Origin: Oscillospiraceae bacterium
Lineage (GTDB): Bacteria; Bacillota; Clostridia; Oscillospirales; Oscillospiraceae
DNA length: 52,163 bases
Assembly (NCBI GenBank): GCA_022800665.1
Contig: JAAWQS010000013.1
Span: forward strand, 1 to 52,163
Reading direction: 5' to 3'
Under the pieces are notes generated by a model. That model saw only the letters and a list, made by a program, of their open reading frames with translations. It was not told the DNA's origin and made no database searches. Positions 1 to 52,163 of the stretch are shown here, in pieces (the first letter of the stretch is position 1; each line of letters opens with the position of its first letter). Position numbers and translations under genes: made by a program.

Positions 1-97
1 TTGGGCGTCCTTTCTTCCCTGTATATTCCGGCGGCAGCAGTGGCTGAATTCGCTTCCATTGTTCATCTGTTACATCATAATTTTCATATCTTTCCAT
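1..97 (-). CDS. IS5-family transposase, N-terminal fragment (runs off the window)
   Basis: Reading leftward from the ATG at 97, the first 32 codons begin MERYENYDVTDEQW, continue through KRIQPLLPPE and end in GKKGRP. This is the typical beginning of IS5-family transposases (the DUF4096-like domain: a D-x-x-W helix, then a PLLPP turn and a basic G-R-P). The DDE catalytic domain lies beyond the window edge. The frame is open throughout, so the element may be intact. It is antisense to the toxin-like gene it interrupts. Confidence 0.8.
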   Translation of the reverse strand, partial: MERYENYDVTDEQWKRIQPLLPPEYTGKKGRP

Positions 98-157
98 ACT
101 CTTATCATACTACTCTTTTCCCTTTTGTGCAACTTTTATTTTTCAAACAAGCCCTAG
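1..157 (-). mobile_element. End of an IS5-family insertion sequence (partial)
   Basis: The left edge holds one end of an IS that reads leftward out of the window: the 5' end of a transposase gene plus about 57 bp up to the junction with the interrupted gene. The boundary is placed near 154-157, where CTAG fits the YTAR target duplication known for part of the IS5 family. The other end is outside the window, so neither the terminal repeat nor the duplication can be confirmed. Confidence 0.65.
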
Positions 158-1086
158 AAAAGCTGTCGGTTTCAGAAGCTTTAGCGGACCCAGAAATTGT
201 AAGGTTCTTACGAGAGACTGATAAGCTAGATGAGTTCTTTACTATACAAGAGCAACTTCGAGATGCAGAATATGCAGCAACCGCAAATTATGTTAACGAA
301 ACCTTTCAGACAACTTCTGTAACGGCATCTGATATTGAAAAAATATCTGAGGAGTTTGATTTGTTGCTTCCAAATGAATCATACTCAGAAATAATAGATA
401 ACGGAACAATGGCTGTTACAATAAATCCCTTAGGTACTATCGTAGATATATGGTGGGTTTACGGAGAGATATCAGATACCTCTTTTTGTGTAAAAGTAGC
501 CCTTGTTGATGCGGATAATACGCTAGATGTAGCCAGAGGTAGTTACACACATTACCGTTTAAGTAATTCGCGTTGGGTAAATGTAAACAGTGGTTCGATT
601 AATTTTAGCTGCTCAAATATAACAAATGGTCCAATATATACATGGCATGCGGATAAATATTGGGTTAAGGAAAAATTTGAATATGAAGTAACCATTACGG
701 ATAACGGAACGAGCCAGAAGTTTACAAATAAAGATGAAAAAACAGAACTTAGTAGATATAATTTTGAAGCAAATGCATATAATAAGATGGAAGCAAATGG
801 GGGACAACGACACCATTTTATTCCAGCAAAATCGTTAAGTACAAATGGGTTTAATACTGGCTCAGCGTATTGCATTCGTATGATGACTGATGACCACTAT
901 AATACTGGAAGTTATGGTAGTGCTCAGCATGTCAGTACTATTACTACATTGCTTTCAAAGAGAGCGTATCATGATGCAATTCAGCACGAAGTGGATGATT
1001 TTAAATCCCAGGACGATAGCGAGGGAATATACAGAAATTTACAGGAAAAGTACTATTATGAAATGATTGATTGTATATATTATTAA
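154..1086 (+). CDS. HNH/EndoVII-like nuclease toxin protein, 5'-truncated by the IS
   Basis: The frame is open from the IS border to a TAA at 1086 (about 310 codons), but no credible start or ribosome site survives; the upstream codons are IS sequence read backwards. The first part is acidic and helical, the middle (roughly 420-740 nt) is rich in beta-forming residues. The C-terminal hundred residues have a GGQRHHFIPAKSL motif and a later MMTDDHYNTGSYGS motif. A paired His-His followed by D-H and S-x-G is the layout of AHH/HNH-EndoVII nuclease domains in polymorphic toxins. I infer a secreted or contact-delivered nuclease whose N-terminal delivery part was lost. The small gene 27 nt downstream would be its immunity gene. 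The nuclease assignment rests on motif shape only. The composition is AT-rich compared with the rest of the host part, which suggests transfer. Confidence 0.6.
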   Translation, partial: LEKLSVSEALADPEIVRFLRETDKLDEFFTIQEQLRDAEYAATANYVNETFQTTSVTASDIEKISEEFDLLLPNESYSEIIDNGTMAVTINPLGTIVDIWWVYGEISDTSFCVKVALVDADNTLDVARGSYTHYRLSNSRWVNVNSGSINFSCSNITNGPIYTWHADKYWVKEKFEYEVTITDNGTSQKFTNKDEKTELSRYNFEANAYNKMEANGGQRHHFIPAKSLSTNGFNTGSAYCIRMMTDDHYNTGSYGSAQHVSTITTLLSKRAYHDAIQHEVDDFKSQDDSEGIYRNLQEKYYYEMIDCIYY

Positions 1087-1113
1087 ACAACTCTTTGGAT
1101 TGGATTAATATTT

Positions 1114-1653
1114 ATGAAACATATCAATATTGACCTACATGTAGGAATCGGACTACTAAAACTGGGAATGAATCCAGAACAAATGAAGGCCGCTGTTTTA
1201 CAGCAATGTAAGGAGTTAGTCCCTACAGGAAATCACCGATTAGCCATTTCAGAAGATCGAGAAATAAACGGTATACAGTACCGGCGTTATTTTTGTAACC
1301 ATTTGTTTTTTTTAATAGCATTTAAGGGCGATTCTGCTGTCGAAATAGGTTTTAATAAACTTATAAAAGACACAGCCGTTATTTCCCTCTATGGTATGGA
1401 TGCTTTTGCCACGCCTGCCGAGCAATTGATTCTTGCACTGAAAGAATTCAGTTCGTGCCGTTATGACTCAGATGACGAACTGCTCAGCACAGAGTATGAG
1501 TTTGATGAGATTGGAATCCGGCTTTGGCGACAGGATGCATTTCACCCCAAACTGCTTTTGGATGAAGACTATATGAATATGATGTACCGAGTAATTGATG
1601 ATATGCGTGAATTTCTTTACTTTGACATCGTAGCGGTTAGAAGTAAAGATTAA
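1114..1653 (+). CDS. Putative immunity protein for the upstream toxin
   Basis: 179 residues with no signal peptide or membrane segment: a soluble, slightly acidic protein. It starts MKHINIDLHVGIGLLKLGMN, a G-x-x-x-L-G-M opening seen in several small immunity-like families, and contains alternating strand-like stretches (YRRYFCNHLFFLIAF, EFDEIGIRLWRQDAF). It follows the nuclease-like gene by 27 nt on the same strand, is equally AT-rich, and is followed by a terminator at 1720. The immunity role is inferred from position and size; I do not recognise a named family. Confidence 0.5.
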   Translation: MKHINIDLHVGIGLLKLGMNPEQMKAAVLQQCKELVPTGNHRLAISEDREINGIQYRRYFCNHLFFLIAFKGDSAVEIGFNKLIKDTAVISLYGMDAFATPAEQLILALKEFSSCRYDSDDELLSTEYEFDEIGIRLWRQDAFHPKLLLDEDYMNMMYRVIDDMREFLYFDIVAVRSKD

Positions 1654-1719
1654 AGATTTTTTTCGCTTCATCCCATTGCAGAAGTCATGAGAAGCCGCAG
1701 CAGTCACAGAAACAGGCAG

Positions 1720-1756
1720 AACCCCGGAGAGGCAGTCGCTCTCCGGGGTTCCTTTT
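1720..1756 (+). terminator. Rho-independent terminator after the toxin/immunity pair
   Basis: A perfect 12-bp stem (AACCCCGGAGAG / CTCTCCGGGGTT) with a 7-nt loop, followed by CCTTTTG. Confidence 0.8.
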
Positions 1757-1825
1757 GCCGATAGGCTTACTGTTCCTTACGGAACTGGTCAAGCCATTTG
1801 CAGATGTAAGCTGAGCAAAAAAGAG

Positions 1826-1854
1826 TGGACAAAATATGGGAAGCGTATTATAAT
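1826..1854 (+). promoter_or_regulatory. Sigma-A promoter of the methyltransferase gene
   Basis: TGGACA at 1826-1831 and TATAAT at 1849-1854 with a 17-bp spacer, 43 nt before the start codon at 1898. Confidence 0.7.
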
Positions 1855-1897
1855 AGTTTGGTAAGTAGAGTTCTCAAAACAGGAGTAAACGCTTAAC

Positions 1898-3031
1898 ATG
1901 AACAAAGTGAAAGAGATTCGAAAAGAACGGGGTATGTCACAAACGCTTTTGGCGGAAAAGATTGATATAAGCCGCAAATATCTTTCTATGATTGAACGGC
2001 AGATTGCTGCGCCATCCGTATCCATCGCATTAAGAATCGGCGGCGCATTGGGCGTTTCGTTGGACAAAGTGTTTATTGATCTGACGTCCGGAACGCCTGC
2101 GGCCTATCCGCAGCCCATTAAATTTATAGATTTGTTCTGCGGGATCGGCGGGTTCCGGTATGCGGCGCAAGCCGCCTTTTCTCACCTGGGCGTTCCGGGA
2201 AAGTGCGTTTTCAGCAGCGATATCGACCGGTTCGCCCAAGAGAGCTACGCCGCCAATTTCGGCGAAAGACCCGCTGGAGATATTACGAAAGTTGATGCGG
2301 CGGAAATACCTGATTTTGACGTGCTTTTTGCCGGATTTCCATGTCAGTCTTTCTCTATCTGCGGCTTACAAAAGGGCTTTGCGGATACCACAAGAGGAAC
2401 GCTCTTCTTCGATATTGCAAGGATCATCAAGGAAAAACAGCCGCAGGCATTTGTTCTTGAAAATGTCAAAAATCTGGCAAGCCACGATCATGGAAAAACG
2501 CTGAAAACGATTTTAGAGGTACTGCGGGACGAATTAGATTATCATGTAGCCTATAACCTGCTCAACGCCTTGGATTTTGGACTGCCGCAGAAGAGGGAGA
2601 GAATCCTGATCGTCGGGTCCAAGAAACCGTTTGTTATGGACTGGTCTTTTGAGATCAAAGAAAAAAAGACCTTAAACGATATTCTCGAACAAGACGTGGA
2701 CCCAAAGCATTTCGCCTCGCCTGAGATTGTAGAAAAACGAAAAGCGCGCCACAAGGCAACGCAAACGCCGTCGATCTGGCATGAAAACAAGTCTGGCAAT
2801 ATCTCGTCCTATCCCTATAGCTGCGCGCTGCGTGCAGGCGCGAGTTACAATTATCTTTTAGTAAATGGAGAGAGGCGTTTAACGCCGCGAGAGATGCTTC
2901 GACTGCAAGGTTTTCCCGATTCTTTTAAGATCGTGGTATCCGACGCGCAGACGCGCAAGCAGGCCGGTAACGCAATACCGGTCGATCTGGTAGCGAAAGT
3001 TATTGAAAGATTTCTTCCGCTGGCCTTTTAA
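1898..3031 (+). CDS. dcm: DNA (cytosine-5-)-methyltransferase with N-terminal HTH domain
   Basis: Transfers a methyl group from S-adenosylmethionine to C5 of cytosine at a specific DNA site. 377 residues. Residues 1-60 are an XRE-type helix-turn-helix (RKERGMSQTLLAEKIDIS), as in m5C methylases that repress their own promoter. The catalytic part starts at about 75 with motif I (DLFCGIGG), then motif IV with the catalytic Cys149 (GFPCQS), motif VI ENV at 188-190, motif VIII (GLPQKRERI), a target-recognition stretch, motif IX (RRLTPREMLRLQGFP) and motif X (QAGNAIPVDLV). All key residues are present, so it should be active. An AGGAG lies 14 nt before the ATG. The downstream Vsr gene fits a CC(A/T)GG-like or other T:G-repair-requiring specificity, but the target cannot be read from the sequence. 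Autoregulation through the HTH is inferred. Confidence 0.93.
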   Translation: MNKVKEIRKERGMSQTLLAEKIDISRKYLSMIERQIAAPSVSIALRIGGALGVSLDKVFIDLTSGTPAAYPQPIKFIDLFCGIGGFRYAAQAAFSHLGVPGKCVFSSDIDRFAQESYAANFGERPAGDITKVDAAEIPDFDVLFAGFPCQSFSICGLQKGFADTTRGTLFFDIARIIKEKQPQAFVLENVKNLASHDHGKTLKTILEVLRDELDYHVAYNLLNALDFGLPQKRERILIVGSKKPFVMDWSFEIKEKKTLNDILEQDVDPKHFASPEIVEKRKARHKATQTPSIWHENKSGNISSYPYSCALRAGASYNYLLVNGERRLTPREMLRLQGFPDSFKIVVSDAQTRKQAGNAIPVDLVAKVIERFLPLAF

Positions 3032-3129
3032 TTTGCTGCGATTCAATTTTCTTTTCGCACTGCTGGAATTGTGCAATAGAGCGTGCTATAATACGACTAC
3101 ACTGCATGTGATTGCGGAGGTATTGGACC

Positions 3130-3273
3130 ATGAGAGAACCGCGATTAAGAACTGTCAATAAGGCTGTGGCTCCATTTCATCCAAACTGCTTTCCAGCAAA
3201 ATTTATCAATACGTTAGCCAGAGAAATTGTATACATGTCGGCAACCAAATCCTCTATGTCGGACCGTCTCTGA
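3130..3273 (+). pseudogene. 47-codon ORF between methylase and vsr; possible remnant of a restriction gene
   Basis: Starts MREPRLRTVNKAVAPFHPN and ends SMSDRL. It has a good ribosome site (GCGGAGG, 9 nt before the ATG) and a TATAAT at 3087-3092 upstream, which are signals of a once-expressed gene. It occupies the place where a type II restriction gene often sits between an m5C methylase and vsr. No domain is recognisable. Either a truncated restriction gene or a genuine small protein; I favour the former. Confidence 0.4.
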
Positions 3274-3299
3274 ACAGATAGAGCGGTAGTCCAAAAAAT

Positions 3300-3770
3300 A
3301 TGGCTGATATTTTTGATAAAAAGAAACGTTCCGAAATCATGGGAAAGGTTCGGTCGAACAACAATAAGTCTACCGAATTAAAATTGATCCAAGTGTTTGC
3401 GGAATACAACATTACAGGCTGGAAACGGAACTATCCTGTGAAGGGCCGCCCGGATTTTGTCTTTCTTAAAAAGAAAATTGCCGTTTTTGTTGACGGCTGC
3501 TTCTGGCATGGGCACGATTGCCGTAATACCAGGCCATCGGACAACGCGCAATATTGGGAGAAAAAACGAGCTCGGAATATAAAGCGCGATGCGGAAGTGA
3601 CTCTGCTGTTTGAACAGCGCGGCTGGAGCGTCATCCGTATTTGGGAATGCGAACTGAAAAAAGCAAACAGGGCAAAGCTGCTGGAGAAACTGGAAATTAT
3701 CGGAATCCAGGAAAAAAATGCCCTCGGTATTACAACGCCAATCGTCAATCATGAAAGGAGCGCACCATGA
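3300..3770 (+). CDS. vsr: Very short patch repair endonuclease (Vsr)
   Basis: Nicks DNA 5' of the T in T:G mismatches that arise when 5-methylcytosine deaminates at sites of the partner methylase. 156 residues, the usual length. Family signatures are in order: SEIMGKVRSNNNKSTE near the start, GRPDFVF with the metal-binding Asp52, VFVDGCFWHGHDC (W69, H70, H72, C74; Zn and active site), then W-x-x-K-x-x-x-N-x-x-R-D and a GWSVIRIWECEL tail. The start has only a weak ribosome site. Its stop overlaps the next start as ATGA. Confidence 0.93.
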   Translation: MADIFDKKKRSEIMGKVRSNNNKSTELKLIQVFAEYNITGWKRNYPVKGRPDFVFLKKKIAVFVDGCFWHGHDCRNTRPSDNAQYWEKKRARNIKRDAEVTLLFEQRGWSVIRIWECELKKANRAKLLEKLEIIGIQEKNALGITTPIVNHERSAP

Positions 3771-4243
3771 ACAACGAAGAAAAGATTTTGCACTTGCTGA
3801 CTGAAATGAAAGCAGAAATGGACAAGCGGTTCGACAAAGTCGATGAGCGGTTCGACAAGGTCGACGACCGGCTTGACAAAGTCGATGAGCGGTTCGACAA
3901 GGTCGATGAGCGGCTTGACAAAGTCGATGAGCGGCTTGACAAAGTCGATGAGCGGCTTGACAAAGTCGACGAGCGGTTCGACAAGGTCGACGAGCGGTTC
4001 GACAAGGTCGACGAGCGGCTGCAGGAACTGGATGCCCGCTCCCTAAAGTCCGCCGTTCTGTTGGAGACAGACGTTTCTCGCGACATCCACCTTCTTTACG
4101 AAGGGTATAGCGAGATAAGCAAGAAACTGGACACCCTGGCAACCAAAGAGCAAGTGGAGGAGTTATCAGACGATGTAGCCGTAATCAAGGAAGTCGTCAG
4201 CCGCCACAGTGTGGATATCGGAAAGCTGAAGAAAGCGCAGTAA
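3767..4243 (+). CDS. Coiled-coil protein built of seven-residue repeats
   Basis: 158 residues. After a 20-residue helical start come nine consecutive copies of R[F/L]DKVD[E/D] and a tenth degenerate copy, a perfect heptad pattern expected to form a long parallel coiled coil. The C-terminal 60 residues (from RSLKSAVLLETDVSRD to VDIGKLKKAQ) are also helical and highly charged. No membrane segment or enzymatic motif. It overlaps vsr by 4 nt and may be cotranscribed with the methylase/vsr genes. Proteins of this design are common in Clostridia with no known role; function unknown. Confidence 0.8.
   Translation: MNNEEKILHLLTEMKAEMDKRFDKVDERFDKVDDRLDKVDERFDKVDERLDKVDERLDKVDERLDKVDERFDKVDERFDKVDERLQELDARSLKSAVLLETDVSRDIHLLYEGYSEISKKLDTLATKEQVEELSDDVAVIKEVVSRHSVDIGKLKKAQ
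3827..4015 (+). repeat. 21-bp tandem repeat, nine copies, inside the coiled-coil gene
   Basis: Nine in-frame 21-bp units of the form CGG[TT/CT][C/T]GACAA[A/G]GTCGA[T/C]GAG, with only a few synonymous differences between neighbours. The near identity of units suggests recent expansion or slippage, so copy number may vary between strains. Confidence 0.9.
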
Positions 4244-4588
4244 TCCTGGTCTCTGCTAACGCCACAGTACCCCCTCTCCCCCGATACTACCCGCCGCCAA
4301 TCACGAAGGAGAGTATACTGTATGTGCGGGAATTTTTTAGTGGAGCATCTATAGATAAATGCGAAAATTCCGCTCCGACATCTGGTCCGCTTTCTGGCCG
4401 GATGCGCCACTGGCAATGCCGGGAGCCGTAAAGAGGGCAGAAGTCTTGCCGGACCGTCTGCCCTCTTAAACTGTCAGTGAGGAGAACCGCTCCGGCCCCG
4501 GAATCTTAAGGAAAATGTAATAAACTCCCCTCTATGTTCTTAAAGAGGCCTATGGTACAATAGAAAAGAAAGGTGGAAATAATCCCAT
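4244..4588. other. Intergenic region with an 11-bp inverted repeat and a weak promoter
   Basis: 345 bp without a gene. AAGAGGGCAGA at 4431-4441 pairs with TCTGCCCTCTT at 4457-4467 across a 15-nt loop but has no T-run on either side, so termination is uncertain. TACAAT at 4556-4561 is a possible -10 for the response regulator gene, and AGGTGG at 4571-4576 is its ribosome site. No ORF, tRNA or riboswitch was seen. Confidence 0.5.
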
Positions 4589-5275
4589 ATGGCAAACATA
4601 TTGATCTGTGACGACGAGCGCGATATCGTCACTGCACTGAAAATCTATCTATCGTCCGAGGGCTACGGTCTGTACGAAGCCTATACGGGCCGCGAGGCGC
4701 TGGAGATTGTGCGCAAGCACAACATCCATCTTGTTCTGATGGACATCATGATGCCGGAGATGGACGGCATTTCCGCCACAGCGAAGCTGCGGGAGGAGTA
4801 CAACATCCCGATCATCCTCCTCACGGCCAAGAGCGAGGATACCGACAAGGTGTTGGGTCTGAACATCGGCGCGGACGACTACATCACCAAGCCCTTCAAT
4901 CCCATTGAGGTCCTGGCCCGCGTGCGTTCCCAGCTGCGGCGGTATACCACGCTGGGGGGCATGGAGCAGAAGCCCAGCAAGCTGGTCATTGGCCCCATTG
5001 CGGTAGACGACGAGACGAAGAGCGTCACCGTAGATGGGGAGGGCGTGAATCTGACGCCCATTGAGTACAACATTTTATTGCTGCTGATGCGCCATCCGGG
5101 GCGGGTCTACTCCTCTGCGCAGATTTACGAGCAGGTGTGGAACGAAGCTGCTTTTGGGTCCGAGGGCGCGGTGGCGGTACACATCCGGCACCTGCGGGAA
5201 AAGCTGGAGATCAATCCGTCAGACCCCCGGTATTTGAAGGTGGTGTGGGGCCTGGGATATAAAATAGAGCCGTAA
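4589..5275 (+). CDS. OmpR-family response regulator
   Basis: 228 residues. Receiver domain 1-115 with the acidic pocket D8/D9, phosphoacceptor Asp52 (LVLMDIMMPEMDG), T79 and K101 (DDYITKPF), then a winged-helix DNA-binding domain from about 130 (NLTPIEYNILLLL, GRVYSSAQIYEQVW, VHIRHLREKLE, VVWGLGYKIE). It forms a pair with the histidine kinase starting 49 nt downstream. No target operon is obvious in the window; autoregulation is possible. Confidence 0.93.
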   Translation: MANILICDDERDIVTALKIYLSSEGYGLYEAYTGREALEIVRKHNIHLVLMDIMMPEMDGISATAKLREEYNIPIILLTAKSEDTDKVLGLNIGADDYITKPFNPIEVLARVRSQLRRYTTLGGMEQKPSKLVIGPIAVDDETKSVTVDGEGVNLTPIEYNILLLLMRHPGRVYSSAQIYEQVWNEAAFGSEGAVAVHIRHLREKLEINPSDPRYLKVVWGLGYKIEP

Positions 5276-5324
5276 GCGGTTCGCCGGAGCGGCTGCGCCG
5301 CCGCTTGTGATGGGAGGTCTTTGC

Positions 5325-7292
5325 ATGAAGCATGATTTACGGGGGAGCCTTGCCGCCAAGTGTGCGGCGGTATTTCTGCTGGCGTTTACTTTTTCGGGAG
5401 CTTTGGCAGGCTGCGTCATTGTCTTTTTCCAGTCCTACGGCTACGGCGTTCAGGACAGCTTCACGGAAGACCCGCTGTTCCTGTCGGATGTCACGGCGGC
5501 AATGGGCATGGCTCTGGATAAAACCCTGGAGCCGGACAGCTATTCCGAATACAGGCTGAACGCTTACTTCACCGGATTTTCCGCGCTGATCTACGACGGC
5601 GAGCCAACGGAGGAAAACTTTGTCGGCTCCTGGTCAGAAATCCCGGAGCGCATTTTTGCAGAATACACCAAAGTCCTTCACGACTCCCGCGCCGCTGCGG
5701 GATACTATACGGTAAAAGGCTATCTATCGGAGCCGCTGCAAAAGGGCAGTATATTTCAGCGGAATCTGCACATCTACAATTTTCTTCACTCCTTTCCCTA
5801 TGCCGCAACGGCGCTGCTGGCCGTTTTCTTAGCCACAGCGTCGCTGGCTCTGCTGGTATTTCTTCTCTGCGCCGCCGGACACAAGGCCGGGAAAAGCGGT
5901 ATTTACCCCAACTGGCAGGACAAAATCCCGCTGGACCTGTATCTGTTGTGCGACGTCATGCTGTTTTCGGTCTGCATACTGATGGTAGGCGAATTTGGTT
6001 CCTGGAACGGCTACGCTCCCCTGCTGATCTACTTTGCGCCTCTGATGCTGTCTCTGCTGTGCGCCGGTTCCGTTGCGCTGGCTGCGCTGCTGACTCTGGC
6101 TACGCGGCTGAAGCTGGGCAGATGGTGGCGGAACACCGTCTGTTACCGTGTTCTTCGGTGGTGCCGGAAGCTGTGGCGGCGGTGCTGGGCGGCGGTGACG
6201 GAGCTTGTAAGCATTCTGCCGCTGACCTGGCGTGCGGTCTTAGGGGCGGGGGGCTTATTGGTGGTACAGTCTTTTTTGATTCAGTGCTCGTTTTTGTCAT
6301 ACGACGGCGGCATCTTTTTCCTCCTCGCCCTGGCTCTGGACCTGGCCCTGCTGGTTGGCACGGCCTGGCTGACCCATCAGCTGCAAATACTCCAGGCGAT
6401 GGGAAAGTCCCTGGCCGCCGGGGACCTGGAGGCCCAGCTGGACACGCGGAAGCTGTTTTTAGACATAAAGACCCATGCCGAGTCGCTCAACGCCATTGGC
6501 GCGGGGATGAACGAGGCGGTGAACCGGCGGATGCGTTCGGAGCGTCTGAAGACGGAGCTGATTACCAATGTATCCCACGACATCAAGACGCCGCTGACCA
6601 GCATTGTCAACTATGTGGACCTGCTGAAAAAGGAGGACCTCCCCCCTGCCGCCGCCGAGTATGTGGCGGTGCTGGACCGGCAGTCCAGCCGTCTGAAGAA
6701 GCTGACGGAGGACTTGGTGGAGGCCAGCAAGGCGTCCACCGGGAACGTGGCGGTCCATCTGGAGCCGATTGTCGTGAACGAGATCATCCACCAGGCGGTG
6801 GGCGACTACGACGAGCGTCTGGCCGCCGGTCATCTGGACGTGGTGGTCAACACCTACGAGGGCAACCTCATGGCGCTGACAGACGGACGCCTGCTGTGGC
6901 GGGTGCTGGACAATCTGCTGAGCAATGTGTGCAAATACGCGATGGCGGGAACGCGGGTCTATGTGGACCTGGGCGTGAGAGACGGCATGGTGCTGCTGGC
7001 GGTGAAGAACATCTCCCGCGACCCGCTGAACGTCAACGCGGAGGAACTGATGGAGCGATTTGTCCGGGGCGACGCCTCCCGCCACACCGAGGGCAGCGGA
7101 CTGGGTCTGAACATCGCCCGGAGTTTGATGGATTTAATGGGCGGATCGTTCCAGCTCAGCGTGGACGGAGATTTGTTCAAGGCGGAGCTGTTGCTGAAGA
7201 AAGCGGAAGAAAAGCCGTTAAAGCCGTTGGAAAAGCCTATCCGTCTGAGCCTGGAAAAGAGTTCCGATCTGCCGGAGAGCTGCTCCCCATAA
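5325..7292 (+). CDS. Membrane sensor histidine kinase, multi-TM sensor
   Basis: Partner of the regulator upstream. The ATG at 5325 is chosen because GGGAGG at 5312-5317 is 7 nt before it; the earlier in-frame GTG/ATG at 5307/5310 overlap that site. 655 residues. A first membrane segment near the N-terminus, an extracytoplasmic loop of about 120 residues, then five more hydrophobic segments between roughly residues 158 and 350, a HAMP-like stretch, the dimerisation helix with phosphoacceptor His418 (NVSHDIKTPL), an N-box (DNLLSNVCKY) and G-box (GSGLGLNIARSL). The architecture resembles large VanS/BceS-like sensors of Clostridia; the ligand is unknown. The C-terminal tail after the ATPase domain (KKAEEKPLKPLEKP) is a Lys/Pro-rich extension. 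Confidence 0.9.
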   Translation: MKHDLRGSLAAKCAAVFLLAFTFSGALAGCVIVFFQSYGYGVQDSFTEDPLFLSDVTAAMGMALDKTLEPDSYSEYRLNAYFTGFSALIYDGEPTEENFVGSWSEIPERIFAEYTKVLHDSRAAAGYYTVKGYLSEPLQKGSIFQRNLHIYNFLHSFPYAATALLAVFLATASLALLVFLLCAAGHKAGKSGIYPNWQDKIPLDLYLLCDVMLFSVCILMVGEFGSWNGYAPLLIYFAPLMLSLLCAGSVALAALLTLATRLKLGRWWRNTVCYRVLRWCRKLWRRCWAAVTELVSILPLTWRAVLGAGGLLVVQSFLIQCSFLSYDGGIFFLLALALDLALLVGTAWLTHQLQILQAMGKSLAAGDLEAQLDTRKLFLDIKTHAESLNAIGAGMNEAVNRRMRSERLKTELITNVSHDIKTPLTSIVNYVDLLKKEDLPPAAAEYVAVLDRQSSRLKKLTEDLVEASKASTGNVAVHLEPIVVNEIIHQAVGDYDERLAAGHLDVVVNTYEGNLMALTDGRLLWRVLDNLLSNVCKYAMAGTRVYVDLGVRDGMVLLAVKNISRDPLNVNAEELMERFVRGDASRHTEGSGLGLNIARSLMDLMGGSFQLSVDGDLFKAELLLKKAEEKPLKPLEKPIRLSLEKSSDLPESCSP

Positions 7293-7375
7293 TGGAGCGT
7301 CCCCCCTGCTGCATGTCAAATAAACCCCTGGAGGGGTTCTCCGGTTAAAGATTGCTACAGTTCATAGGACTCTCA

Positions 7376-7408
7376 AAAAAGCAGGACAACCGTTTTGTCC
7401 TGCTTTTT
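7376..7408. terminator. Bidirectional terminator between convergent genes
   Basis: GCAGGACAA / TTGTCCTGC, 9-bp stem with a 5-nt loop, A-run on the left and T-run on the right. It serves the kinase gene (+) and the EEP-family gene (-). Confidence 0.85.
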
Positions 7409-7412
7409 GTAT

Positions 7413-8495
7413 TCACGAAAGGACGAAGTCCATATAGACCGGGTTATGGTCGCTCCAGCGGAAGCCGGTATCCAGGACCTTAGCGTCCTGCACCTCGACG
7501 CCGCCGGAGACGATGAAGCCGTCCACGGTCACGCAGAAGGTATCCGGATCAAAGGGGCGGTCAGCGTTCCGGCAGGAGGGCGTTGGAGCGGAGGGGTCAA
7601 AGGGCGCAACCACCGTCAGTTTTTCCGGGACCAGCTCTGGGGGGATGGGCTGCGCCCAGGTATACTCCGGGCCGGACACGCCGAAAATTTCGCTGGAACT
7701 GCCCAGCAGGTCTTTATTGAAATCGCCGCCTGCAATGGTCCAGTTCCCCTTCTCCAGCTCGGACAGCATATCGGCAAAGAGCATTTGCAGCTGTTCCCCG
7801 GCAATCGAGCCGTCGGAGGTATAGGCGGACAGATGCACCGCGTAGAGTACCAGTTCCCGCCCCGCCCCCGGTACCGGCAGGCGGTTGACCGAATAGCAGC
7901 GGTCCAGGTCCACCAGTTTCATCACGCCGTTTTCTATGGGCAGCTGCCGCCGGAGAGCGGAAGCAATGGGGAATTGGGAGAACACGGCAATTCCGGCACG
8001 ATTGGCGCCATGGGGTTCCAGGAGGGGCCAGAAGAGGTAGGGACTGTCGTAATTCTGGGCAAAGGTACGGTGGAGGAAGTCTCCGTGCAAGCCCTGGCCC
8101 GCAAGTTCCAGCTCGTCGATGTGATAACTGCGGGTACCGCAGGTATCCACCTCCTGCAAAAAGAGGAAGTGCGGGCGCAGCGATTGTACGGCCTCCACTG
8201 CGCCGCCCACATTCTCCCGCACCGCATCCGGAGACAGGGCGCGGCTGGAATCGCCTCCGTCCATAAAGAAGCTGTAGTCCGCGCTGTAGGCCCCGAAGCC
8301 GATATTATAGGAGGCAATCCGGTACCGTGCCCCTGTGGACAGCTCTCCCTCCGCCCCGCCGCCCAGGGCGTCAATCTCCAGCGTCTGACGGTCCTCCACC
8401 CGGTACCAGGCGAGAAAGACATAGGCGGCATAGATTCCCGCCAGCAAAATCAAAAGCAGCAAAATTATCAATGCCGCCCTGCCCGCTTTCTTCAC
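7413..8495 (-). CDS. Membrane-anchored endonuclease/exonuclease/phosphatase-family hydrolase
   Basis: About 360 residues from a GTG at 8495, chosen because AAGGAGGAG lies 7 nt before it; an upstream ATG at 8537 has no ribosome site. Starts with KKAGRAA and a single membrane helix (LIILLLLILLAGIYAAYVF), so the catalytic part is outside the membrane. The EEP (DNase I-like) motifs are in order: ASYNIGFG, FLQEVD (metal-binding Glu), YAVHLSAY, AGGDFNKD (Asp/Asn) and a terminal SDHNPVYM (catalytic His). The substrate could be a nucleic acid or a phospho-lipid/sugar; the membrane anchor argues for an envelope role. It shares no operon with neighbours. Confidence 0.88.
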   Translation of the reverse strand: MKKAGRAALIILLLLILLAGIYAAYVFLAWYRVEDRQTLEIDALGGGAEGELSTGARYRIASYNIGFGAYSADYSFFMDGGDSSRALSPDAVRENVGGAVEAVQSLRPHFLFLQEVDTCGTRSYHIDELELAGQGLHGDFLHRTFAQNYDSPYLFWPLLEPHGANRAGIAVFSQFPIASALRRQLPIENGVMKLVDLDRCYSVNRLPVPGAGRELVLYAVHLSAYTSDGSIAGEQLQMLFADMLSELEKGNWTIAGGDFNKDLLGSSSEIFGVSGPEYTWAQPIPPELVPEKLTVVAPFDPSAPTPSCRNADRPFDPDTFCVTVDGFIVSGGVEVQDAKVLDTGFRWSDHNPVYMDFVLS

Positions 8496-8536
8496 AGCTC
8501 TTCTCCTCCTTATGCCATGCGTATTAGAAATAAGCA

Positions 8537-8585
8537 AAAACGAAAGTTGCGAAGAATTACCGGTAAGGCGATTTTCCGCAACTTT
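8537..8585 (-). terminator. Terminator of the small membrane protein gene
   Basis: 9-bp stem AAAGTTGCG / CGCAACTTT with a long loop that can fold itself, followed leftward by CGTTTTT. Confidence 0.6.
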
Positions 8586-8627
8586 TCTTTTCAGCTCTTT
8601 TTTGCAACAGCCTTTTATACATTTGAT

Positions 8628-8999
8628 TTATCCGTGAAAATAGGAATGAAAGAATCCGGCAATGCCATATCCGATAAGCAGTGCGGGTAATATCATGCAA
8701 GACGCGGATAAAGGAATTACGCCAATCAAATACAGTAACAGAAACAACAGATTCGATATAATGAAAAACAGAGGAACCAGATAACCCGCTGTTTTTCTGC
8801 CAGACTGCTTTTGTGCGGCCAGCATGACTGTCAGGGCCAAAAAAATACCGATGACAAGGTAAGGAAGTATATCGAGCAAAAAGAATAAGAACCGGGATGG
8901 ATTGACTTTCATAGTCAATCGTAGCTGCGGAAGAAGCAATCCGTCAAGACAGACCAAAATTTGTGTGCATATAGCCGGTAGAATTGCAGTCTTTTTCAT
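8628..8999 (-). CDS. Small four-helix membrane protein of unknown function
   Basis: 123 residues, mostly hydrophobic: helices at about 5-25, 38-62, 72-93 and 97-118, with short basic loops (QKQSGRKTAG). No family recognised. It is AT-richer than its neighbours, which hints at later acquisition. A purine-rich ribosome site (AAGGAGAAGGGGAG) and a perfect consensus promoter 65 nt upstream show that it is well expressed. Confidence 0.75.
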   Translation of the reverse strand: MKKTAILPAICTQILVCLDGLLLPQLRLTMKVNPSRFLFFLLDILPYLVIGIFLALTVMLAAQKQSGRKTAGYLVPLFFIISNLLFLLLYLIGVIPLSASCMILPALLIGYGIAGFFHSYFHG

Positions 9000-9063
9000 T
9001 GATTATCTCCCCTTCTCCTTTTTATATACCGAATCCAGGCGGATTGGTTTTTTCTATAGGTTT

Positions 9064-9092
9064 ATTATAATATAAACAGAAGAGGATGTCAA
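9064..9092 (-). promoter_or_regulatory. Consensus sigma-A promoter of the small membrane protein gene
   Basis: Read on the minus strand: TTGACA, exactly 17 bp, TATAAT. The strongest-looking promoter in the host part. Confidence 0.85.
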
Positions 9093-9104
9093 CAACCTTT
9101 GTCA

Positions 9105-10334
9105 CTACGATTTAGCAGAAAGGTCCCGCGCAATACGGAGGATACTCCAGGCCGGGACGGGACAGGGCAGCTGCATCCGGAAGAGCATCTGCGGATTTCT
9201 CGGTTCCAGGAGGACCGCGCCGTCCAAATCCTCCATAGGGGGCGCGGTAAAGGACACCGGTTTGAAGTCGGGTCCGACTACCTCCAGGGTCTCCCCCGCC
9301 GCAAATTTGTTGCGCAGGGTGAGGACGGCGCGGCCTGTACTGTCACATTCCGTCACCAACGCCACCACCTGCCACTGACGGATGTAGCGGGAATTTTCGT
9401 AGTACTGTCCCGGCGGACCGTAGTAGAAGCCGGTTGCGTAGTGGCGGTGGCTGACGCGCTCCACCTCGTCCCGCCACACGGGGTCTGGGGGACGGCCTGC
9501 CAGGACATCGTCGATCACGTGCCGGTACGCGCCTGTGACAATCGCCGCATAATACGCGCTTTTGGCCCGGCCCTCGATTTTCAGGCTGGACAGGCCCGCG
9601 TCCAGCAAATCGTCCACGTGGTCGATCATGCACATATCCCTGGAGTTCATGATATACGTCCCCTTCCCGTCCTCAAAGACCGGGAAATACTCTCCGGGCC
9701 GCTTCTCCTCCATGAGATAGTATTGATAGCGGCAGGGCTGGGCGCACGCGCCGCGGTTGCTGTCCCGGCCCGTCATGTAGTTCGACAGCAGGCACCGCCC
9801 GCTGTAGCTGACGCACATGGACCCGTGGACGAAAGCCTCCAGTTCCAGCTCCGGGGGCGTCTTCTGCCGGATTTCCCGGATTTCCTCCAGGCTCAGCTCC
9901 CGCGCCAGAATCACCCGGCTGGCGCCCAGGTCGTACCAGGCCCGCGCAGTCTCAAAGTTGGCTACGCTGGCCTGGGTGGACACATGACGCTCACAGCGGG
10001 GCGCATAACGCCCCGCCAGAGTAAAGGCGCCCAAATCCGCCGCGATCAGGGCGTCCACGCCAACCTCGTCCAGCAGCTCCAGCCATGCCGGGAGCTGTTC
10101 GATCTCCCCATTGCGGGGCATGGTGTTGACGGTCACATGGACCCGCACGCCGTGTTCATGGGCAAAGGCCACGGCCTGGGGCAGCTCCTGGCGGGAGAAA
10201 TTCCCCGCAAAGGAGCGCATCCCAAAGCTCTCGCCCGCCAGGTACACTGCGTCCGCACCGTAGAGCGCAGCCATTTTCAGCCGTTCCATATCCCCTGCCG
10301 GAGCCAGCAGCTCCGGTTTTCGTCTCTCCGCCAT
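9105..10334 (-). CDS. Peptidase U32-family protein (TrhP/RlhA-like)
   Basis: About 409 residues; starts at the ATG at 10334 (MAERRKPELLAPAGD), one base after the mltG stop, with GGGAGG upstream. U32 hallmarks: KPELLAPAGDMERLKMA at the start, YGADAVYLAG, NTMPRNGE, the signature FVHGSMCVSYSGRCLLSNY, and a cysteine set (RGACAQPCRYQY) likely binding a cofactor or Fe-S cluster. Though named peptidases, the family members YrrN/YrrO of Bacillus and TrhP of E. coli act in prephenate-dependent tRNA hydroxylation. In Bacillus these genes also follow mltG (yrrL), which supports the tRNA-modification role here. Only one U32 gene is present rather than a pair. Confidence 0.88.
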   Translation of the reverse strand: MAERRKPELLAPAGDMERLKMAALYGADAVYLAGESFGMRSFAGNFSRQELPQAVAFAHEHGVRVHVTVNTMPRNGEIEQLPAWLELLDEVGVDALIAADLGAFTLAGRYAPRCERHVSTQASVANFETARAWYDLGASRVILARELSLEEIREIRQKTPPELELEAFVHGSMCVSYSGRCLLSNYMTGRDSNRGACAQPCRYQYYLMEEKRPGEYFPVFEDGKGTYIMNSRDMCMIDHVDDLLDAGLSSLKIEGRAKSAYYAAIVTGAYRHVIDDVLAGRPPDPVWRDEVERVSHRHYATGFYYGPPGQYYENSRYIRQWQVVALVTECDSTGRAVLTLRNKFAAGETLEVVGPDFKPVSFTAPPMEDLDGAVLLEPRNPQMLFRMQLPCPVPAWSILRIARDLSAKS

Positions 10335-10335
10335 C

Positions 10336-11559
10336 TCAGCCTCCCGCCGCCACCTGCGCAACGGCGGCGTTGTGCTGTGCCAGGGTCTCGTTGAAGATGT
10401 GCTTTCCGTCGCTGCCCAGGACATAGAAATAGTAGTTGGTCTGTGCGGGCTGCAGGGCCGCGCGGATGGAGGCAATGCCGGGATTGGCAATGGGCGTAGG
10501 CGGCAGGCCCGTATTCCGGTAGAGGTTGTAGGGGCTGTCCAGGTCCGTGTAATCCGCCTGGGTGATCTCCCGTCCGGCGGCGTACACCAGGGCGGCGTCG
10601 ATTTGCAGCAGGTAGTTGGTCTCCCCGGCGTTGGTCAGGCGGTTGTAGATCACGGAGGCAATTTTATCCCGGTCCTCGCCGTCCGTCTCCTTCTCAATCA
10701 GGGAGGCGATGGTAATAATCTGCTGGAGGCTGTAACCGGCGTCCTGATACGTGACGATGAGATCGGACAGGTCGTCGTTGTTGTAGACCTTGTTCTCAAA
10801 GTTGTTGAGCATGGAGGTAAAGGCCAGCTCTGCCCGTCCGCCCACGTAGAAGTTATAGGTATCGGGGAACAGGTAGCCCTCCAGGCGGCTGATATTGCCC
10901 AGGTTATCGTTGTCAACGAACTCGAAGTCCTCAAACACGTAGTTCTGGGCGGTCTCCGTCAGACCGGCCTCAGTGCCGACGCCGTTCTTTGCCATCAGGT
11001 CGATGATCTGTTTGACCGAATAGCCCTCCGGTATGGTCAGCGTCACGGTCTCCGCCGAGCCGCCGGAGGTGCGCATATTGCGGATCAAAGCCATGTAATC
11101 CATGTCTGTGTTGAGGGTAAAGGTGCCCTGGGAAATCTTGGCATCCGCCTTATAGACCCAGCCGAACAGCCGGAAAAACCAGGGATATTCAATCAACCCG
11201 TCTTCTTTCAAGGCTTTGGCCACCTTGGAGAGGTCGTAGCAGGTAATCTCCTTACCGTCCTCGTTGGTCCGGGTCTCGGAGGCCCAGTCCTCCGGGATTT
11301 CGAAGCTGACCTCTTTTCTCGGCGTCTTGTTCAGCGCGGCGAAGTCGTTGGCCAGCAGCCAGCCGACGCTGGCAAAGATAGCGGAGGACGCGCCGACGAT
11401 GGCGACCCACAGCACGAAGCCCAGGAACGGATTGATCCGCTTTTTCTTCTTTTTTCTGGGCTTGGCCGGACCCGCCGGAGGGCGTTGGGCCTGCTCCGGG
11501 CGGTTGGGCATCTGCCGGGCGTCCCAGCTGGAAGTATGGTAGCGATCCTCTGAATTCAT
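10336..11559 (-). CDS. mltG: Endolytic murein transglycosylase MltG (YceG-like)
   Basis: Cuts nascent glycan strands during peptidoglycan synthesis. 407 residues from the ATG at 11559 (MNSEDRYHTSSWD), preceded by GGAGGA. Cytoplasmic Pro/Lys-rich tail (RPPAGPAKPRKKKKKR), one membrane helix (PFLGFVLWVAIVGASSAIF), a LysM-like part, then the catalytic domain with LEGYLFPDTY, the catalytic Glu in SLIEKET, and the terminal YNLYRNTGLPPTPIANPG motif. All family signatures are present. It is cotranscribed with the U32 gene (1-nt gap). Confidence 0.95.
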   Translation of the reverse strand: MNSEDRYHTSSWDARQMPNRPEQAQRPPAGPAKPRKKKKKRINPFLGFVLWVAIVGASSAIFASVGWLLANDFAALNKTPRKEVSFEIPEDWASETRTNEDGKEITCYDLSKVAKALKEDGLIEYPWFFRLFGWVYKADAKISQGTFTLNTDMDYMALIRNMRTSGGSAETVTLTIPEGYSVKQIIDLMAKNGVGTEAGLTETAQNYVFEDFEFVDNDNLGNISRLEGYLFPDTYNFYVGGRAELAFTSMLNNFENKVYNNDDLSDLIVTYQDAGYSLQQIITIASLIEKETDGEDRDKIASVIYNRLTNAGETNYLLQIDAALVYAAGREITQADYTDLDSPYNLYRNTGLPPTPIANPGIASIRAALQPAQTNYYFYVLGSDGKHIFNETLAQHNAAVAQVAAGG

Positions 11560-11691
11560 GGAAGAAATCCTCCTTTTTTGCGTTTGCGGATAGAGGGATT
11601 GGGTCCCCCATAAAAAAATTTTTGTGGTCAAGCCGCCTTTTGCCGCTTTCCATCATACTATAGCACAGTAAAAGAAACGAGGTGACAAACA

Positions 11692-11925
11692 ATGTGGAAC
11701 AACAACAACTGTCTGTGGATCATTCTCATCATCATCCTGATCTGCTGCTGCGGCTCCAACACGGGCGTAGGCGGCGTGAACACGGGGAACTGCGGCTGCA
11801 ATTGCAGCTGCAACAACACCGGCGTAGGCGGGGTGAACACAGGCAGCGGCTGCAACTGCTGCTGCCATCACTGCTGCTGCTGCTGCTGCAACGGCGGCGG
11901 CAATAACAGCGACTGCTGCTGCTGA
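11692..11925 (+). CDS. Cysteine-rich small protein with one hydrophobic helix
   Basis: 77 residues: MWNNNNCLWIILIIILICCCG, then a Gly/Asn/Cys region containing two copies of NTGVGGVNTG and long Cys runs (HHCCCCCC). A third of the residues after the helix are Cys. GAGGTGA lies 6 nt before the ATG. It resembles the chorion class high-cysteine proteins annotated in gut Clostridia, whose function is unknown. It could be a surface, spore or metal-binding peptide. Confidence 0.7.
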   Translation: MWNNNNCLWIILIIILICCCGSNTGVGGVNTGNCGCNCSCNNTGVGGVNTGSGCNCCCHHCCCCCCNGGGNNSDCCC

Positions 11926-11968
11926 GCGCTACATAAGCGGCGGGGGCTGGGGGGCGCGGGCGCGTCCC

Positions 11969-12643
11969 TCAGCCTTTCCGCGCCAGGGGCAGAACCAGCC
12001 GCCACGCCTCGTCGTGGATGGCCTCCGGGGTACGCAGCTCCCCGCCTGCGGCGCAGTGCAGAATCTTCCAGCCCAGGGCGCGCGCAATCTCCCTGGCCGA
12101 TTCCCGGCACCGGCGGAGATAGGCGGCGTCCCGCTCATGGATATCGGCCTTGGTTCCGGTCTCCGCCTCTCTGCGCCGCAGCAGCTTCTCGGACAGCTCC
12201 GAGGGCAGGTCCAGATAGACCACCAAATCCGGCTCCGGCAGTTCCAGCCGCCGGTATTCCAGGTCAAACAGCCAGTCCAGATACGCCTGCCGCTCGGACT
12301 CCGGGAGCTTTGCGGCCTGGTGGACGGCGTTGGAGGTAGCGTACCGGTTGGCCAGAATCAGCCCGCCGGAGGCGTATATCCCCCCCCAGTCCTCCTTGTA
12401 GGAGGCGTAGCGGTCCACGGCGTAGAGGGTGGAGGCGGCGTAGGCGCTGACGTCGCCGGGGCTGGACCCCAACGCGCCGTTGAGATAGAGCCGGGCAGGC
12501 TCTGCGAAGGGGTTGCCGTAGCGTGGAAAGTCGATCTCATGGAAGGGGATGCCCTCCGCCTGGAACCTCTGGGCCAGCAGACGGGTCTGGGTCGCCTTGC
12601 CCGCGCCGTCCGCGCCCTCAAACACAATCAGTTTTCCTCTCAT
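11969..12643 (-). CDS. tmk: Thymidylate kinase
   Basis: Phosphorylates dTMP to dTDP with ATP. 224 residues from the ATG at 12643, which overlaps the stop of the upstream transferase gene (ATGA). P-loop GADGAGKAT at 10-18 (Ala at 17 instead of the usual Ser/Thr), the DR-Y motif (DRYASYKEDW), substrate-loop ANRYATSN, and LVVYLDLP followed by a LID with the RRR-EAET motif. It is slightly longer than the E. coli enzyme. The family is clear; the Ala in the P-loop is conservative. Confidence 0.92.
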   Translation of the reverse strand: MRGKLIVFEGADGAGKATQTRLLAQRFQAEGIPFHEIDFPRYGNPFAEPARLYLNGALGSSPGDVSAYAASTLYAVDRYASYKEDWGGIYASGGLILANRYATSNAVHQAAKLPESERQAYLDWLFDLEYRRLELPEPDLVVYLDLPSELSEKLLRRREAETGTKADIHERDAAYLRRCRESAREIARALGWKILHCAAGGELRTPEAIHDEAWRLVLPLARKG

Positions 12644-13356
12644 GGCCGCCTCTCCCCCGCTGTGTGGAGCAGGAACAGGGGCAGCTTCATCATCCGGCCG
12701 ATCCGGCTGGGGTTTTTGACCAGCCGGTAGAACCACTCCAGACCCAGCCGCTGGAAAATTTCCGGCGCGCGCTGCACCTCGCCGGAGAAGACGTCCAGGC
12801 ATCCGCCCAGCCCCACCAGCAGCCTTGCGCCGGACGCCGCGCCGTTTTTCCGCATCCATTTCTCCTGTTTCGGCGCGCCCAAGCACACAAACGCCACGTC
12901 CGCGCCGCTGGCGCGGATTTCCTCCAGTACCGGGCCGTCCTCCTGAAAATAGCCGTCGCGGGTCCCGGCGATCTGCAGGCCGGGGTACGCCGCGCGCAGC
13001 TTGTCCGCCGCCTTTTCCGCAACGCCGGGCTTGGCTCCCAGGAGAAACAGGGACTTACCGTTTTGCGCCATCTCGCCCATCAGGCCCTGAGCAAAGCCGA
13101 TACCGGTGACGCGGCCCTTCAGGGGCGTTCCCAGCAGCTTTGCGCCGTAGATAATACCGATGCCGTCGGCCAGAACTAAGTCCGCGTTCCGCACCGCCTC
13201 CATCGCCTCCGGGTCTGTCCGGCAGACCTCGACGATCTCCGGGTTGGGCGTAACCGCGTAGTGCGCTCCCGGCGTATTGATCAGGCGCACGCCCTCGGCA
13301 ACGGCCTGTTCCATGGTGATGTTGTCGAAGCCTACGCCTAAAATTTCAATCCGCAT
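12640..13356 (-). CDS. WecG/TagA/CpsF-family glycosyltransferase
   Basis: 238 residues from the ATG at 13356 with AAGGAGG in front. Adds N-acetylmannosamine-type sugars to undecaprenyl-diphospho-GlcNAc, the second step of wall-teichoic-acid or related glycan linkage-unit synthesis. Motifs: VTPNPEIVE, DLVLADGIGI (catalytic Asp region), LLGAKPGVAEKAADKL, VCLGAPKQEKWM and VGLGGCLDVFSGEVQRAP. No other teichoic-acid gene is nearby; it is paired with tmk. Confidence 0.9.
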   Translation of the reverse strand: MRIEILGVGFDNITMEQAVAEGVRLINTPGAHYAVTPNPEIVEVCRTDPEAMEAVRNADLVLADGIGIIYGAKLLGTPLKGRVTGIGFAQGLMGEMAQNGKSLFLLGAKPGVAEKAADKLRAAYPGLQIAGTRDGYFQEDGPVLEEIRASGADVAFVCLGAPKQEKWMRKNGAASGARLLVGLGGCLDVFSGEVQRAPEIFQRLGLEWFYRLVKNPSRIGRMMKLPLFLLHTAGERRP

Positions 13357-13387
13357 ACACAGCCTCCTTGAATGGGTATCTTTGGGG

Positions 13388-13416
13388 AGTATAACACATT
13401 TTTCTGGTCTTGTCCA
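13388..13416 (-). promoter_or_regulatory. Promoter of the WecG/TagA-tmk operon
   Basis: Minus strand TGGACA, 17-bp spacer, TATACT. Confidence 0.7.
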
Positions 13417-13617
13417 TCCTGGCAATCTTTAATATTTCTTTTCATTTCCAATCCGGCGGGTCAAAACAGGGGCGCGGCGCGGCCCCGAAGGACTGCGCCG
13501 CTTATGTATGAAACTGTAACAATCCATCCGCAGGCATTGCCGCCGGACACGGTACGGGCAGCGCGGCATTGACGAGAATCGGCTCGCCGCTGCAGACCTC
13601 CGGCAAAACGACCCGCT

Positions 13618-14658
13618 TCATCCCTCCACCGCCAGTGCAATGGCCCGGCTGATGACGTCCTCGAAGGACACGCCCGCCGCTTTCATCATATTGGGAAAGC
13701 GGCTGTGGGCGGTAAAGCCGGGGATGGTGTTGACCTCGTTGAAGACGATTCTGCCCCCCGGCTCCAAAAAGACGTCCACCCGCGCGAAGCCGCTGCAGCC
13801 CAGGACGCGGTAAACCGTCTGCGCCGTCTCTTTGATCCGCCGCGTCTCCTCCGCCGTGATGCGGGCAGGCACGTGGATGGCGGAGGTCTGGAGGGTATAT
13901 TTCTCGTTGAAGTCAAAAAAGCCCTGGGACAGCTCGATTTCGTCCGGCTCCCCCACGGTGAGGACCTGGTTTCCCATCACCGCGCAGCCCACCTCAAAGC
14001 CTGGGATGCACGCCTCGACCAGAATCTGGCAGTCGTACTGGAAGGCCAGCCGGACGGCGTTGGGCAGCTGGTCCCGTTTTTCCACCCTTGTGATGCCGTA
14101 GGAGGACCCGGCCCCCACCGGCTTGACGAACAGAGGAAAGCCCAGCTCTTCCGCCTGCCGGATGGCCTCGTCCTCCTCCCCCATCCGGAAGACAAAGGAC
14201 CTGGGGACCTCCACCCCCGCGTCTCTGACCAGTCTGTGGGCGCGGTCCTTGTCCATGCACAACGCCGAGGCCAGCACGCCGCACCCCACCACCGGGATGC
14301 CCGCCAGCGCCAGCAGGCCCTGCACGGTACCGTCCTCCCCGTTGCGGCCATGGAGGACGGGAAAGGCGGCGTCAACGCGGAATGTCTCCGCCCCGCTCTC
14401 CCCCAGCAGCAGCAGCGCGGAGCCGCCGCCCAGAGCCGCCGTTACCGGGACGCAGGCGTCCTCATGCAGCCAGCGGTCCTTTGGAATCCGGTCCAGGTCC
14501 CCCGTGTAGAGGAACCACTCCCCTTTGGGAGAGATACCCACCGGGACGGGTTCGTATTGGTTCCGGTCCATGTGGGTCAGGACCGCCCAGGCGGACTGAA
14601 GGGACACGCTGTATTCCGGGGAACAGCCTCCGAAGAGGACGGCAATTTTTTTACGCAT
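13618..14658 (-). CDS. vanG: D-alanine--D-serine ligase-like (VanG-type) ATP-grasp ligase
   Basis: 346 residues, ATG at 14658 with AAAGGAG upstream. ATP-grasp fold: FGGCSPEYSVSLQSAWAV at 9-26, GRNGEDGTVQGLLALAGIPVVG, KPVGAGSSYG for ATP, and FNEVNTIPGFT for Mg. The loop at 246-254 (GFFDFNEKY), followed by TLQTSAIHVPAR, resembles VanC/VanE/VanG D-Ala-D-Ser ligases rather than housekeeping Ddl, where Tyr is expected (FYDYxxKY). With vanR-vanS directly upstream I infer an enzyme making D-Ala-D-Ser precursors that bind vancomycin weakly. No vanXY or vanT lies next to it, so resistance is not implied. Substrate preference is inferred from motif similarity. Confidence 0.75.
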   Translation of the reverse strand: MRKKIAVLFGGCSPEYSVSLQSAWAVLTHMDRNQYEPVPVGISPKGEWFLYTGDLDRIPKDRWLHEDACVPVTAALGGGSALLLLGESGAETFRVDAAFPVLHGRNGEDGTVQGLLALAGIPVVGCGVLASALCMDKDRAHRLVRDAGVEVPRSFVFRMGEEDEAIRQAEELGFPLFVKPVGAGSSYGITRVEKRDQLPNAVRLAFQYDCQILVEACIPGFEVGCAVMGNQVLTVGEPDEIELSQGFFDFNEKYTLQTSAIHVPARITAEETRRIKETAQTVYRVLGCSGFARVDVFLEPGGRIVFNEVNTIPGFTAHSRFPNMMKAAGVSFEDVISRAIALAVEG

Positions 14659-14790
14659 AACGCATTGATCTCCTTTATCATACGGGCAAACCCGCCCTGT
14701 TTCGGCCATTGTACCAAAACGGGGCGGGCATTGTATGGAGATCATCCTGTGAAAATCTTACGATTTTCTTGCAATTTCCAGAATCCGCCG

Positions 14791-15882
14791 TCACAGGGGC
14801 AGGCAGACGGTAAACGCGATCTCGCCCTCGCCGCTTCTTGCGCTGATGGTCCCGCCGTGGAGCTCCACGATCTCCCTGGCGATGGCCAGACCCAGACCTG
14901 CGCCGCCGGTGCGGGTTGCGCGGGAGCTGTCCAGACGGAAGAACTGGTCAAAAATGCGCTCCAGTTTTTCCTGTGGGATCGTCCGCCCCTGGTTGGCGAA
15001 GACCAGCGTCACCCGTCCCTCCTCCCGCTGCCCGGAGACCCGGACCGCCGTGTCCGGAAAGCCGTAGTAACAGGCGTTGCGCAGGAGGTTGTCAAACACC
15101 CGCGCCAGCTTGTCCGGGTCGCAGGCGCAGGGGAGTTTAGGCGGCAGCGTCAGCTGACAGCGCATTCCCCGTTCCGAGAGAATGGGTTGGAATTCGCTGG
15201 CCGTCTGCTCCAGCATCCGGGTCAGGTCCACGGGCTGTTTCTCCAGCTCCAGGTGGCTCAGGTTAAAGCGGGTGATATCGAAAAACTCGTTGATTAAATC
15301 CTCCAGACGCTCCGCCTTCTCCAGTGCAATCCCGGTATACCGTCCCCGCAGCTCCTGGGAGAGCTGGGGCTCGTCCCGCAGGAGGGTGAGATAGCCGATG
15401 ACGCTGGTGAGGGGCGTCTTCAGGTCGTGGGCCAGGTAGACGATGAGGTCATTTTTCCGCTGCTCCGCGTCCCTGGCCGCGCGGGCGTCCCGCCGGGCCT
15501 GCTCCTGGGCGCGGTTGAGATGGACCTGCACGCTGTTGAGGGCCTCCGGCAGCTCCACCGGCTCCGCCTCCGGGAGCGGCAGCCGTTCCGCCGCTTCCGC
15601 CAGGGCGTCCAGATACCGGAGGGGAATCTGAAAGAAGCGGGCCGTCACCGCCAGCCAGCCCCCCAGCGTACACAGGATAAACAGCAGCAGAAAATAGTCC
15701 CGGCACCAGTAAACAAGCTGGCGGAGAACCGCCGTCCTCCGCCAAAAGCCGAAATTTCCCAGGAAAAGCACGGCGAAAGCCGCCAGCAGCAAAACGGTTC
15801 CCGCCACCGCCGCCAGCGACGCGGCGTAGCGCAGCAGCAGCCTGCGGGAGAGCGCGCCGCTGTAATGCTTTTGCTTACTCAA
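14791..15882 (-). CDS. vanS: VanS-like sensor histidine kinase
   Basis: About 363 residues, probably from a TTG at 15882 that overlaps the end of vanR by 8 nt; no better start is seen. Two membrane helices (about 19-42 and 63-80), a short linker, the phosphoacceptor His152 in LIVYLAHDLKTPLTSVIGYL, N-box (DNLLRNACYYG) and GGAGLGLAIAREIV. The H-box region is almost identical to VanS of known van clusters (KxDLIVYLAHDxKTPLTS). The very short sensor loop is also VanS-like. Confidence 0.85.
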   Translation of the reverse strand: MSKQKHYSGALSRRLLLRYAASLAAVAGTVLLLAAFAVLFLGNFGFWRRTAVLRQLVYWCRDYFLLLFILCTLGGWLAVTARFFQIPLRYLDALAEAAERLPLPEAEPVELPEALNSVQVHLNRAQEQARRDARAARDAEQRKNDLIVYLAHDLKTPLTSVIGYLTLLRDEPQLSQELRGRYTGIALEKAERLEDLINEFFDITRFNLSHLELEKQPVDLTRMLEQTASEFQPILSERGMRCQLTLPPKLPCACDPDKLARVFDNLLRNACYYGFPDTAVRVSGQREEGRVTLVFANQGRTIPQEKLERIFDQFFRLDSSRATRTGGAGLGLAIAREIVELHGGTISARSGEGEIAFTVCLPL

Positions 15883-16561
15883 TGGTGTACCCCACCCCCC
15901 AGACGGTCTTGATAAACTTAGGCTTCCGGCCCGGCTCCCGCATCTTCTCCCGCAGACGGGCAATGTGGCTCATCACGGTGTTGTTGCTGTCCAGGAACCG
16001 CTCGCCCCACACCTGCTCGAACAGCTCCTCGCTGGACACCACGTTTCCCTTCCGGCGGCAGAGATACCACAGGATATCAAACTCCCTGGGCGTCAGGGCC
16101 AGCTCCTCCCCGTACAAAAAGCATTTGTGGGTTGCCTTGGAAATCTGCAGCCCCCGGAAATCAAATTCCGCCGCCTCCCGGCTCCCGGCGTTGTAGCGGG
16201 TGTACCGCCGCAGCTGGGTTTTCACGCGGGCCGTCAGCTCCAGGGGGTTGAAGGGCTTGGTGATGTAGTCGTCCGCGCCCAGGGTCAGGCCGTTGATTTT
16301 ATCCATGTCCTCGGTGCGGGCGGTGAGCATGATGATGGGAAAGAGATGGGTCTCCCGAATGGTCCGGCACAGGGCGAAGCCGTCCATATCCGGCAGCATC
16401 ACGTCCAGCACCGCCAAATCCGGCGTCTCCGTCTCCAGGCAGGCCAGGGCGTCCCTGGCGCAGCAGAACTTGCGCACCGTGAAATTTTCGTTCTCCAGGT
16501 ACAGCCCCACCAGGTCCGCGATGGCCTGCTCGTCGTCCACCACAAAAATTGTCTCCCCCAC
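15875..16561 (-). CDS. vanR: VanR-like response regulator
   Basis: 228 residues starting at GTG 16561. Receiver with DD at 9-10, phosphoacceptor Asp53 (AVLDVMLPDMDG), MLTARTEDMDKINGLTLGADDYITKPFNPLE, then a winged helix (LTPREFDILWYLC, NVVSSEELFEQVWGE, NNTVMSHIARLREKM, IKTVWGVGYTIE). The whole C-terminal pattern matches VanR of the VanG branch. It is followed by vanS with overlapping ends and then the ligase gene. A GntR gene ends 32 nt upstream and might be cotranscribed. Confidence 0.88.
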   Translation of the reverse strand: MGETIFVVDDEQAIADLVGLYLENENFTVRKFCCARDALACLETETPDLAVLDVMLPDMDGFALCRTIRETHLFPIIMLTARTEDMDKINGLTLGADDYITKPFNPLELTARVKTQLRRYTRYNAGSREAAEFDFRGLQISKATHKCFLYGEELALTPREFDILWYLCRRKGNVVSSEELFEQVWGERFLDSNNTVMSHIARLREKMREPGRKPKFIKTVWGVGYTIE

Positions 16562-16593
16562 GCCTTACCGCCCCTTTCCGCCGCAGCCTGGCT

Positions 16594-17268
16594 CTAAAAG
16601 AATTTGAAATCCTCATCCGGCAGCTCGCTCTCCCGGATGAGCGCCTGTACCGGCTTCATATAGTGGTCGTAAATGGCGCGGCAGATGGCGTCCTCGTCCC
16701 CGGAGCGGAAGGCGTCCGCCAGCTTCCGGTGGATGGCGTACTGCCGTCCGGCCAGATTGTCCTTAATGGAGCTGCTGGCCGTGCTGACGGCCATATTCCC
16801 ATAGTTGAGCTCCTCCCACGCTTTGAGCAGGCGGGGCATACCGGCCTTTTCCACCGTGATCTGGTGGAGCATATGGTCGCAGGCAATGAGCCGCGGAATC
16901 TCGCCGTCCTGCAAAGTCTGCATCAGCTCCAACACCCGCTCGATCTCCGCGAACTCCTCCTCCGTGAACCTGCCGCCGCACAGCCGCACCGCCATGATCT
17001 CATAGCTGGCCCGGAGCAGATACAGTTCGTAGACATCCGCCAGGGTAATTTTCCGCACCGAGCACCCGGCGTTTCTGGTATATTCCACCAGCCCCTCGTA
17101 TTCCAGCTGCCGCAGGGCCTCCCGGATTGGCCCCCGGCTGATGCCGAACTCCTTGGACAGGCTCTGCTCCACAATCCGCGTTCCGGGAGCCAGCTCCTGG
17201 TTCAATATTTTCATCCGAATCTCCGCAGCCGCATTTTCCCGCAGCGTCCTGTACGTCAAACCGCTCAT
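16594..17268 (-). CDS. GntR-family regulator with FCD domain
   Basis: 224 residues from the ATG at 17268. Winged helix at about 10-75 (ILNQELAPGTRIVEQSLSKEFGISRGPIREALRQLEYEGLV shows the GntR pattern), then an FCD all-helical ligand domain with likely metal-binding D/H residues (ACDHMLHQITVEK, YAIHRKLADAF, YDHYMKP). Divergent from tdh-kbl with a 198-bp shared region carrying both promoters, so it probably controls that operon and itself. The ligand is likely a small carboxylate or amino-acid-related compound. Confidence 0.9.
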   Translation of the reverse strand: MSGLTYRTLRENAAAEIRMKILNQELAPGTRIVEQSLSKEFGISRGPIREALRQLEYEGLVEYTRNAGCSVRKITLADVYELYLLRASYEIMAVRLCGGRFTEEEFAEIERVLELMQTLQDGEIPRLIACDHMLHQITVEKAGMPRLLKAWEELNYGNMAVSTASSSIKDNLAGRQYAIHRKLADAFRSGDEDAICRAIYDHYMKPVQALIRESELPDEDFKFF

Positions 17269-17322
17269 TGCCTGCTCCCTCCCCCGCCGACCGGCTGTCT
17301 GTGAAAATCGCACTTGTCTTTT

Positions 17323-17351
17323 ATTATAGCTCCAGCCGCCGGAAAAGTAAA
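17323..17351 (-). promoter_or_regulatory. Promoter of the GntR gene
   Basis: Minus strand TTTACT, 17-bp spacer, TATAAT at 17328-17323. Confidence 0.6.
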
Positions 17352-17384
17352 TGACTTTTCTACAATAAATTTACAAAATTTCTG

Positions 17385-17413
17385 TTGACATTTTCTTGGG
17401 GGAGTCGTATACT
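17385..17413 (+). promoter_or_regulatory. Promoter of the tdh-kbl operon
   Basis: TTGACA (17385-17390), 17 bp, TATACT (17408-17413). A TTGTACA core at 17444-17450, just downstream of the start point, is a candidate GntR/FCD operator. AGGAGG precedes the ATG at 17467. Confidence 0.8.
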
Positions 17414-17466
17414 GTCCATATCACAGAAACATTAAATTACATATTGTACATAACAGGAGGACGATT

Positions 17467-18504
17467 ATGGCACAGCTCATGGACGCTCTGGTAAAAGCCG
17501 CCCCCGGCGTGGGGCTGGAACTGCGGCAGGTACCCATCCCCGAACCCGGCCCCGGCCAGGTGCTCATTAAAATCCACAAGACCGCCATCTGCGGCACGGA
17601 CGTGCATATCTACAACTGGGACCCGTGGGCCGTGGAGCACATCCGCCCCCCCATGGTCATCGGCCATGAGTATGTGGGTGAAATCGCCAAGCTGGGCGCG
17701 GGCGTCACCGGCCTGAAGGTGGGCCGCCGGGTCAGCGGCGAGGGGCACATCACCTGCGGCCGCTGCCGCAACTGCCACACTGGCAATATCCAGTGGTGCA
17801 GGGACACCCAGGGCGTGGGCGTGGACCGGGATGGCGCGTTCGCAGAGTACGTGTGCATCCCGGAGAGCAACGTCATCCTCATTGACAAGGACCTGCCGGA
17901 GGACGTGGTCTCCTTCTTCGACGCCGTGGGCAACGCCACCCACACCGCCCTCATGTGGAACCTGGTGGGCGAGGACGTGCTCATCACCGGCGCGGGCCCC
18001 ATCGGGATCATCGCCGTGGGCATCTGCAAATACGCGGGCGCGCGGCGCGTGGTCATCACCGACATCAACGACCACCGCCTGGAGCTGGCCCGGAAAATGG
18101 GCGCGGACGCCGCCGTCAACACCCTCAGCGAGGACCTGACGGAGGTCATGCACAAGCAGCGGCTGGTGGAGGGCTTTGACATCGGTCTGGAGATGAGCGG
18201 CAGCGGCGCGGCGCTGACCCAGATGGTGTCCGTCATGCGCAACGGCGGGAAGATCAGCCTGCTGGGCATCTCCAACAAGCCCGTCCCCATGGATATGAAC
18301 AAGATCATCTGCAAGGGCCTGACCCTCCAGGGCATCTATGGCCGGAAAATGGACAACTGGCACCAGATGTCGTACATGGTCCAGGGCGGTCTGGACCTGA
18401 CCCCCGTTATCACCCACCGCTTCCACTACACGCAGTTTGAGGAGGGCTTTGCCGCCATGAACAGCGGGAAATCCGGAAAAGTCATCCTCGACTGGTCAAA
18501 ATAA
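17467..18504 (+). CDS. tdh: L-threonine 3-dehydrogenase
   Basis: Oxidises L-threonine to 2-amino-3-ketobutyrate with NAD+. 345 residues, zinc-dependent medium-chain dehydrogenase. Catalytic Zn ligands in KTAICGTDVHIYNWD and GHEYVG; structural zinc loop with four Cys (CGRCRNCHTGNIQWC); Rossmann motif GAGPIGIIAV; PVPMDMNKIICKGLTLQGIYGR typical of Tdh. The next gene, kbl, takes its product, so the pair converts threonine and CoA to glycine and acetyl-CoA. The stop is 18 nt before the kbl start. Confidence 0.96.
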   Translation: MAQLMDALVKAAPGVGLELRQVPIPEPGPGQVLIKIHKTAICGTDVHIYNWDPWAVEHIRPPMVIGHEYVGEIAKLGAGVTGLKVGRRVSGEGHITCGRCRNCHTGNIQWCRDTQGVGVDRDGAFAEYVCIPESNVILIDKDLPEDVVSFFDAVGNATHTALMWNLVGEDVLITGAGPIGIIAVGICKYAGARRVVITDINDHRLELARKMGADAAVNTLSEDLTEVMHKQRLVEGFDIGLEMSGSGAALTQMVSVMRNGGKISLLGISNKPVPMDMNKIICKGLTLQGIYGRKMDNWHQMSYMVQGGLDLTPVITHRFHYTQFEEGFAAMNSGKSGKVILDWSK

Positions 18505-18522
18505 AATCAGGAGGAGAGCAAC

Positions 18523-19710
<1,188 letters not shown>

Positions 19711-19733
19711 TTGTATTTCGGCCCACGGCTGCA

Positions 19734-19762
19734 AGAGGGCGGTCCCGGCGGGACCGCCCTCT
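19734..19762. terminator. Strong hairpin between convergent kbl and asparaginase genes
   Basis: A perfect 13-bp stem AGAGGGCGGTCCC / GGGACCGCCCTCT with a 3-nt loop. There is no clear T-run, but the position after both stops supports a bidirectional terminator. Confidence 0.65.
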
Positions 19763-19767
19763 GTCCG

Positions 19768-20760
19768 TCAGGAAAAGCTGACCTCCTGCACCAGGTTCTG
19801 CTGGAAGAAGCGGAGGATATCCTCCCGCCTTTTCGTCTGTCCCAGGCACCACATCAGCTTTGTGACCACCGCCTCCTGGGTCATGTTGTGGACCGGAATG
19901 CCGCCGCACTCCAGAATCCGCTGGCCGGTCTCGTAGACCCGCAGGTTGCTCCCCTCGTACCGGCACTGGCTCCCCACCAGGATGGGCATTCCGGCGTCGG
20001 ACGCCCGGCGGATTTCCGCCGTGAAGTCCCCCTTCAGGAACGGCACCCCGCCCAGCCCGAAGCCCTCGATGTAAACGCCCTCATAGCCGTGCTCCTGTAG
20101 GAAGCGGAAGATATCCGGGTCCATGCCTGGGAAGAGCTTCAGCACGGCAATCCGGTCGGAGTACGCCTCCTGGACCCGGAACAGCGGGGACGGATTGTCC
20201 CGCCGCAGGTTCAGCTGCAGGCCGAAGGCGTTGAACTCCCCCACATTGGGGTAATTGATGCTCTCGAAGGCGTTGAAGCTCACCGTCCGCACCTTGGACG
20301 TCCGGCAGCCCAGCATGATCTTCCGGTTGAAGGCCACGAACACGCCGCTGTATCCGCTGGAGGCCATCTCAATGGCGCACAGGCAGTTGTCGGCGGCGTC
20401 GGACATGGGCGCGCCCAGGGGCAGCTGGCTTCCGGTGAGGACGATGGGGATGGGCGGGTTCTGCAGCATGAAGGACAGCATGGAGGCCGTATAAGCCATG
20501 GTATCCGTGCCGTGGATGATGACCACGCCGTCATAGGCGGCGATGATCTCGCCAATGCGCAGGGCCAGCCTGCTCCAGTCCTCCGGACGGATGTTTGCGC
20601 TGTCCAGGGAGCAGTAGTCCTCCACCTCCAGCTTGACGGACGAGATACCGCCCCCCAGCTGGGCGGCGATCTCCCCGCCGGTCAGCTCAGGAGCCAGTCC
20701 GCTGGGGCCGGGCCGGGAGGAGAATGTTCCCCCGGTGTTAATCATGAGAATTCGTTTCAT
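19768..20760 (-). CDS. ansA: Type I L-asparaginase
   Basis: Hydrolyses L-asparagine to aspartate and ammonia in the cytoplasm. 330 residues from the ATG at 20760, chosen because GGAGGA is 6 nt before it; an ATG two codons earlier touches the ribosome site. Both catalytic signatures are present: INTGGTFSS (first catalytic Thr) and VVIIHGTDTMAYTASMLSF (second Thr, Asp). FESINYPNVGEF and the IPVHNMTQEAVVTKLMW end fit the AnsA/type I branch. No signal peptide. Confidence 0.93.
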   Translation of the reverse strand: MKRILMINTGGTFSSRPGPSGLAPELTGGEIAAQLGGGISSVKLEVEDYCSLDSANIRPEDWSRLALRIGEIIAAYDGVVIIHGTDTMAYTASMLSFMLQNPPIPIVLTGSQLPLGAPMSDAADNCLCAIEMASSGYSGVFVAFNRKIMLGCRTSKVRTVSFNAFESINYPNVGEFNAFGLQLNLRRDNPSPLFRVQEAYSDRIAVLKLFPGMDPDIFRFLQEHGYEGVYIEGFGLGGVPFLKGDFTAEIRRASDAGMPILVGSQCRYEGSNLRVYETGQRILECGGIPVHNMTQEAVVTKLMWCLGQTKRREDILRFFQQNLVQEVSFS

Positions 20761-20810
20761 TGTCATTCCTCCATTGATATGAGGAGGCTTCCCCTCCCCT
20801 GCTGGGGTGC

Positions 20811-20839
20811 ATTATACTACGCGGCGCACCCAAAAGCAA
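20811..20839 (-). promoter_or_regulatory. Promoter of the asparaginase gene
   Basis: Minus strand TTGCTT, 17-bp spacer, TATAAT. Confidence 0.55.
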
Positions 20840-20963
20840 TGCGGGTTGTGAAGAAACCGCCATTTTTCACAGGGTGGGCGAGCTGGGCATTATTCTGCCC
20901 CGGATTGCCAGAAATGAGCGGGCAAAAATGTACCGCAAATACGCAAAAGGAAGGAATAGCGCT

Positions 20964-22280
20964 ATGTACAGGAAATTAACTGAGGAGATGCTGGCCTTTA
21001 TCCAGAAGAATCCCACCGCGTTCCACACCGCCGCCTCCATCCAGGAGGCTCTGGACGGCGCGGGGTACCGGGAGCTGCTGGAGAGCAGTCCATGGACGCT
21101 GGAACCGGGCTGCAATTACTATGTCTGCCGCAACGGCTCCAGCATCATAGCGTTCCAGGTGGGGACGGAGCTGGAGCAGTACAGCTTCAATATTGCCGCC
21201 TCCCACAGCGACTCGCCCGTTTTCAAGGTCAAAGAAAAAGCGGAGCTGGAGACCGGCGGCAAGTACGTCCGCCTCAACACCGAGGGCTACGGCGGCATGA
21301 TCTGCAGCGCATGGCTGGACCGCCCTCTGTCCATTGCCGGACGTGTTCTGGTGCGGCAGGACGGCGGGAGCATCCGCACCCGGCTGCTGGACTTCAAGCG
21401 CGATCTGGCGTTGATTCCCAACGTGGCGATCCACATGAACCGGGAGGTGAACGACGGTTTCAAATTCAACAAACAGGTTGATCTTCTCCCCCTCTTCGCA
21501 GGCGTTGAAAAGGGTACGCTGCTGGGACTGGCGGCCAAAGAACTGGGCGTGGAGGAGAGCGAGATTCTGGGCAGCGACCTGTATCTGTACAACCGGGACC
21601 GGGCCTCCGTCTGGGGCTGCAACGAGGAGTTTGTATCCTCTGGCCGTCTGGACGACCAACAGTGCGCTTTTACCGCGCTGAAGGGCTTTCTGGCGGCGAA
21701 AAACAGCCGGTCGGTCAATGTCATGGCCTGTTTTGACAACGAGGAGGTTGGTTCCGGCACAAAGCAGGGCGCGGCCTCTACCTTCCTGCCGGACACGCTG
21801 AAGCGAATCAATATGGCTCTGGGCAAGAGCGAGGAGGCCTATCTGCGGGCGTTGGCATCCAGCTTCATGCTCAGCGCGGACAACGCCCACGCGGTCCATC
21901 CCAACCACCCCGAACACACGGACGCAGGCAACTGCGCCTACATGAACGAGGGCGTGGTGGTCAAGTCCCACGCCGGACAGAAGTACACCAGCGACGGCAT
22001 GAGCGTGGCCGTGGTCCGGGAACTGGCCTCCAGAGCCGGCGTGCCCCTCCAGTATTTCGCCAACCGCTCGGATAAGAACGGCGGCAGTACGCTGGGAAAT
22101 ATCGCTATGGCGCAGGCGTCTGTGAAGTGCGTGGATATCGGACTGCCCCAGTTGGCAATGCACTCCTGCTATGAGACGGCGGGAATGAAGGATACCTGGT
22201 ATATGGTACAGCTGATGAAGGAGTTTTTCAGCAGTCATTTCCAGGAAACCGGAGCCGGTGTTCTCCAGATTGAAAAATAA
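20964..22280 (+). CDS. apeB: M18-family aspartyl aminopeptidase
   Basis: Removes N-terminal acidic or other residues from peptides; dinuclear zinc enzyme. 438 residues, ATG at 20964 chosen for the AAGGAAGGAA upstream. Metal and active-site motifs: ASHSDSPVFKVK (His, Asp), FDNEEVGSGTKQGA (Glu-Glu), SADNAHAVHPNHPE (Asp) and a C-terminal IGLPQLAMHSCYETAG (His). Length and motif order fit ApeB. It stands alone with its own terminator. Confidence 0.94.
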   Translation: MYRKLTEEMLAFIQKNPTAFHTAASIQEALDGAGYRELLESSPWTLEPGCNYYVCRNGSSIIAFQVGTELEQYSFNIAASHSDSPVFKVKEKAELETGGKYVRLNTEGYGGMICSAWLDRPLSIAGRVLVRQDGGSIRTRLLDFKRDLALIPNVAIHMNREVNDGFKFNKQVDLLPLFAGVEKGTLLGLAAKELGVEESEILGSDLYLYNRDRASVWGCNEEFVSSGRLDDQQCAFTALKGFLAAKNSRSVNVMACFDNEEVGSGTKQGAASTFLPDTLKRINMALGKSEEAYLRALASSFMLSADNAHAVHPNHPEHTDAGNCAYMNEGVVVKSHAGQKYTSDGMSVAVVRELASRAGVPLQYFANRSDKNGGSTLGNIAMAQASVKCVDIGLPQLAMHSCYETAGMKDTWYMVQLMKEFFSSHFQETGAGVLQIEK

Positions 22281-22283
22281 GAG

Positions 22284-22311
22284 GACCGGGGCGTCATGCC
22301 CCGGTCTTTTT
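22284..22311 (+). terminator. Terminator of the aminopeptidase gene
   Basis: GACCGGGGC / GCCCCGGTC stem with a 5-nt loop and TTTTT. Confidence 0.9.
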
Positions 22312-22312
22312 G

Positions 22313-22578
22313 TCAGCCTTGTGTCAAAGCGGCGATTGCCTGCTCCGCAGCCTTATTCAGTGATATTCTCGCTGTGGATTCTTTCCGATTTCTTCGCAGA
22401 AAGCCAAGTAGTCATCCACCGCACTATGAAACGCACCTTCCAAAACCCTTGCATTCTCGGAAGAAAAATCCACCAAATCATCAATGCCTAAAATTTTACC
22501 ATAGAACAGCCGGTCAGCGGCAGAGTATTCCGGCTTTGCACTATAGCCTTTATAGTGCAGCACGCTGCTGGCCTTCAT
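22313..22578 (-). pseudogene. HicB-like antitoxin with an internal deletion and frameshift
   Basis: The first 73 codons read MKASSVLHYKGYSAKPEYS, FYGKILGIDDLVDFSS and FHSAVDDYLAFCEEIGKNP, the typical N-terminal HicB domain, then stop at TGA just after QREYH. In another frame the DNA continues as ARISLNKAAEQAIAALTQG and a stop, which is the end of the C-terminal HicB DNA-binding helix. The central part of that domain is missing, so a deletion plus frameshift has destroyed it. No hicA is nearby. Expression would give only the N-terminal domain. Confidence 0.7.
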
Positions 22579-22581
22579 ATT

Positions 22582-23133
22582 TTATCTCCACTCTTCCCGC
22601 AGGATGGCATAATGACAGGCGTCGCAAATTCCCTGATTATTGCGGTCGCTTTTTCTCATGGTTCCCTCGTATGTCATACCGCACTTACGCATAACCGCAC
22701 CGGAGTTAGGATTTCTCGGATCGTGCCGGGACTCCACCCGGTTCAGCCCGACTGTCTCAAACAGGTAAGCAATGACCTGCGCCAGGGCTTCGCTGGTAAT
22801 CCCCTGCCGCCACCATTTTTTTCCGATGCAGTATCCGATTTCCGCCTTTTCTGCGGCGTCGCTGCGGGAGACCACGCTGATGGAACCGACTGGCTCCCCC
22901 AGTTCTTTCAGCACGATTGCCCAGGTATAAAAGCTCTTGTCTGCGTACTGCTCCACCCATCCGGCCAGCACCTCCGCCGACGCCTCCGGCGAGGCATGTA
23001 CAGGCCATGTCAGATATTTTGTAACGTCCTTGTCAGACGCCCAGTTCCGGTACATTGCCTCTGCGTCCTCCAGCCGGAAGGGCCGCAGGAGCAGCCGTCC
23101 GGTCTCCAGAATTTCTGTCCCTGCATGTGTCAT
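22582..23133 (-). CDS. GNAT-family N-acetyltransferase (RimJ/RimL-like)
   Basis: 183 residues from the ATG at 23133 after GGAGGAAGC. Family pattern: TERLxLRPF-like start (TGRLLLRPFRLEDAEAMYRNW), GEPVGSISVV, EIGYCIGKKWWRQGITSEAL (acetyl-CoA loop) and NRVESRHDPRNPNSGAVMRKCGM. Such enzymes acetylate ribosomal protein N-termini or small amines; the substrate is unknown. It lies 10 nt after radA on the same strand and is probably cotranscribed. Confidence 0.9.
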   Translation of the reverse strand: MTHAGTEILETGRLLLRPFRLEDAEAMYRNWASDKDVTKYLTWPVHASPEASAEVLAGWVEQYADKSFYTWAIVLKELGEPVGSISVVSRSDAAEKAEIGYCIGKKWWRQGITSEALAQVIAYLFETVGLNRVESRHDPRNPNSGAVMRKCGMTYEGTMRKSDRNNQGICDACHYAILREEWR

Positions 23134-23143
23134 ATGCTTCCTC

Positions 23144-24520
23144 CTACTTTCCCAACGCCGCCCGGATAGCCTCTCCGATATTCGCCGCTTCAACCACCTG
23201 CAGTCCCTCCGGACCTTCTGCCGCCTTTCCTTTCCGCCGTGGGATGACACAGCGGCGGAATCCCAGCCGCCGCACCTCGCTGAGCCGCTGGTCCAGGTTG
23301 TTCACCACCCGCAGTTCCCCTGTCAGGCCAACCTCTCCGATGGCGGCTAAATCCGGTGCAATGGGCCTGTCCAAGTAGCTGGAGGCCAGAGCCAGGACCG
23401 CCGCCAGATCAGCGGCAGGCTCGTCCAGGGTCAGGCCGCCGATGATGTTCAGATATGCGTCGCAGGTGGAGACCTTCAGCCCCCCCCGCTTCTCCAGCAC
23501 CGCCAGGAGCATGGATGCCCGGTTGTAGTCAAAGCCGTTGCTGGACCGCCTTGCGCTGCCATAGGGAGCGGGGGCCAGCAGAGCCTGTATTTCCGCCAGG
23601 ACAGGCCGGATGCCCTCCATGACGCAGGTGACGCAGGTACCGGGGGCGCCGTCCGGCCGTCCGGAGAGCAGCATCTGGGAGGGGTTCTCGACCTCCTTCA
23701 GACCGTTGTCCAGCATTTCGAATACGCCGATCTCGTTGGTTGCGCCGAAACGGTTCTTCGCCGCCCGCAGGATACGGCAGGAGCTGTGCTGTTCGCCCTC
23801 GAAATAGAGCACGCAGTCCACCATATGCTCCAGGACCTTCGGCCCTGCGATGGACCCCTCCTTGTTGACGTGGCCAATGACAAAGACGGTGATATCCCGC
23901 CCCTTTGCCAGCTGCATCAGGGCCATAGTGCAGTCCTTGACCTGGGCGATACTGCCGGGCGGGCTGTCCAGGGCCCCGTTATAGAGGGTCTGGATGGAGT
24001 CCACAATCAAAATATCCGGCTCCTCCTCCGAAACGGACTGCAGCACATCCTCCAGCCTTGTCTCAGACAGAACCAGCAGATTTGCGCTGGCTACGCCCAG
24101 CCGCTGTGCCCGCAGCTTCAGCTGCCGCACCGACTCCTCGCCGGACACATACAGCGTCTGGTTTTCCCGGCACAGGCTCCCGCAGATTTGCAGCATCAGC
24201 GTTGACTTACCCACGCCCGGCGCGCCGCCCACCAGCGCCAGCGAGCCCTTCACGCCGCCGCCGCCCAGTACCCGGTCCAGCTCTCCCATGCCGGTGAGGA
24301 AGCGGACTTCCTCTGTGGTATCAATCTCTGTCAAGGAAACTGCCTTCACAGAATGGAACCCGCTGTTCCGTCCGTCTCCGGACCGTGCGCCCCGGTTTAC
24401 CGGCTGGATTTCCTGCTCCACCACCGTGTTCCAGGCTCCGCAGGCCGGACAGCGTCCCGCCCATTTCAGCGTCTCATTGCCGCACTCGGTGCAGAAAAAG
24501 ACCGTCTTTTTTTTTGCCAT
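23144..24520 (-). CDS. radA: DNA repair protein RadA (Sms)
   Basis: Hexameric helicase that extends recombination intermediates. 458 residues: N-terminal C4 zinc finger (C10, C13, C24, C27 in CTECGNE...CPACGAW), RecA-like ATPase with Walker A GAPGVGKST at 99-107, LIVDSIQTLYNG (Walker B), the RadA-specific KNRFG motif, and a C-terminal Lon-protease-like domain without catalytic residues. Normal length and complete. Confidence 0.97.
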   Translation of the reverse strand: MAKKKTVFFCTECGNETLKWAGRCPACGAWNTVVEQEIQPVNRGARSGDGRNSGFHSVKAVSLTEIDTTEEVRFLTGMGELDRVLGGGGVKGSLALVGGAPGVGKSTLMLQICGSLCRENQTLYVSGEESVRQLKLRAQRLGVASANLLVLSETRLEDVLQSVSEEEPDILIVDSIQTLYNGALDSPPGSIAQVKDCTMALMQLAKGRDITVFVIGHVNKEGSIAGPKVLEHMVDCVLYFEGEQHSSCRILRAAKNRFGATNEIGVFEMLDNGLKEVENPSQMLLSGRPDGAPGTCVTCVMEGIRPVLAEIQALLAPAPYGSARRSSNGFDYNRASMLLAVLEKRGGLKVSTCDAYLNIIGGLTLDEPAADLAAVLALASSYLDRPIAPDLAAIGEVGLTGELRVVNNLDQRLSEVRRLGFRRCVIPRRKGKAAEGPEGLQVVEAANIGEAIRAALGK

Positions 24521-24582
24521 GCCGCCACCCTTCTTTCTCTCTCTCTGTTCAACTGCCGGACCACATTATAGCACAGATGTTT

Positions 24583-25317
24583 TTAATTGACAAGGCTGTT
24601 TTCGTAGAGCTGCCCCAACGCCGCCGACAGGATCGTAATGGCAAGACGGGTCTGATAGGCGTGGGACTTGAGCAGCTCCGTCTCCTGCTGGTTGGATAAG
24701 AAGCCGCACTCCACCAGGACCGCAGGCTTTGTGGTGTGGCAGAGCAGATAGATACTCTGTCCCGCCGCCTTGATCTCCTTGGGGCGGTCGTTGATTGCTG
24801 TATTGAGCGCGTCCTGCACCGCCAGCGCCAACGCCTCGCTTCCCTCCGCGCCGTTGTAAAACACCTGCGCTCCGTGGACGCTCCGCACTTCCGGCAGGCT
24901 GTTCTGGTGGATGCTGACCAGCACGCCGCCGGGGACGCCCTCCACCAGCTCCACACGGTTTTTCAGGTCGGATACCTTCCTCTGGCGGACCGTACCTGCG
25001 CCGGGACTGTCCAGCGCGGCGTCCTCCCGCCGCGTCATCACCGTCTCCGTGCCTACCAGCTGCGCTATGGCCTCCATTTGCAGGCCCACCGCCAGATTGA
25101 TCTCCGCTTCCACCGTGCCGTCGCCCGCCACCGCGCCGCCGTCAAACCCGCCGTGGCCCGGATCAATCATCAGCGCCGGGCCTCCCTCCTGCCGCAGCGC
25201 GATGTTCTTGGACGCCTTTACCGTTCTCCCCTGCCAGACAATCGCCGCAAAGCCTGTAAAAAGCAGGAGCAGGGTCAGCAGATACAACGCCGTCCATTTT
25301 CGGAATGTAATAAACAT
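24583..25317 (-). CDS. cwlD: N-acetylmuramoyl-L-alanine amidase, CwlD-like
   Basis: 244 residues from the ATG at 25317 with GGGAGGTGG in front. N-terminal membrane/signal helix (ALYLLTLLLLFTGFAAIVW), then an Amidase_3 zinc domain: IDPGHGGFDGGAV (His), EAEINLAVGLQ (Glu), SIHQNS (His), VLVECGFLSNQQE (catalytic Glu). The size and single short domain fit CwlD, which strips peptides to start muramic-delta-lactam formation in the spore cortex, in keeping with the cotJ genes downstream. It is 62 nt upstream of radA. Confidence 0.85.
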   Translation of the reverse strand: MFITFRKWTALYLLTLLLLFTGFAAIVWQGRTVKASKNIALRQEGGPALMIDPGHGGFDGGAVAGDGTVEAEINLAVGLQMEAIAQLVGTETVMTRREDAALDSPGAGTVRQRKVSDLKNRVELVEGVPGGVLVSIHQNSLPEVRSVHGAQVFYNGAEGSEALALAVQDALNTAINDRPKEIKAAGQSIYLLCHTTKPAVLVECGFLSNQQETELLKSHAYQTRLAITILSAALGQLYENSLVN

Positions 25318-25441
25318 GCAACCACCTCCCTGCACTCTATGCGGGTCGAGCCGCATCTATGCCGCGCCCTTTCCGCTCAGGCAGAAATAACTTTTGTCTA
25401 CTGAAAATTGATTTCCGCGGCGCACCCGCCGGTTTTACCGC

Positions 25442-25470
25442 TTGCATTTCCGCCAGGAGAGAACTATAAT
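25442..25470 (+). promoter_or_regulatory. Promoter of the second two-component system
   Basis: TTGCAT (25442-25447), 17 bp, TATAAT (25465-25470); ribosome site GAGGTGG at 25484-25490. Confidence 0.75.
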
Positions 25471-25494
25471 GTCCTATAGGAGCGAGGTGGTATA

Positions 25495-26163
25495 ATGGCA
25501 AGCATTCTGATTGTCGAAGATGAGCAGGCGATGCAGGATATCATTGCAGACTATATGCGAAAAGGCGGGCACCGCTGTTTTACCGCTGGCGACGGGCTGG
25601 ACGCTCTTGCCATGCTGAAGGAGCATCCCATGGATTTACTGATTCTGGATGTGATGATACTCCACCTGGACGGTTTTTCTGTATGCAGGATGGCGCGGGA
25701 AATAAGCGATATGCCGGTTATCATACTGACCGCCAGGGGTGCGGAGGACGACAAGCTGACCGGTTACGGCTGCGGTGCGGACGACTACATGACCAAACCG
25801 TTCAGCCCCAGGGTGCTGCTGGCGAAGGTCAACGCCCTCCTGCGCCGCGCCTCCAGGCTGTCCGCCGGAGCGGTCAACGCGGGGAAAATCATGCTCTGGC
25901 CCAATGCCCGCAGGGTCGATCTGGACGGCCAGGAGGTTGTCCTGACCCACAAGGAATATGAGCTGCTTTCTTTTCTGATGGCGAACCCCGGCCAGATTTT
26001 CAGCCGTGAGCAGCTGCTCAACCGCGTCTGGGGCTATGACTTTGCGGGCACGACCCGCACCGTGGACACCCATATCAAGACTCTGCGGCAAAAGCTTGGG
26101 GACGAAGGCCGGCATATTGTCACGCTGATCCGGTCCGGCTATAAATTTGAGGTAACGCCATGA
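25495..26163 (+). CDS. OmpR-family response regulator of the ABC exporter locus
   Basis: 222 residues. Receiver with E8/D9, phosphoacceptor Asp52 (LLILDVMILHLDG), T in IILTARG and K in DDYMTKPFSP. The usual Pro four residues after the Asp is replaced (DVMIL instead of DVMLP), an uncommon change. Winged helix: LTHKEYELLSFLM, QIFSREQLLNRVWGYD, TVDTHIKTLRQKLG, IRSGYKFE. Stop/start overlap ATGA with the kinase. It probably binds the 11-bp repeats at 27180. Confidence 0.92.
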   Translation: MASILIVEDEQAMQDIIADYMRKGGHRCFTAGDGLDALAMLKEHPMDLLILDVMILHLDGFSVCRMAREISDMPVIILTARGAEDDKLTGYGCGADDYMTKPFSPRVLLAKVNALLRRASRLSAGAVNAGKIMLWPNARRVDLDGQEVVLTHKEYELLSFLMANPGQIFSREQLLNRVWGYDFAGTTRTVDTHIKTLRQKLGDEGRHIVTLIRSGYKFEVTP

Positions 26164-27179
26164 GAAGGGCTTTCTCCCTCCGCACGGTGCGGAAAAAGAT
26201 TTTAATGCTCACCAAGCTGGGGGGAATCGCGCTGATTTTCTCCTATATTCTGTCTGCCCGCCTGCCCGTTGGCGGCGACGCCGTATGGTTTCTGTCCGTG
26301 CTGCTGCTGACGCTGCTCATCGACTTTTTTATGGGACGGTTCATCTCCGAACCTGTTGCGGAACTGAACGCCTCGGCCAAACGGATGGCGAATCTGGACT
26401 TTTCAGCCTCCTGCTCGGTTGCCTCTGCGGACGAATTCGGGGAGCTGTCCGCCAGTCTGAACACAATGTCCGCCAATCTCCAGGAGGCTCTTGCCCGCCT
26501 GGAAAAATCTCTGGCGGAGCGCAAAGAGCTGGCGGACAGCCTGTCCCACGAGATGAAAACGCCGTTGGGCATTATCCGGGCCTATGCCGAGGGCTTGCAG
26601 GACGAGACGGACGAGGCCAGGCGGCAGAAATACGCCCAGGTGATTGTCTCCGAAGTGGAGCGCATGAACGGCCTGATTGCCGCCCTGCTGGATTTGTCGG
26701 CGCTGGAGAGCGGGACCGTCAATCTGGACGCCACCCGTTTTGACTTTGTGGAGCTGGTGGAAACAGCCGCCGGACGGCTCTTGATTGACGCTCCGGACAC
26801 CAATTTTGAACTGCAATACCAGCTGCCGGAACAAAAGGTTTTCGTGCAGACGGACCGGCGGCGCATGGAGCAGGTACTGGGGAATCTCATAGTCAACGCC
26901 AAGAAAAATGTATTTCCCGGCGGCGTCCTCCGGCTGGAGCTGACGGAAGAGGCTGGGCTGCTGCATTTTTCCATCTTTAATCAGGGCCGGTCCATTCCGG
27001 AAAACGACCTGCCCAAGCTGTGGACCAAGTTCTACCGCGGCGGCGGCGCGGACTACAGCGGTTCCGGCCTGGGGCTGTCCATCGCGGCGCAAATACTGTC
27101 CATGCAGAACCTGCCCTATGGCGCGGAAAACCAGGCAAACGGGGTGCGGTTCTATTTCTCCCTTCCCGCCGCCGAATAA
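26160..27179 (+). CDS. Sensor histidine kinase of the ABC exporter locus
   Basis: 339 residues. Two membrane helices at about 21-35 and 42-58 with hardly any outside loop, so it likely senses within the membrane or through the transporter. HAMP at about 60-110, His130 (SLSHEMKTPLGII), N-box (GNLIVNAKKN), G-box (GSGLGLSIAAQIL). The intramembrane design and neighbouring ABC genes recall BceS-type antibiotic-sensing systems, but the transporter is not of the BceAB type. Confidence 0.9.
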   Translation: MRRAFSLRTVRKKILMLTKLGGIALIFSYILSARLPVGGDAVWFLSVLLLTLLIDFFMGRFISEPVAELNASAKRMANLDFSASCSVASADEFGELSASLNTMSANLQEALARLEKSLAERKELADSLSHEMKTPLGIIRAYAEGLQDETDEARRQKYAQVIVSEVERMNGLIAALLDLSALESGTVNLDATRFDFVELVETAAGRLLIDAPDTNFELQYQLPEQKVFVQTDRRRMEQVLGNLIVNAKKNVFPGGVLRLELTEEAGLLHFSIFNQGRSIPENDLPKLWTKFYRGGGADYSGSGLGLSIAAQILSMQNLPYGAENQANGVRFYFSLPAAE

Positions 27180-27223
27180 TTTCACACGGATTTCACAGGG
27201 ACCTCACACGAATTTCACACCAA
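27180..27223 (+). promoter_or_regulatory. Four direct repeats with exact 11-bp period (response-regulator box)
   Basis: TTTCACA at 27180, 27191 and 27213 and CCTCACA at 27202, each followed by a 4-bp spacer. TAAACT at 27229-27234 is a possible -10. One unit per helical turn, ending next to the -10, is the geometry of PhoB/OmpR-type activator sites. It lies between the kinase stop and the exporter genes. Confidence 0.7.
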
Positions 27224-27262
27224 ACCTCTAAACTCTCCTTATCACAAATAAGGAGGGTTTTT

Positions 27263-27394
27263 ATGTTCTTCGGTTTAGCGTGGTACTGGCGGCTTGTCAT
27301 CGCGGCGGCGTTGGCGGCCTCCATTCCGTTCAAGGTCAGGTTTGCGAAGCGGTGGGACAAACGCCGGCGCGGAAAGCGGGGTGGCGGCGAGTGA
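27263..27394 (+). CDS. 43-residue single-helix membrane peptide
   Basis: MFFGLAWYWRLVIAAALAAS followed by a strongly basic tail (RFAKRWDKRRRGKRGGGE). A very good ribosome site (AAGGAGG, 6 nt before the ATG) and a 4-nt overlap (GTGA) with the ABC ATPase start show that it is translated and coupled to the exporter. Possibly a small subunit or regulator of the transporter; no family known to me. Confidence 0.65.
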   Translation: MFFGLAWYWRLVIAAALAASIPFKVRFAKRWDKRRRGKRGGGE

Positions 27395-28239
27395 TTGCGG
27401 TTAAGGACCTGACGTTCTCCTACGGCAAAGACAAGCAGGCTCTCCACGGCCTGCATTTTACCGTGGAGGACGGCGAAATTTTCGGCTTTCTGGGTCCGAA
27501 CGGCTCCGGGAAATCCACGACCCAAAAAATTCTGACCGGGATTCTGAGAGGTTACGGCGGAACGGTCTCCCTGTTCGGGCAGGACGTCTCCGCCGCCCGC
27601 GGCCAGGAATTTTTTCAGAAGACCGGCGTCCTCTTTGAGTTCCCCTACCTGTACGCCAATCTGAGCGCCGTGGATAATCTGAATTACTTTGCCTCGTTCT
27701 ATCCCAAGGAGCAGCGGCGGGATGTGGGGGAGCTGCTGGACATGCTGGAATTGAAACCTGGGTTTCTGAAAAAGCCGGTGTCCACCTACTCCAAGGGGAT
27801 GCGCCAGCGGGTGAGCATGGCGCGGGCGTTGGTGAGCAATCCCCGGCTGCTGTTCCTGGACGAACCCACCAGCGGTCTCGACCCCTCCGGCGCGGTACTG
27901 TTCCGAAAGATCATTGCACAGGAGCGCAAAAAGGGTACAACGGTTTTTATCACCACCCACAACATGATGGACGCCGATCTCCTGTGCGACCGGGTGGCGT
28001 TCATCTCCAACGGGAACCTGGCGGCCCTGGACACCCCCAGGCGTCTGAAAGAGAAGAACAGCAGCCACCGGGTGGTGATCGACTATCTGTACCAGGGCCA
28101 GCGGAAAACGAAAACCCTGGAGGCCCGGTCGCTGGAGGCGGGTCTCCCCTTTGCCCACGACGAGATCATCAGCATCCACTCCCAGGAGCCGACCCTGGAG
28201 GATATTTTCATCCAGTACACAGGAAGGGGGCTGTCCTGA
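27391..28239 (+). CDS. ABC transporter ATP-binding protein
   Basis: 282 residues from the GTG at 27391. Walker A GPNGSGKS at 35-42, signature YSKGMRQRVSMARAL (degenerate LSGGQ as in drug and lantibiotic exporters), Walker B LLFLDEPTSGLDP, H-loop in FITTHNMMD. The C-terminal 70 residues form the extra domain of the BcrA/CcmA-like branch. Couples ATP hydrolysis to export by the two permeases downstream. Confidence 0.93.
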   Translation: MIAVKDLTFSYGKDKQALHGLHFTVEDGEIFGFLGPNGSGKSTTQKILTGILRGYGGTVSLFGQDVSAARGQEFFQKTGVLFEFPYLYANLSAVDNLNYFASFYPKEQRRDVGELLDMLELKPGFLKKPVSTYSKGMRQRVSMARALVSNPRLLFLDEPTSGLDPSGAVLFRKIIAQERKKGTTVFITTHNMMDADLLCDRVAFISNGNLAALDTPRRLKEKNSSHRVVIDYLYQGQRKTKTLEARSLEAGLPFAHDEIISIHSQEPTLEDIFIQYTGRGLS

Positions 28240-29231
28240 TGGGAAAAGGCTTTTGCGCCCTGTTCAAAAAGGACTGCCGGATGCTGTTGTCAGGGAAATT
28301 TTTTCTGATGGCGACAGGCTTTCTTGTTCTCTATACGGCCTATGTGAACCTGGGCTATATTCGTTTCATGCAGATGCCGCCCTACACGGTGTATCTGTAC
28401 GACCCCGCCGGGACGCAGACAGAAAAATCGCCTCTGCTCCAGACCGTTCCCTCCCTGGAGGCCATGGACGCCGCCCTGCTGTCCGACGCCAACGGCGTGG
28501 GTCTGGACGCCAGTGACGGCGATGTACGGGCGGTACTCTACAGAGGCGCGGAACACGTTGACCGCCACCGGGCGGACTACGCCCTGTCCTTACTGCAGCC
28601 CCCGGTCACCGCTGCCCCGGAGGTCCTTGGCACAAACACGCCGGAGCAAAAGGCGCGGAGGGAAATCACCTGCGAGTTGCTGTTTTTTGAGCTGTCCGCC
28701 GTGGGATTTTTAGGGATTGCCGCTGTGCTGTTCAAGGAAAAGAGCATGGGGGTCATTCGTGTCCACGCCGTTCTCCCGCTGCGGAAAAGCCTGTTTCTTC
28801 TGTCCAAGCTGGCGGTGTTTCTGCTCTCTGATCTGGCCTTTGCGTCGCTGCTTACCCTGCTGAATGTGGGACTTGCCGGCGGGGCGGCGGTTCTGCCTGC
28901 CGTCCTGCTCCAGACGGCTGTTTTATCGCTGGCAATGTCCCTGACGGGTCTGCTCTGCGCCCTGCTGCTGAAGGACTTCCGGCAATTTACGCTGGCTTAT
29001 CTGCTGCTTGCCATTTTTGCCGCAACCCCGGTATTCTTGTCCGCCAATACGTCCATCAAATTGGACTGGATTGGCTGTCATCCCCTCTATCACGTCTACA
29101 TGGGCTTGAAAAACGCCTATTTCGGGACCGCCGTTTCACCCATCTATTATGCCGGAACTGGCGGTGTGATTGCGCTGCTGTTTCTGGCGGTACGGCTTGC
29201 GTTCCGCCGGGAAATTGGAAAGGAAGGGTGA
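28239..29231 (+). CDS. ABC transporter permease 1
   Basis: 330 residues, ATG at 28239 overlapping the ATPase stop (TGATG). One N-terminal helix (FFLMATGFLVLYTAYVNLG), an outside region of about 130 residues, then about five helices between residues 150 and 322. The ABC-2-like topology matches the neighbouring permease, suggesting a heterodimeric channel. Substrate unknown. Confidence 0.85.
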   Translation: MGKGFCALFKKDCRMLLSGKFFLMATGFLVLYTAYVNLGYIRFMQMPPYTVYLYDPAGTQTEKSPLLQTVPSLEAMDAALLSDANGVGLDASDGDVRAVLYRGAEHVDRHRADYALSLLQPPVTAAPEVLGTNTPEQKARREITCELLFFELSAVGFLGIAAVLFKEKSMGVIRVHAVLPLRKSLFLLSKLAVFLLSDLAFASLLTLLNVGLAGGAAVLPAVLLQTAVLSLAMSLTGLLCALLLKDFRQFTLAYLLLAIFAATPVFLSANTSIKLDWIGCHPLYHVYMGLKNAYFGTAVSPIYYAGTGGVIALLFLAVRLAFRREIGKEG

Positions 29232-29234
29232 GAC

Positions 29235-30245
29235 ATGAAAGGCTTAAAGTATCAACTGAAAAGTGTTCTGCGGGATAAATTCTGTCTGATGACCTTCCTG
29301 CTGCCCATTCTGGCAGCCGCGGCGCTGAACTTTATGGGTTCGATTGATTTGTCCAGCTTGGGCGAACTGCATTTCGGCGTACTGGAAAACGACCTGTCTC
29401 CCCAAGCGGCTGCTTGGCTGGAGCGGTACGGCCCGGCAACGGCCTATACAACGCTGGAAGAACTGACCGCCGCCATCATAGAACCGTCCACCAATGTCAT
29501 CGGCGTGCGCGCGGACGGGGACAGTATCAAAACTGCGGTCAGCGGGGACGAGCTGGACATCTTTCAGCAGGCGGCGGCTACCCTCCCCGCCCTCTACGAG
29601 CAGAGGGCCGAGGCGGAACGGGCAAATGTCCTGACGCTGGAACGCCCGGATATTCTGGAGGGCTTCCAAGACATTTTCATTTCCGCTGTGCTGATTATGG
29701 CTATGTTTATGGGGTGTACGTTCAACGCTATGAATATCATTTTGGAAAAAGAAGACGGCGTAGCTTTTGTCAACGAAATCCTGCCCATGACGCCCAGCCA
29801 GTACATTTTGCAGAAAGTTGCGGTGGGGTTCCTCTTTGGCAGTCTGTCCTCTATTGCGACAGCCTGTATCTGTTTCCGGATGTCCTGGCAGAATTGGGGG
29901 ATGATGCTGGCGCTGATTGTTTTGTCGTCCTTTGTGGCTGCTTTGATTGGACTGTTTATCGGAAAGCTCTCCGAGGGTCTGATGACCGGCGTGGTTCATA
30001 TCAAGCTCGTCATGCTGCTGTTCCTGGCCGCGCCTCTTTTATGCGCCCTGATCGGGGTAAGCGGGCCGCCGGCGGTTATGTGCAGTATTGTCCCATCCCA
30101 ACCCGCTTTTGATGGGATCATGGCCCTGTCCGCCGGAAATATGGGAACAGCGGTAAAAGATGCGGGTATTCTCGCCGTCCACTGCATTGCGTGGTTTGTC
30201 CTGTATATTTTGCTCTCTTCCCGGCGCAGCCAGCAGGCAATGTAA
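29235..30245 (+). CDS. ABC transporter permease 2
   Basis: 336 residues. Same plan as permease 1: N-terminal helix, a large outside loop (about 30-140), then helices from about residue 145 to the end, with a basic end (SSRRSQQAM). It starts 3 nt after the first permease stop. It contains the FMGCTFNAMNIILEKEDG segment typical of ABC-2 permeases. Confidence 0.87.
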   Translation: MKGLKYQLKSVLRDKFCLMTFLLPILAAAALNFMGSIDLSSLGELHFGVLENDLSPQAAAWLERYGPATAYTTLEELTAAIIEPSTNVIGVRADGDSIKTAVSGDELDIFQQAAATLPALYEQRAEAERANVLTLERPDILEGFQDIFISAVLIMAMFMGCTFNAMNIILEKEDGVAFVNEILPMTPSQYILQKVAVGFLFGSLSSIATACICFRMSWQNWGMMLALIVLSSFVAALIGLFIGKLSEGLMTGVVHIKLVMLLFLAAPLLCALIGVSGPPAVMCSIVPSQPAFDGIMALSAGNMGTAVKDAGILAVHCIAWFVLYILLSSRRSQQAM

Positions 30246-30341
30246 TCGCCGACGCATAGCCGCACCCTTTCCCCCAAGGCGCATAGGATGGAGCGTGGAT
30301 GCTTCCGGTATCCCGACAATCCTTGAAGGAGGAAGACGCTC

Positions 30342-30797
30342 TTGGAGAATACAAATGTTCATCCCCATGCCTGCGGCGTAATGGAGGGGTCCATGCCCGG
30401 TACATGCGCCAATCTGGCATTTCCTTATATACCCATGCAGAATAAAAACGCGCAGCGGTACGATGCCGCCGACGCGCTGGCTGCAGGCACACTCTTTCCC
30501 GGTCTGAACCTGCCGTTTTTTAAGGCAGTCAAGAGCCGTATGAACACCGACAACACGCCCCTCTGCGAACTGATGGCGCTGGGCTTTGCCATCAATGAGC
30601 TGGGACTGTATCTGGACACCCATCCGGACGACAGCGAGGCGTTGACGCTCTATACCAAATATGTACAGCTGTTTCAGGAGGGCCGCTCCCGCTATGAGTC
30701 CATGTACGGTCCCCTGCAGCAGACGGCGGTAACAGAGGCGGGCTATACCTGGCTGAACGATCCCTGGCCCTGGGAGTACGATGGAGGGAAAAAATAA
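30342..30797 (+). CDS. CotJA-CotJB fusion spore coat protein
   Basis: 151 residues from a TTG at 30342 (AAGGAGG 9 nt upstream). Residues about 19-65 (PGTCANLAFPYIPMQ, FPGLNLPFFK) are CotJA; residues about 75-147 (PLCELMALGFAINELGLYLDTH, GYTWLNDPWPWEY) are CotJB. In Bacillus these are two genes of the cotJABC operon of the inner coat layer, made in the mother cell. Here they are one reading frame. The next gene, cotJC, overlaps the stop by one base but is cut off. Confidence 0.9.
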   Translation: MENTNVHPHACGVMEGSMPGTCANLAFPYIPMQNKNAQRYDAADALAAGTLFPGLNLPFFKAVKSRMNTDNTPLCELMALGFAINELGLYLDTHPDDSEALTLYTKYVQLFQEGRSRYESMYGPLQQTAVTEAGYTWLNDPWPWEYDGGKK

Positions 30798-30910
30798 TGT
30801 TTGTTTATGAGAAACGCTTGCAGTATCCTGTCAAGATCAAGAACACGAATCCGAAGCTGGCGTCATTGATTATCAGTCAGTACGGCGGACCTTACTCCAA
30901 CAGACTATGA
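30797..30910 (+). pseudogene. cotJC, first 33 codons, interrupted by the prophage
   Basis: MFVYEKRLQYPVKIKNTNPK and LASLIISQYGGP match the beginning of CotJC, a catalase-like manganese coat protein of about 190 residues. After GGP the sequence changes to YSNRL and a stop, and phage genes follow at once. The rest of cotJC is not in the window and is expected at the far end of the prophage. If the phage excises during sporulation, the gene would be restored. Confidence 0.85.
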
Positions 30911-30938
30911 AAAAGCCGGAGCAAAATCGCTCCGGCTT
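30909..30938 (-). terminator. Terminator of the leftmost phage operon
   Basis: AAGCCGGAGC / GCTCCGGCTT stem (10 bp) with a 6-nt loop and TTTTTC on the minus strand, only 21 bp from the cotJC break. Confidence 0.9.
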
Positions 30939-30941
30939 CCC

Positions 30942-31148
30942 CTATTTTACACCGTGGCGGCTCTCTTGGCTATCCCCTTCCCCGCTCTCGAAGAACTCAG
31001 CCTTTCCTTGGAACAGCGTGTTCAGGTAGGTGGTCTTCAGCCATGTCGCCAGCCTACGGCGTTGGTCGTCGTTCAAATCGTCTGTATTCACCAGTTCGTC
31101 CCCGATATGTACGAACGATACTGTTTTGATCTCCTGTTTTCGTGCCAC
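30942..31148 (-). CDS. Small conserved-looking phage protein
   Basis: 68 residues from a GTG after GGGAGGTGG. Sequence features: KTVSFVHIGDELVNTDDLND, a helical QRRRLATWLKTTYLNTLFQGKAEF, and an acidic end. Very similar-looking small proteins occur beside recombinase genes in clostridial mobile elements, so it may belong to an attachment-end module; function unknown. Confidence 0.7.
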   Translation of the reverse strand: MARKQEIKTVSFVHIGDELVNTDDLNDDQRRRLATWLKTTYLNTLFQGKAEFFESGEGDSQESRHGVK

Positions 31149-31307
31149 AGGACCACCTCCCGTCTTGAAGCTTATTCACGCAGGATTTTCTTTTATTCTT
31201 CCTTCATAGAGAACTCGTAGGAGCGACGTTGAGACGTTGGGTAGGGTAGATATATTGGGTAGGAGCGAGGCCGCCATTGTGACGGCTGGGAGCGCCTTGT
31301 ATTCGGG

Positions 31308-32534
31308 TTACTTCGTTGTTCTGGGGTTTTCAAACCGGTCCCCGGTCTCGCACTTCAGGCAGAACGGATTCATAGCGGGTTCCTCCAGGTGCGGGCAGCG
31401 GAAACAGGCATAGCCCTTCTCGGCGCTCTCTCGCTCGGCAGCGTCCATGGCATCGGCTATGACCTGATCCATGTCAAGGTATCTATACCGGCCCAGACGT
31501 CCGCCAAAAATCACGTTCTTCTCTTTGGCGGCCAGTTCAGCGTACAGGTTGAGCAGTTCAATGTTGGCATCGTCCCTGATCGGATAGTACGGTTCCTTGC
31601 CAGGGTGCCATTCTGCGCTGTACTCCTTGCTGACGACGGTGCCGGGAATCTCCTGCTCGTGGTCATCGCGCCCAAACTGGAACCACTTGTGCTCGATAAT
31701 GCGGGTCCACGGGATGGCCCGGTCAGTGTAGTTCACGACGGCAACGCCCTGGTGGTTCTGCTTCTCCATCTCCTCGGTTTCAAACCGGACAGAGCGATAC
31801 TGGAGCGGGCCGAACCGATACCCGAAGTAGGCGTCGATAGGCCCGGTGTAGACAACCCGGTCAGCCTGGGCGTCCAGGCCGGCCTTGTCCTCCAGGTAGT
31901 CTACGCCCAGCCGCACATCGGCCCCGTCCAGCATATTCTCCACCATCTTCGTGTATCCGCCGACGGGGATGCCCTGGTACAAGGCGTCGTAGTAGTTGCT
32001 GTCATAGGTCATCCGAACGGGCAACCGCCGGATGATGGAGGCGGGGAGTGCCTTGCACTCCCGCCCCCACTGTTTCTCGGTGTACCCTTTGACCAGCATC
32101 TCATAGATGTCGCGGCCGACAAGGGCAATCGCCTGTTCCTCCAGGTTCTTGGGCTCGCCCTGAATCTCCTGCTGCTGCGACCGGATGATGGTCTCCGCCT
32201 CCCACGGGGAGACCACATCCCAAAGCTGGCTGAACGTGTGCATATTGAACGGCAGCGAGTACATCTTCCCCTGGTAGTACGCCATCGGCGAGTTCGTGAA
32301 GCGGTTGAATGTGGCGAACTGGTTCACGAAACTCCAGACATACTCCTTGTCGGTATGGAAGATGTGAGGCCCGTACCGGTGGACGTGGATGCCGTTCACA
32401 TTCTCCGTGTAGGCGTTCCCGGCAACGTGCTCCCTTCGGTCCACAACGAGGCATTTACACCCAATCTTCATCATCTCGCTGGCGAACGTAGCTCCGAACA
32501 GCCCGGCTCCAACAATCAGGTAGTCATATTTCAT
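31308..32534 (-). CDS. glf: UDP-galactopyranose mutase with a C-terminal zinc-ribbon-like tail
   Basis: Converts UDP-galactopyranose to UDP-galactofuranose with reduced FAD. 408 residues. FAD-binding start YDYLIVGAGLFGATFASE and VVDRREHVAGNAY; substrate motifs YGPHIFHTDKEYVW, FNMHTFSQLW, KGYTEKQWGRE, and RIIEHKWF, GRLGRYRYLDMDQVI near the end, so the enzyme looks active. The last 40 residues add two Cys pairs (CFRCPHLEEP, FCLKC), not part of the usual enzyme. It overlaps bet by ATGA, so it is a true phage-operon gene. It could alter host surface sugars or supply a sugar for phage DNA or particle modification; both are inference. Confidence 0.92.
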   Translation of the reverse strand: MKYDYLIVGAGLFGATFASEMMKIGCKCLVVDRREHVAGNAYTENVNGIHVHRYGPHIFHTDKEYVWSFVNQFATFNRFTNSPMAYYQGKMYSLPFNMHTFSQLWDVVSPWEAETIIRSQQQEIQGEPKNLEEQAIALVGRDIYEMLVKGYTEKQWGRECKALPASIIRRLPVRMTYDSNYYDALYQGIPVGGYTKMVENMLDGADVRLGVDYLEDKAGLDAQADRVVYTGPIDAYFGYRFGPLQYRSVRFETEEMEKQNHQGVAVVNYTDRAIPWTRIIEHKWFQFGRDDHEQEIPGTVVSKEYSAEWHPGKEPYYPIRDDANIELLNLYAELAAKEKNVIFGGRLGRYRYLDMDQVIADAMDAAERESAEKGYACFRCPHLEEPAMNPFCLKCETGDRFENPRTTK

Positions 32535-33412
32535 TGCGACTCCCCTTCCGGGTCCTGTCCGTCGAGGCTCTCGATTTCCTCCATGAGACGTGCCATAACT
32601 TGATTGTAGACGCTCACCGTCATGCTCTTGGTGCTGTTCAGGCCAAACTCGCCGATGACGCTCCTAACCACATCGTTGACCACATCAGCGTCGAAGTGAT
32701 TCCTCGCCAGCTCAAACAGAGCCTCGCGCTGCTTGACGGTGATAATCGGGTCCTCCGGAGGCTCCTCGGGCGCGGGGGACGGAGCGTCCCCTTCCCCAAC
32801 GACGGTGTAGTCGGCCGGGATCGCCCCGGACGCCAGCATCTCGTCCTCGGAGTACAGGCCCTCGTAGTCGTTCGGGAAGGCATCACGCAAGCACTGGCTG
32901 ACGGCGACCTTCTCAATCATGGTGGCGGGCTTCACCTTCCAGTTGGCTTGACCGCTGCTGTACTCCTCCAGAGCGACCTCTCGGTAGAACTCCTCATCGA
33001 CCTCAGCCCCGGCCCGGCGGCGGAACACCCGGCACCATCCACCGATGAGGGTTTCGTTCAGGACCTTATACAGACAGCAGCCTTCCTTCTGGATGACCTG
33101 ATTGTCTCGGACGATGACGATTCCGCTCTTCTTCCCCCGGTACTCCGGGTTCCGGTCCGCCCGCCGGAGGTAGGCGTGTTTGCCGACGACGATCTGGGCG
33201 GGTTTCGTGTTATCGTACTTGATGAGGTACACCTCGCCGTTCTCCAGGGGGTCCAGCCGCTTGGCCTGACAGGTGCGGAGGAACAGCGCCACCTCCTGCG
33301 GGGTGATGTTGCCGTTACCTCTGGCGCAATACTGGATAACGGTATCCGCATCCAGCTTGACCGGGATGCCGGAGATGGACTGATACTCAACCATCTTGAG
33401 CTCGTTGGACAT
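32531..33412 (-). CDS. bet: Phage recombination protein Bet (RecT/Redbeta superfamily)
   Basis: Single-strand annealing recombinase. 293 residues. The Bet core is in the first 190 residues: PVKLDADTVIQYCARGNG, ITPQEVALFLRTCQAKRLDPL, GEVYLIKYD, AQIVVGKHAYLRRADRNP, and MIEKVAVSQCLRDAFPNDYEGLYSEDEM. The C-terminal 80 residues are acidic and Pro-rich, typical for binding a partner exonuclease or SSB. The exonuclease-like gene lies two genes upstream. Confidence 0.93.
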   Translation of the reverse strand: MSNELKMVEYQSISGIPVKLDADTVIQYCARGNGNITPQEVALFLRTCQAKRLDPLENGEVYLIKYDNTKPAQIVVGKHAYLRRADRNPEYRGKKSGIVIVRDNQVIQKEGCCLYKVLNETLIGGWCRVFRRRAGAEVDEEFYREVALEEYSSGQANWKVKPATMIEKVAVSQCLRDAFPNDYEGLYSEDEMLASGAIPADYTVVGEGDAPSPAPEEPPEDPIITVKQREALFELARNHFDADVVNDVVRSVIGEFGLNSTKSMTVSVYNQVMARLMEEIESLDGQDPEGESQ

Positions 33413-33414
33413 TT

Positions 33415-34131
33415 TTACGACCTCCTCGCGCTAATCTTCATGACTTCCTTGTAGGTGACGCCAGGAATCTGGATCGTGCCCTTGCTGGCCCGGATGAGCC
33501 GCATGATCGCCTTGTTATCCACGGGGCGGATGACCGTACCTGCAATCGCAACGGGGACCTTGGCGTCGTTGATGCCGACAATCTCCCAATCCTTGCTGGA
33601 ACTGACGCCCTTGACCTTCGCGGTCGAAGCTACGGGGACGGCCACGGTTGCACCGTCGATAATTTCAGCCTCTTCCATAGCTGCGGTGGCTTCCTCGGTC
33701 TTGCCCTCGTTTTCCAAGGCGGCAGCCTCAGCCAACAGGCGGTCGGCCTCAGCCTTAGCCGCTTGCCGGGCCCGCTCCTCAGCAGCCTTGCGCTTGCGCT
33801 CCTGCTCGGCGAGATATTCGCCCACGGCCTTCTTGATGACGGACTCGGCCTTGGTGAGCGGGTCCAGCATCAGCTTCTCCCGGTCGCAGACCTCCTTGTG
33901 GGCCTTGTGAGCGGCGTCCTTCAGGGGCTTGAAGAAATCCTTGACCTTGCCAGCCTGATCCTTCAGGGTCTTCAGGAACTCAGCGGCGTCCTGGTACTCT
34001 TCGTCGTTCGTGACCTTCAGTGCGTCGGCCCGAACCTCCAGGCTGACAGTCTCGGTCTTCAGGGAGTTCTCGTCGATGGCCGTCGGGTTGCCGATGACGG
34101 ACATCACGGTTTCGTTTACGTTTTCTGCCAT
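33415..34131 (-). CDS. DUF1351-like phage protein with a long coiled coil
   Basis: 238 residues. Central charged coiled coil (about 45-150: LKTLKDQAGKVKDFFKPLKD, EQERKRKAAEERARQAAK) and a C-terminal globular part (WEIVGINDAKVPVAIAG, IQIPGVTYKEVM). Located between exonuclease and bet, as such proteins often are in Firmicutes phages; probably accessory to recombination. Confidence 0.65.
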   Translation of the reverse strand: MAENVNETVMSVIGNPTAIDENSLKTETVSLEVRADALKVTNDEEYQDAAEFLKTLKDQAGKVKDFFKPLKDAAHKAHKEVCDREKLMLDPLTKAESVIKKAVGEYLAEQERKRKAAEERARQAAKAEADRLLAEAAALENEGKTEEATAAMEEAEIIDGATVAVPVASTAKVKGVSSSKDWEIVGINDAKVPVAIAGTVIRPVDNKAIMRLIRASKGTIQIPGVTYKEVMKISARRS

Positions 34132-34143
34132 ATCTACTTCCTC

Positions 34144-34761
34144 CTATTTGTTGCTGTACTTGGTGATGAAGCCGGACACATTCAGCAGCGAGGTAAACAC
34201 TCGCCAGCACTCCGTTCTCGGAGGAAAATCTGTGTGCCGGCAGTAGGTTCCATCCTTCTTGATCTGGATGATGGCCCGGTTCTGGTACTTAACGCCGTGG
34301 CTTTCCTGGGCCCGGTCGTATGCTTCGAGCTGCACACCACAGAGCATTGCTGAGAAGCCAGCCGTGGTCTTAAAGTCAACCAGGGTGTCCACTCCCCTCT
34401 CGGAGCAGCTCATGTCTACCGTCCCGGCATACAGCAGGGACTTGTTGTACGTTCTGGTCTCGGTGGCATAGGGCTTAACATCATAGTCCTTGAACCACGC
34501 TTTGAACGCCTCGAAGTATCCTTCCAGCTCCGGCTCGATGTCGATGATACCGAACCGGCAGTAGAGGTCGATGGCGCTATGGACCGATGTGCCACGGTCG
34601 GCGGCCCGGTTCAGAACTTTGGCGTCGATGCCGCCGTAGTACGCCTGCGAGAGCGGTTTCATCAGCGTCGTCACGCTGGGAATGATGAGGCCGTCCAGCC
34701 GGTAGGTATGGCTGGTCTCCTCAAAGGTCAGCTCCGGGAGCTTCGGGATAGTCAGGGCCAT
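34144..34761 (-). CDS. PD-(D/E)XK-family phage exonuclease
   Basis: 205 residues. RGTSVHSAIDLY near 57, TVDMSCSERGVDTLVDFKTTAG (motif with Asp and D-x-K), and CGVQLEAYDRA, the pattern of RecB/Cas4-like nucleases used as phage 5'-3' exonucleases. It would resect ends for Bet in a Red-like pathway. Its start overlaps the HTH gene stop. Confidence 0.82.
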   Translation of the reverse strand: MALTIPKLPELTFEETSHTYRLDGLIIPSVTTLMKPLSQAYYGGIDAKVLNRAADRGTSVHSAIDLYCRFGIIDIEPELEGYFEAFKAWFKDYDVKPYATETRTYNKSLLYAGTVDMSCSERGVDTLVDFKTTAGFSAMLCGVQLEAYDRAQESHGVKYQNRAIIQIKKDGTYCRHTDFPPRTECWRVFTSLLNVSGFITKYSNK

Positions 34762-35270
34762 TACTCGTCCTCCTCCGCAACAGCGGTGTCATCGCTGCCC
34801 TCACCTTCTGCGACCATCTCAAGGTCTCCGTACATCTGCATCAGCTTTTGAGCCTCGTTCTCCGGGCAGACGGTGATGAACGGGTCTGCGCCGGCCCAAG
34901 TCGAGTAGTGGGCGGCGAAGTACCGGTCCTCGTCGTCCCGGTACAGCTCGATGTACCAGCCGTTCTCCGTGGGGGTGTGGCAGACTGCATCGGCCTTGCC
35001 GGTGTCATAGATGATGCCGTTCAGCATCCGTTTCACGCGGCGCCCGGTTCCGCGCACCCGTACCTTCAGCTCGTTGCCGCAGCCCCGGTCAGTCAGGGTC
35101 ACATCGTAGCTGAGGCTGTCAGCGATGAAGAAGAACTCGTTGGCCGTCAGCCTGTTCTCCGAAATCTTCCGGCTGAGTGTGTTCGGGCGGACGCCCATCG
35201 TTTCGGCCATTTCCTTGCTTGTGACGCCCCTGGCTTTGAGGGCGTCCAATACAACATCTGCTGCTTTCAT
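34761..35270 (-). CDS. Phage HTH protein (XRE-like)
   Basis: About 169 residues from the ATG at 35270, chosen for AGGAGAT upstream; the frame stays open to 35321. Helix-turn-helix near the start (ALKARGVTSKEMAETMGVRPNTLSRKI shows the pattern), a beta-rich middle with GTGRRVKRMLNGIIYD, and an acidic tail. As one of two DNA-binding proteins here it is a candidate for the repeated operators. Confidence 0.75.
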   Translation of the reverse strand: MKAADVVLDALKARGVTSKEMAETMGVRPNTLSRKISENRLTANEFFFIADSLSYDVTLTDRGCGNELKVRVRGTGRRVKRMLNGIIYDTGKADAVCHTPTENGWYIELYRDDEDRYFAAHYSTWAGADPFITVCPENEAQKLMQMYGDLEMVAEGEGSDDTAVAEEDE

Positions 35271-35370
35271 CAATGTATCTATCTCCTTCCTGTTCGTTGT
35301 GATCCTTGGCGCCGTTGACATCAGGGGGAGCCCTGGCCCAGTAGAGCATCATGGTCATCCTGCCACCCCC

Positions 35371-36048
35371 CTACGCCATAGCCAGGGAGAGCGGCTGACC
35401 GGTGCGGCGGCTCTGGTGGTACGCTTTCTGGTACGCCTTGAGCTCTTCCTTGTGGGCTTCGCGGTACGCCTTCTGGTACGCCCTCTTTCGGGACACCTCA
35501 TCCGTGGCGCCTGCGGTTACGGCTTCGACAGCCTTTTTCTTGGCTTCCTGAGCGACGACGTACTCCTCAACGGTCATGCCCTTCTTCTTGGCCCGGTACG
35601 CGATCTGGTACTGGCGCTGGCGCTCCTTCTGCTCGGGAGTGCGGGGGCCTCGCTTGGCCTTCCGCGCTTCGGCATGGGCGAGCTTGTCGGCTTCCCGCTG
35701 CTCTGGGGTGCGGGTCTGCCCGATACGGATACGGTACTCGCGCTGCTGGGAGTTGACGCGACCCTTGTTCGCCTGATACCAGCGGGCTTTCCGGGCGGCG
35801 ATCTCCTCCTTGTGCTCCTGGTAGTAAGCACGGCCGACTTCCAGGCACTCTTCCCGATGCTCCTCGTAGTAGGAGCGGCGGCGGGCCCGGTCCTTCTCCT
35901 TACGGGCGGTGGCCTTCTCCGGGAACAACAGTTCTTCGATAAACTCCAGGGCCGCGTACTCGGCCGGGGTAACAGGCATGGCGTCCAGCTCTGCGTCGAT
36001 GCGCTTGAGCTCTTCCAGCTCTTCCGGCGTAAACAACGGTCTTCTCAT
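35371..36048 (-). CDS. Basic repeat-containing phage protein
   Basis: 225 residues from the ATG at 36048 (AAGGAGG 8 nt upstream). From residue 50 on it is very Lys/Arg/Glu/Tyr-rich with repeated Y-x-E/K-x-x-x-E units (RRRSYYEEHREE, RAYYQEHKEEI, KAYREAHKEELKAYQKAYH). Long helical, nucleic-acid-binding type; no enzymatic motif. Function unknown. Confidence 0.75.
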   Translation of the reverse strand: MRRPLFTPEELEELKRIDAELDAMPVTPAEYAALEFIEELLFPEKATARKEKDRARRRSYYEEHREECLEVGRAYYQEHKEEIAARKARWYQANKGRVNSQQREYRIRIGQTRTPEQREADKLAHAEARKAKRGPRTPEQKERQRQYQIAYRAKKKGMTVEEYVVAQEAKKKAVEAVTAGATDEVSRKRAYQKAYREAHKEELKAYQKAYHQSRRTGQPLSLAMA

Positions 36049-36074
36049 GCTCAAAACCTCCTTGAAAATGGGTT

Positions 36075-36107
36075 CTGCCCGGCTCCCTACGTCAGGGAGC
36101 CGGGCAG
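36075..36107 (-). terminator. 14-bp hairpin between phage genes
   Basis: A perfect 14-bp inverted repeat CTGCCCGGCTCCCT / AGGGAGCCGGGCAG with a 5-nt loop, between two same-strand genes. There is no T-run, so it is either a partial terminator or an mRNA-stabilising/processing hairpin. Confidence 0.5.
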
Positions 36108-36114
36108 TTCCGGT

Positions 36115-36480
36115 TCATCGGGCCATACCACAGGCCACGATAGCTCTTCTGATGTATCTACGGTCCTTGCGGAACTCCCGCATGGTCCCAGACCGGTCGG
36201 CGTTGCCAGACTCGGCCACGGAGGAAATTGCTTCCTCACACAAGCTCTCGGCCATTTCAGCCAGCTTCAGGGCGCTCACGTTCATGTCGGCGCCATAGTC
36301 ATTCCCGTTGGCGAAGTCGTGCAGCTTGAGCTTCACGTCATCCGTGACCAGCAGCACTCCGTCATACCCGGACATCATCTTGAGGATGGCCTTGGCGGGC
36401 TCCTCTTCGAGCTTTACGCCTTGGCATCCAGCAGCGGCCATCAGAACCGCACAGTAGCGTTCGTCGAGAAGCATCAACAT
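36115..36480 (-). CDS. Phage protein of unknown function
   Basis: 121 residues, ATG directly after the upstream stop with GAGGTG in front. Helical, no Cys pattern except isolated residues; LLDERYCAVLMAAAGCQGVK and FRKDRRYIRRAIVACGMAR at the ends. Unrecognised. Confidence 0.7.
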   Translation of the reverse strand: MLMLLDERYCAVLMAAAGCQGVKLEEEPAKAILKMMSGYDGVLLVTDDVKLKLHDFANGNDYGADMNVSALKLAEMAESLCEEAISSVAESGNADRSGTMREFRKDRRYIRRAIVACGMAR

Positions 36481-36696
36481 TCAGCGCACCTCCCTCTCGG
36501 CCCGGAAGCTGTCGATGAGCTTGTTGAGCTGCTCCATCTGGTCCACAGCCATGTAGACCATCTCCAGGAACCGGCGGTTCGCGGTGGTGTTGAGCTTGCT
36601 GGCCTCGGTGTCCTCGGCCATCTTCCCGGCGGAGAAGAGAACGGCATCGAGCCTTCCCGCCACGGCGATGAGGTCACACATTTTTTCGGCGTTCAT
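36481..36696 (-). CDS. Short helical phage protein, first gene of operon A
   Basis: 71 residues from the ATG at 36696 (AAAGGAGA upstream): MNAEKMCDLIAVAGRLDAVL and a helical end with FLEMVYMAVDQMEQL. First gene after promoter module A. Function unknown. Confidence 0.72.
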   Translation of the reverse strand: MNAEKMCDLIAVAGRLDAVLFSAGKMAEDTEASKLNTTANRRFLEMVYMAVDQMEQLNKLIDSFRAEREVR

Positions 36697-36724
36697 AGTC
36701 GGGTCTCCTTTCGTCTTAGCGTTG

Positions 36725-36840
36725 TTGCGATTTTGCAAGGATTATGTATTTCCTTATTCTTATTGTAACACAGGTGACATCTGGATGCAAGCGAAAAATT
36801 TCATTTTGAACAATAAATTTTCGTTATCTACGACTTCGTA
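36725..36840 (-). promoter_or_regulatory. Phage promoter/operator module A
   Basis: Minus-strand promoter TTGCAT (36790-36785), 17 bp, extended -10 TGTTACAAT (hexamer 36767-36762). Flanked by palindromes TTGCGATTTTGCAA (36725-36738) downstream and TACGACTTCGTA (36829-36840) upstream. Drives operon A (36.7-30.9 kb). Confidence 0.85.
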
Positions 36841-36888
36841 ATATCGAGGCCACATTATCCACGATGTCTCGGACGGGCGGAGGGGATG

Positions 36889-37281
36889 CTATGCCTTCTT
36901 TGCATCCTCGACGAACTTCTGGGCTTCTTCCTCGCTGTCGAACCAGTCGTGATAGATGCCCTTCCTCCGGGTGCTGGTGTAGGTCTGCTGCGGCTTGCTG
37001 GTGGCCTCCTTCGTGGCGGTGATCGCCGCAGCCACATGGCCCTTGTCGTCGTAGGAGGACGTAACGCACCAGAACATCTTCGTGCCGACCGGCACCAGCT
37101 CGTAAGCGGCGGCTTCCTTCTCGGAGAGGGCCTTTTCGTAGACCACATAGCCCCACGCCTCCCGGCCAATCTCCTCGCAGAAGATCGGGCCGTTGAAGTT
37201 CCAGAGGTCGATGACCTCATTACCGTCCGGCTTCGGGAACGTGCCCGGAGCGACCGGGCGCTGCGTACTGAAATACTTCAT
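36889..37281 (-). CDS. Phage protein of unknown function
   Basis: 130 residues: MKYFSTQRPVAPGTFPKPDG, a beta-rich middle (WGYVVYEKALSEKEA, KMFWCVTSSYDDKGH) and an acidic helix with WFDSEEEAQKFVEDA. It starts 4 nt after the preceding stop and is last in operon B. Confidence 0.72.
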   Translation of the reverse strand: MKYFSTQRPVAPGTFPKPDGNEVIDLWNFNGPIFCEEIGREAWGYVVYEKALSEKEAAAYELVPVGTKMFWCVTSSYDDKGHVAAAITATKEATSKPQQTYTSTRRKGIYHDWFDSEEEAQKFVEDAKKA

Positions 37282-37284
37282 AGC

Positions 37285-37590
37285 TCACTTCTCCTTTTTG
37301 GGCATAAACTTCTCTAACTTCTGCATAACCGGGTCCGTAATTGTGACCAACGCAGCCTGATTGCAGTAGTGCGTATCCTTCGGACACTCCAGGATTTCAG
37401 CGTCGGCGTAGTTCCGCCGAGCCCAGGCAACCAGCCGCTCACACTCGGCGCGGAGCGTAGAGGCGTAGGTGTACGGCGTCGCCTTCCGAATCCAGATCGT
37501 GTATCCGGGGTCGCTGTTGGGGTTCGTATAGCTGAGGTCGAACCTGGCGCGGCTCATCATCTCCTGCGCGAACTTTGGAACCTTCAACAC
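37285..37590 (-). CDS. Small basic phage protein downstream of ribozyme 1
   Basis: 101 residues from a GTG after AAAGGAGGAG. FDLSYTNPNSDPGYTIWIRK and ECERLVAWARRNYADAEIL look like a small alpha/beta domain. Unrecognised. Confidence 0.7.
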   Translation of the reverse strand: MLKVPKFAQEMMSRARFDLSYTNPNSDPGYTIWIRKATPYTYASTLRAECERLVAWARRNYADAEILECPKDTHYCNQAALVTITDPVMQKLEKFMPKKEK

Positions 37591-37606
37591 GGCTCTCCTC
37601 CTTTCT

Positions 37607-37667
37607 GCCCTGCCATCGTCAGGCCGGGTAGGGCGGTTCCCGGCGACGGGCCGATGCCCGTTTCGGC
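37607..37667 (-). ncRNA. Type II hammerhead ribozyme, copy 1
   Basis: Read leftward: stem II GCC, GAAA, stem III ACGGGC-AUCG-GCCCGU, cleavage triplet GUC (cut between 37645 and 37644), stem I GCCGGG / CCCGGC, core CUGACGA (the variable seventh base is C), U, stem II GGC. Loop I GCCCU pairs with AGGGC after stem II as a pseudoknot. It lies between a TAA and the ribosome site of the 37590 gene. Confidence 0.85.
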
Positions 37668-37844
37668 TTACAGGTCCTCAACTCGGGTCTGCCAAACGCA
37701 GTCGTCAGTCCTGAAGCCCCTTTGCTTAATGCAAGCGATGATCGACTTTTCGAGCTCCTTTTCGGAATACTCACCAATCGTGATATGCGTGTCGCTCTTG
37801 GCGTGGTAGATGTCGGCGTAATACTTCTTCGTAGGCTTGCTCAT
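37668..37844 (-). CDS. 58-residue phage protein
   Basis: MSKPTKKYYADIYHAKSDTH, then ITIGEYSEKELEKSIIACIK, ending DCVWQTRVEDL. ATG chosen for AAAGGAAAAG upstream. Lies between ribozymes 1 and 2. Unknown function. Confidence 0.68.
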   Translation of the reverse strand: MSKPTKKYYADIYHAKSDTHITIGEYSEKELEKSIIACIKQRGFRTDDCVWQTRVEDL

Positions 37845-37856
37845 GTCTTTTCCTTT

Positions 37857-37921
37857 CTCACCTGCCATCATCGGCGCCGGGCGGTGAACCCCGGCGGACG
37901 GGCCGGTCGGCCCGTTTCGGC
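37857..37921 (-). ncRNA. Hammerhead-like RNA, copy 2 (core U4 changed to C)
   Basis: Stem III ACGGGCC-GACC-GGCCCGU, GUC cut site at 37897/37896, stem I CGCCGGG / CCCGGCG, pseudoknot UUCACC / GGUGAG. The core reads CCGAUGA instead of CUGAUGA; U4 is normally invariant, so this copy may cleave poorly or not at all. Confidence 0.75.
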
Positions 37922-38254
37922 TCACTCTTCCTTGTCAACGCGGGGGCGCACAATAGCTTCGATGACATAGTGCCCTTCGGCGTGTCCCTTCGGATAGTGC
38001 GTGGTGCTGATTACGCGGACCGTTCCCCAGCGGATGCCGTGGGTCTCGCAGTAGGCCGTTGCCGCATCGAGGGCAATGCTGCCTCGACCGAAGTCGTCGC
38101 TCTCTACCATCGCCCGGTAGACCTGCTTCTGGATTTCGTCCTCGAAACTATAGCCCATCACAAACACGGTAACGATAATCGCTTGCTGGGGCGGGATGCT
38201 GTCGCACGTCTTTTCCATCGCGGCTCTGAGGAGCTCATCGTTCACAGCTATCAT
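37922..38254 (-). CDS. 110-residue phage protein
   Basis: ATG 38254 after AAAGGACAG. CDSIPPQQAIIVTVFVMGYSF, ALDAATAYCETHGIRWGTVR and VISTTHYPKGHAEGHYVIE suggest a compact alpha/beta fold. Between ribozymes 2 and 3. Unrecognised. Confidence 0.7.
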   Translation of the reverse strand: MIAVNDELLRAAMEKTCDSIPPQQAIIVTVFVMGYSFEDEIQKQVYRAMVESDDFGRGSIALDAATAYCETHGIRWGTVRVISTTHYPKGHAEGHYVIEAIVRPRVDKEE

Positions 38255-38268
38255 AGTTCTGTCCTTTC

Positions 38269-38331
38269 TCGCCTGCCATCATCAGCGTCGGGAGGCGATC
38301 CCCGGCGGACGCCCAGGATGGGCGTTTCGGC
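38269..38331 (-). ncRNA. Type II hammerhead ribozyme, copy 3
   Basis: Stem III ACGCCC-AUCCU-GGGCGU, GUC cut site at 38308/38307, stem I CGCCGGG / CCCGACG (one C-A mismatch), core CUGAUGA, pseudoknot UCGCCU / AGGCGA. The pseudoknot differs on both strands from copies 2 and 5, which supports pairing. Confidence 0.83.
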
Positions 38332-38598
38332 TTAGGCCACTGTTCTGACGTACCCGTTCTCAATCTGCTCTTTCAGCCACTCATCGAAGTCGGGGGTTGC
38401 CGGGTGCCACTCGCCCTGCTCCTGCATCTCCTCGATCATCCAGTCGGGCGTGGCTGCATCCATCTCCAGCTCCTCGGCGTGGGTGCCGTGGAGGTCGTCC
38501 AAGGTGGCGCCCTCCCACCACTCAATCTCATGCACCGGGCAATCGCTACACATAATGTCGAACGGGTCGCTCCCGTATTTCTTAACCTCATATGCCAT
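38332..38598 (-). CDS. Acidic 88-residue phage protein
   Basis: MAYEVKKYGSDPFDIMCSDCPVHEIEWW shows one Cys pair (CSDC), then a very acidic helix (EELEMDAATPDWMIEEMQEQ). The ATG at 38598 is 9 nt after AAAGG; an in-frame ATG at 38607 is too close. Between ribozymes 3 and 4. Confidence 0.7.
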   Translation of the reverse strand: MAYEVKKYGSDPFDIMCSDCPVHEIEWWEGATLDDLHGTHAEELEMDAATPDWMIEEMQEQGEWHPATPDFDEWLKEQIENGYVRTVA

Positions 38599-38614
38599 GT
38601 TGCTCATCCTTTCT

Positions 38615-38675
38615 GCCCTGCCATCATCAGCACCGGTGGGGCGGTTCCGGTGGACGCCCTTACGGGCGTTTCGGC
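38615..38675 (-). ncRNA. Type II hammerhead ribozyme, copy 4
   Basis: Stem III ACGCCC closed by a GUAA GNRA tetraloop, GUC cut site at 38653/38652, stem I CACCGG / CCGGUG, core CUGAUGA, stem II GCC/GGC, loop I GCCC with GGGC downstream. The upstream gene reads into it and stops at the UAA of the tetraloop. Confidence 0.88.
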
Positions 38676-38914
38676 TGTGCGGTGTGGATTCTTCTGGCGA
38701 ACGCCCAATCGGGCAGCTCCGGCCGGTTCTTTTTCTCAGACCCAAACAGCTTCCAGGTGCCGTTGTAGAACCGACTGCAATAGCTCCGTTCGCCTCTGTA
38801 AATCGTGGCGTGGAACCCGTTGAACAGCTCCATGTCTTCGTCCACACGCTTCTTCAGGTATCCGATGTGCTTGGAGGACCCGAGGTACTCCCCGTCGATG
38901 AAAGCGTAATACAT
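38660..38914 (-). CDS. 84-residue basic phage protein ending inside ribozyme 4
   Basis: MYYAFIDGEYLGSSKHIGYL, then FNGFHATIYRGERSYCSRFY and a basic end. GGGGAGG upstream. The last codons (AQPKRP stop) are the 5' half of the hammerhead, so cleavage would not damage the message before the stop codon. Confidence 0.72.
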   Translation of the reverse strand: MYYAFIDGEYLGSSKHIGYLKKRVDEDMELFNGFHATIYRGERSYCSRFYNGTWKLFGSEKKNRPELPDWAFARRIHTAQPKRP

Positions 38915-38928
38915 CTCCTCGCCTCCCC

Positions 38929-39159
38929 TTAGACTTCGCTGATCTCAACGGCCGTCACGGTAATCGTGTTCTCCGTTCCTCCCAGGCGGATGATTACCTC
39001 ATAGTCATCGCCATCGTCGCCCTCGAACTGGACACCAATGTACTCCCGGCTGACATACGAGCATCCATCGAGGTCCAGGCCCATTTCGTTCAGCTCGTCA
39101 ACAATGTCTCCCAGGCGTCCGTACCAGTTACCTTCCAGGGCCATCAGCTTTTCTTCCAT
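38929..39159 (-). CDS. Acidic 76-residue phage protein, first gene of operon B
   Basis: ATG 39159, 9 nt after AAAGG. MEEKLMALEGNWYGRLGDIV, a helical then beta-rich part (DYEVIIRLGGTENTITVTAVE). The flank GAGGGCAGAAAGGAUG before it is the same as after the ribozymes, but no hammerhead core precedes it. Confidence 0.7.
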   Translation of the reverse strand: MEEKLMALEGNWYGRLGDIVDELNEMGLDLDGCSYVSREYIGVQFEGDDGDDYEVIIRLGGTENTITVTAVEISEV

Positions 39160-39204
39160 GTCGTCCATCCTTTCTGCCCTCGTTGCTGCGGGGCAACAGC
39201 GTTG

Positions 39205-39320
39205 TTGCAACTTCGTAATTTGTATTTGATTTCTTAACTATATTGTAACACAGGGGTACATTTAGTGCAAGCGGAATTTTTCATTTTGAACAAGTTTTTT
39301 TCAAAATCTACGAAATCGTA
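39205..39320 (-). promoter_or_regulatory. Phage promoter/operator module B
   Basis: Minus-strand TTGCAC (39270-39265), 17 bp, TACAAT (39247-39242, extended TG). Palindromes TTGCAACTTCGTAA (39205-39218) and TACGAAATCGTA (39309-39320). Drives operon B (39.2-36.9 kb). Confidence 0.85.
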
Positions 39321-39338
39321 ATATACAGACAAAACAAA

Positions 39339-39374
39339 CCTGCGGAGCTCCTGGTCTCCCAGGGGCTCCGCAGG
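39339..39374 (-). terminator. Terminator at the end of operon C
   Basis: Nested stem CCTGCGGAGC...GCTCCGCAGG with an inner CCTGG / CCAGG, followed leftward by GTTTGTTTTG. It separates operon C from promoter module B. Confidence 0.75.
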
Positions 39375-39403
39375 TATAGACAGATACGTCCAGCCCGGAC
39401 GGA

Positions 39404-39625
39404 TCACCAGCACATCCTCGCCCGAGATTCGGACTCCATTACCTCCTTGCGGTCGCTGAAGTAGTTCCGGGCGAAATCCTCCAGGCAATCTTCGTGGATG
39501 AGCTCCCCGTCGATGCGGTACACAGCTTCTCCCTCATAAATCTCTCCGTCGCAGAAATCGCAATGGGCGACGGGCTTTTCCTCCGGCGGCTCCAGCGGGC
39601 GCTCGGGCACGTTCCAGTAACTCAT
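39404..39625 (-). CDS. Zinc-ribbon-like phage protein
   Basis: 73 residues: Cys pair AHCDFCDGEIYEGEAVYRI, then HEDCLEDFARNYF with a further His/Cys, a likely treble-clef or LIM-like zinc site. Last gene of operon C; its stop is 30 nt before the terminator. Confidence 0.72.
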   Translation of the reverse strand: MSYWNVPERPLEPPEEKPVAHCDFCDGEIYEGEAVYRIDGELIHEDCLEDFARNYFSDRKEVMESESRARMCW

Positions 39626-39627
39626 AC

Positions 39628-39948
39628 TCAGTCCTCCTTGTCAAAATCGACCAGCCACTTCAAGCACTCGCAAAGGTCGTGGAAATCCTCGGTCCAGGCA
39701 TCACCGGTTCGGTTGTCGATTCCGACAACTACAGAGCCAGTGTCGAGCACAAACAGGCCAAGCGGCTCCCTGTTCTCAATAATCTCATCTGCTTCTTCGC
39801 TGCTGACGTACCGATACCAGCTACGGTCTTCGTGGGCCGCGCCGCAGGACTCACATTTGAAACTCGGCGTTCCAGCGGCGTCGATATGCAGTTTCATCTT
39901 GGACAGCTTCCCGCAGTTCGGGCACTTCTTCATTTCCTGATACATCAT
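39628..39948 (-). CDS. Phage protein with an N-terminal zinc ribbon
   Basis: 106 residues. Two CxxC pairs in the first 36 residues (CPNCGKL, CESCGAAH) and a 70-residue tail (VSSEEADEIIENREPLGLF, HDLCECLKWLVDFDKED). GGAGGAAC before the start. Unknown partner. Confidence 0.73.
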   Translation of the reverse strand: MMYQEMKKCPNCGKLSKMKLHIDAAGTPSFKCESCGAAHEDRSWYRYVSSEEADEIIENREPLGLFVLDTGSVVVGIDNRTGDAWTEDFHDLCECLKWLVDFDKED

Positions 39949-39964
39949 GTTCCTCCATACAGTC

Positions 39965-40432
39965 TCAAACCTCTTGAATGTCGATGCCGAATCTCTCCTG
40001 CATCAGCTTCTTTTTCATGGCGTACACACGGGTCTTGGTGGCGCGGCTTTTCACGTCCTCCACCACCAGGACCCATCCGGTTTCATCCCCAGGCCGCTCG
40101 ACTGCCAGCTCGTAGGAGAAATCGGCCTGATACCGGATCGCCCGAACCCGGACGCCCTCGGCGGTGGTGTACGCCTCCTGGAGCGTAAACTGCGGTTGCA
40201 GTTTCAGGCCCCGGATTCTCCCGGTCCTGAGCATAGCTAACAGCTCGTCGAAGCGCCGCGCCTCTTTCTTGGAGTCGAACCGGATGAATGCCCCGGAGCC
40301 GGTGGCCCTCTCGTCCTGCTGGTTGTGGTACTTGCTCTCCTTGGCAGCTTTCTTCTTCGCCTCTGCTGCGGTCAGCTTTTGGATGACCTGCCGCTGTGCC
40401 CACGGAGACAGGCTTTCAAGGCTTACACCCAT
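39965..40432 (-). CDS. DUF1064 phage protein (nuclease-like)
   Basis: 155 residues from the ATG at 40432 (GGAGGTGCG upstream). Family pattern: ESKYHNQQ, FIRFDSKKEARRFDELLAML, RIRGLKLQPQFTLQEAY, IRYQADFSY, WVLVVEDVKSRATKTRVYAMKKKLMQ. Asp in ADFSY and E-D-V-K form a PD-(D/E)XK-like active site. Frequent in Firmicutes phage replication regions. Confidence 0.88.
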   Translation of the reverse strand: MGVSLESLSPWAQRQVIQKLTAAEAKKKAAKESKYHNQQDERATGSGAFIRFDSKKEARRFDELLAMLRTGRIRGLKLQPQFTLQEAYTTAEGVRVRAIRYQADFSYELAVERPGDETGWVLVVEDVKSRATKTRVYAMKKKLMQERFGIDIQEV

Positions 40433-40443
40433 GTCGCACCTCC

Positions 40444-40698
40444 TTACACCAGATACCGGCACATGAAGGTGTCGAAGCTATCGAAGTCCGACCAGTCGGC
40501 CGTGTCTTCATCGTCCGCCGCTACAGCTTCCCACAGCTCCCGGAGGTCGCTGTCATAGCTCTTGGTGTCAACGTCCAGGTTGTGATGGAGGCAATACGCC
40601 GTCCACAGCATCCTGAAGCGGTCACGGCAGATGTCCTCATCGAAGTAGCTCTCCTCGGCAAAGGACACCATGAACTTGAACTCAACGTTTCTATCCAT
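40444..40698 (-). CDS. Acidic 84-residue phage protein
   Basis: MDRNVEFKFMVSFAEESYFD, later LWEAVAADDEDTADWSDFDS. GGAGGGAGAACA before the ATG at 40698. No motif known. Confidence 0.7.
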   Translation of the reverse strand: MDRNVEFKFMVSFAEESYFDEDICRDRFRMLWTAYCLHHNLDVDTKSYDSDLRELWEAVAADDEDTADWSDFDSFDTFMCRYLV

Positions 40699-41053
40699 TG
40701 TTCTCCCTCCTCGAATCTTGTATCTTGTCGATGACATCATCGACATCTCCGTGGCCTCTATCCCACTCGTTCAGGAGCCGGACAAGCTCTCTCCTCCCAT
40801 CGAGAGAGGGGGCGGTGCGGAGCCGCCGTTCCGCCCGAATGACTTCCTCGTCGGAAAACCGTGTCGTGATGCCATAGGGCATAGCGTAGAACACAACGCC
40901 ATTGCTGCCTATAGCGTTCACGGCCATCCTGAACTGCCAGGACAAGAACCAGCCCTTCGGCGTTGGCTTGTCCCACCAGCAGACCATATCCTGACGGGCA
41001 AGCTCGTCAAGGGACTGGATGTGAGGGCCGCGACGCCATTTACGCTTACTCAT
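40691..41053 (-). CDS. 120-residue basic phage protein
   Basis: Overlaps the next gene by 8 nt. MSKRKWRRGPHIQSLDELAR, GWFLSWQFRMAVNAIGSNGV, and SDEEVIRAERRLRTAPSLDG. Trp-rich; no known domain. Confidence 0.7.
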   Translation of the reverse strand: MSKRKWRRGPHIQSLDELARQDMVCWWDKPTPKGWFLSWQFRMAVNAIGSNGVVFYAMPYGITTRFSDEEVIRAERRLRTAPSLDGRRELVRLLNEWDRGHGDVDDVIDKIQDSRRENNG

Positions 41054-41451
41054 TCGCTACCCTCCATAGACTTTTTACGAGCGGCGGCTTCAGCTTCTTC
41101 TTTTGAGAAGAAGAACTCGCGCTTCGGAAGGTAGTGCTGGTGCTTCTTCCCGTGCCAGCCGTTCCTCTCGACGAGATACGATTTTCCGCGCTTGCTTTCG
41201 CCGAGGATGGTATACGGAACAGCAATATACTCCGGTTCGTCACTGAAGTAATCGTGGCTGTGCGGATTGCTGCACACCCTCCACGCTTTCCGCTTCTTCG
41301 TTTTCTTCTTCAGATAGGGGCAACCGCGCCCCATGAAATGCTCGGTTGGGGCCCATTCCGCCAGGACGATTTCGCCGGTCTCCTCGCACCACCTATCGCC
41401 CTCTCCGATGTACTGGCAGTAGGGGCAAACATCAGGATTGCAATACATCAT
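41050..41451 (-). CDS. Cys/His-rich phage protein
   Basis: 133 residues. PDVCPYCQYIGEGDRWCEETGE and MGRGCPYLKKK form a four-Cys zinc site; the rest is basic (KKKTKKRKAWRVC). Likely nucleic-acid binding. Confidence 0.7.
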   Translation of the reverse strand: MMYCNPDVCPYCQYIGEGDRWCEETGEIVLAEWAPTEHFMGRGCPYLKKKTKKRKAWRVCSNPHSHDYFSDEPEYIAVPYTILGESKRGKSYLVERNGWHGKKHQHYLPKREFFFSKEEAEAAARKKSMEGSE

Positions 41452-41462
41452 CTACCACCTCC

Positions 41463-42011
41463 TTAGCTCCCGGTGTTGAACGAAACGCCAGCGAAGTCCT
41501 CGGAACCAAGGACGTGCTCACCGGCGTTCCATTCCTGCTCTACCTTGTCCTTAGCCTCCTCCCAGCTCGCCGCCTCCACGGAGACAACACGCTTCAGGTG
41601 CTCCAGGATAACGATGTCGTACTGGCGGATCACCGGCGGGATAACAGCGGCAGCTTTTTCCATGAGCCCGTCCAGGATGAACTCATCCTTCCGCAGGTCG
41701 CGGATGTAGCTTTCATTCCGCTGCTCTTTGTCAGAAGCCTCCTGCAAGAGCTCGCCGTTCATCTCCTGGCAGAACTCAACAGCAGCCCGGATGGAGTAGG
41801 GCTCATCGTTGGTGTACCCGTACTTCTCCTCTTCCTCGGTGTCATGCAGCATCACCCGGTAGTGCTCATCAAACACGAGGGCGTATCCGTGGCCCTCCAT
41901 GTATCCGAGCACGATGTCGGCTTCGACGAGGCTCATCTTGACGCCCTGCCGGGCGGCAACGACGACCAGCCCCTCAGCAGTTTTTACCTCAGTCATTTTT
42001 ACATCAGTCAT
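41463..42011 (-). CDS. Phage protein with DpnD/PcfM-like C-terminus
   Basis: 182 residues. The last 45 (LKRVVSVEAASWEEAKDKVE, GEHVLGSEDFAGVSF) match the short DpnD/PcfM module often found in conjugative elements and phages. The N-terminal 130 residues include a segment VLGYMEGHGYALVFDEHYRV. Role unknown. Confidence 0.72.
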   Translation of the reverse strand: MTDVKMTEVKTAEGLVVVAARQGVKMSLVEADIVLGYMEGHGYALVFDEHYRVMLHDTEEEEKYGYTNDEPYSIRAAVEFCQEMNGELLQEASDKEQRNESYIRDLRKDEFILDGLMEKAAAVIPPVIRQYDIVILEHLKRVVSVEAASWEEAKDKVEQEWNAGEHVLGSEDFAGVSFNTGS

Positions 42012-42240
42012 CGCTACGCTCTCCCTTCTTGTAGCACTCGGTACAGAGAACGAGGTCGCTCTCCTTCATCATCTTGTCGAAGCGCTCGCGGCCGAGCTTC
42101 TCTACGAAGCATCCGGTGCAGAAATGGGCTCCGCAACGCTCGCACTCCCACATGGTTCCCCTGCGGTCATCACTGGCGTCCCACTTTAGCTCAAGGCCAC
42201 AGGCGTCGCAGGTGTAGGCGTCCTTTTCCATGCTATACAT
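42004..42240 (-). CDS. Double zinc-finger phage protein
   Basis: About 78 residues; ATG 42240 is chosen for GGTG 6 nt upstream, with ATG 42231 and 42252 as alternatives. Eight Cys as four pairs (CDAC, CERC, CTGC, CTEC) plus a His, enough for two zinc ions, FYVE/RING-like spacing. Overlaps its neighbours on both sides. Confidence 0.7.
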   Translation of the reverse strand: MYSMEKDAYTCDACGLELKWDASDDRRGTMWECERCGAHFCTGCFVEKLGRERFDKMMKESDLVLCTECYKKGERSDD

Positions 42241-42640
42241 CGTCTTCACCATCTTTTCGGCAGTAGTCGATGCAGCCGTCCTCATCTGTGATGCAGGGTT
42301 TCCTCTCGTGGACGAGGGCGAACCGGCACTCTCCGCCATGGTTGAACTGGCAGTCCTTGGACTCGCACTCGGCGCAGAGCTTTTTCAGGCCATAGAGCCG
42401 ACGAGTCTCAGGCACATAGTCTTCTGTGCCATTGTACATCAGGTAGGCCACACCCTTGCTGTGCCGCTCATCAAACCAATGCCAGATGTCCTCGCGGGGA
42501 GTGCCAGCAGGCCAGTTCACGAAGTCTTCCTCGATGCACTCAGTCTCGGGGTTCATCGGAATGTCTCCCAGCTTGGCCCACATGAGCTCCAGCACGGCGT
42601 CCCGCTCACGCAGGGGCCGCATGAAATAATGCTCAATCAT
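42233..42640 (-). CDS. Cys-rich phage protein
   Basis: 135 residues. Helical first half (RPLRERDAVLELMWAKLGDI), then six Cys in LCAECESKDCQFNHGGECRF and DGCIDYCRKDG, a likely zinc or Fe-S site. ATGA-type overlap with the upstream gene. Confidence 0.72.
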   Translation of the reverse strand: MIEHYFMRPLRERDAVLELMWAKLGDIPMNPETECIEEDFVNWPAGTPREDIWHWFDERHSKGVAYLMYNGTEDYVPETRRLYGLKKLCAECESKDCQFNHGGECRFALVHERKPCITDEDGCIDYCRKDGEDDV

Positions 42641-43023
42641 CCAAACACTTCCTTCCCGAACAAGGCGAACTGGATGATGCAGTCTGCATCACCGGCGTCG
42701 ATGTCGCCGGCGTCGATGGCGTTGTCCTCGACCTGCACATGGCAGCCCTGCTCGAAGTACATCTTCACCCCGTTCAGGAACTTCTCCAGGGTCAGCTCCC
42801 ACTTGTCGCTGCTCTCAGCATCATACAGGACGAGCGTTCCGCCCCGGCTGATCTGCTCGCTGGCGCACTCGCCCAGGTACTCGCCGACGACCTTGGCCTT
42901 CCGGCACCAGTAGTTGATTCCGCCCTCCAGGGCTGTCACCATGATGTCGTCGATGTCCTGCTGGGTCATACTAACCTCAATCTGAGGTCGAATCGTGAAT
43001 TTCTTCTCAGAACGATTTTTCAT
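42637..43023 (-). CDS. Conserved-looking phage protein
   Basis: 128 residues. QDIDDIMVTALEGGINYWCR, VVGEYLGECASEQISRGGTL, LEKFLNGVKMYFEQ and DADCIIQFALFGKEVFG. I recall near-identical proteins in gut phages and integrative elements, always uncharacterised. GGAGG before the ATG. Confidence 0.78.
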   Translation of the reverse strand: MKNRSEKKFTIRPQIEVSMTQQDIDDIMVTALEGGINYWCRKAKVVGEYLGECASEQISRGGTLVLYDAESSDKWELTLEKFLNGVKMYFEQGCHVQVEDNAIDAGDIDAGDADCIIQFALFGKEVFG

Positions 43024-43033
43024 TGTGTTTCCT

Positions 43034-43162
43034 CCAGGCTAATAGCCTTGACTTTCTCCTGCCGCTGTGTTACCGTGGAGAGGCGGGGATAGGCAGGTTC
43101 CTCCCGCCCCTCTTCGGGTTTAGGCTCCCTTCGGTTTGGTAGACGGTGGGGAGCCTAATTTT
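43034..43162 (-). other. Structured intergenic leader between two phage genes
   Basis: On the minus strand TTAGGCTCCC and GGGAGCCTAA form a 10-bp stem around a 19-nt loop, followed by a GC-rich segment (GAGGGGCGGGAGG against CCCCGCCTC) and AGGCTATTAGCCT next to the ribosome site. It is not a hammerhead: no CUGA-GA or GAAA core. Confidence 0.5.
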
Positions 43163-43321
43163 TTACTGCTTCTCGCTGGGGTCCTGGGGCCCAGGTTCCT
43201 GCTGGATTCCGGTTGCGATGAACTTAATGCACTTGATGGCATCCTCGTCCGTGTGGCCGTTGGCTTTCAGCCAGTCAATCAGACGTGCGGTTTCAGTCGC
43301 GGTCATACTGGATTCCTCCAT
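43163..43321 (-). CDS. 52-residue phage protein, first gene of operon C
   Basis: ATG 43321 after AGGAGGTG. MEESSMTATETARLIDWLKA, NGHTDEDAIKCIKFIATGIQ, then a Pro-rich tail. A small helical bundle such as a regulator or anti-protein; unknown. Confidence 0.68.
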   Translation of the reverse strand: MEESSMTATETARLIDWLKANGHTDEDAIKCIKFIATGIQQEPGPQDPSEKQ

Positions 43322-43382
43322 TTTGTTCACCTCCTGCCCGGTGTTGATGTCCGCCGCCCGGCGGGGTCGGAACCAAGTAAAC

Positions 43383-43499
43383 TTACGAACTCGCAATATT
43401 TATTTAATTCCTTAATCTTATTGTAACACAAAAGACTACTTTACGTCAAACGGAAAATGTGCAAAATCGCAATTATTTTCAAAAATATACGACTTCGTA
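43383..43499 (-). promoter_or_regulatory. Phage promoter/operator module C
   Basis: Minus-strand TTGACG (43449-43444), 18 bp, TACAAT (43425-43420, extended TG). Palindromes TTACGAACTCGCAA (43383-43396), TACGACTTCGTA (43488-43499) and an internal GTGCAAAATCGCAA (43459-43472). Drives operon C (43.3-39.4 kb). Confidence 0.87.
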
Positions 43500-43545
43500 A
43501 TACAAGAGTAAAGAAACACGCAGAGCTTGACCGGGCATCCGCAAC

Positions 43546-44094
43546 CTACAGCTCCTCGAAGTGCTCACACTCCTGGATGCCAAGGCCAGTGATGTCCTTC
43601 TCGTAAAGCTCGCAGTCTCCGCAGCAGCAGTAGAAGTGCTTCAACAGCGGGTTCTCCGGGTCAATCTCAACCAAATCGTTCGGCTCGGGGAAGCTGTGCT
43701 TGTCACCGCAAAACTGGCAGTCACAGCAGATGGGAGGCTTTGGCTCCATCGCTCGGTGCTCGGCAATCTGCCGGATGAGCAGCTCCTTACCTTCCGGCGT
43801 CAGCTTCGTGAGCTTGGACAGGAATCCGTGGAAGTCGGCCACCGGCCGGTGCTCTCCGCGCATCTCGAAGGGGAGCAGCTCCCCGCAGTTCAGGCCGGGG
43901 TAGTAGCAACTGTCGTTGGACAGGATGCCGACGTACAGGCCACCGGCGACATCCTCGTCGTTGGCTTTCTTCGTTTCGGGGTCCACCAGCACCCACACGC
44001 CCTCACCGTTTCCGTTGGCGTAGTCCTGCTCGGTCAGCGGGAGATTGACCTTGATGTACTCGGTCATCGCGTCTCTGTTAATAGGCTCGCTCAT
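43546..44094 (-). CDS. Phage protein with Cys-rich C-terminus
   Basis: 182 residues from the ATG at 44094 (GGAGGAAT upstream). N-terminal half (VWVLVDPETKKANDEDVAGG, YVGILSNDSCYYPGLNCGEL) and a Cys-rich end (ICCDCQFCGDKH, FYCCCGDCELYE) likely binding zinc. Last gene of operon D; no clear terminator follows. Confidence 0.72.
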   Translation of the reverse strand: MSEPINRDAMTEYIKVNLPLTEQDYANGNGEGVWVLVDPETKKANDEDVAGGLYVGILSNDSCYYPGLNCGELLPFEMRGEHRPVADFHGFLSKLTKLTPEGKELLIRQIAEHRAMEPKPPICCDCQFCGDKHSFPEPNDLVEIDPENPLLKHFYCCCGDCELYEKDITGLGIQECEHFEEL

Positions 44095-44112
44095 TTCTAA
44101 TTCCTCCATTCT

Positions 44113-44667
44113 TTATGCAGACTCAAGTTCTTCTTTCGTGATCCGCCCAGAGGTCCAGGGGCCTCCGTAGGTTCCGATGCTGGGGAGAAACTCAAGGAGG
44201 CACCGCTTGATGCCATCCAGGTACTTCAGGTGGTGCCGCCCCTGAAGGCCGCTCAGGTGGCAGTCGTAGGGGTCCTCCTTCTGGAGCAGTTCCACGGCGA
44301 GAGACCACTCGTTGTCCTCCAATGCGACGCAGAACAGCTTGTTCTCCAAAAGGACCCGCCTGGACCGTCCGCCAAACCCATACTCGGTAATCAACGTCTC
44401 CTTCGCGGGCCTCTCAAAGCTGCGGAACCTCGCGGTAAAGCTCTCGATGAAGCACTCCAGGATGTCGTCCTTCTCGTCCTCGGTCTCCCACTCGTCGAAG
44501 TGCCACTCGCCGCCGGTCAGCTCCTGGTAGCTGAGGTCGCCCAGGAGCCGAGTCTGGAACTCTTCGTCGCTGTCTGGCTCGTCCCGCCGGTACACATGGA
44601 AGTGGTCGTTGTCGATGTAGTACAGGCCCTCGTGATCACCTGTCACGCACACATTGCCTCTGCCCAT
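44113..44667 (-). CDS. 184-residue phage protein
   Basis: Acidic alpha/beta protein: LYYIDNDHFHVYRRDEPDSD, GEWHFDEWETEDEKDDILEC, RHHLKYLDGIKRCLLEFLPS. No motif recognised. Overlaps the DUF2786 gene stop by one base. Confidence 0.7.
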   Translation of the reverse strand: MGRGNVCVTGDHEGLYYIDNDHFHVYRRDEPDSDEEFQTRLLGDLSYQELTGGEWHFDEWETEDEKDDILECFIESFTARFRSFERPAKETLITEYGFGGRSRRVLLENKLFCVALEDNEWSLAVELLQKEDPYDCHLSGLQGRHHLKYLDGIKRCLLEFLPSIGTYGGPWTSGRITKEELESA

Positions 44668-45350
44668 TACTTTTCCTCCTTCCTCTCCCCAAGCCTGTGA
44701 GCTGGGTCGAACTCCTTGCCCTCTTCATACCCCTGCGCGTAGGCTCTCGGGTCGATAGTCTCCTCCGTTCGGGCCTTGAAATCCTCTTTTCCGAGGTACT
44801 GGGCCGCCTCCTCTACCTCCTGCGGCATGACCAATACCAGCCCCCAGTCGTCGTGCTTCTCCTCGTCCTGCCCCTTGAGGGCAGTATCAATGCCGTTGAC
44901 AAAGCCAAAGCCGTAACTGTCACACTGTTGCTTGATGTACCTCGGGTAGTACCCGTCAAGCTCCTTCTTGATGGTCTTCACTCCGGCCCTGATGCAGTCC
45001 ACCGCGTACTTGAAGATTGCAACGCAGACTTCCACGTCATCCTCAAGGCCGATGAACCCGACGGTCTGCGTCTGGCAACCTTTGGTGTGCCTCCTGTAGC
45101 CCTTGCAGCAGTAGCTCTCGCCGATGACAGCCGAGAGGTTGACAATCCACGGGTCTCTCCGCTTGCTACAGGTGATGTCCGTGAGGACGTTCCTGACGGC
45201 CTGATTCTTTGCCTCCTCCAAGTCTGCCTCGGTGAGCTTGTGCTTTGCCATCAGCTCACGGGCGCGGAGGAGGGCGGCCTTCGCCTCCGCCTCCTCCGGG
45301 CTCTGGGCCAACGCGAGGAGCTTCCTGATCTTGTCCTTGTAGTCAGCCAC
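44667..45350 (-). CDS. DUF2786-family phage protein
   Basis: 227 residues. N-terminal DUF2786 (KIRKLLALAQSPEEAEAKAA, RARELMAKHKLTEADLEEA), then the partner domain with DPWIVNLSAVIGESYCCKGY and a helical end. Such proteins are frequent in phages and plasmids; function unknown. Confidence 0.87.
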   Translation of the reverse strand: MADYKDKIRKLLALAQSPEEAEAKAALLRARELMAKHKLTEADLEEAKNQAVRNVLTDITCSKRRDPWIVNLSAVIGESYCCKGYRRHTKGCQTQTVGFIGLEDDVEVCVAIFKYAVDCIRAGVKTIKKELDGYYPRYIKQQCDSYGFGFVNGIDTALKGQDEEKHDDWGLVLVMPQEVEEAAQYLGKEDFKARTEETIDPRAYAQGYEEGKEFDPAHRLGERKEEK

Positions 45351-45356
45351 CGTCCA

Positions 45357-45668
45357 TCATCCTTTCTCCGGCCCAGGCCGGTACAAATTCTCAATGGCTC
45401 TGATTTCAGCCTCAAACGCAGTCTCTTTCTCCAGGAGACGGGCCTTATCGTCCTCGCTCACCCATTCAAGCTCGCAGATAGCGCCCCGCAGACTGTCGAG
45501 GTATAGCCGCAGCCCTTCCACCTTGCTGCACGGCTTGATGAGGATGCCGTCATCGACCAGCTCCACGGTCACGGGCCCCTGGTCATAGATTCCGAGCTTC
45601 AGTCGAAACTCACGCGGGACAGTAACACGACCCAAATCGTCGATTCTCTTAATGACACTGTTCTCCAT
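45357..45668 (-). CDS. AbrB/SpoVT-like DNA-binding phage protein
   Basis: 103 residues from the ATG at 45668 (AGGAGGACAACA). The first 45 residues are a swapped-hairpin AbrB domain (SVIKRIDDLGRVTVPREFRL, VELVDDGILIKPC), then a helical tail. A dimeric transcription regulator; a second candidate for binding the repeated palindromes. Confidence 0.85.
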   Translation of the reverse strand: MENSVIKRIDDLGRVTVPREFRLKLGIYDQGPVTVELVDDGILIKPCSKVEGLRLYLDSLRGAICELEWVSEDDKARLLEKETAFEAEIRAIENLYRPGPEKG

Positions 45669-46002
45669 TGTTGTCCTCCTTTTCTGCGCTGTCCTCGGCC
45701 TCCTGCAAGGCCGTTGCGAGTTCCTGAAGCATCTTGTCGATGGCCTCCGCATCCTCCACCAGTTCCCGAACACGGGACGGAACCCCGTTCTTCCCTCGGC
45801 TGTCAATCCAGAGCTCGATGTGCTCGTCCTGGTCAAAATCAGCCGCATATTTCTTGACGTTCTCCACGAAGTCCTCCAACTCGACCGAGAAGATAAAGTC
45901 TTCGCCAGCCGGGGAGTATTTTTCGAGGTCCACGTCCCCGTTGTCGTACTCATGAACGGTCCAGTCCAGACGCTCACAGACCTCCCTTAGCTTGTCAGTC
46001 AC
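45649..46002 (-). CDS. 117-residue acidic phage protein
   Basis: GTG 46002 with TTGGAGGGA upstream. DKLREVCERLDWTVHEYDNG, YSPAGEDFIFSVELEDF, then a helical end (EAIDKMLQELATALQEAED). Similar-looking genes occur in gut mobile elements; unknown. Confidence 0.75.
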   Translation of the reverse strand: MTDKLREVCERLDWTVHEYDNGDVDLEKYSPAGEDFIFSVELEDFVENVKKYAADFDQDEHIELWIDSRGKNGVPSRVRELVEDAEAIDKMLQELATALQEAEDSAEKEDNNGEQCH

Positions 46003-46636
46003 GATTCTTCCCTCCAATCTTATACGTTTTCGACTTCTTCTTACCGGTGCCCTTCTTGTACTCGGCGATCCACACAACCTTACCGCTGGCGTAATGCCGG
46101 TAGTGGCCTCGCACCGTGAACACCCCGGTCGGGCTGGCATGAGAGCCCTTCGGTGCAGCGACGAGAGTACCGTTTTCTCGCCGAAGGATGTAGGTGACAC
46201 GCTTACTGGGTCGCTTGCTTGGCTGCTTGGTTCGGCGCTTCTTGTCATCCGCTGGGGTCTTACGCACGCGGGGTTCCTCCGGCTCGTCCGCCGGTTTCAT
46301 CCGCCCATAGGTCATCAGCGCCATCAGGGAGCAATAGACCGTCAGGGCCGATTGCAGGTCCTCTTGGGTCACTCCCTTGGTACGGTTCTTTGTGGACGCC
46401 CACATACCGTCCGACCTGCGGACGAATGTGCAGTTGCCGAACTGCTCATAGTGCCTGCTGAGGTGGAGGCGGAGGGCGTCTCCATCGCGGATGCCTTTAA
46501 TCCTGAAGCCGCTGTGAGGGACGACGATTTCCACGGCTTTCATGGGAGCCGGATGGCTGCGGACCTCATCCTTGTGATTGTCTCGCCATTTGAGCAGAGC
46601 CACGATGTCTTCCGCAGTTAGCTCTATCTTGTCCAT
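45995..46636 (-). CDS. Phage protein with basic centre
   Basis: 213 residues. N-terminal part SHPAPMKAVEIVVPHSGFRI and LRLHLSRHYEQFGNCTFVRR, a Lys/Arg-rich linker (KKRRTKQPSKRPSKR), and a beta-rich end (GHYRHYASGKVVWIAEYKKG). Likely nucleic-acid binding. Confidence 0.7.
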   Translation of the reverse strand: MDKIELTAEDIVALLKWRDNHKDEVRSHPAPMKAVEIVVPHSGFRIKGIRDGDALRLHLSRHYEQFGNCTFVRRSDGMWASTKNRTKGVTQEDLQSALTVYCSLMALMTYGRMKPADEPEEPRVRKTPADDKKRRTKQPSKRPSKRVTYILRRENGTLVAAPKGSHASPTGVFTVRGHYRHYASGKVVWIAEYKKGTGKKKSKTYKIGGKNRD

Positions 46637-46645
46637 CAGCCACCC

Positions 46646-46852
46646 TCACTCGTAGCTCCAGCGGCCAACCTTGTTGCCGTTCACGTCCATGACAGAGCCG
46701 TCCGTGTGCCCCGCAGCCAGCTTGTCGCTGACATCCTTCAGGATACGGCGTACCTCGGTGGCATCTGGGTCCAGGACCGGCTCATCGTGTCGGTCTGTGC
46801 GGCTATCATCCCGGAAAGCAGCACCGCCGGTCTTGATTTCCAGCTTGAACAT
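46646..46852 (-). CDS. 68-residue phage protein
   Basis: MFKLEIKTGGAAFRDDSRTD, VRRILKDVSDKLAAGHTDGS, and MDVNGNKVGRWSYE at the end. A small alpha/beta fold, common layout in mobile elements; unknown. Confidence 0.72.
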   Translation of the reverse strand: MFKLEIKTGGAAFRDDSRTDRHDEPVLDPDATEVRRILKDVSDKLAAGHTDGSVMDVNGNKVGRWSYE

Positions 46853-46864
46853 ATCGCCACCCCC

Positions 46865-47587
46865 TTACACCCAAGCGGGCCTGACCTTCGTGACGGGAAG
46901 GGCGAACAGCCAGTCGATGACCTCCTGCGGGACCTCCTCCGTAAGCCACGATGTACCGTACTTGTACCCGCAGACGGGGCACGGCTTGCACAGGATACCC
47001 TTCTCGCTCTCGTCGAACCGTACCCAACCGCGTGTCTTTTTCTCCTCGAACCCACGGTCTCCGGTGTACAGCGGCTTCTTGGGGACATAGTGTGGAGCGA
47101 GCTTTTCCGGCGGCGTTTCGTAGATGTCGAGCCCATACGGGAGCGACGCAAAGAAGGTCTGCTCTTCCGTCGGCGTGAACGGCTTACCGTTCCGCAGGGC
47201 TTCAATCGCAGCGTTTTCTGCGGCCTTCTTAGCTGCCGACGCCTCTCTCGTCAGGCTGTAGTGGTACAGCGTGATCTCCTCGGTAGCCTGTTCCGCCCAC
47301 CTGAGCTCCCTCTGGTGCTCGCAGGCGGCCCGCATATCGTTCATGTGCCACCGCTCCCAGATGTCGCAGAACTTCTTCAGCATATCGGGGGTCCAGTCCT
47401 CGATGGGGCGCCCCTCCCGGAACGAGTCCACGCACTGGCCGGCGCTGCCCTTGCAGTTCCCGTTGCTCATGGGCCCGACAACACCGCAGATGCTGAGTCG
47501 CTTTCCGTCGTACTCAATCTTTGCGAACGCCCTGGCGGGGGCAGCCCCATAGACTTCGCACAGGCACGGGTTTACAATCTTCTTCAT
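46865..47587 (-). CDS. 240-residue phage protein with a zinc ribbon
   Basis: N-terminal Cys-rich start (NPCLCEVYGAAPARAFAKIE, GPMSNGNCKGSAGQC), a helical centre, and a C-terminal CKPCPVCGYKYGTSWLTEEV, DWLFALP. Conserved-looking but uncharacterised. Overlaps the next gene by 4 nt. Confidence 0.76.
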   Translation of the reverse strand: MKKIVNPCLCEVYGAAPARAFAKIEYDGKRLSICGVVGPMSNGNCKGSAGQCVDSFREGRPIEDWTPDMLKKFCDIWERWHMNDMRAACEHQRELRWAEQATEEITLYHYSLTREASAAKKAAENAAIEALRNGKPFTPTEEQTFFASLPYGLDIYETPPEKLAPHYVPKKPLYTGDRGFEEKKTRGWVRFDESEKGILCKPCPVCGYKYGTSWLTEEVPQEVIDWLFALPVTKVRPAWV

Positions 47588-48003
47588 GCTTCTCTTCCTT
47601 TCTTGGCCTCTTCAATGATGGCCTCCATATTGTTCTCCAGCAGGAACATCAGGTCCTGCTTCCTGCTCTCCAGAATCTCGTTCAGCTCCGTGTGAACAGC
47701 CTCCCGCGTGATCTCCTTGCAGTTACAGTGAACCGCCAGAATCAGATCGTCGAAGGTCAGGCCATCCAACAGGCTGTCGCAGGTCAACAGGTCCTCTCCG
47801 AGCTTCCATGCTCTTTCAGGCATACTCTCACTCCCTTCTTCATCTTCATCCTCCCAATCGGGAAGGCTCTCAAGATACCGCTCAATGAACGGGATGTGCG
47901 GGAATACGAAGTCGGCAATCAGGCAGCCAACGCCCAGGACCAGAAGGTATCCGGTCAGGATGGCGAGGTTCACCACAGCCTCCTCCATGAGTTCAGGTGT
48001 CAA
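47584..48003 (-). CDS. Phage protein with one N-terminal membrane helix
   Basis: 139 residues: EEAVVNLAILTGYLLVLGVG then CLIADFVFP, a membrane anchor; the rest is acidic and helical (LNEILESRKQDLMFLLENNM). Unknown. Confidence 0.7.
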   Translation of the reverse strand: MTPELMEEAVVNLAILTGYLLVLGVGCLIADFVFPHIPFIERYLESLPDWEDEDEEGSESMPERAWKLGEDLLTCDSLLDGLTFDDLILAVHCNCKEITREAVHTELNEILESRKQDLMFLLENNMEAIIEEAKKGREA

Positions 48004-48015
48004 TCGGCCCGCCTC

Positions 48016-48249
48016 CTACTCGATGACTTCATGGAGCTTCCACCCGGTCCACCTGTGCTCCGGGTCCATCTGCGCCCACTTCTCCTCGTCATAGAAGAAC
48101 GAGCAGTTCAGCGTGTTCTCATGGCGATCCGGGAACCGGGCGCGGAACTTCTCGTGCGCCTCCTCCCAGGAATTGGCCTTGACCATCACCCAGCCATCCT
48201 TGTACGGGAATCCGTTGTCACACCCGAACGTGTAGTAGTAGCTGTTCAT
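48016..48249 (-). CDS. 77-residue phage protein
   Basis: ATG 48249 overlapping the upstream TGA, with AGGAGG in front. MNSYYYTFGCDNGFPYKDGW, VMVKANSWEEAHEKFRARFP, FYDEEKWAQMDPEHRWTG. A small alpha/beta protein common in clostridial phages; unknown. Confidence 0.76.
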   Translation of the reverse strand: MNSYYYTFGCDNGFPYKDGWVMVKANSWEEAHEKFRARFPDRHENTLNCSFFYDEEKWAQMDPEHRWTGWKLHEVIE

Positions 48250-48788
48250 CAAACGGCCTCCTTCCGCTCGACCAGCAGGTCGTACAGCTTGGCCTTCAGG
48301 CGGACCACCTCGGCCTCGGCTTCCTCGGCCCTGCGCTGGGCATCTCCGGCGCGGGACTTGAGAACGGCGATGGCGTCGTTGTTCGCCTTCTGCTCTGCCT
48401 CAAGCTCATCCCGGTGGGCCAACAGGCTGTCGTACAGCCCACCGAGCTTCTTGTGCTCCTTCCGCAGCTCCTTCAGCTCCTCGGTCTGCGGATTCGTGTA
48501 CAGATTCCAGAACCGGGTCACTTCCTCCCAGTTCCAGATGCTCGTGACGATCATGTAGAACGTCCCCCGCGTGGCCTTCCGGCCGCTGCTCCAGGTCCCC
48601 TTCGGGTCCGGCTCGCCCTGGGCATTGTTCATGCCGGTGTCGTTGGCGAGGCGGGCCAGCTCCTCAATCGAGGTGTGCCCGAAGATGTCCTGGGCCCGGC
48701 AGATGTCTTCCTGGTCCGTGCTCAGGCCGTTGAGCTGAACATCGGCCACCAGATCGGAGGCGGTCTTGATGCTGTCATACTTGCTCAT
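48249..48788 (-). CDS. 179-residue phage protein with C-terminal coiled coil
   Basis: ATG 48788. N-terminal half SDLVADVQLNGLSTDQEDIC and KGTWSSGRKATRGTFYMIVT; C-terminal 80 residues form a coiled coil (KELRKEHKKLGGLYDSLLAH, DAQRRAEEAEAEVVRLKAK). Downstream of ribozyme 5. Confidence 0.72.
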   Translation of the reverse strand: MSKYDSIKTASDLVADVQLNGLSTDQEDICRAQDIFGHTSIEELARLANDTGMNNAQGEPDPKGTWSSGRKATRGTFYMIVTSIWNWEEVTRFWNLYTNPQTEELKELRKEHKKLGGLYDSLLAHRDELEAEQKANNDAIAVLKSRAGDAQRRAEEAEAEVVRLKAKLYDLLVERKEAV

Positions 48789-48803
48789 TCTGTTTACTCC
48801 TTT

Positions 48804-48866
48804 CTCACCTGCCATCATCAGTGCTGGGCGGTGAGCCCCAGCAGACGCCCTCGCGGGCGTTTCGGC
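48804..48866 (-). ncRNA. Type II hammerhead ribozyme, copy 5
   Basis: Stem III ACGCCC with GCGA GNRA loop, GUC cut site at 48844/48843, stem I UGCUGGG / CCCAGCA (paired change on both strands), core CUGAUGA, pseudoknot CUCACC / GGUGAG (six perfect pairs), then AAAGGAG of the next gene. Confidence 0.88.
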
Positions 48867-49208
48867 TTACTCATGTTCTTCCATCTGCTTCATCATGTAC
48901 GGCAGCTCGTACTTCTCAAAATCCCTGGCGAGTGCCTGCGCTTCCTCATCAAGGTCATCAATCCACTGGGCGAGGTACTCCCGGCGGAGCCCCTTGTTCT
49001 TCCAGTTCTCTGGGCTCAGGCCCACGCTATCCAAGGTCATGTAGCCATCGTCGTCGATGCCATACAGCGGACGGTCATGATCTCGTAACCACTCAGCCTC
49101 ATCCTGCACGTCCTCATCGGTGGCCTTGTAGACGTATTCGACCACGCAGTTGTCGAAGTCGTAGCGGAACAACTTCCCGCCCTGCTCGTAAATCGCGCTC
49201 TTTCCCAT
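48867..49208 (-). CDS. 113-residue acidic phage protein
   Basis: ATG after AAGGAGG. KLFRYDFDNCVVEYVYKATD, PLYGIDDDGYMTLDSVGLSP, and a helical end. Lies between ribozymes 5 and 6. Unrecognised. Confidence 0.71.
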   Translation of the reverse strand: MGKSAIYEQGGKLFRYDFDNCVVEYVYKATDEDVQDEAEWLRDHDRPLYGIDDDGYMTLDSVGLSPENWKNKGLRREYLAQWIDDLDEEAQALARDFEKYELPYMMKQMEEHE

Positions 49209-49223
49209 AACGATTACCTCCTT

Positions 49224-49284
49224 GCCCTGCCATCATCAGCACCGGTGGGGCGGTTCCGGTGGACGCCCTTGCGGGCGTTTCGGC
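49224..49284 (-). ncRNA. Type II hammerhead ribozyme, copy 6
   Basis: Stem III ACGCCC with GCAA GNRA loop, GUC cut site at 49262/49261, stem I CACCGG / CCGGUG, core CUGAUGA, loop I GCCC with GGGC downstream, then AAGGAGG. Begins right after the TAA of the coiled-coil gene. Confidence 0.88.
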
Positions 49285-49524
49285 TTACTCGGCGTTCTTC
49301 AGAATGTACTCCAGCAAGGCGATCTGGTCACGGAGGCTTTTGACTTCTTCGACCTCTCGTCCGATGGTGCCGATGTCGCTCTCCAGCCATCCGTGGGCAA
49401 TTTCCACGGCGGAGCATTTGCCGGCCCTCTCGACGAGCCCAAGCCGGCTCTGCTCCAGCTCTTCTTCCTTCCAGCTCAGGGCCTTGCGCAGGTTCTCGAT
49501 CCGGCTCTCAATGTAGCTCTTCAT
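49285..49524 (-). CDS. 79-residue coiled-coil phage protein
   Basis: ATG 49524 after GGGAGGAGG. MKSYIESRIENLRKALSWKE through SLRDQIALLEYILKNAE is almost wholly helical with heptad spacing. Unknown. Confidence 0.72.
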   Translation of the reverse strand: MKSYIESRIENLRKALSWKEEELEQSRLGLVERAGKCSAVEIAHGWLESDIGTIGREVEEVKSLRDQIALLEYILKNAE

Positions 49525-49543
49525 CTCTCTTCCTCCTCCCTGC

Positions 49544-49822
49544 TCAGATGTCATCCTGGCCGTCGATCTCGAAGGTGGTCATCACGGCGTCCTTCTCCAG
49601 CAGGAACATAACGTTCGTGATGGTCTGGCCGTTGCTGTGCTCCTGGATGTCCTTGGCGATGACGTACAGGTTCTCAGTAGTCGGCTCACAGTTCCGAACC
49701 CGGTCGAGCATCTTTTCGTACTCCTCGCAGTCCCCACCAGTGTAGAGGTCGTGCGTGATGCAGGTCTGACGAACGCTGTGCGGGGTCCAGAAACGGTTTG
49801 CGGTGATTTTCGGTGTGTTCAT
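49544..49822 (-). CDS. 92-residue phage protein, first gene of operon D
   Basis: ATG 49822, 7 nt after AGGAGG. MNTPKITANRFWTPHSVRQT, DLYTGGDCEEYEKMLDRVRN, TITNVMFLLEKDAVMTTFEI. First gene after promoter module D; possibly early regulator. Unknown. Confidence 0.72.
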   Translation of the reverse strand: MNTPKITANRFWTPHSVRQTCITHDLYTGGDCEEYEKMLDRVRNCEPTTENLYVIAKDIQEHSNGQTITNVMFLLEKDAVMTTFEIDGQDDI

Positions 49823-49878
49823 GTTCATTCCTCCTGGCCTGTGGCCTGTTCATTTCCGCCGCCCGGCGGGTCCTGCAA

Positions 49879-49995
49879 TTACAAACTTGTAATATTTATT
49901 TGGTTCCTTAATCTTATTGTAACACAGGGGACTACTTTGCGTCAAACGAAAAATGCACAAAATCGTAAAATTTTTTAGAAATCTACGACTTCGTA
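49879..49995 (-). promoter_or_regulatory. Phage promoter/operator module D
   Basis: Minus-strand TTGACG (49945-49940), 18 bp, TACAAT (49921-49916, extended TG). Palindromes TTACAAACTTGTAA (49879-49892), TACGACTTCGTA (49984-49995) and an internal GCACAAAATCGTAA (49955-49968). Drives operon D (49.8-43.5 kb). Confidence 0.87.
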
Positions 49996-50164
49996 ATATC
50001 GGCAGGCGTGAAGCCTCATAGAAGCCATTTAGAGTGCATATGAGCGGCGGTTCCGTTTGGGTGAGTAATATATTGGGGGAGAGCGTGGACCCGGCAAATT
50101 GCAGCCATTGGTGCGGTTGTGGATAACTTGGGATCATTGCATTGAAATACTGGTGCAAAAACAG

Positions 50165-50196
50165 AAAATCCCCCTCCAGCATATTGCCGGAGGGGG
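50165..50196 (-). terminator. Terminator inside the 1-kb non-coding region
   Basis: CCCCCTCC / GGAGGGGG stem with an 11-nt loop, followed leftward by ATTTTCTGTTTTTG. It implies a leftward transcript starting to its right, possibly a small RNA. Confidence 0.65.
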
Positions 50197-50578
50197 CGTT
50201 AGGAAAACGAAAAATAGCGGAATCTGCGTATAAGCTCATAGGAGGCGTTTTAAGCGCCGGTTGCTTTTGGGGGTATAAAGTATATGGGTCCTGACCATAA
50301 AACATTTTTGGAAATTTTTGGGGTTGTAAAAGTTCGGAGTTTTTTCTTGAAATATACGGTTTCCAACGAGAAAAGTTATAAGGCCGTGAAATGCACATTT
50401 ATTACACCGTTATCCACATTTTGTTCGTAAGGATGTTCGAGACTTTACACCGTGATCTTATATCCAGCGAGACCAGATATATGCACTCATCTTCCTCCCC
50501 CCATACCCTCCTCTATCTTATACTCTCTATATTATAAATACTATATATAATAAATATGGTATTGGTATTGGTAGCCAC

Positions 50579-50629
50579 CGGATGTCAGGTAGGACATCCG
50601 CACTGACATCCGGTATGACATCCGCACTG
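50579..50629. repeat. 12-bp iterons and an inverted copy
   Basis: GACATCCGCACT, GACATCCGGTAT, GACATCCGCACT and a partial GACAC in direct tandem (starts 50593, 50605, 50617, 50629), preceded by the reverse copy CGGATGTC at 50579-50586. Confidence 0.75.
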
Positions 50630-50765
50630 ACACGAAGAAAACTGGAGAATGCGCGAGAAAAACGGAGTATCAGAGAGTTGGAAGAATTTTCTATTTTTCG
50701 TGACAAGGGTATCAGATCGCGGTCATTCTGGAAAAGTCGCGGGATGTTCATATGATTTTTTCCAC

Positions 50766-50938
50766 GGACATCAGGTGATTTGTCCTGCGGAAAAACCCTG
50801 GGACATCCGGTAGGACAAGGCAAAAGAATTTCATATCGTGGTATTTATGCGGCAAAATCTACAGAATCTTCATCCGATTTTCGCTTCTATGTTGTCAGGC
50901 GGAAAAAACCGAGGACATCCCGTGGTTTGTCCGGCGGA
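50766..50938. repeat. Two copies of a 25-bp repeat related to the iterons
   Basis: GGACATC[A/CC]GGTG or CGTG, then [A/G]TTTGTCC[T/G]GCGGA, at 50766-50790 and 50913-50938. Both contain the GGACATC core of the iterons, and a further GGACATCCGG lies at about 50801. Confidence 0.6.
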
Positions 50939-50963
50939 CAGTCCACCGGACAGCGCAGAGACG

Positions 50964-51007
50964 AAAAAAGCGCCCCCCGGCCAGTGCAATTCATTGGCCG
51001 AGGGGCG
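50964..51007 (-). terminator. Terminator after the holin-like gene
   Basis: 13-bp stem (CGCCCCTCGGCCA / TGGCCGGGGGGCG on the minus strand, one wobble) followed by CTTTTTTCG. Confidence 0.85.
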
Positions 51008-51011
51008 TGTG

Positions 51012-51347
51012 TCATTCATTCTTCTGCTTGATGCTGTTGATCTGTTCCATGGTCTGCTTCAACTTATCGAATCCATACATAGCAGCGAAGCAGACAAAAA
51101 AGCCAAGGACGATGGCGGCGACCACGGTGTACCACGCGACAGGGATGTCGGCGATCTGACACGCAGCAAAGAAGGCTGCCAGCGTCACGACCATGGCAAC
51201 GATGAACGCCAGGATGTTGGTGGGCATCTTGTTATAGGTCAAGTTCTTCAGAACCTCGACGATGATGTTCGTCACCACCATAAGAACCAGTACAAGCGGC
51301 AGTACGAGCGGTATGGCTGCGGGGATGCTCTGAATCAGGGTTTCCAT
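51012..51347 (-). CDS. Holin-like phage membrane protein
   Basis: 111 residues with helices at about 10-31, 43-63 and 70-92 and a charged C-terminal tail (DKLKQTMEQINSIKQKNE), the plan of small phage holins. It lies directly left of the endolysin fragment and has its own terminator, so it closes a lysis cassette. Ribosome site GAGGAAAT before the ATG. Confidence 0.75.
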   Translation of the reverse strand: METLIQSIPAAIPLVLPLVLVLMVVTNIIVEVLKNLTYNKMPTNILAFIVAMVVTLAAFFAACQIADIPVAWYTVVAAIVLGFFVCFAAMYGFDKLKQTMEQINSIKQKNE

Positions 51348-51364
51348 ATGATTTCCTCCTCGAA

Positions 51365-51577
51365 TCAGTTTACCGCCCCGCCCAGGGCGCAGAGCAGCGC
51401 ACCCAAGCTGGGGTAGTCGTGGTAATGCGCCAGCCAGTAGTCCGGCGTGTTGATGATGCCGGCAGTCACCAGATTGCCGATGCCGTTCTCCGGCGTACTG
51501 GACCGGGTGCCGGCTTTGCTGATTTTGGCAGCCGCCTTGATAAGCAGCGTATCCAGATACTTCACCTTGCCGGATGA
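51365..51577 (-). pseudogene. Endolysin C-terminal cell-wall-binding repeat, 5'-truncated
   Basis: The meaningful part reads VKYLDTLLIKAAAKISKAG, then IGNLVTAGIINTPDYWLAHY and ends GALLCALGGAVN. This matches the repeat of clostridial phage amidases (two-part L-x-x-A-G-I-I-x-x-P-D-Y-W module). The upstream catalytic part is missing; the open frame continues to 51817 but overlaps a plus-strand coding fragment, so the 5' part was lost by rearrangement. Confidence 0.6.
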
Positions 51578-51580
51578 AAC

Positions 51581-51823
51581 AGCGCCTTTGAAGTGCGGGA
51601 CCTTCCTTGGGATAAGGACACCCACGACTTCGTGGAAACCCTCCGGGCCGCCGGAATCGCTGAGTTTGCAGTCACCGACCGGAGTACCGCATTGATGCAG
51701 CTTCTCCACCTGCTGACCGCTGAGGGCTGCAGGATGCAGGGACTCTGCAAGGTAACCCGCAGGGAGGTTCGATGGGGCAGCGAGGGAACAGAAAAATATC
51801 CCGGCATTCTTTTCCACACCTGA
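51581..51823 (+). pseudogene. C-terminal fragment of a plus-strand gene
   Basis: Reads EVRDLPWDKDTHDFVETLRA, AGIAEFAVTDRSTALMQLLH, then LLTAEGCRMQGLCKVTRREV and ends PGILFHT, with high third-position GC and a terminator after it. The start is missing; the frame has a stop just before 51578. I recall similar small proteins on mobile elements (DUF7698-like) but am not sure. It is the only plus-strand coding trace in the prophage. Confidence 0.5.
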
Positions 51824-51861
51824 GCGCCATATTAGGGGGAAGGGGTTTTCGTTCCCCCTGC

Positions 51862-51885
51862 AAAATCCCAGGCGCTTGGGATTTT
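51862..51885. terminator. Hairpin after the plus-strand fragment
   Basis: AAAATCCCA / TGGGATTTT with a 6-nt loop, usable in both directions. Confidence 0.6.
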
Positions 51886-51911
51886 CCTCTGCTGCCTACA
51901 AAACAGGAAAC

Positions 51912-51939
51912 GCCCCGATTGTGGCTGCACAACCGGGGC
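51912..51939 (-). terminator. Terminator of the right-edge gene
   Basis: Minus strand GCCCCGGTTGTG / CACAATCGGGGC, a 12-bp stem with one mismatch-tolerant position and a 4-nt loop, followed by GTTTCCTGTTTTG. Confidence 0.7.
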
Positions 51940-51944
51940 ATCTT

Positions 51945-52163
51945 TCATATGCTGGGACTATTCTCGCTGTCGCTTGCACCGCCGAATCTGGCCGCTTTTG
52001 CCGCCTCGAAGGTGATTCCGCCCGCCTTGTGATCGGACTTCGCCATATTGAGGTAGAATGCGCAGACAGTGCCATGTGCGGTCCAGGGCAGGCCCACCAT
52101 CGCTGACAGCCAGGGCAAAGCGCCCATGTAGCCGACGCGGATGCAGTAGGCCGCCAGCAGCAG
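51945..52163 (-). CDS. C-terminus of a phage membrane protein (runs off the window)
   Basis: 72 codons, open to the right edge: LLLAAYCIRVGYMGALPWLS, AMVGLPWTAHGTVCAFYLNM, then a soluble end KSDHKAGGITFEAAKAARFG. At least one membrane helix followed by a short tail. Part of the late/lysis region by position; function unknown. Confidence 0.65.
   Translation of the reverse strand: MLLAAYCIRVGYMGALPWLSAMVGLPWTAHGTVCAFYLNMAKSDHKAGGITFEAAKAARFGGASDSENSPSI

Follow-up and report, generated by a model that had tools for sequence, protein, structure and literature searches.

Six type II hammerhead ribozymes between genes of a phage-like region in an Oscillospiraceae genome

General knowledge supplies the hammerhead numbering used here, as well as the topology of the type I and type III forms and the chemistry of the cleavage ends. 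Clustered type II hammerheads that flank single prophage genes have been described (Perreault 2011, PMC3088659). The parts of that paper used here already contain the pseudoknot between loop I and the 3' tail and the idea that the ribozymes cut messages. They also report that three other tandem arrays cleave in vitro, one of them in E. coli as well, and they do not settle what hammerheads do in phages and bacteria (PMC3088659).

The window analyzed here is the whole stretch of 52,163 nt from an Oscillospiraceae bacterium (GCA_022800665.1, contig JAAWQS010000013.1, positions 1 to 52,163). A sequence-only reading had proposed six type II hammerheads in it, all on the minus strand. A covariance-model search of the window with Rfam RF02276 (Hammerhead_II, gathering score 37 bits) gave minus-strand matches at all six sites (Table 1). 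Five of the copies passed the cut-off (41.7-52.5 bits, E-values from 5e-8 to 3e-5), and the sixth, H6, fell just below it (E 0.0012). No further RF02276 match was found in the whole 3.3 Mb genome. The same reading had the six in series, which is not their layout: they form two groups, H1-H2 (49285-48803) and H3-H6 (38676-37604), with no RF02276 match in the roughly 10.1 kb between H2 and H3. Its predicted 5' ends at 37644, 38307, 38652, 48843 and 49261 came out the same on recomputation, and 37896 was added for H5, which had been omitted.

Table 1. Positions of the ribozymes, neighboring ORFs and promoter-like sites in the window
Feature	Position	Strand	RF02276 score (bits)	Predicted cut	Pseudoknot	Location
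H1, type II hammerhead	49221..49285	-	42.8	49262/49261		
H2, type II hammerhead	48803..48867	-	52.5	48844/48843	CUCACC/GGUGAG	
H3, type II hammerhead	38612..38676	-	41.7	38653/38652		
H4, type II hammerhead	38267..38332	-	48.3	38308/38307	UCGCCU/AGGCGA	
H5, type II hammerhead	37856..37922	-	49.0	37897/37896	UUCACC/GGUGAG	
H6, type II hammerhead	37604..37668	-	34.3	37645/37644	GCCCU/AGGGC	
ORF, 113 aa	48867..49208	-				between H1 and H2
ORF, 179 aa	48249..48788	-				follows H2
ORF, 88 aa	38332..38598	-				between H3 and H4
ORF, 110 aa	37922..38254	-				between H4 and H5
ORF, 58 aa	37668..37844	-				between H5 and H6
Promoter-like site, copy 1	49916..49945	-				ahead of H1-H2 genes
Promoter-like site, copy 2	43420..43449	-				ahead of genes holding H3-H6

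Judged by their sequence, the six copies are genuine members of the known type II hammerhead class. As first described, stems I and III are closed and stem II is open in every copy. GAAA and GUC are kept in all six, and the core CUGANGA is exact in five of them, with H6 carrying CUGACGA. The core of H5 reads CCGAUGA, with C in place of U at core position 4, and H4 has a C.A mismatch within stem I. The ribozymes are minimal, at about 62 nt. Each has an extra U between A9 and a three-pair stem II. An extra base after A9 was rejected as a special feature, being present in 12 of 20 Rfam-found copies (by eye); the count of 179/226 among the matches listed is biased, since the search pattern required a base at that place.

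The paired changes claimed for the stems were borne out, and they extend to a pseudoknot that the earlier reading had missed. In all six copies, loop I pairs with the 3' tail after stem II over 4-6 pairs (H1 and H3 by eye). Three sets of pairs occur in the window (CACC/GGUG, CGCC/GGCG and GCCC/GGGC), and both stems and pseudoknot co-vary between copies. The sub-cut-off score of H6, the core change in H5 and the stem mismatch in H4 were counted against the cutting model. They would also fit decayed or inactive relics that serve as hairpins at most. We regard decay as very unlikely, given that GAAA, GUC, the closed stems and a pseudoknot that still pairs are retained in all six copies, although these have diverged. 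The U4C core variant is, moreover, called sufficient in a viroid in the discussion of Perreault 2011 (PMC3088659).

The ribozymes had also been said to occupy gene junctions and to leave a defined 5' end just before each ribosome site, and the geometry agrees in all six cases. Every copy is intergenic. The upstream stop codon abuts the ribozyme in five copies, and in H3 it lies inside the stem III loop (stop offset +10). Predicted cleavage would give leaders in which the start codon lies about 52-55 nt from the new 5' end, and the ribosome site starts a few bases past the pseudoknot strand. The window shares its core, topology, pseudoknot, single-gene prophage clusters and the processing idea with the parts of Perreault 2011 (PMC3088659) used here. 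It also fits the description of a cluster given there, with groups of two and four copies on the gene strand of a phage-like region, although the 2 + 4 arrangement itself is unlike those clusters. The abutting stop codons and the near-constant leader of about 52-55 nt are features of the window that are not stated in those parts of PMC3088659.

Four single ORFs (113, 88, 110 and 58 aa) are flanked by a ribozyme on either side. Hammerhead end chemistry would permit the joining of 5'-OH and 2',3'-cyclic phosphate ends, and two successive cuts could thereby free single-gene RNAs that become circular or spliced. This outcome seems extremely improbable; such products were sought and not detected, according to the parts of Perreault 2011 (PMC3088659) used here. 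The 113-aa ORF has no Pfam family and matches phrog_23769 at only E 0.0098, the 88-aa ORF has neither a Pfam nor a PHROG family, and the family search gave none for the 110-aa and 58-aa ORFs. RecT, exonucleases and DarA_C are encoded near the ribozymes, and the surroundings resemble a phage or prophage early region. No near match of the region was found in the phage collection, and two of the ribozyme-neighboring proteins had no relatives in the viral contigs.

We favor, with a probability of about 0.72, the reading that the six are genuine hammerheads acting as intercistronic RNA-cutting signals in this apparent phage or prophage early region. Long minus-strand messages would probably start at the two promoter-like sites near 49.9 and 43.4 kb, the only such sites in the genome within 3 mismatches, and would then self-cleave after GUC at each ribozyme. 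Because the type II fold is open at stem II, there is a closed hairpin on either side of the cut. The upstream product would end at its 3' side in the GC-rich stem III hairpin. The downstream product would begin with a 5'-OH and the stem I hairpin with its pseudoknot, followed by the ribosome site and, about 52-55 nt in, the start codon. By analogy, the messages would likely be cut into single-gene units, and the new ends may affect RNA stability or translation. The ribozyme-free stretch of about 10 kb means that most messages would not be single-gene. A further point counted against the cutting model is that a stable stem III may merely aid folding. Intrinsic terminators were rejected as the real signal in the region (11 terminator-like sites vs 12.1 expected); the minus strand has two, at 50196 and 44377, neither of them at a ribozyme.

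Type II hammerheads were compared with the other types across 391 genomes. At E 0.001, type II gave 21 matches in 11 genomes, 5 of these matches coming from the window itself, while types I and III gave 1 match in 1 genome and 4 matches in 4 genomes, respectively. These five type I/III matches were too few to compare with type II; by the rule used here, two of them have a stop as well as a start. Larger sets were collected by pattern scans, whose viral and genome copies are samples (at least 120 matches per scan). Under the same criteria, one block-shuffled version of the loci gave 0 matches vs 237 in the real sequences among the matches listed, including 1 spurious window match that was later removed. 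On the genome contigs, 47 structural matches among those listed passed, and by our own estimate many pattern matches there are due to chance. Among the matches listed, 12/179 viral and 4/47 genome copies were left out for being no more than 250 bases from the end of a locus; the genome position set (n=47) consists of 43 pattern-found and 4 other copies.

The position between genes recurs in these sets. A stop codon upstream together with a ribosome site plus start downstream was found for 129/167 viral copies among the matches listed, which include several contigs of related phages and so are not independent observations. Random places satisfied the stop and start rule in 8% of cases on the same strand and 4% on the opposite strand. 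At loci found by Rfam only, 11 of 20 copies lay between a stop and a ribosome site plus start; the other 9, by the rule used here, had no upstream stop or no ribosome site plus start, which counts against the cutting model. The pseudoknot recurs as well: at least 4 contiguous Watson-Crick pairs could be formed in 169 of 268 distinct copies among the matches listed, compared with a mean of 27% and a maximum of 33% under permutation. Four-base loops on stem III were GNRA or UNCG in 53/101 cases vs 88/1052 background hairpins. The recurrent position, the pseudoknot and these loops speak for the cutting model.

The close contact with stop codons and ribosome sites may instead point to regulated cutting, in which terminating and initiating ribosomes keep the ribozyme unfolded and translation, or else a bound molecule, controls cleavage. 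Of the 149 viral copies that have a stop codon upstream (among the matches listed), 70 place it at -8 to -5 relative to GAAA. The window's ribosome site so near the pseudoknot strand would suit such control, a possibility also raised in the parts of Perreault 2011 (PMC3088659) used here. This placement may, however, reflect only the tight spacing of phage genes, and the minimal window copies have no sensor domain. We judge regulation of this kind to be quite unlikely.

Longer type II arrays are found in Streptomyces phages. R4, Hank144, Pablito, Animus, Loofah, Diane, Spernnie and Daudau carry 9-12 copies each. The earlier description of six copies as unusual is not supported, because longer arrays occur in other phages. 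We found no reports of hammerheads in such phages in the open-license literature, which is no proof of absence. Like those in the window, the R4-group ribozymes are type II, lie on the gene strand between stop and start and stand beside anti-restriction genes among others. Unlike the window, these phages have 9-12 copies each, many of them at conserved junctions, with other genes and hosts, and many of their copies have no extra base after A9 where the window copies have a U. One viral contig (L127) has a pistol ribozyme (RF02679) with two type II hammerheads. This pistol resembles the window ribozymes in being self-cleaving and in having a stop codon and a start codon nearby, but it has an unrelated fold, belongs to a different class and is one case only. 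Locus L017 had no match among phages.

These comparisons bear on whether the ribozymes are mainly passengers or swap sites, either short elements spreading from one gene junction to another or shared sequences where recombination exchanges genes, whose cutting brings the phage little benefit. H1 matches H3 in 61 of 62 bases, and their flanks are unrelated. The homologues of the 179-aa gene have no ribozyme ahead of them at 3/3 loci (L251, L252 and L255), and 10/10 loci around DarA_C relatives are without one. At these 3 + 10 loci of the window's phage relatives the same junction is thus not occupied, and the ribozymes are therefore not fixed in the window's phage group, which also counts against the cutting model; conserved junctions were seen only in the Streptomyces phages. 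The number of ribozymes in the gp78-gp75 interval also differs among R4-like phages. Against this, several R4-group junctions retain their ribozyme despite deep protein divergence, with compensatory changes in the stems, and the pseudoknot is maintained. We consider a mainly passenger role unlikely.

The compensatory changes were assessed in five groups of Streptomyces junction copies. The number of extra pair types was higher than in all permutations for only two of the five (OCR, 16 vs 15; gp75/gp74, 16 vs 14); of the other three, two tied with permutations and one was lower. The groups were drawn from a scan that needed at least 3 pairs per stem and so inflates the share of paired cells. 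Diane is absent from the gp68 group because the scan missed its copy, and four junction copies were entered by hand from Rfam coordinates.

We tentatively extend the cutting reading to a dedicated phage device, set between stop and start, that closes one message and opens the next, which is possible but somewhat doubtful. It would be a module of about 60 bases in which a tetraloop-capped stem III guards the 3' end and a pseudoknotted stem I guards the 5' end. Both ends would be closed by hairpins, unlike those of types I and III, and the module would be selected at chosen junctions amid gene exchange.

The array in the window is a well-formed new example of an arrangement that was itself already known. 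Following it up led to cultured phages, R4 and its relatives, with 9-12 ribozymes each. In the R4-group phages, the role of the cuts in message ends, translation or gene exchange is directly answerable.

Five of the six reported sites scored above the cut-off of the Rfam Hammerhead_II model (RF02276) in the covariance-model search that the sequence-only reading had called for, all on the minus strand (E 5e-8 to 3e-5, window-wide search). The sixth, H6, fell short of that cut-off (37 bits) with 34.3 bits (E 0.0012). When the entire genome was searched (3.3 Mb, 194 contigs, the window being contig C45), these six were the only matches. Six ribozymes in series had been described; six are present, but not as a single run. 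They are arranged as 2 + 4, the pair H1-H2 spanning 49285-48803 and the four H3-H6 spanning 38676-37604, and the ~10.1 kb separating the two groups contains no Hammerhead_II match. The Rfam IS128 RNA model also matched weakly (35.1 bits vs a cut-off of 80), probably by chance.

Features of the window and of related loci
Feature	Position	Strand	Detail
H1	49221-49285	-	pseudoknot GCCC/GGGC, by eye
H2	48803-48867	-	pseudoknot CUCACC/GGUGAG
H3	38612-38676	-	pseudoknot GCCC/GGGC, by eye
H4	38267-38332	-	pseudoknot UCGCCU/AGGCGA
H5	37856-37922	-	pseudoknot UUCACC/GGUGAG
H6	37604-37668	-	pseudoknot GCCCU/AGGGC
Promoter-like site, copy 1	49916-49945	-	extended -10 (TTGACGNAAAGTAGTCNNNTGTGTTACAAT)
Promoter-like site, copy 2	43420-43449	-	extended -10 (TTGACGNAAAGTAGTCNNNTGTGTTACAAT)
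Terminator-like sites	50196, 44377	-	
IS128 RNA model match	39242-39380	-	probably chance
GLF ORF	31308-32534	-	
recT ORF	32531-33412	-	
Hammerhead at gp73, Hank144 (L273)	3968-4014		contains annotated gp73 start (3990)
Pistol ribozyme, viral contig L127	3269-3328		

Folded as isolated hairpins, the six copies have 6-7 pairs in stem III (-9.9 to -13.3 kcal/mol) and 6-7 pairs in stem I (-7.5 to -14.8 kcal/mol), with one internal C.A mismatch in stem I of H4. Core position 4 of H5 is C, not U. An extra U separates A9 from the first pair of stem II (GCC/GGC). The predicted scissile bonds coincide with the positions that the sequence-only reading named, and 37897/37896 is added for the copy it omitted. 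That reading made no use of the pseudoknot, which is possible in all six copies between loop I and the bases directly after stem II. Perreault et al. (PMC3088659) describe this contact as important for a type II construct to cleave fast. Since the pseudoknot pair sets vary among copies, there is good evidence that the window's ribozymes are working RNAs rather than look-alikes. Among 268 distinct copies (310 gathered, largely from the matches listed), 169 can form at least four contiguous Watson-Crick pseudoknot pairs; when the tails were permuted 200 times, the share averaged 27% and never exceeded 33%.

All six ribozymes sit between two same-strand ORFs, as had been proposed. The upstream stop codon adjoins the ribozyme in five of them (four UAA, one UGA; then GCC, then GAAA), and in H3 it is a UAA inside the stem III loop. 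The predicted geometry of a defined 5' end before the ribosome site also held, with the predicted cut 52-55 nt ahead of the start codon in five copies. For H3, the scripted start is an AUG at 45 nt, and an in-frame AUG at 54 nt is, by eye, better spaced from the ribosome site. Four ORFs (113, 88, 110, and 58 aa) are flanked by ribozymes on both sides. The neighbourhood is phage-like, with RecT, exonucleases, DUF1064 and DpnD-PcfM proteins, and a Lar-like match below its cut-off. A GLF (UDP-galactopyranose mutase) ORF (E 1.5e-76) shares four bases with the end of the recT ORF.

A core pattern scan gave at least 120 stretches in viral contigs and at least 120 in genome contigs. The structural filter (stems I, II, and III, and the core with at most one change) was passed by at least 237 copies, at least 179 of them viral and at least 47 in pattern-found genome loci; no copy passed in one block-shuffled version of the loci. 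Place was scored by an upstream ORF of 50 or more codons with its stop within -60 to +25 of GAAA, and by a ribosome site and start within 90 nt downstream. Among the matches listed, 167 viral copies were not too close to a contig end: 149/167 had the stop, 140/167 the ribosome site and start, and 129/167 both, vs 27%, 27%, and 8% at random same-strand places and 19%, 15%, and 4% at opposite-strand places. The stop starts 8 to 5 bases ahead of GAAA in 70 of those 149. Pattern-found genome copies among the matches listed gave 36/43, 32/43, and 26/43. Another 20 loci came from whole-genome Rfam searches (3/60 relatives and 11/391 genomes of the class), so their selection is independent of the core pattern, and they gave 19/20, 12/20, and 11/20. 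Thus, lying at the upstream stop is general, and lying near a downstream start is less so.

Longer arrays exist. Per contig, the strict scan found, among the matches listed, a maximum of nine copies (L064), eight in L017 and L026, and seven in four others. L017 has 10 core-pattern matches in 8.5 kb and only three copies above the Rfam cut-off. In 17 array loci searched with Rfam, 67 type II matches cleared the cut-off, and a single Pistol ribozyme was also found. This Pistol ribozyme lies in a viral contig also carrying two type II hammerheads; an ORF stops where it begins, and a start codon follows 51 nt beyond it.

L064 is Streptomyces phage Hank144, which 153 phage records match. Eight records (R4, Hank144, Pablito, Animus, Loofah, Diane, Spernnie, and Daudau) were taken from 30 listed of the 153; except for Hank144, they were picked with their ribozyme content not yet known. 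In each of the eight, the arrays lie on the strand of most genes, with 67 Rfam matches above cut-off and 9-12 copies per phage (our scan and Rfam combined). A ribozyme precedes the gp76 homologue in 8/8 phages (Hank144 included), gp68 and gp75 in 6/6 each, gp74 in 6/8, and the OCR-like anti-restriction gene in 7/7 phages where this gene was found (protein identity to Hank144 down to 39%). In Animus, no OCR homologue was found and a ribozyme sits before gp70. None of the eight has a ribozyme at the starts of gp78, gp72, gp69, gp67, dNMP kinase, gp65, gp60, gp59, gp58, or thyX. Just ahead of gp73 there is a ribozyme in 8/8, overlapping Hank144's annotated start; this start is probably wrong, because in the relatives the annotated homologue begins after the ribozyme. 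The window also has an anti-restriction neighbour, a DarA_C protein encoded two genes after H6, and ardA after hammerheads was noted by Perreault (2011; PMC3088659). In the open-licence literature, our searches turned up no report of hammerheads in R4-like Streptomyces phages.

Compensatory stem changes between phages were seen at five junctions. At the OCR junction, 136/136 cells are paired (mean 110.8, maximum 120 in 500 permutations), and 10/17 pairs have changed on both sides. The other four gave 127/136, 114/119, 130/136, and 133/136, each above every permutation. Extra pair types exceeded every permutation at only 2/5 junctions. These data are strong evidence that selection maintains intercistronic type II hammerheads, but not clean evidence, since the scan that found the junction copies itself demands some pairing.

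In the window's own group, ribozymes come and go, since no ribozyme was seen in the scanned loci with homologues of the 179-aa gene that follows H2, which come from two viral contigs and a single genome (one full place, one partial), or in any of ten loci around DarA_C relatives. One 179-aa gene homologue (L252) has, by eye, a promoter-like sequence ahead of it instead. H1 and H3 are identical at 61/62 bases with unrelated flanks, which points to the ribozyme, either alone or as part of a short surrounding stretch, having spread. The two promoter-like sites are the sole pair in the genome within three mismatches and may head the gene groups containing H1-H2 and H3-H6. Promoter-like sites numbered 10 (5.1 expected) and terminator-like sites 11 (12.1 expected); the two terminator-like sites on the minus strand are not at a ribozyme.

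The ribozyme family, pseudoknot, arrays around single prophage genes, and processing idea are already published (Perreault et al., PMC3088659), and the window array is a good further example of this known arrangement. In that study, self-cleavage is reported for three other tandem arrays in vitro and for one in E. coli, and the authors propose that processing reduces long phage messages to the length of an operon or a single gene. A later review places such motifs beside small ORFs of unassigned function (PMC6155905). Processing of long phage messages, as Perreault et al. proposed, is the most likely role of the window's ribozymes.

To that reading we add a point that follows from the fold. 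Because stem II is open, the cut would fall between two closed hairpins, so that stem III would form the 3' end of the upstream product, and stem I with the pseudoknot the 5' end of the downstream product. By their known folds, type I and III hammerheads keep a closed hairpin on just one of the two products. If the purpose is message stability, one would expect stem III to resemble a stable end hairpin, and it does: four-base loops are GNRA or UNCG in 53/101 distinct stem III loops vs 88/1052 other hairpins (five or more pairs, same loci), and in 0/21 stem I loops. Such loops may merely aid ribozyme folding. The message-stability idea also agrees with the excess of type II matches in 391 genomes (E 0.001), 21 vs four of type III and one of type I, where 5/21 are the window's own and model sensitivities differ.
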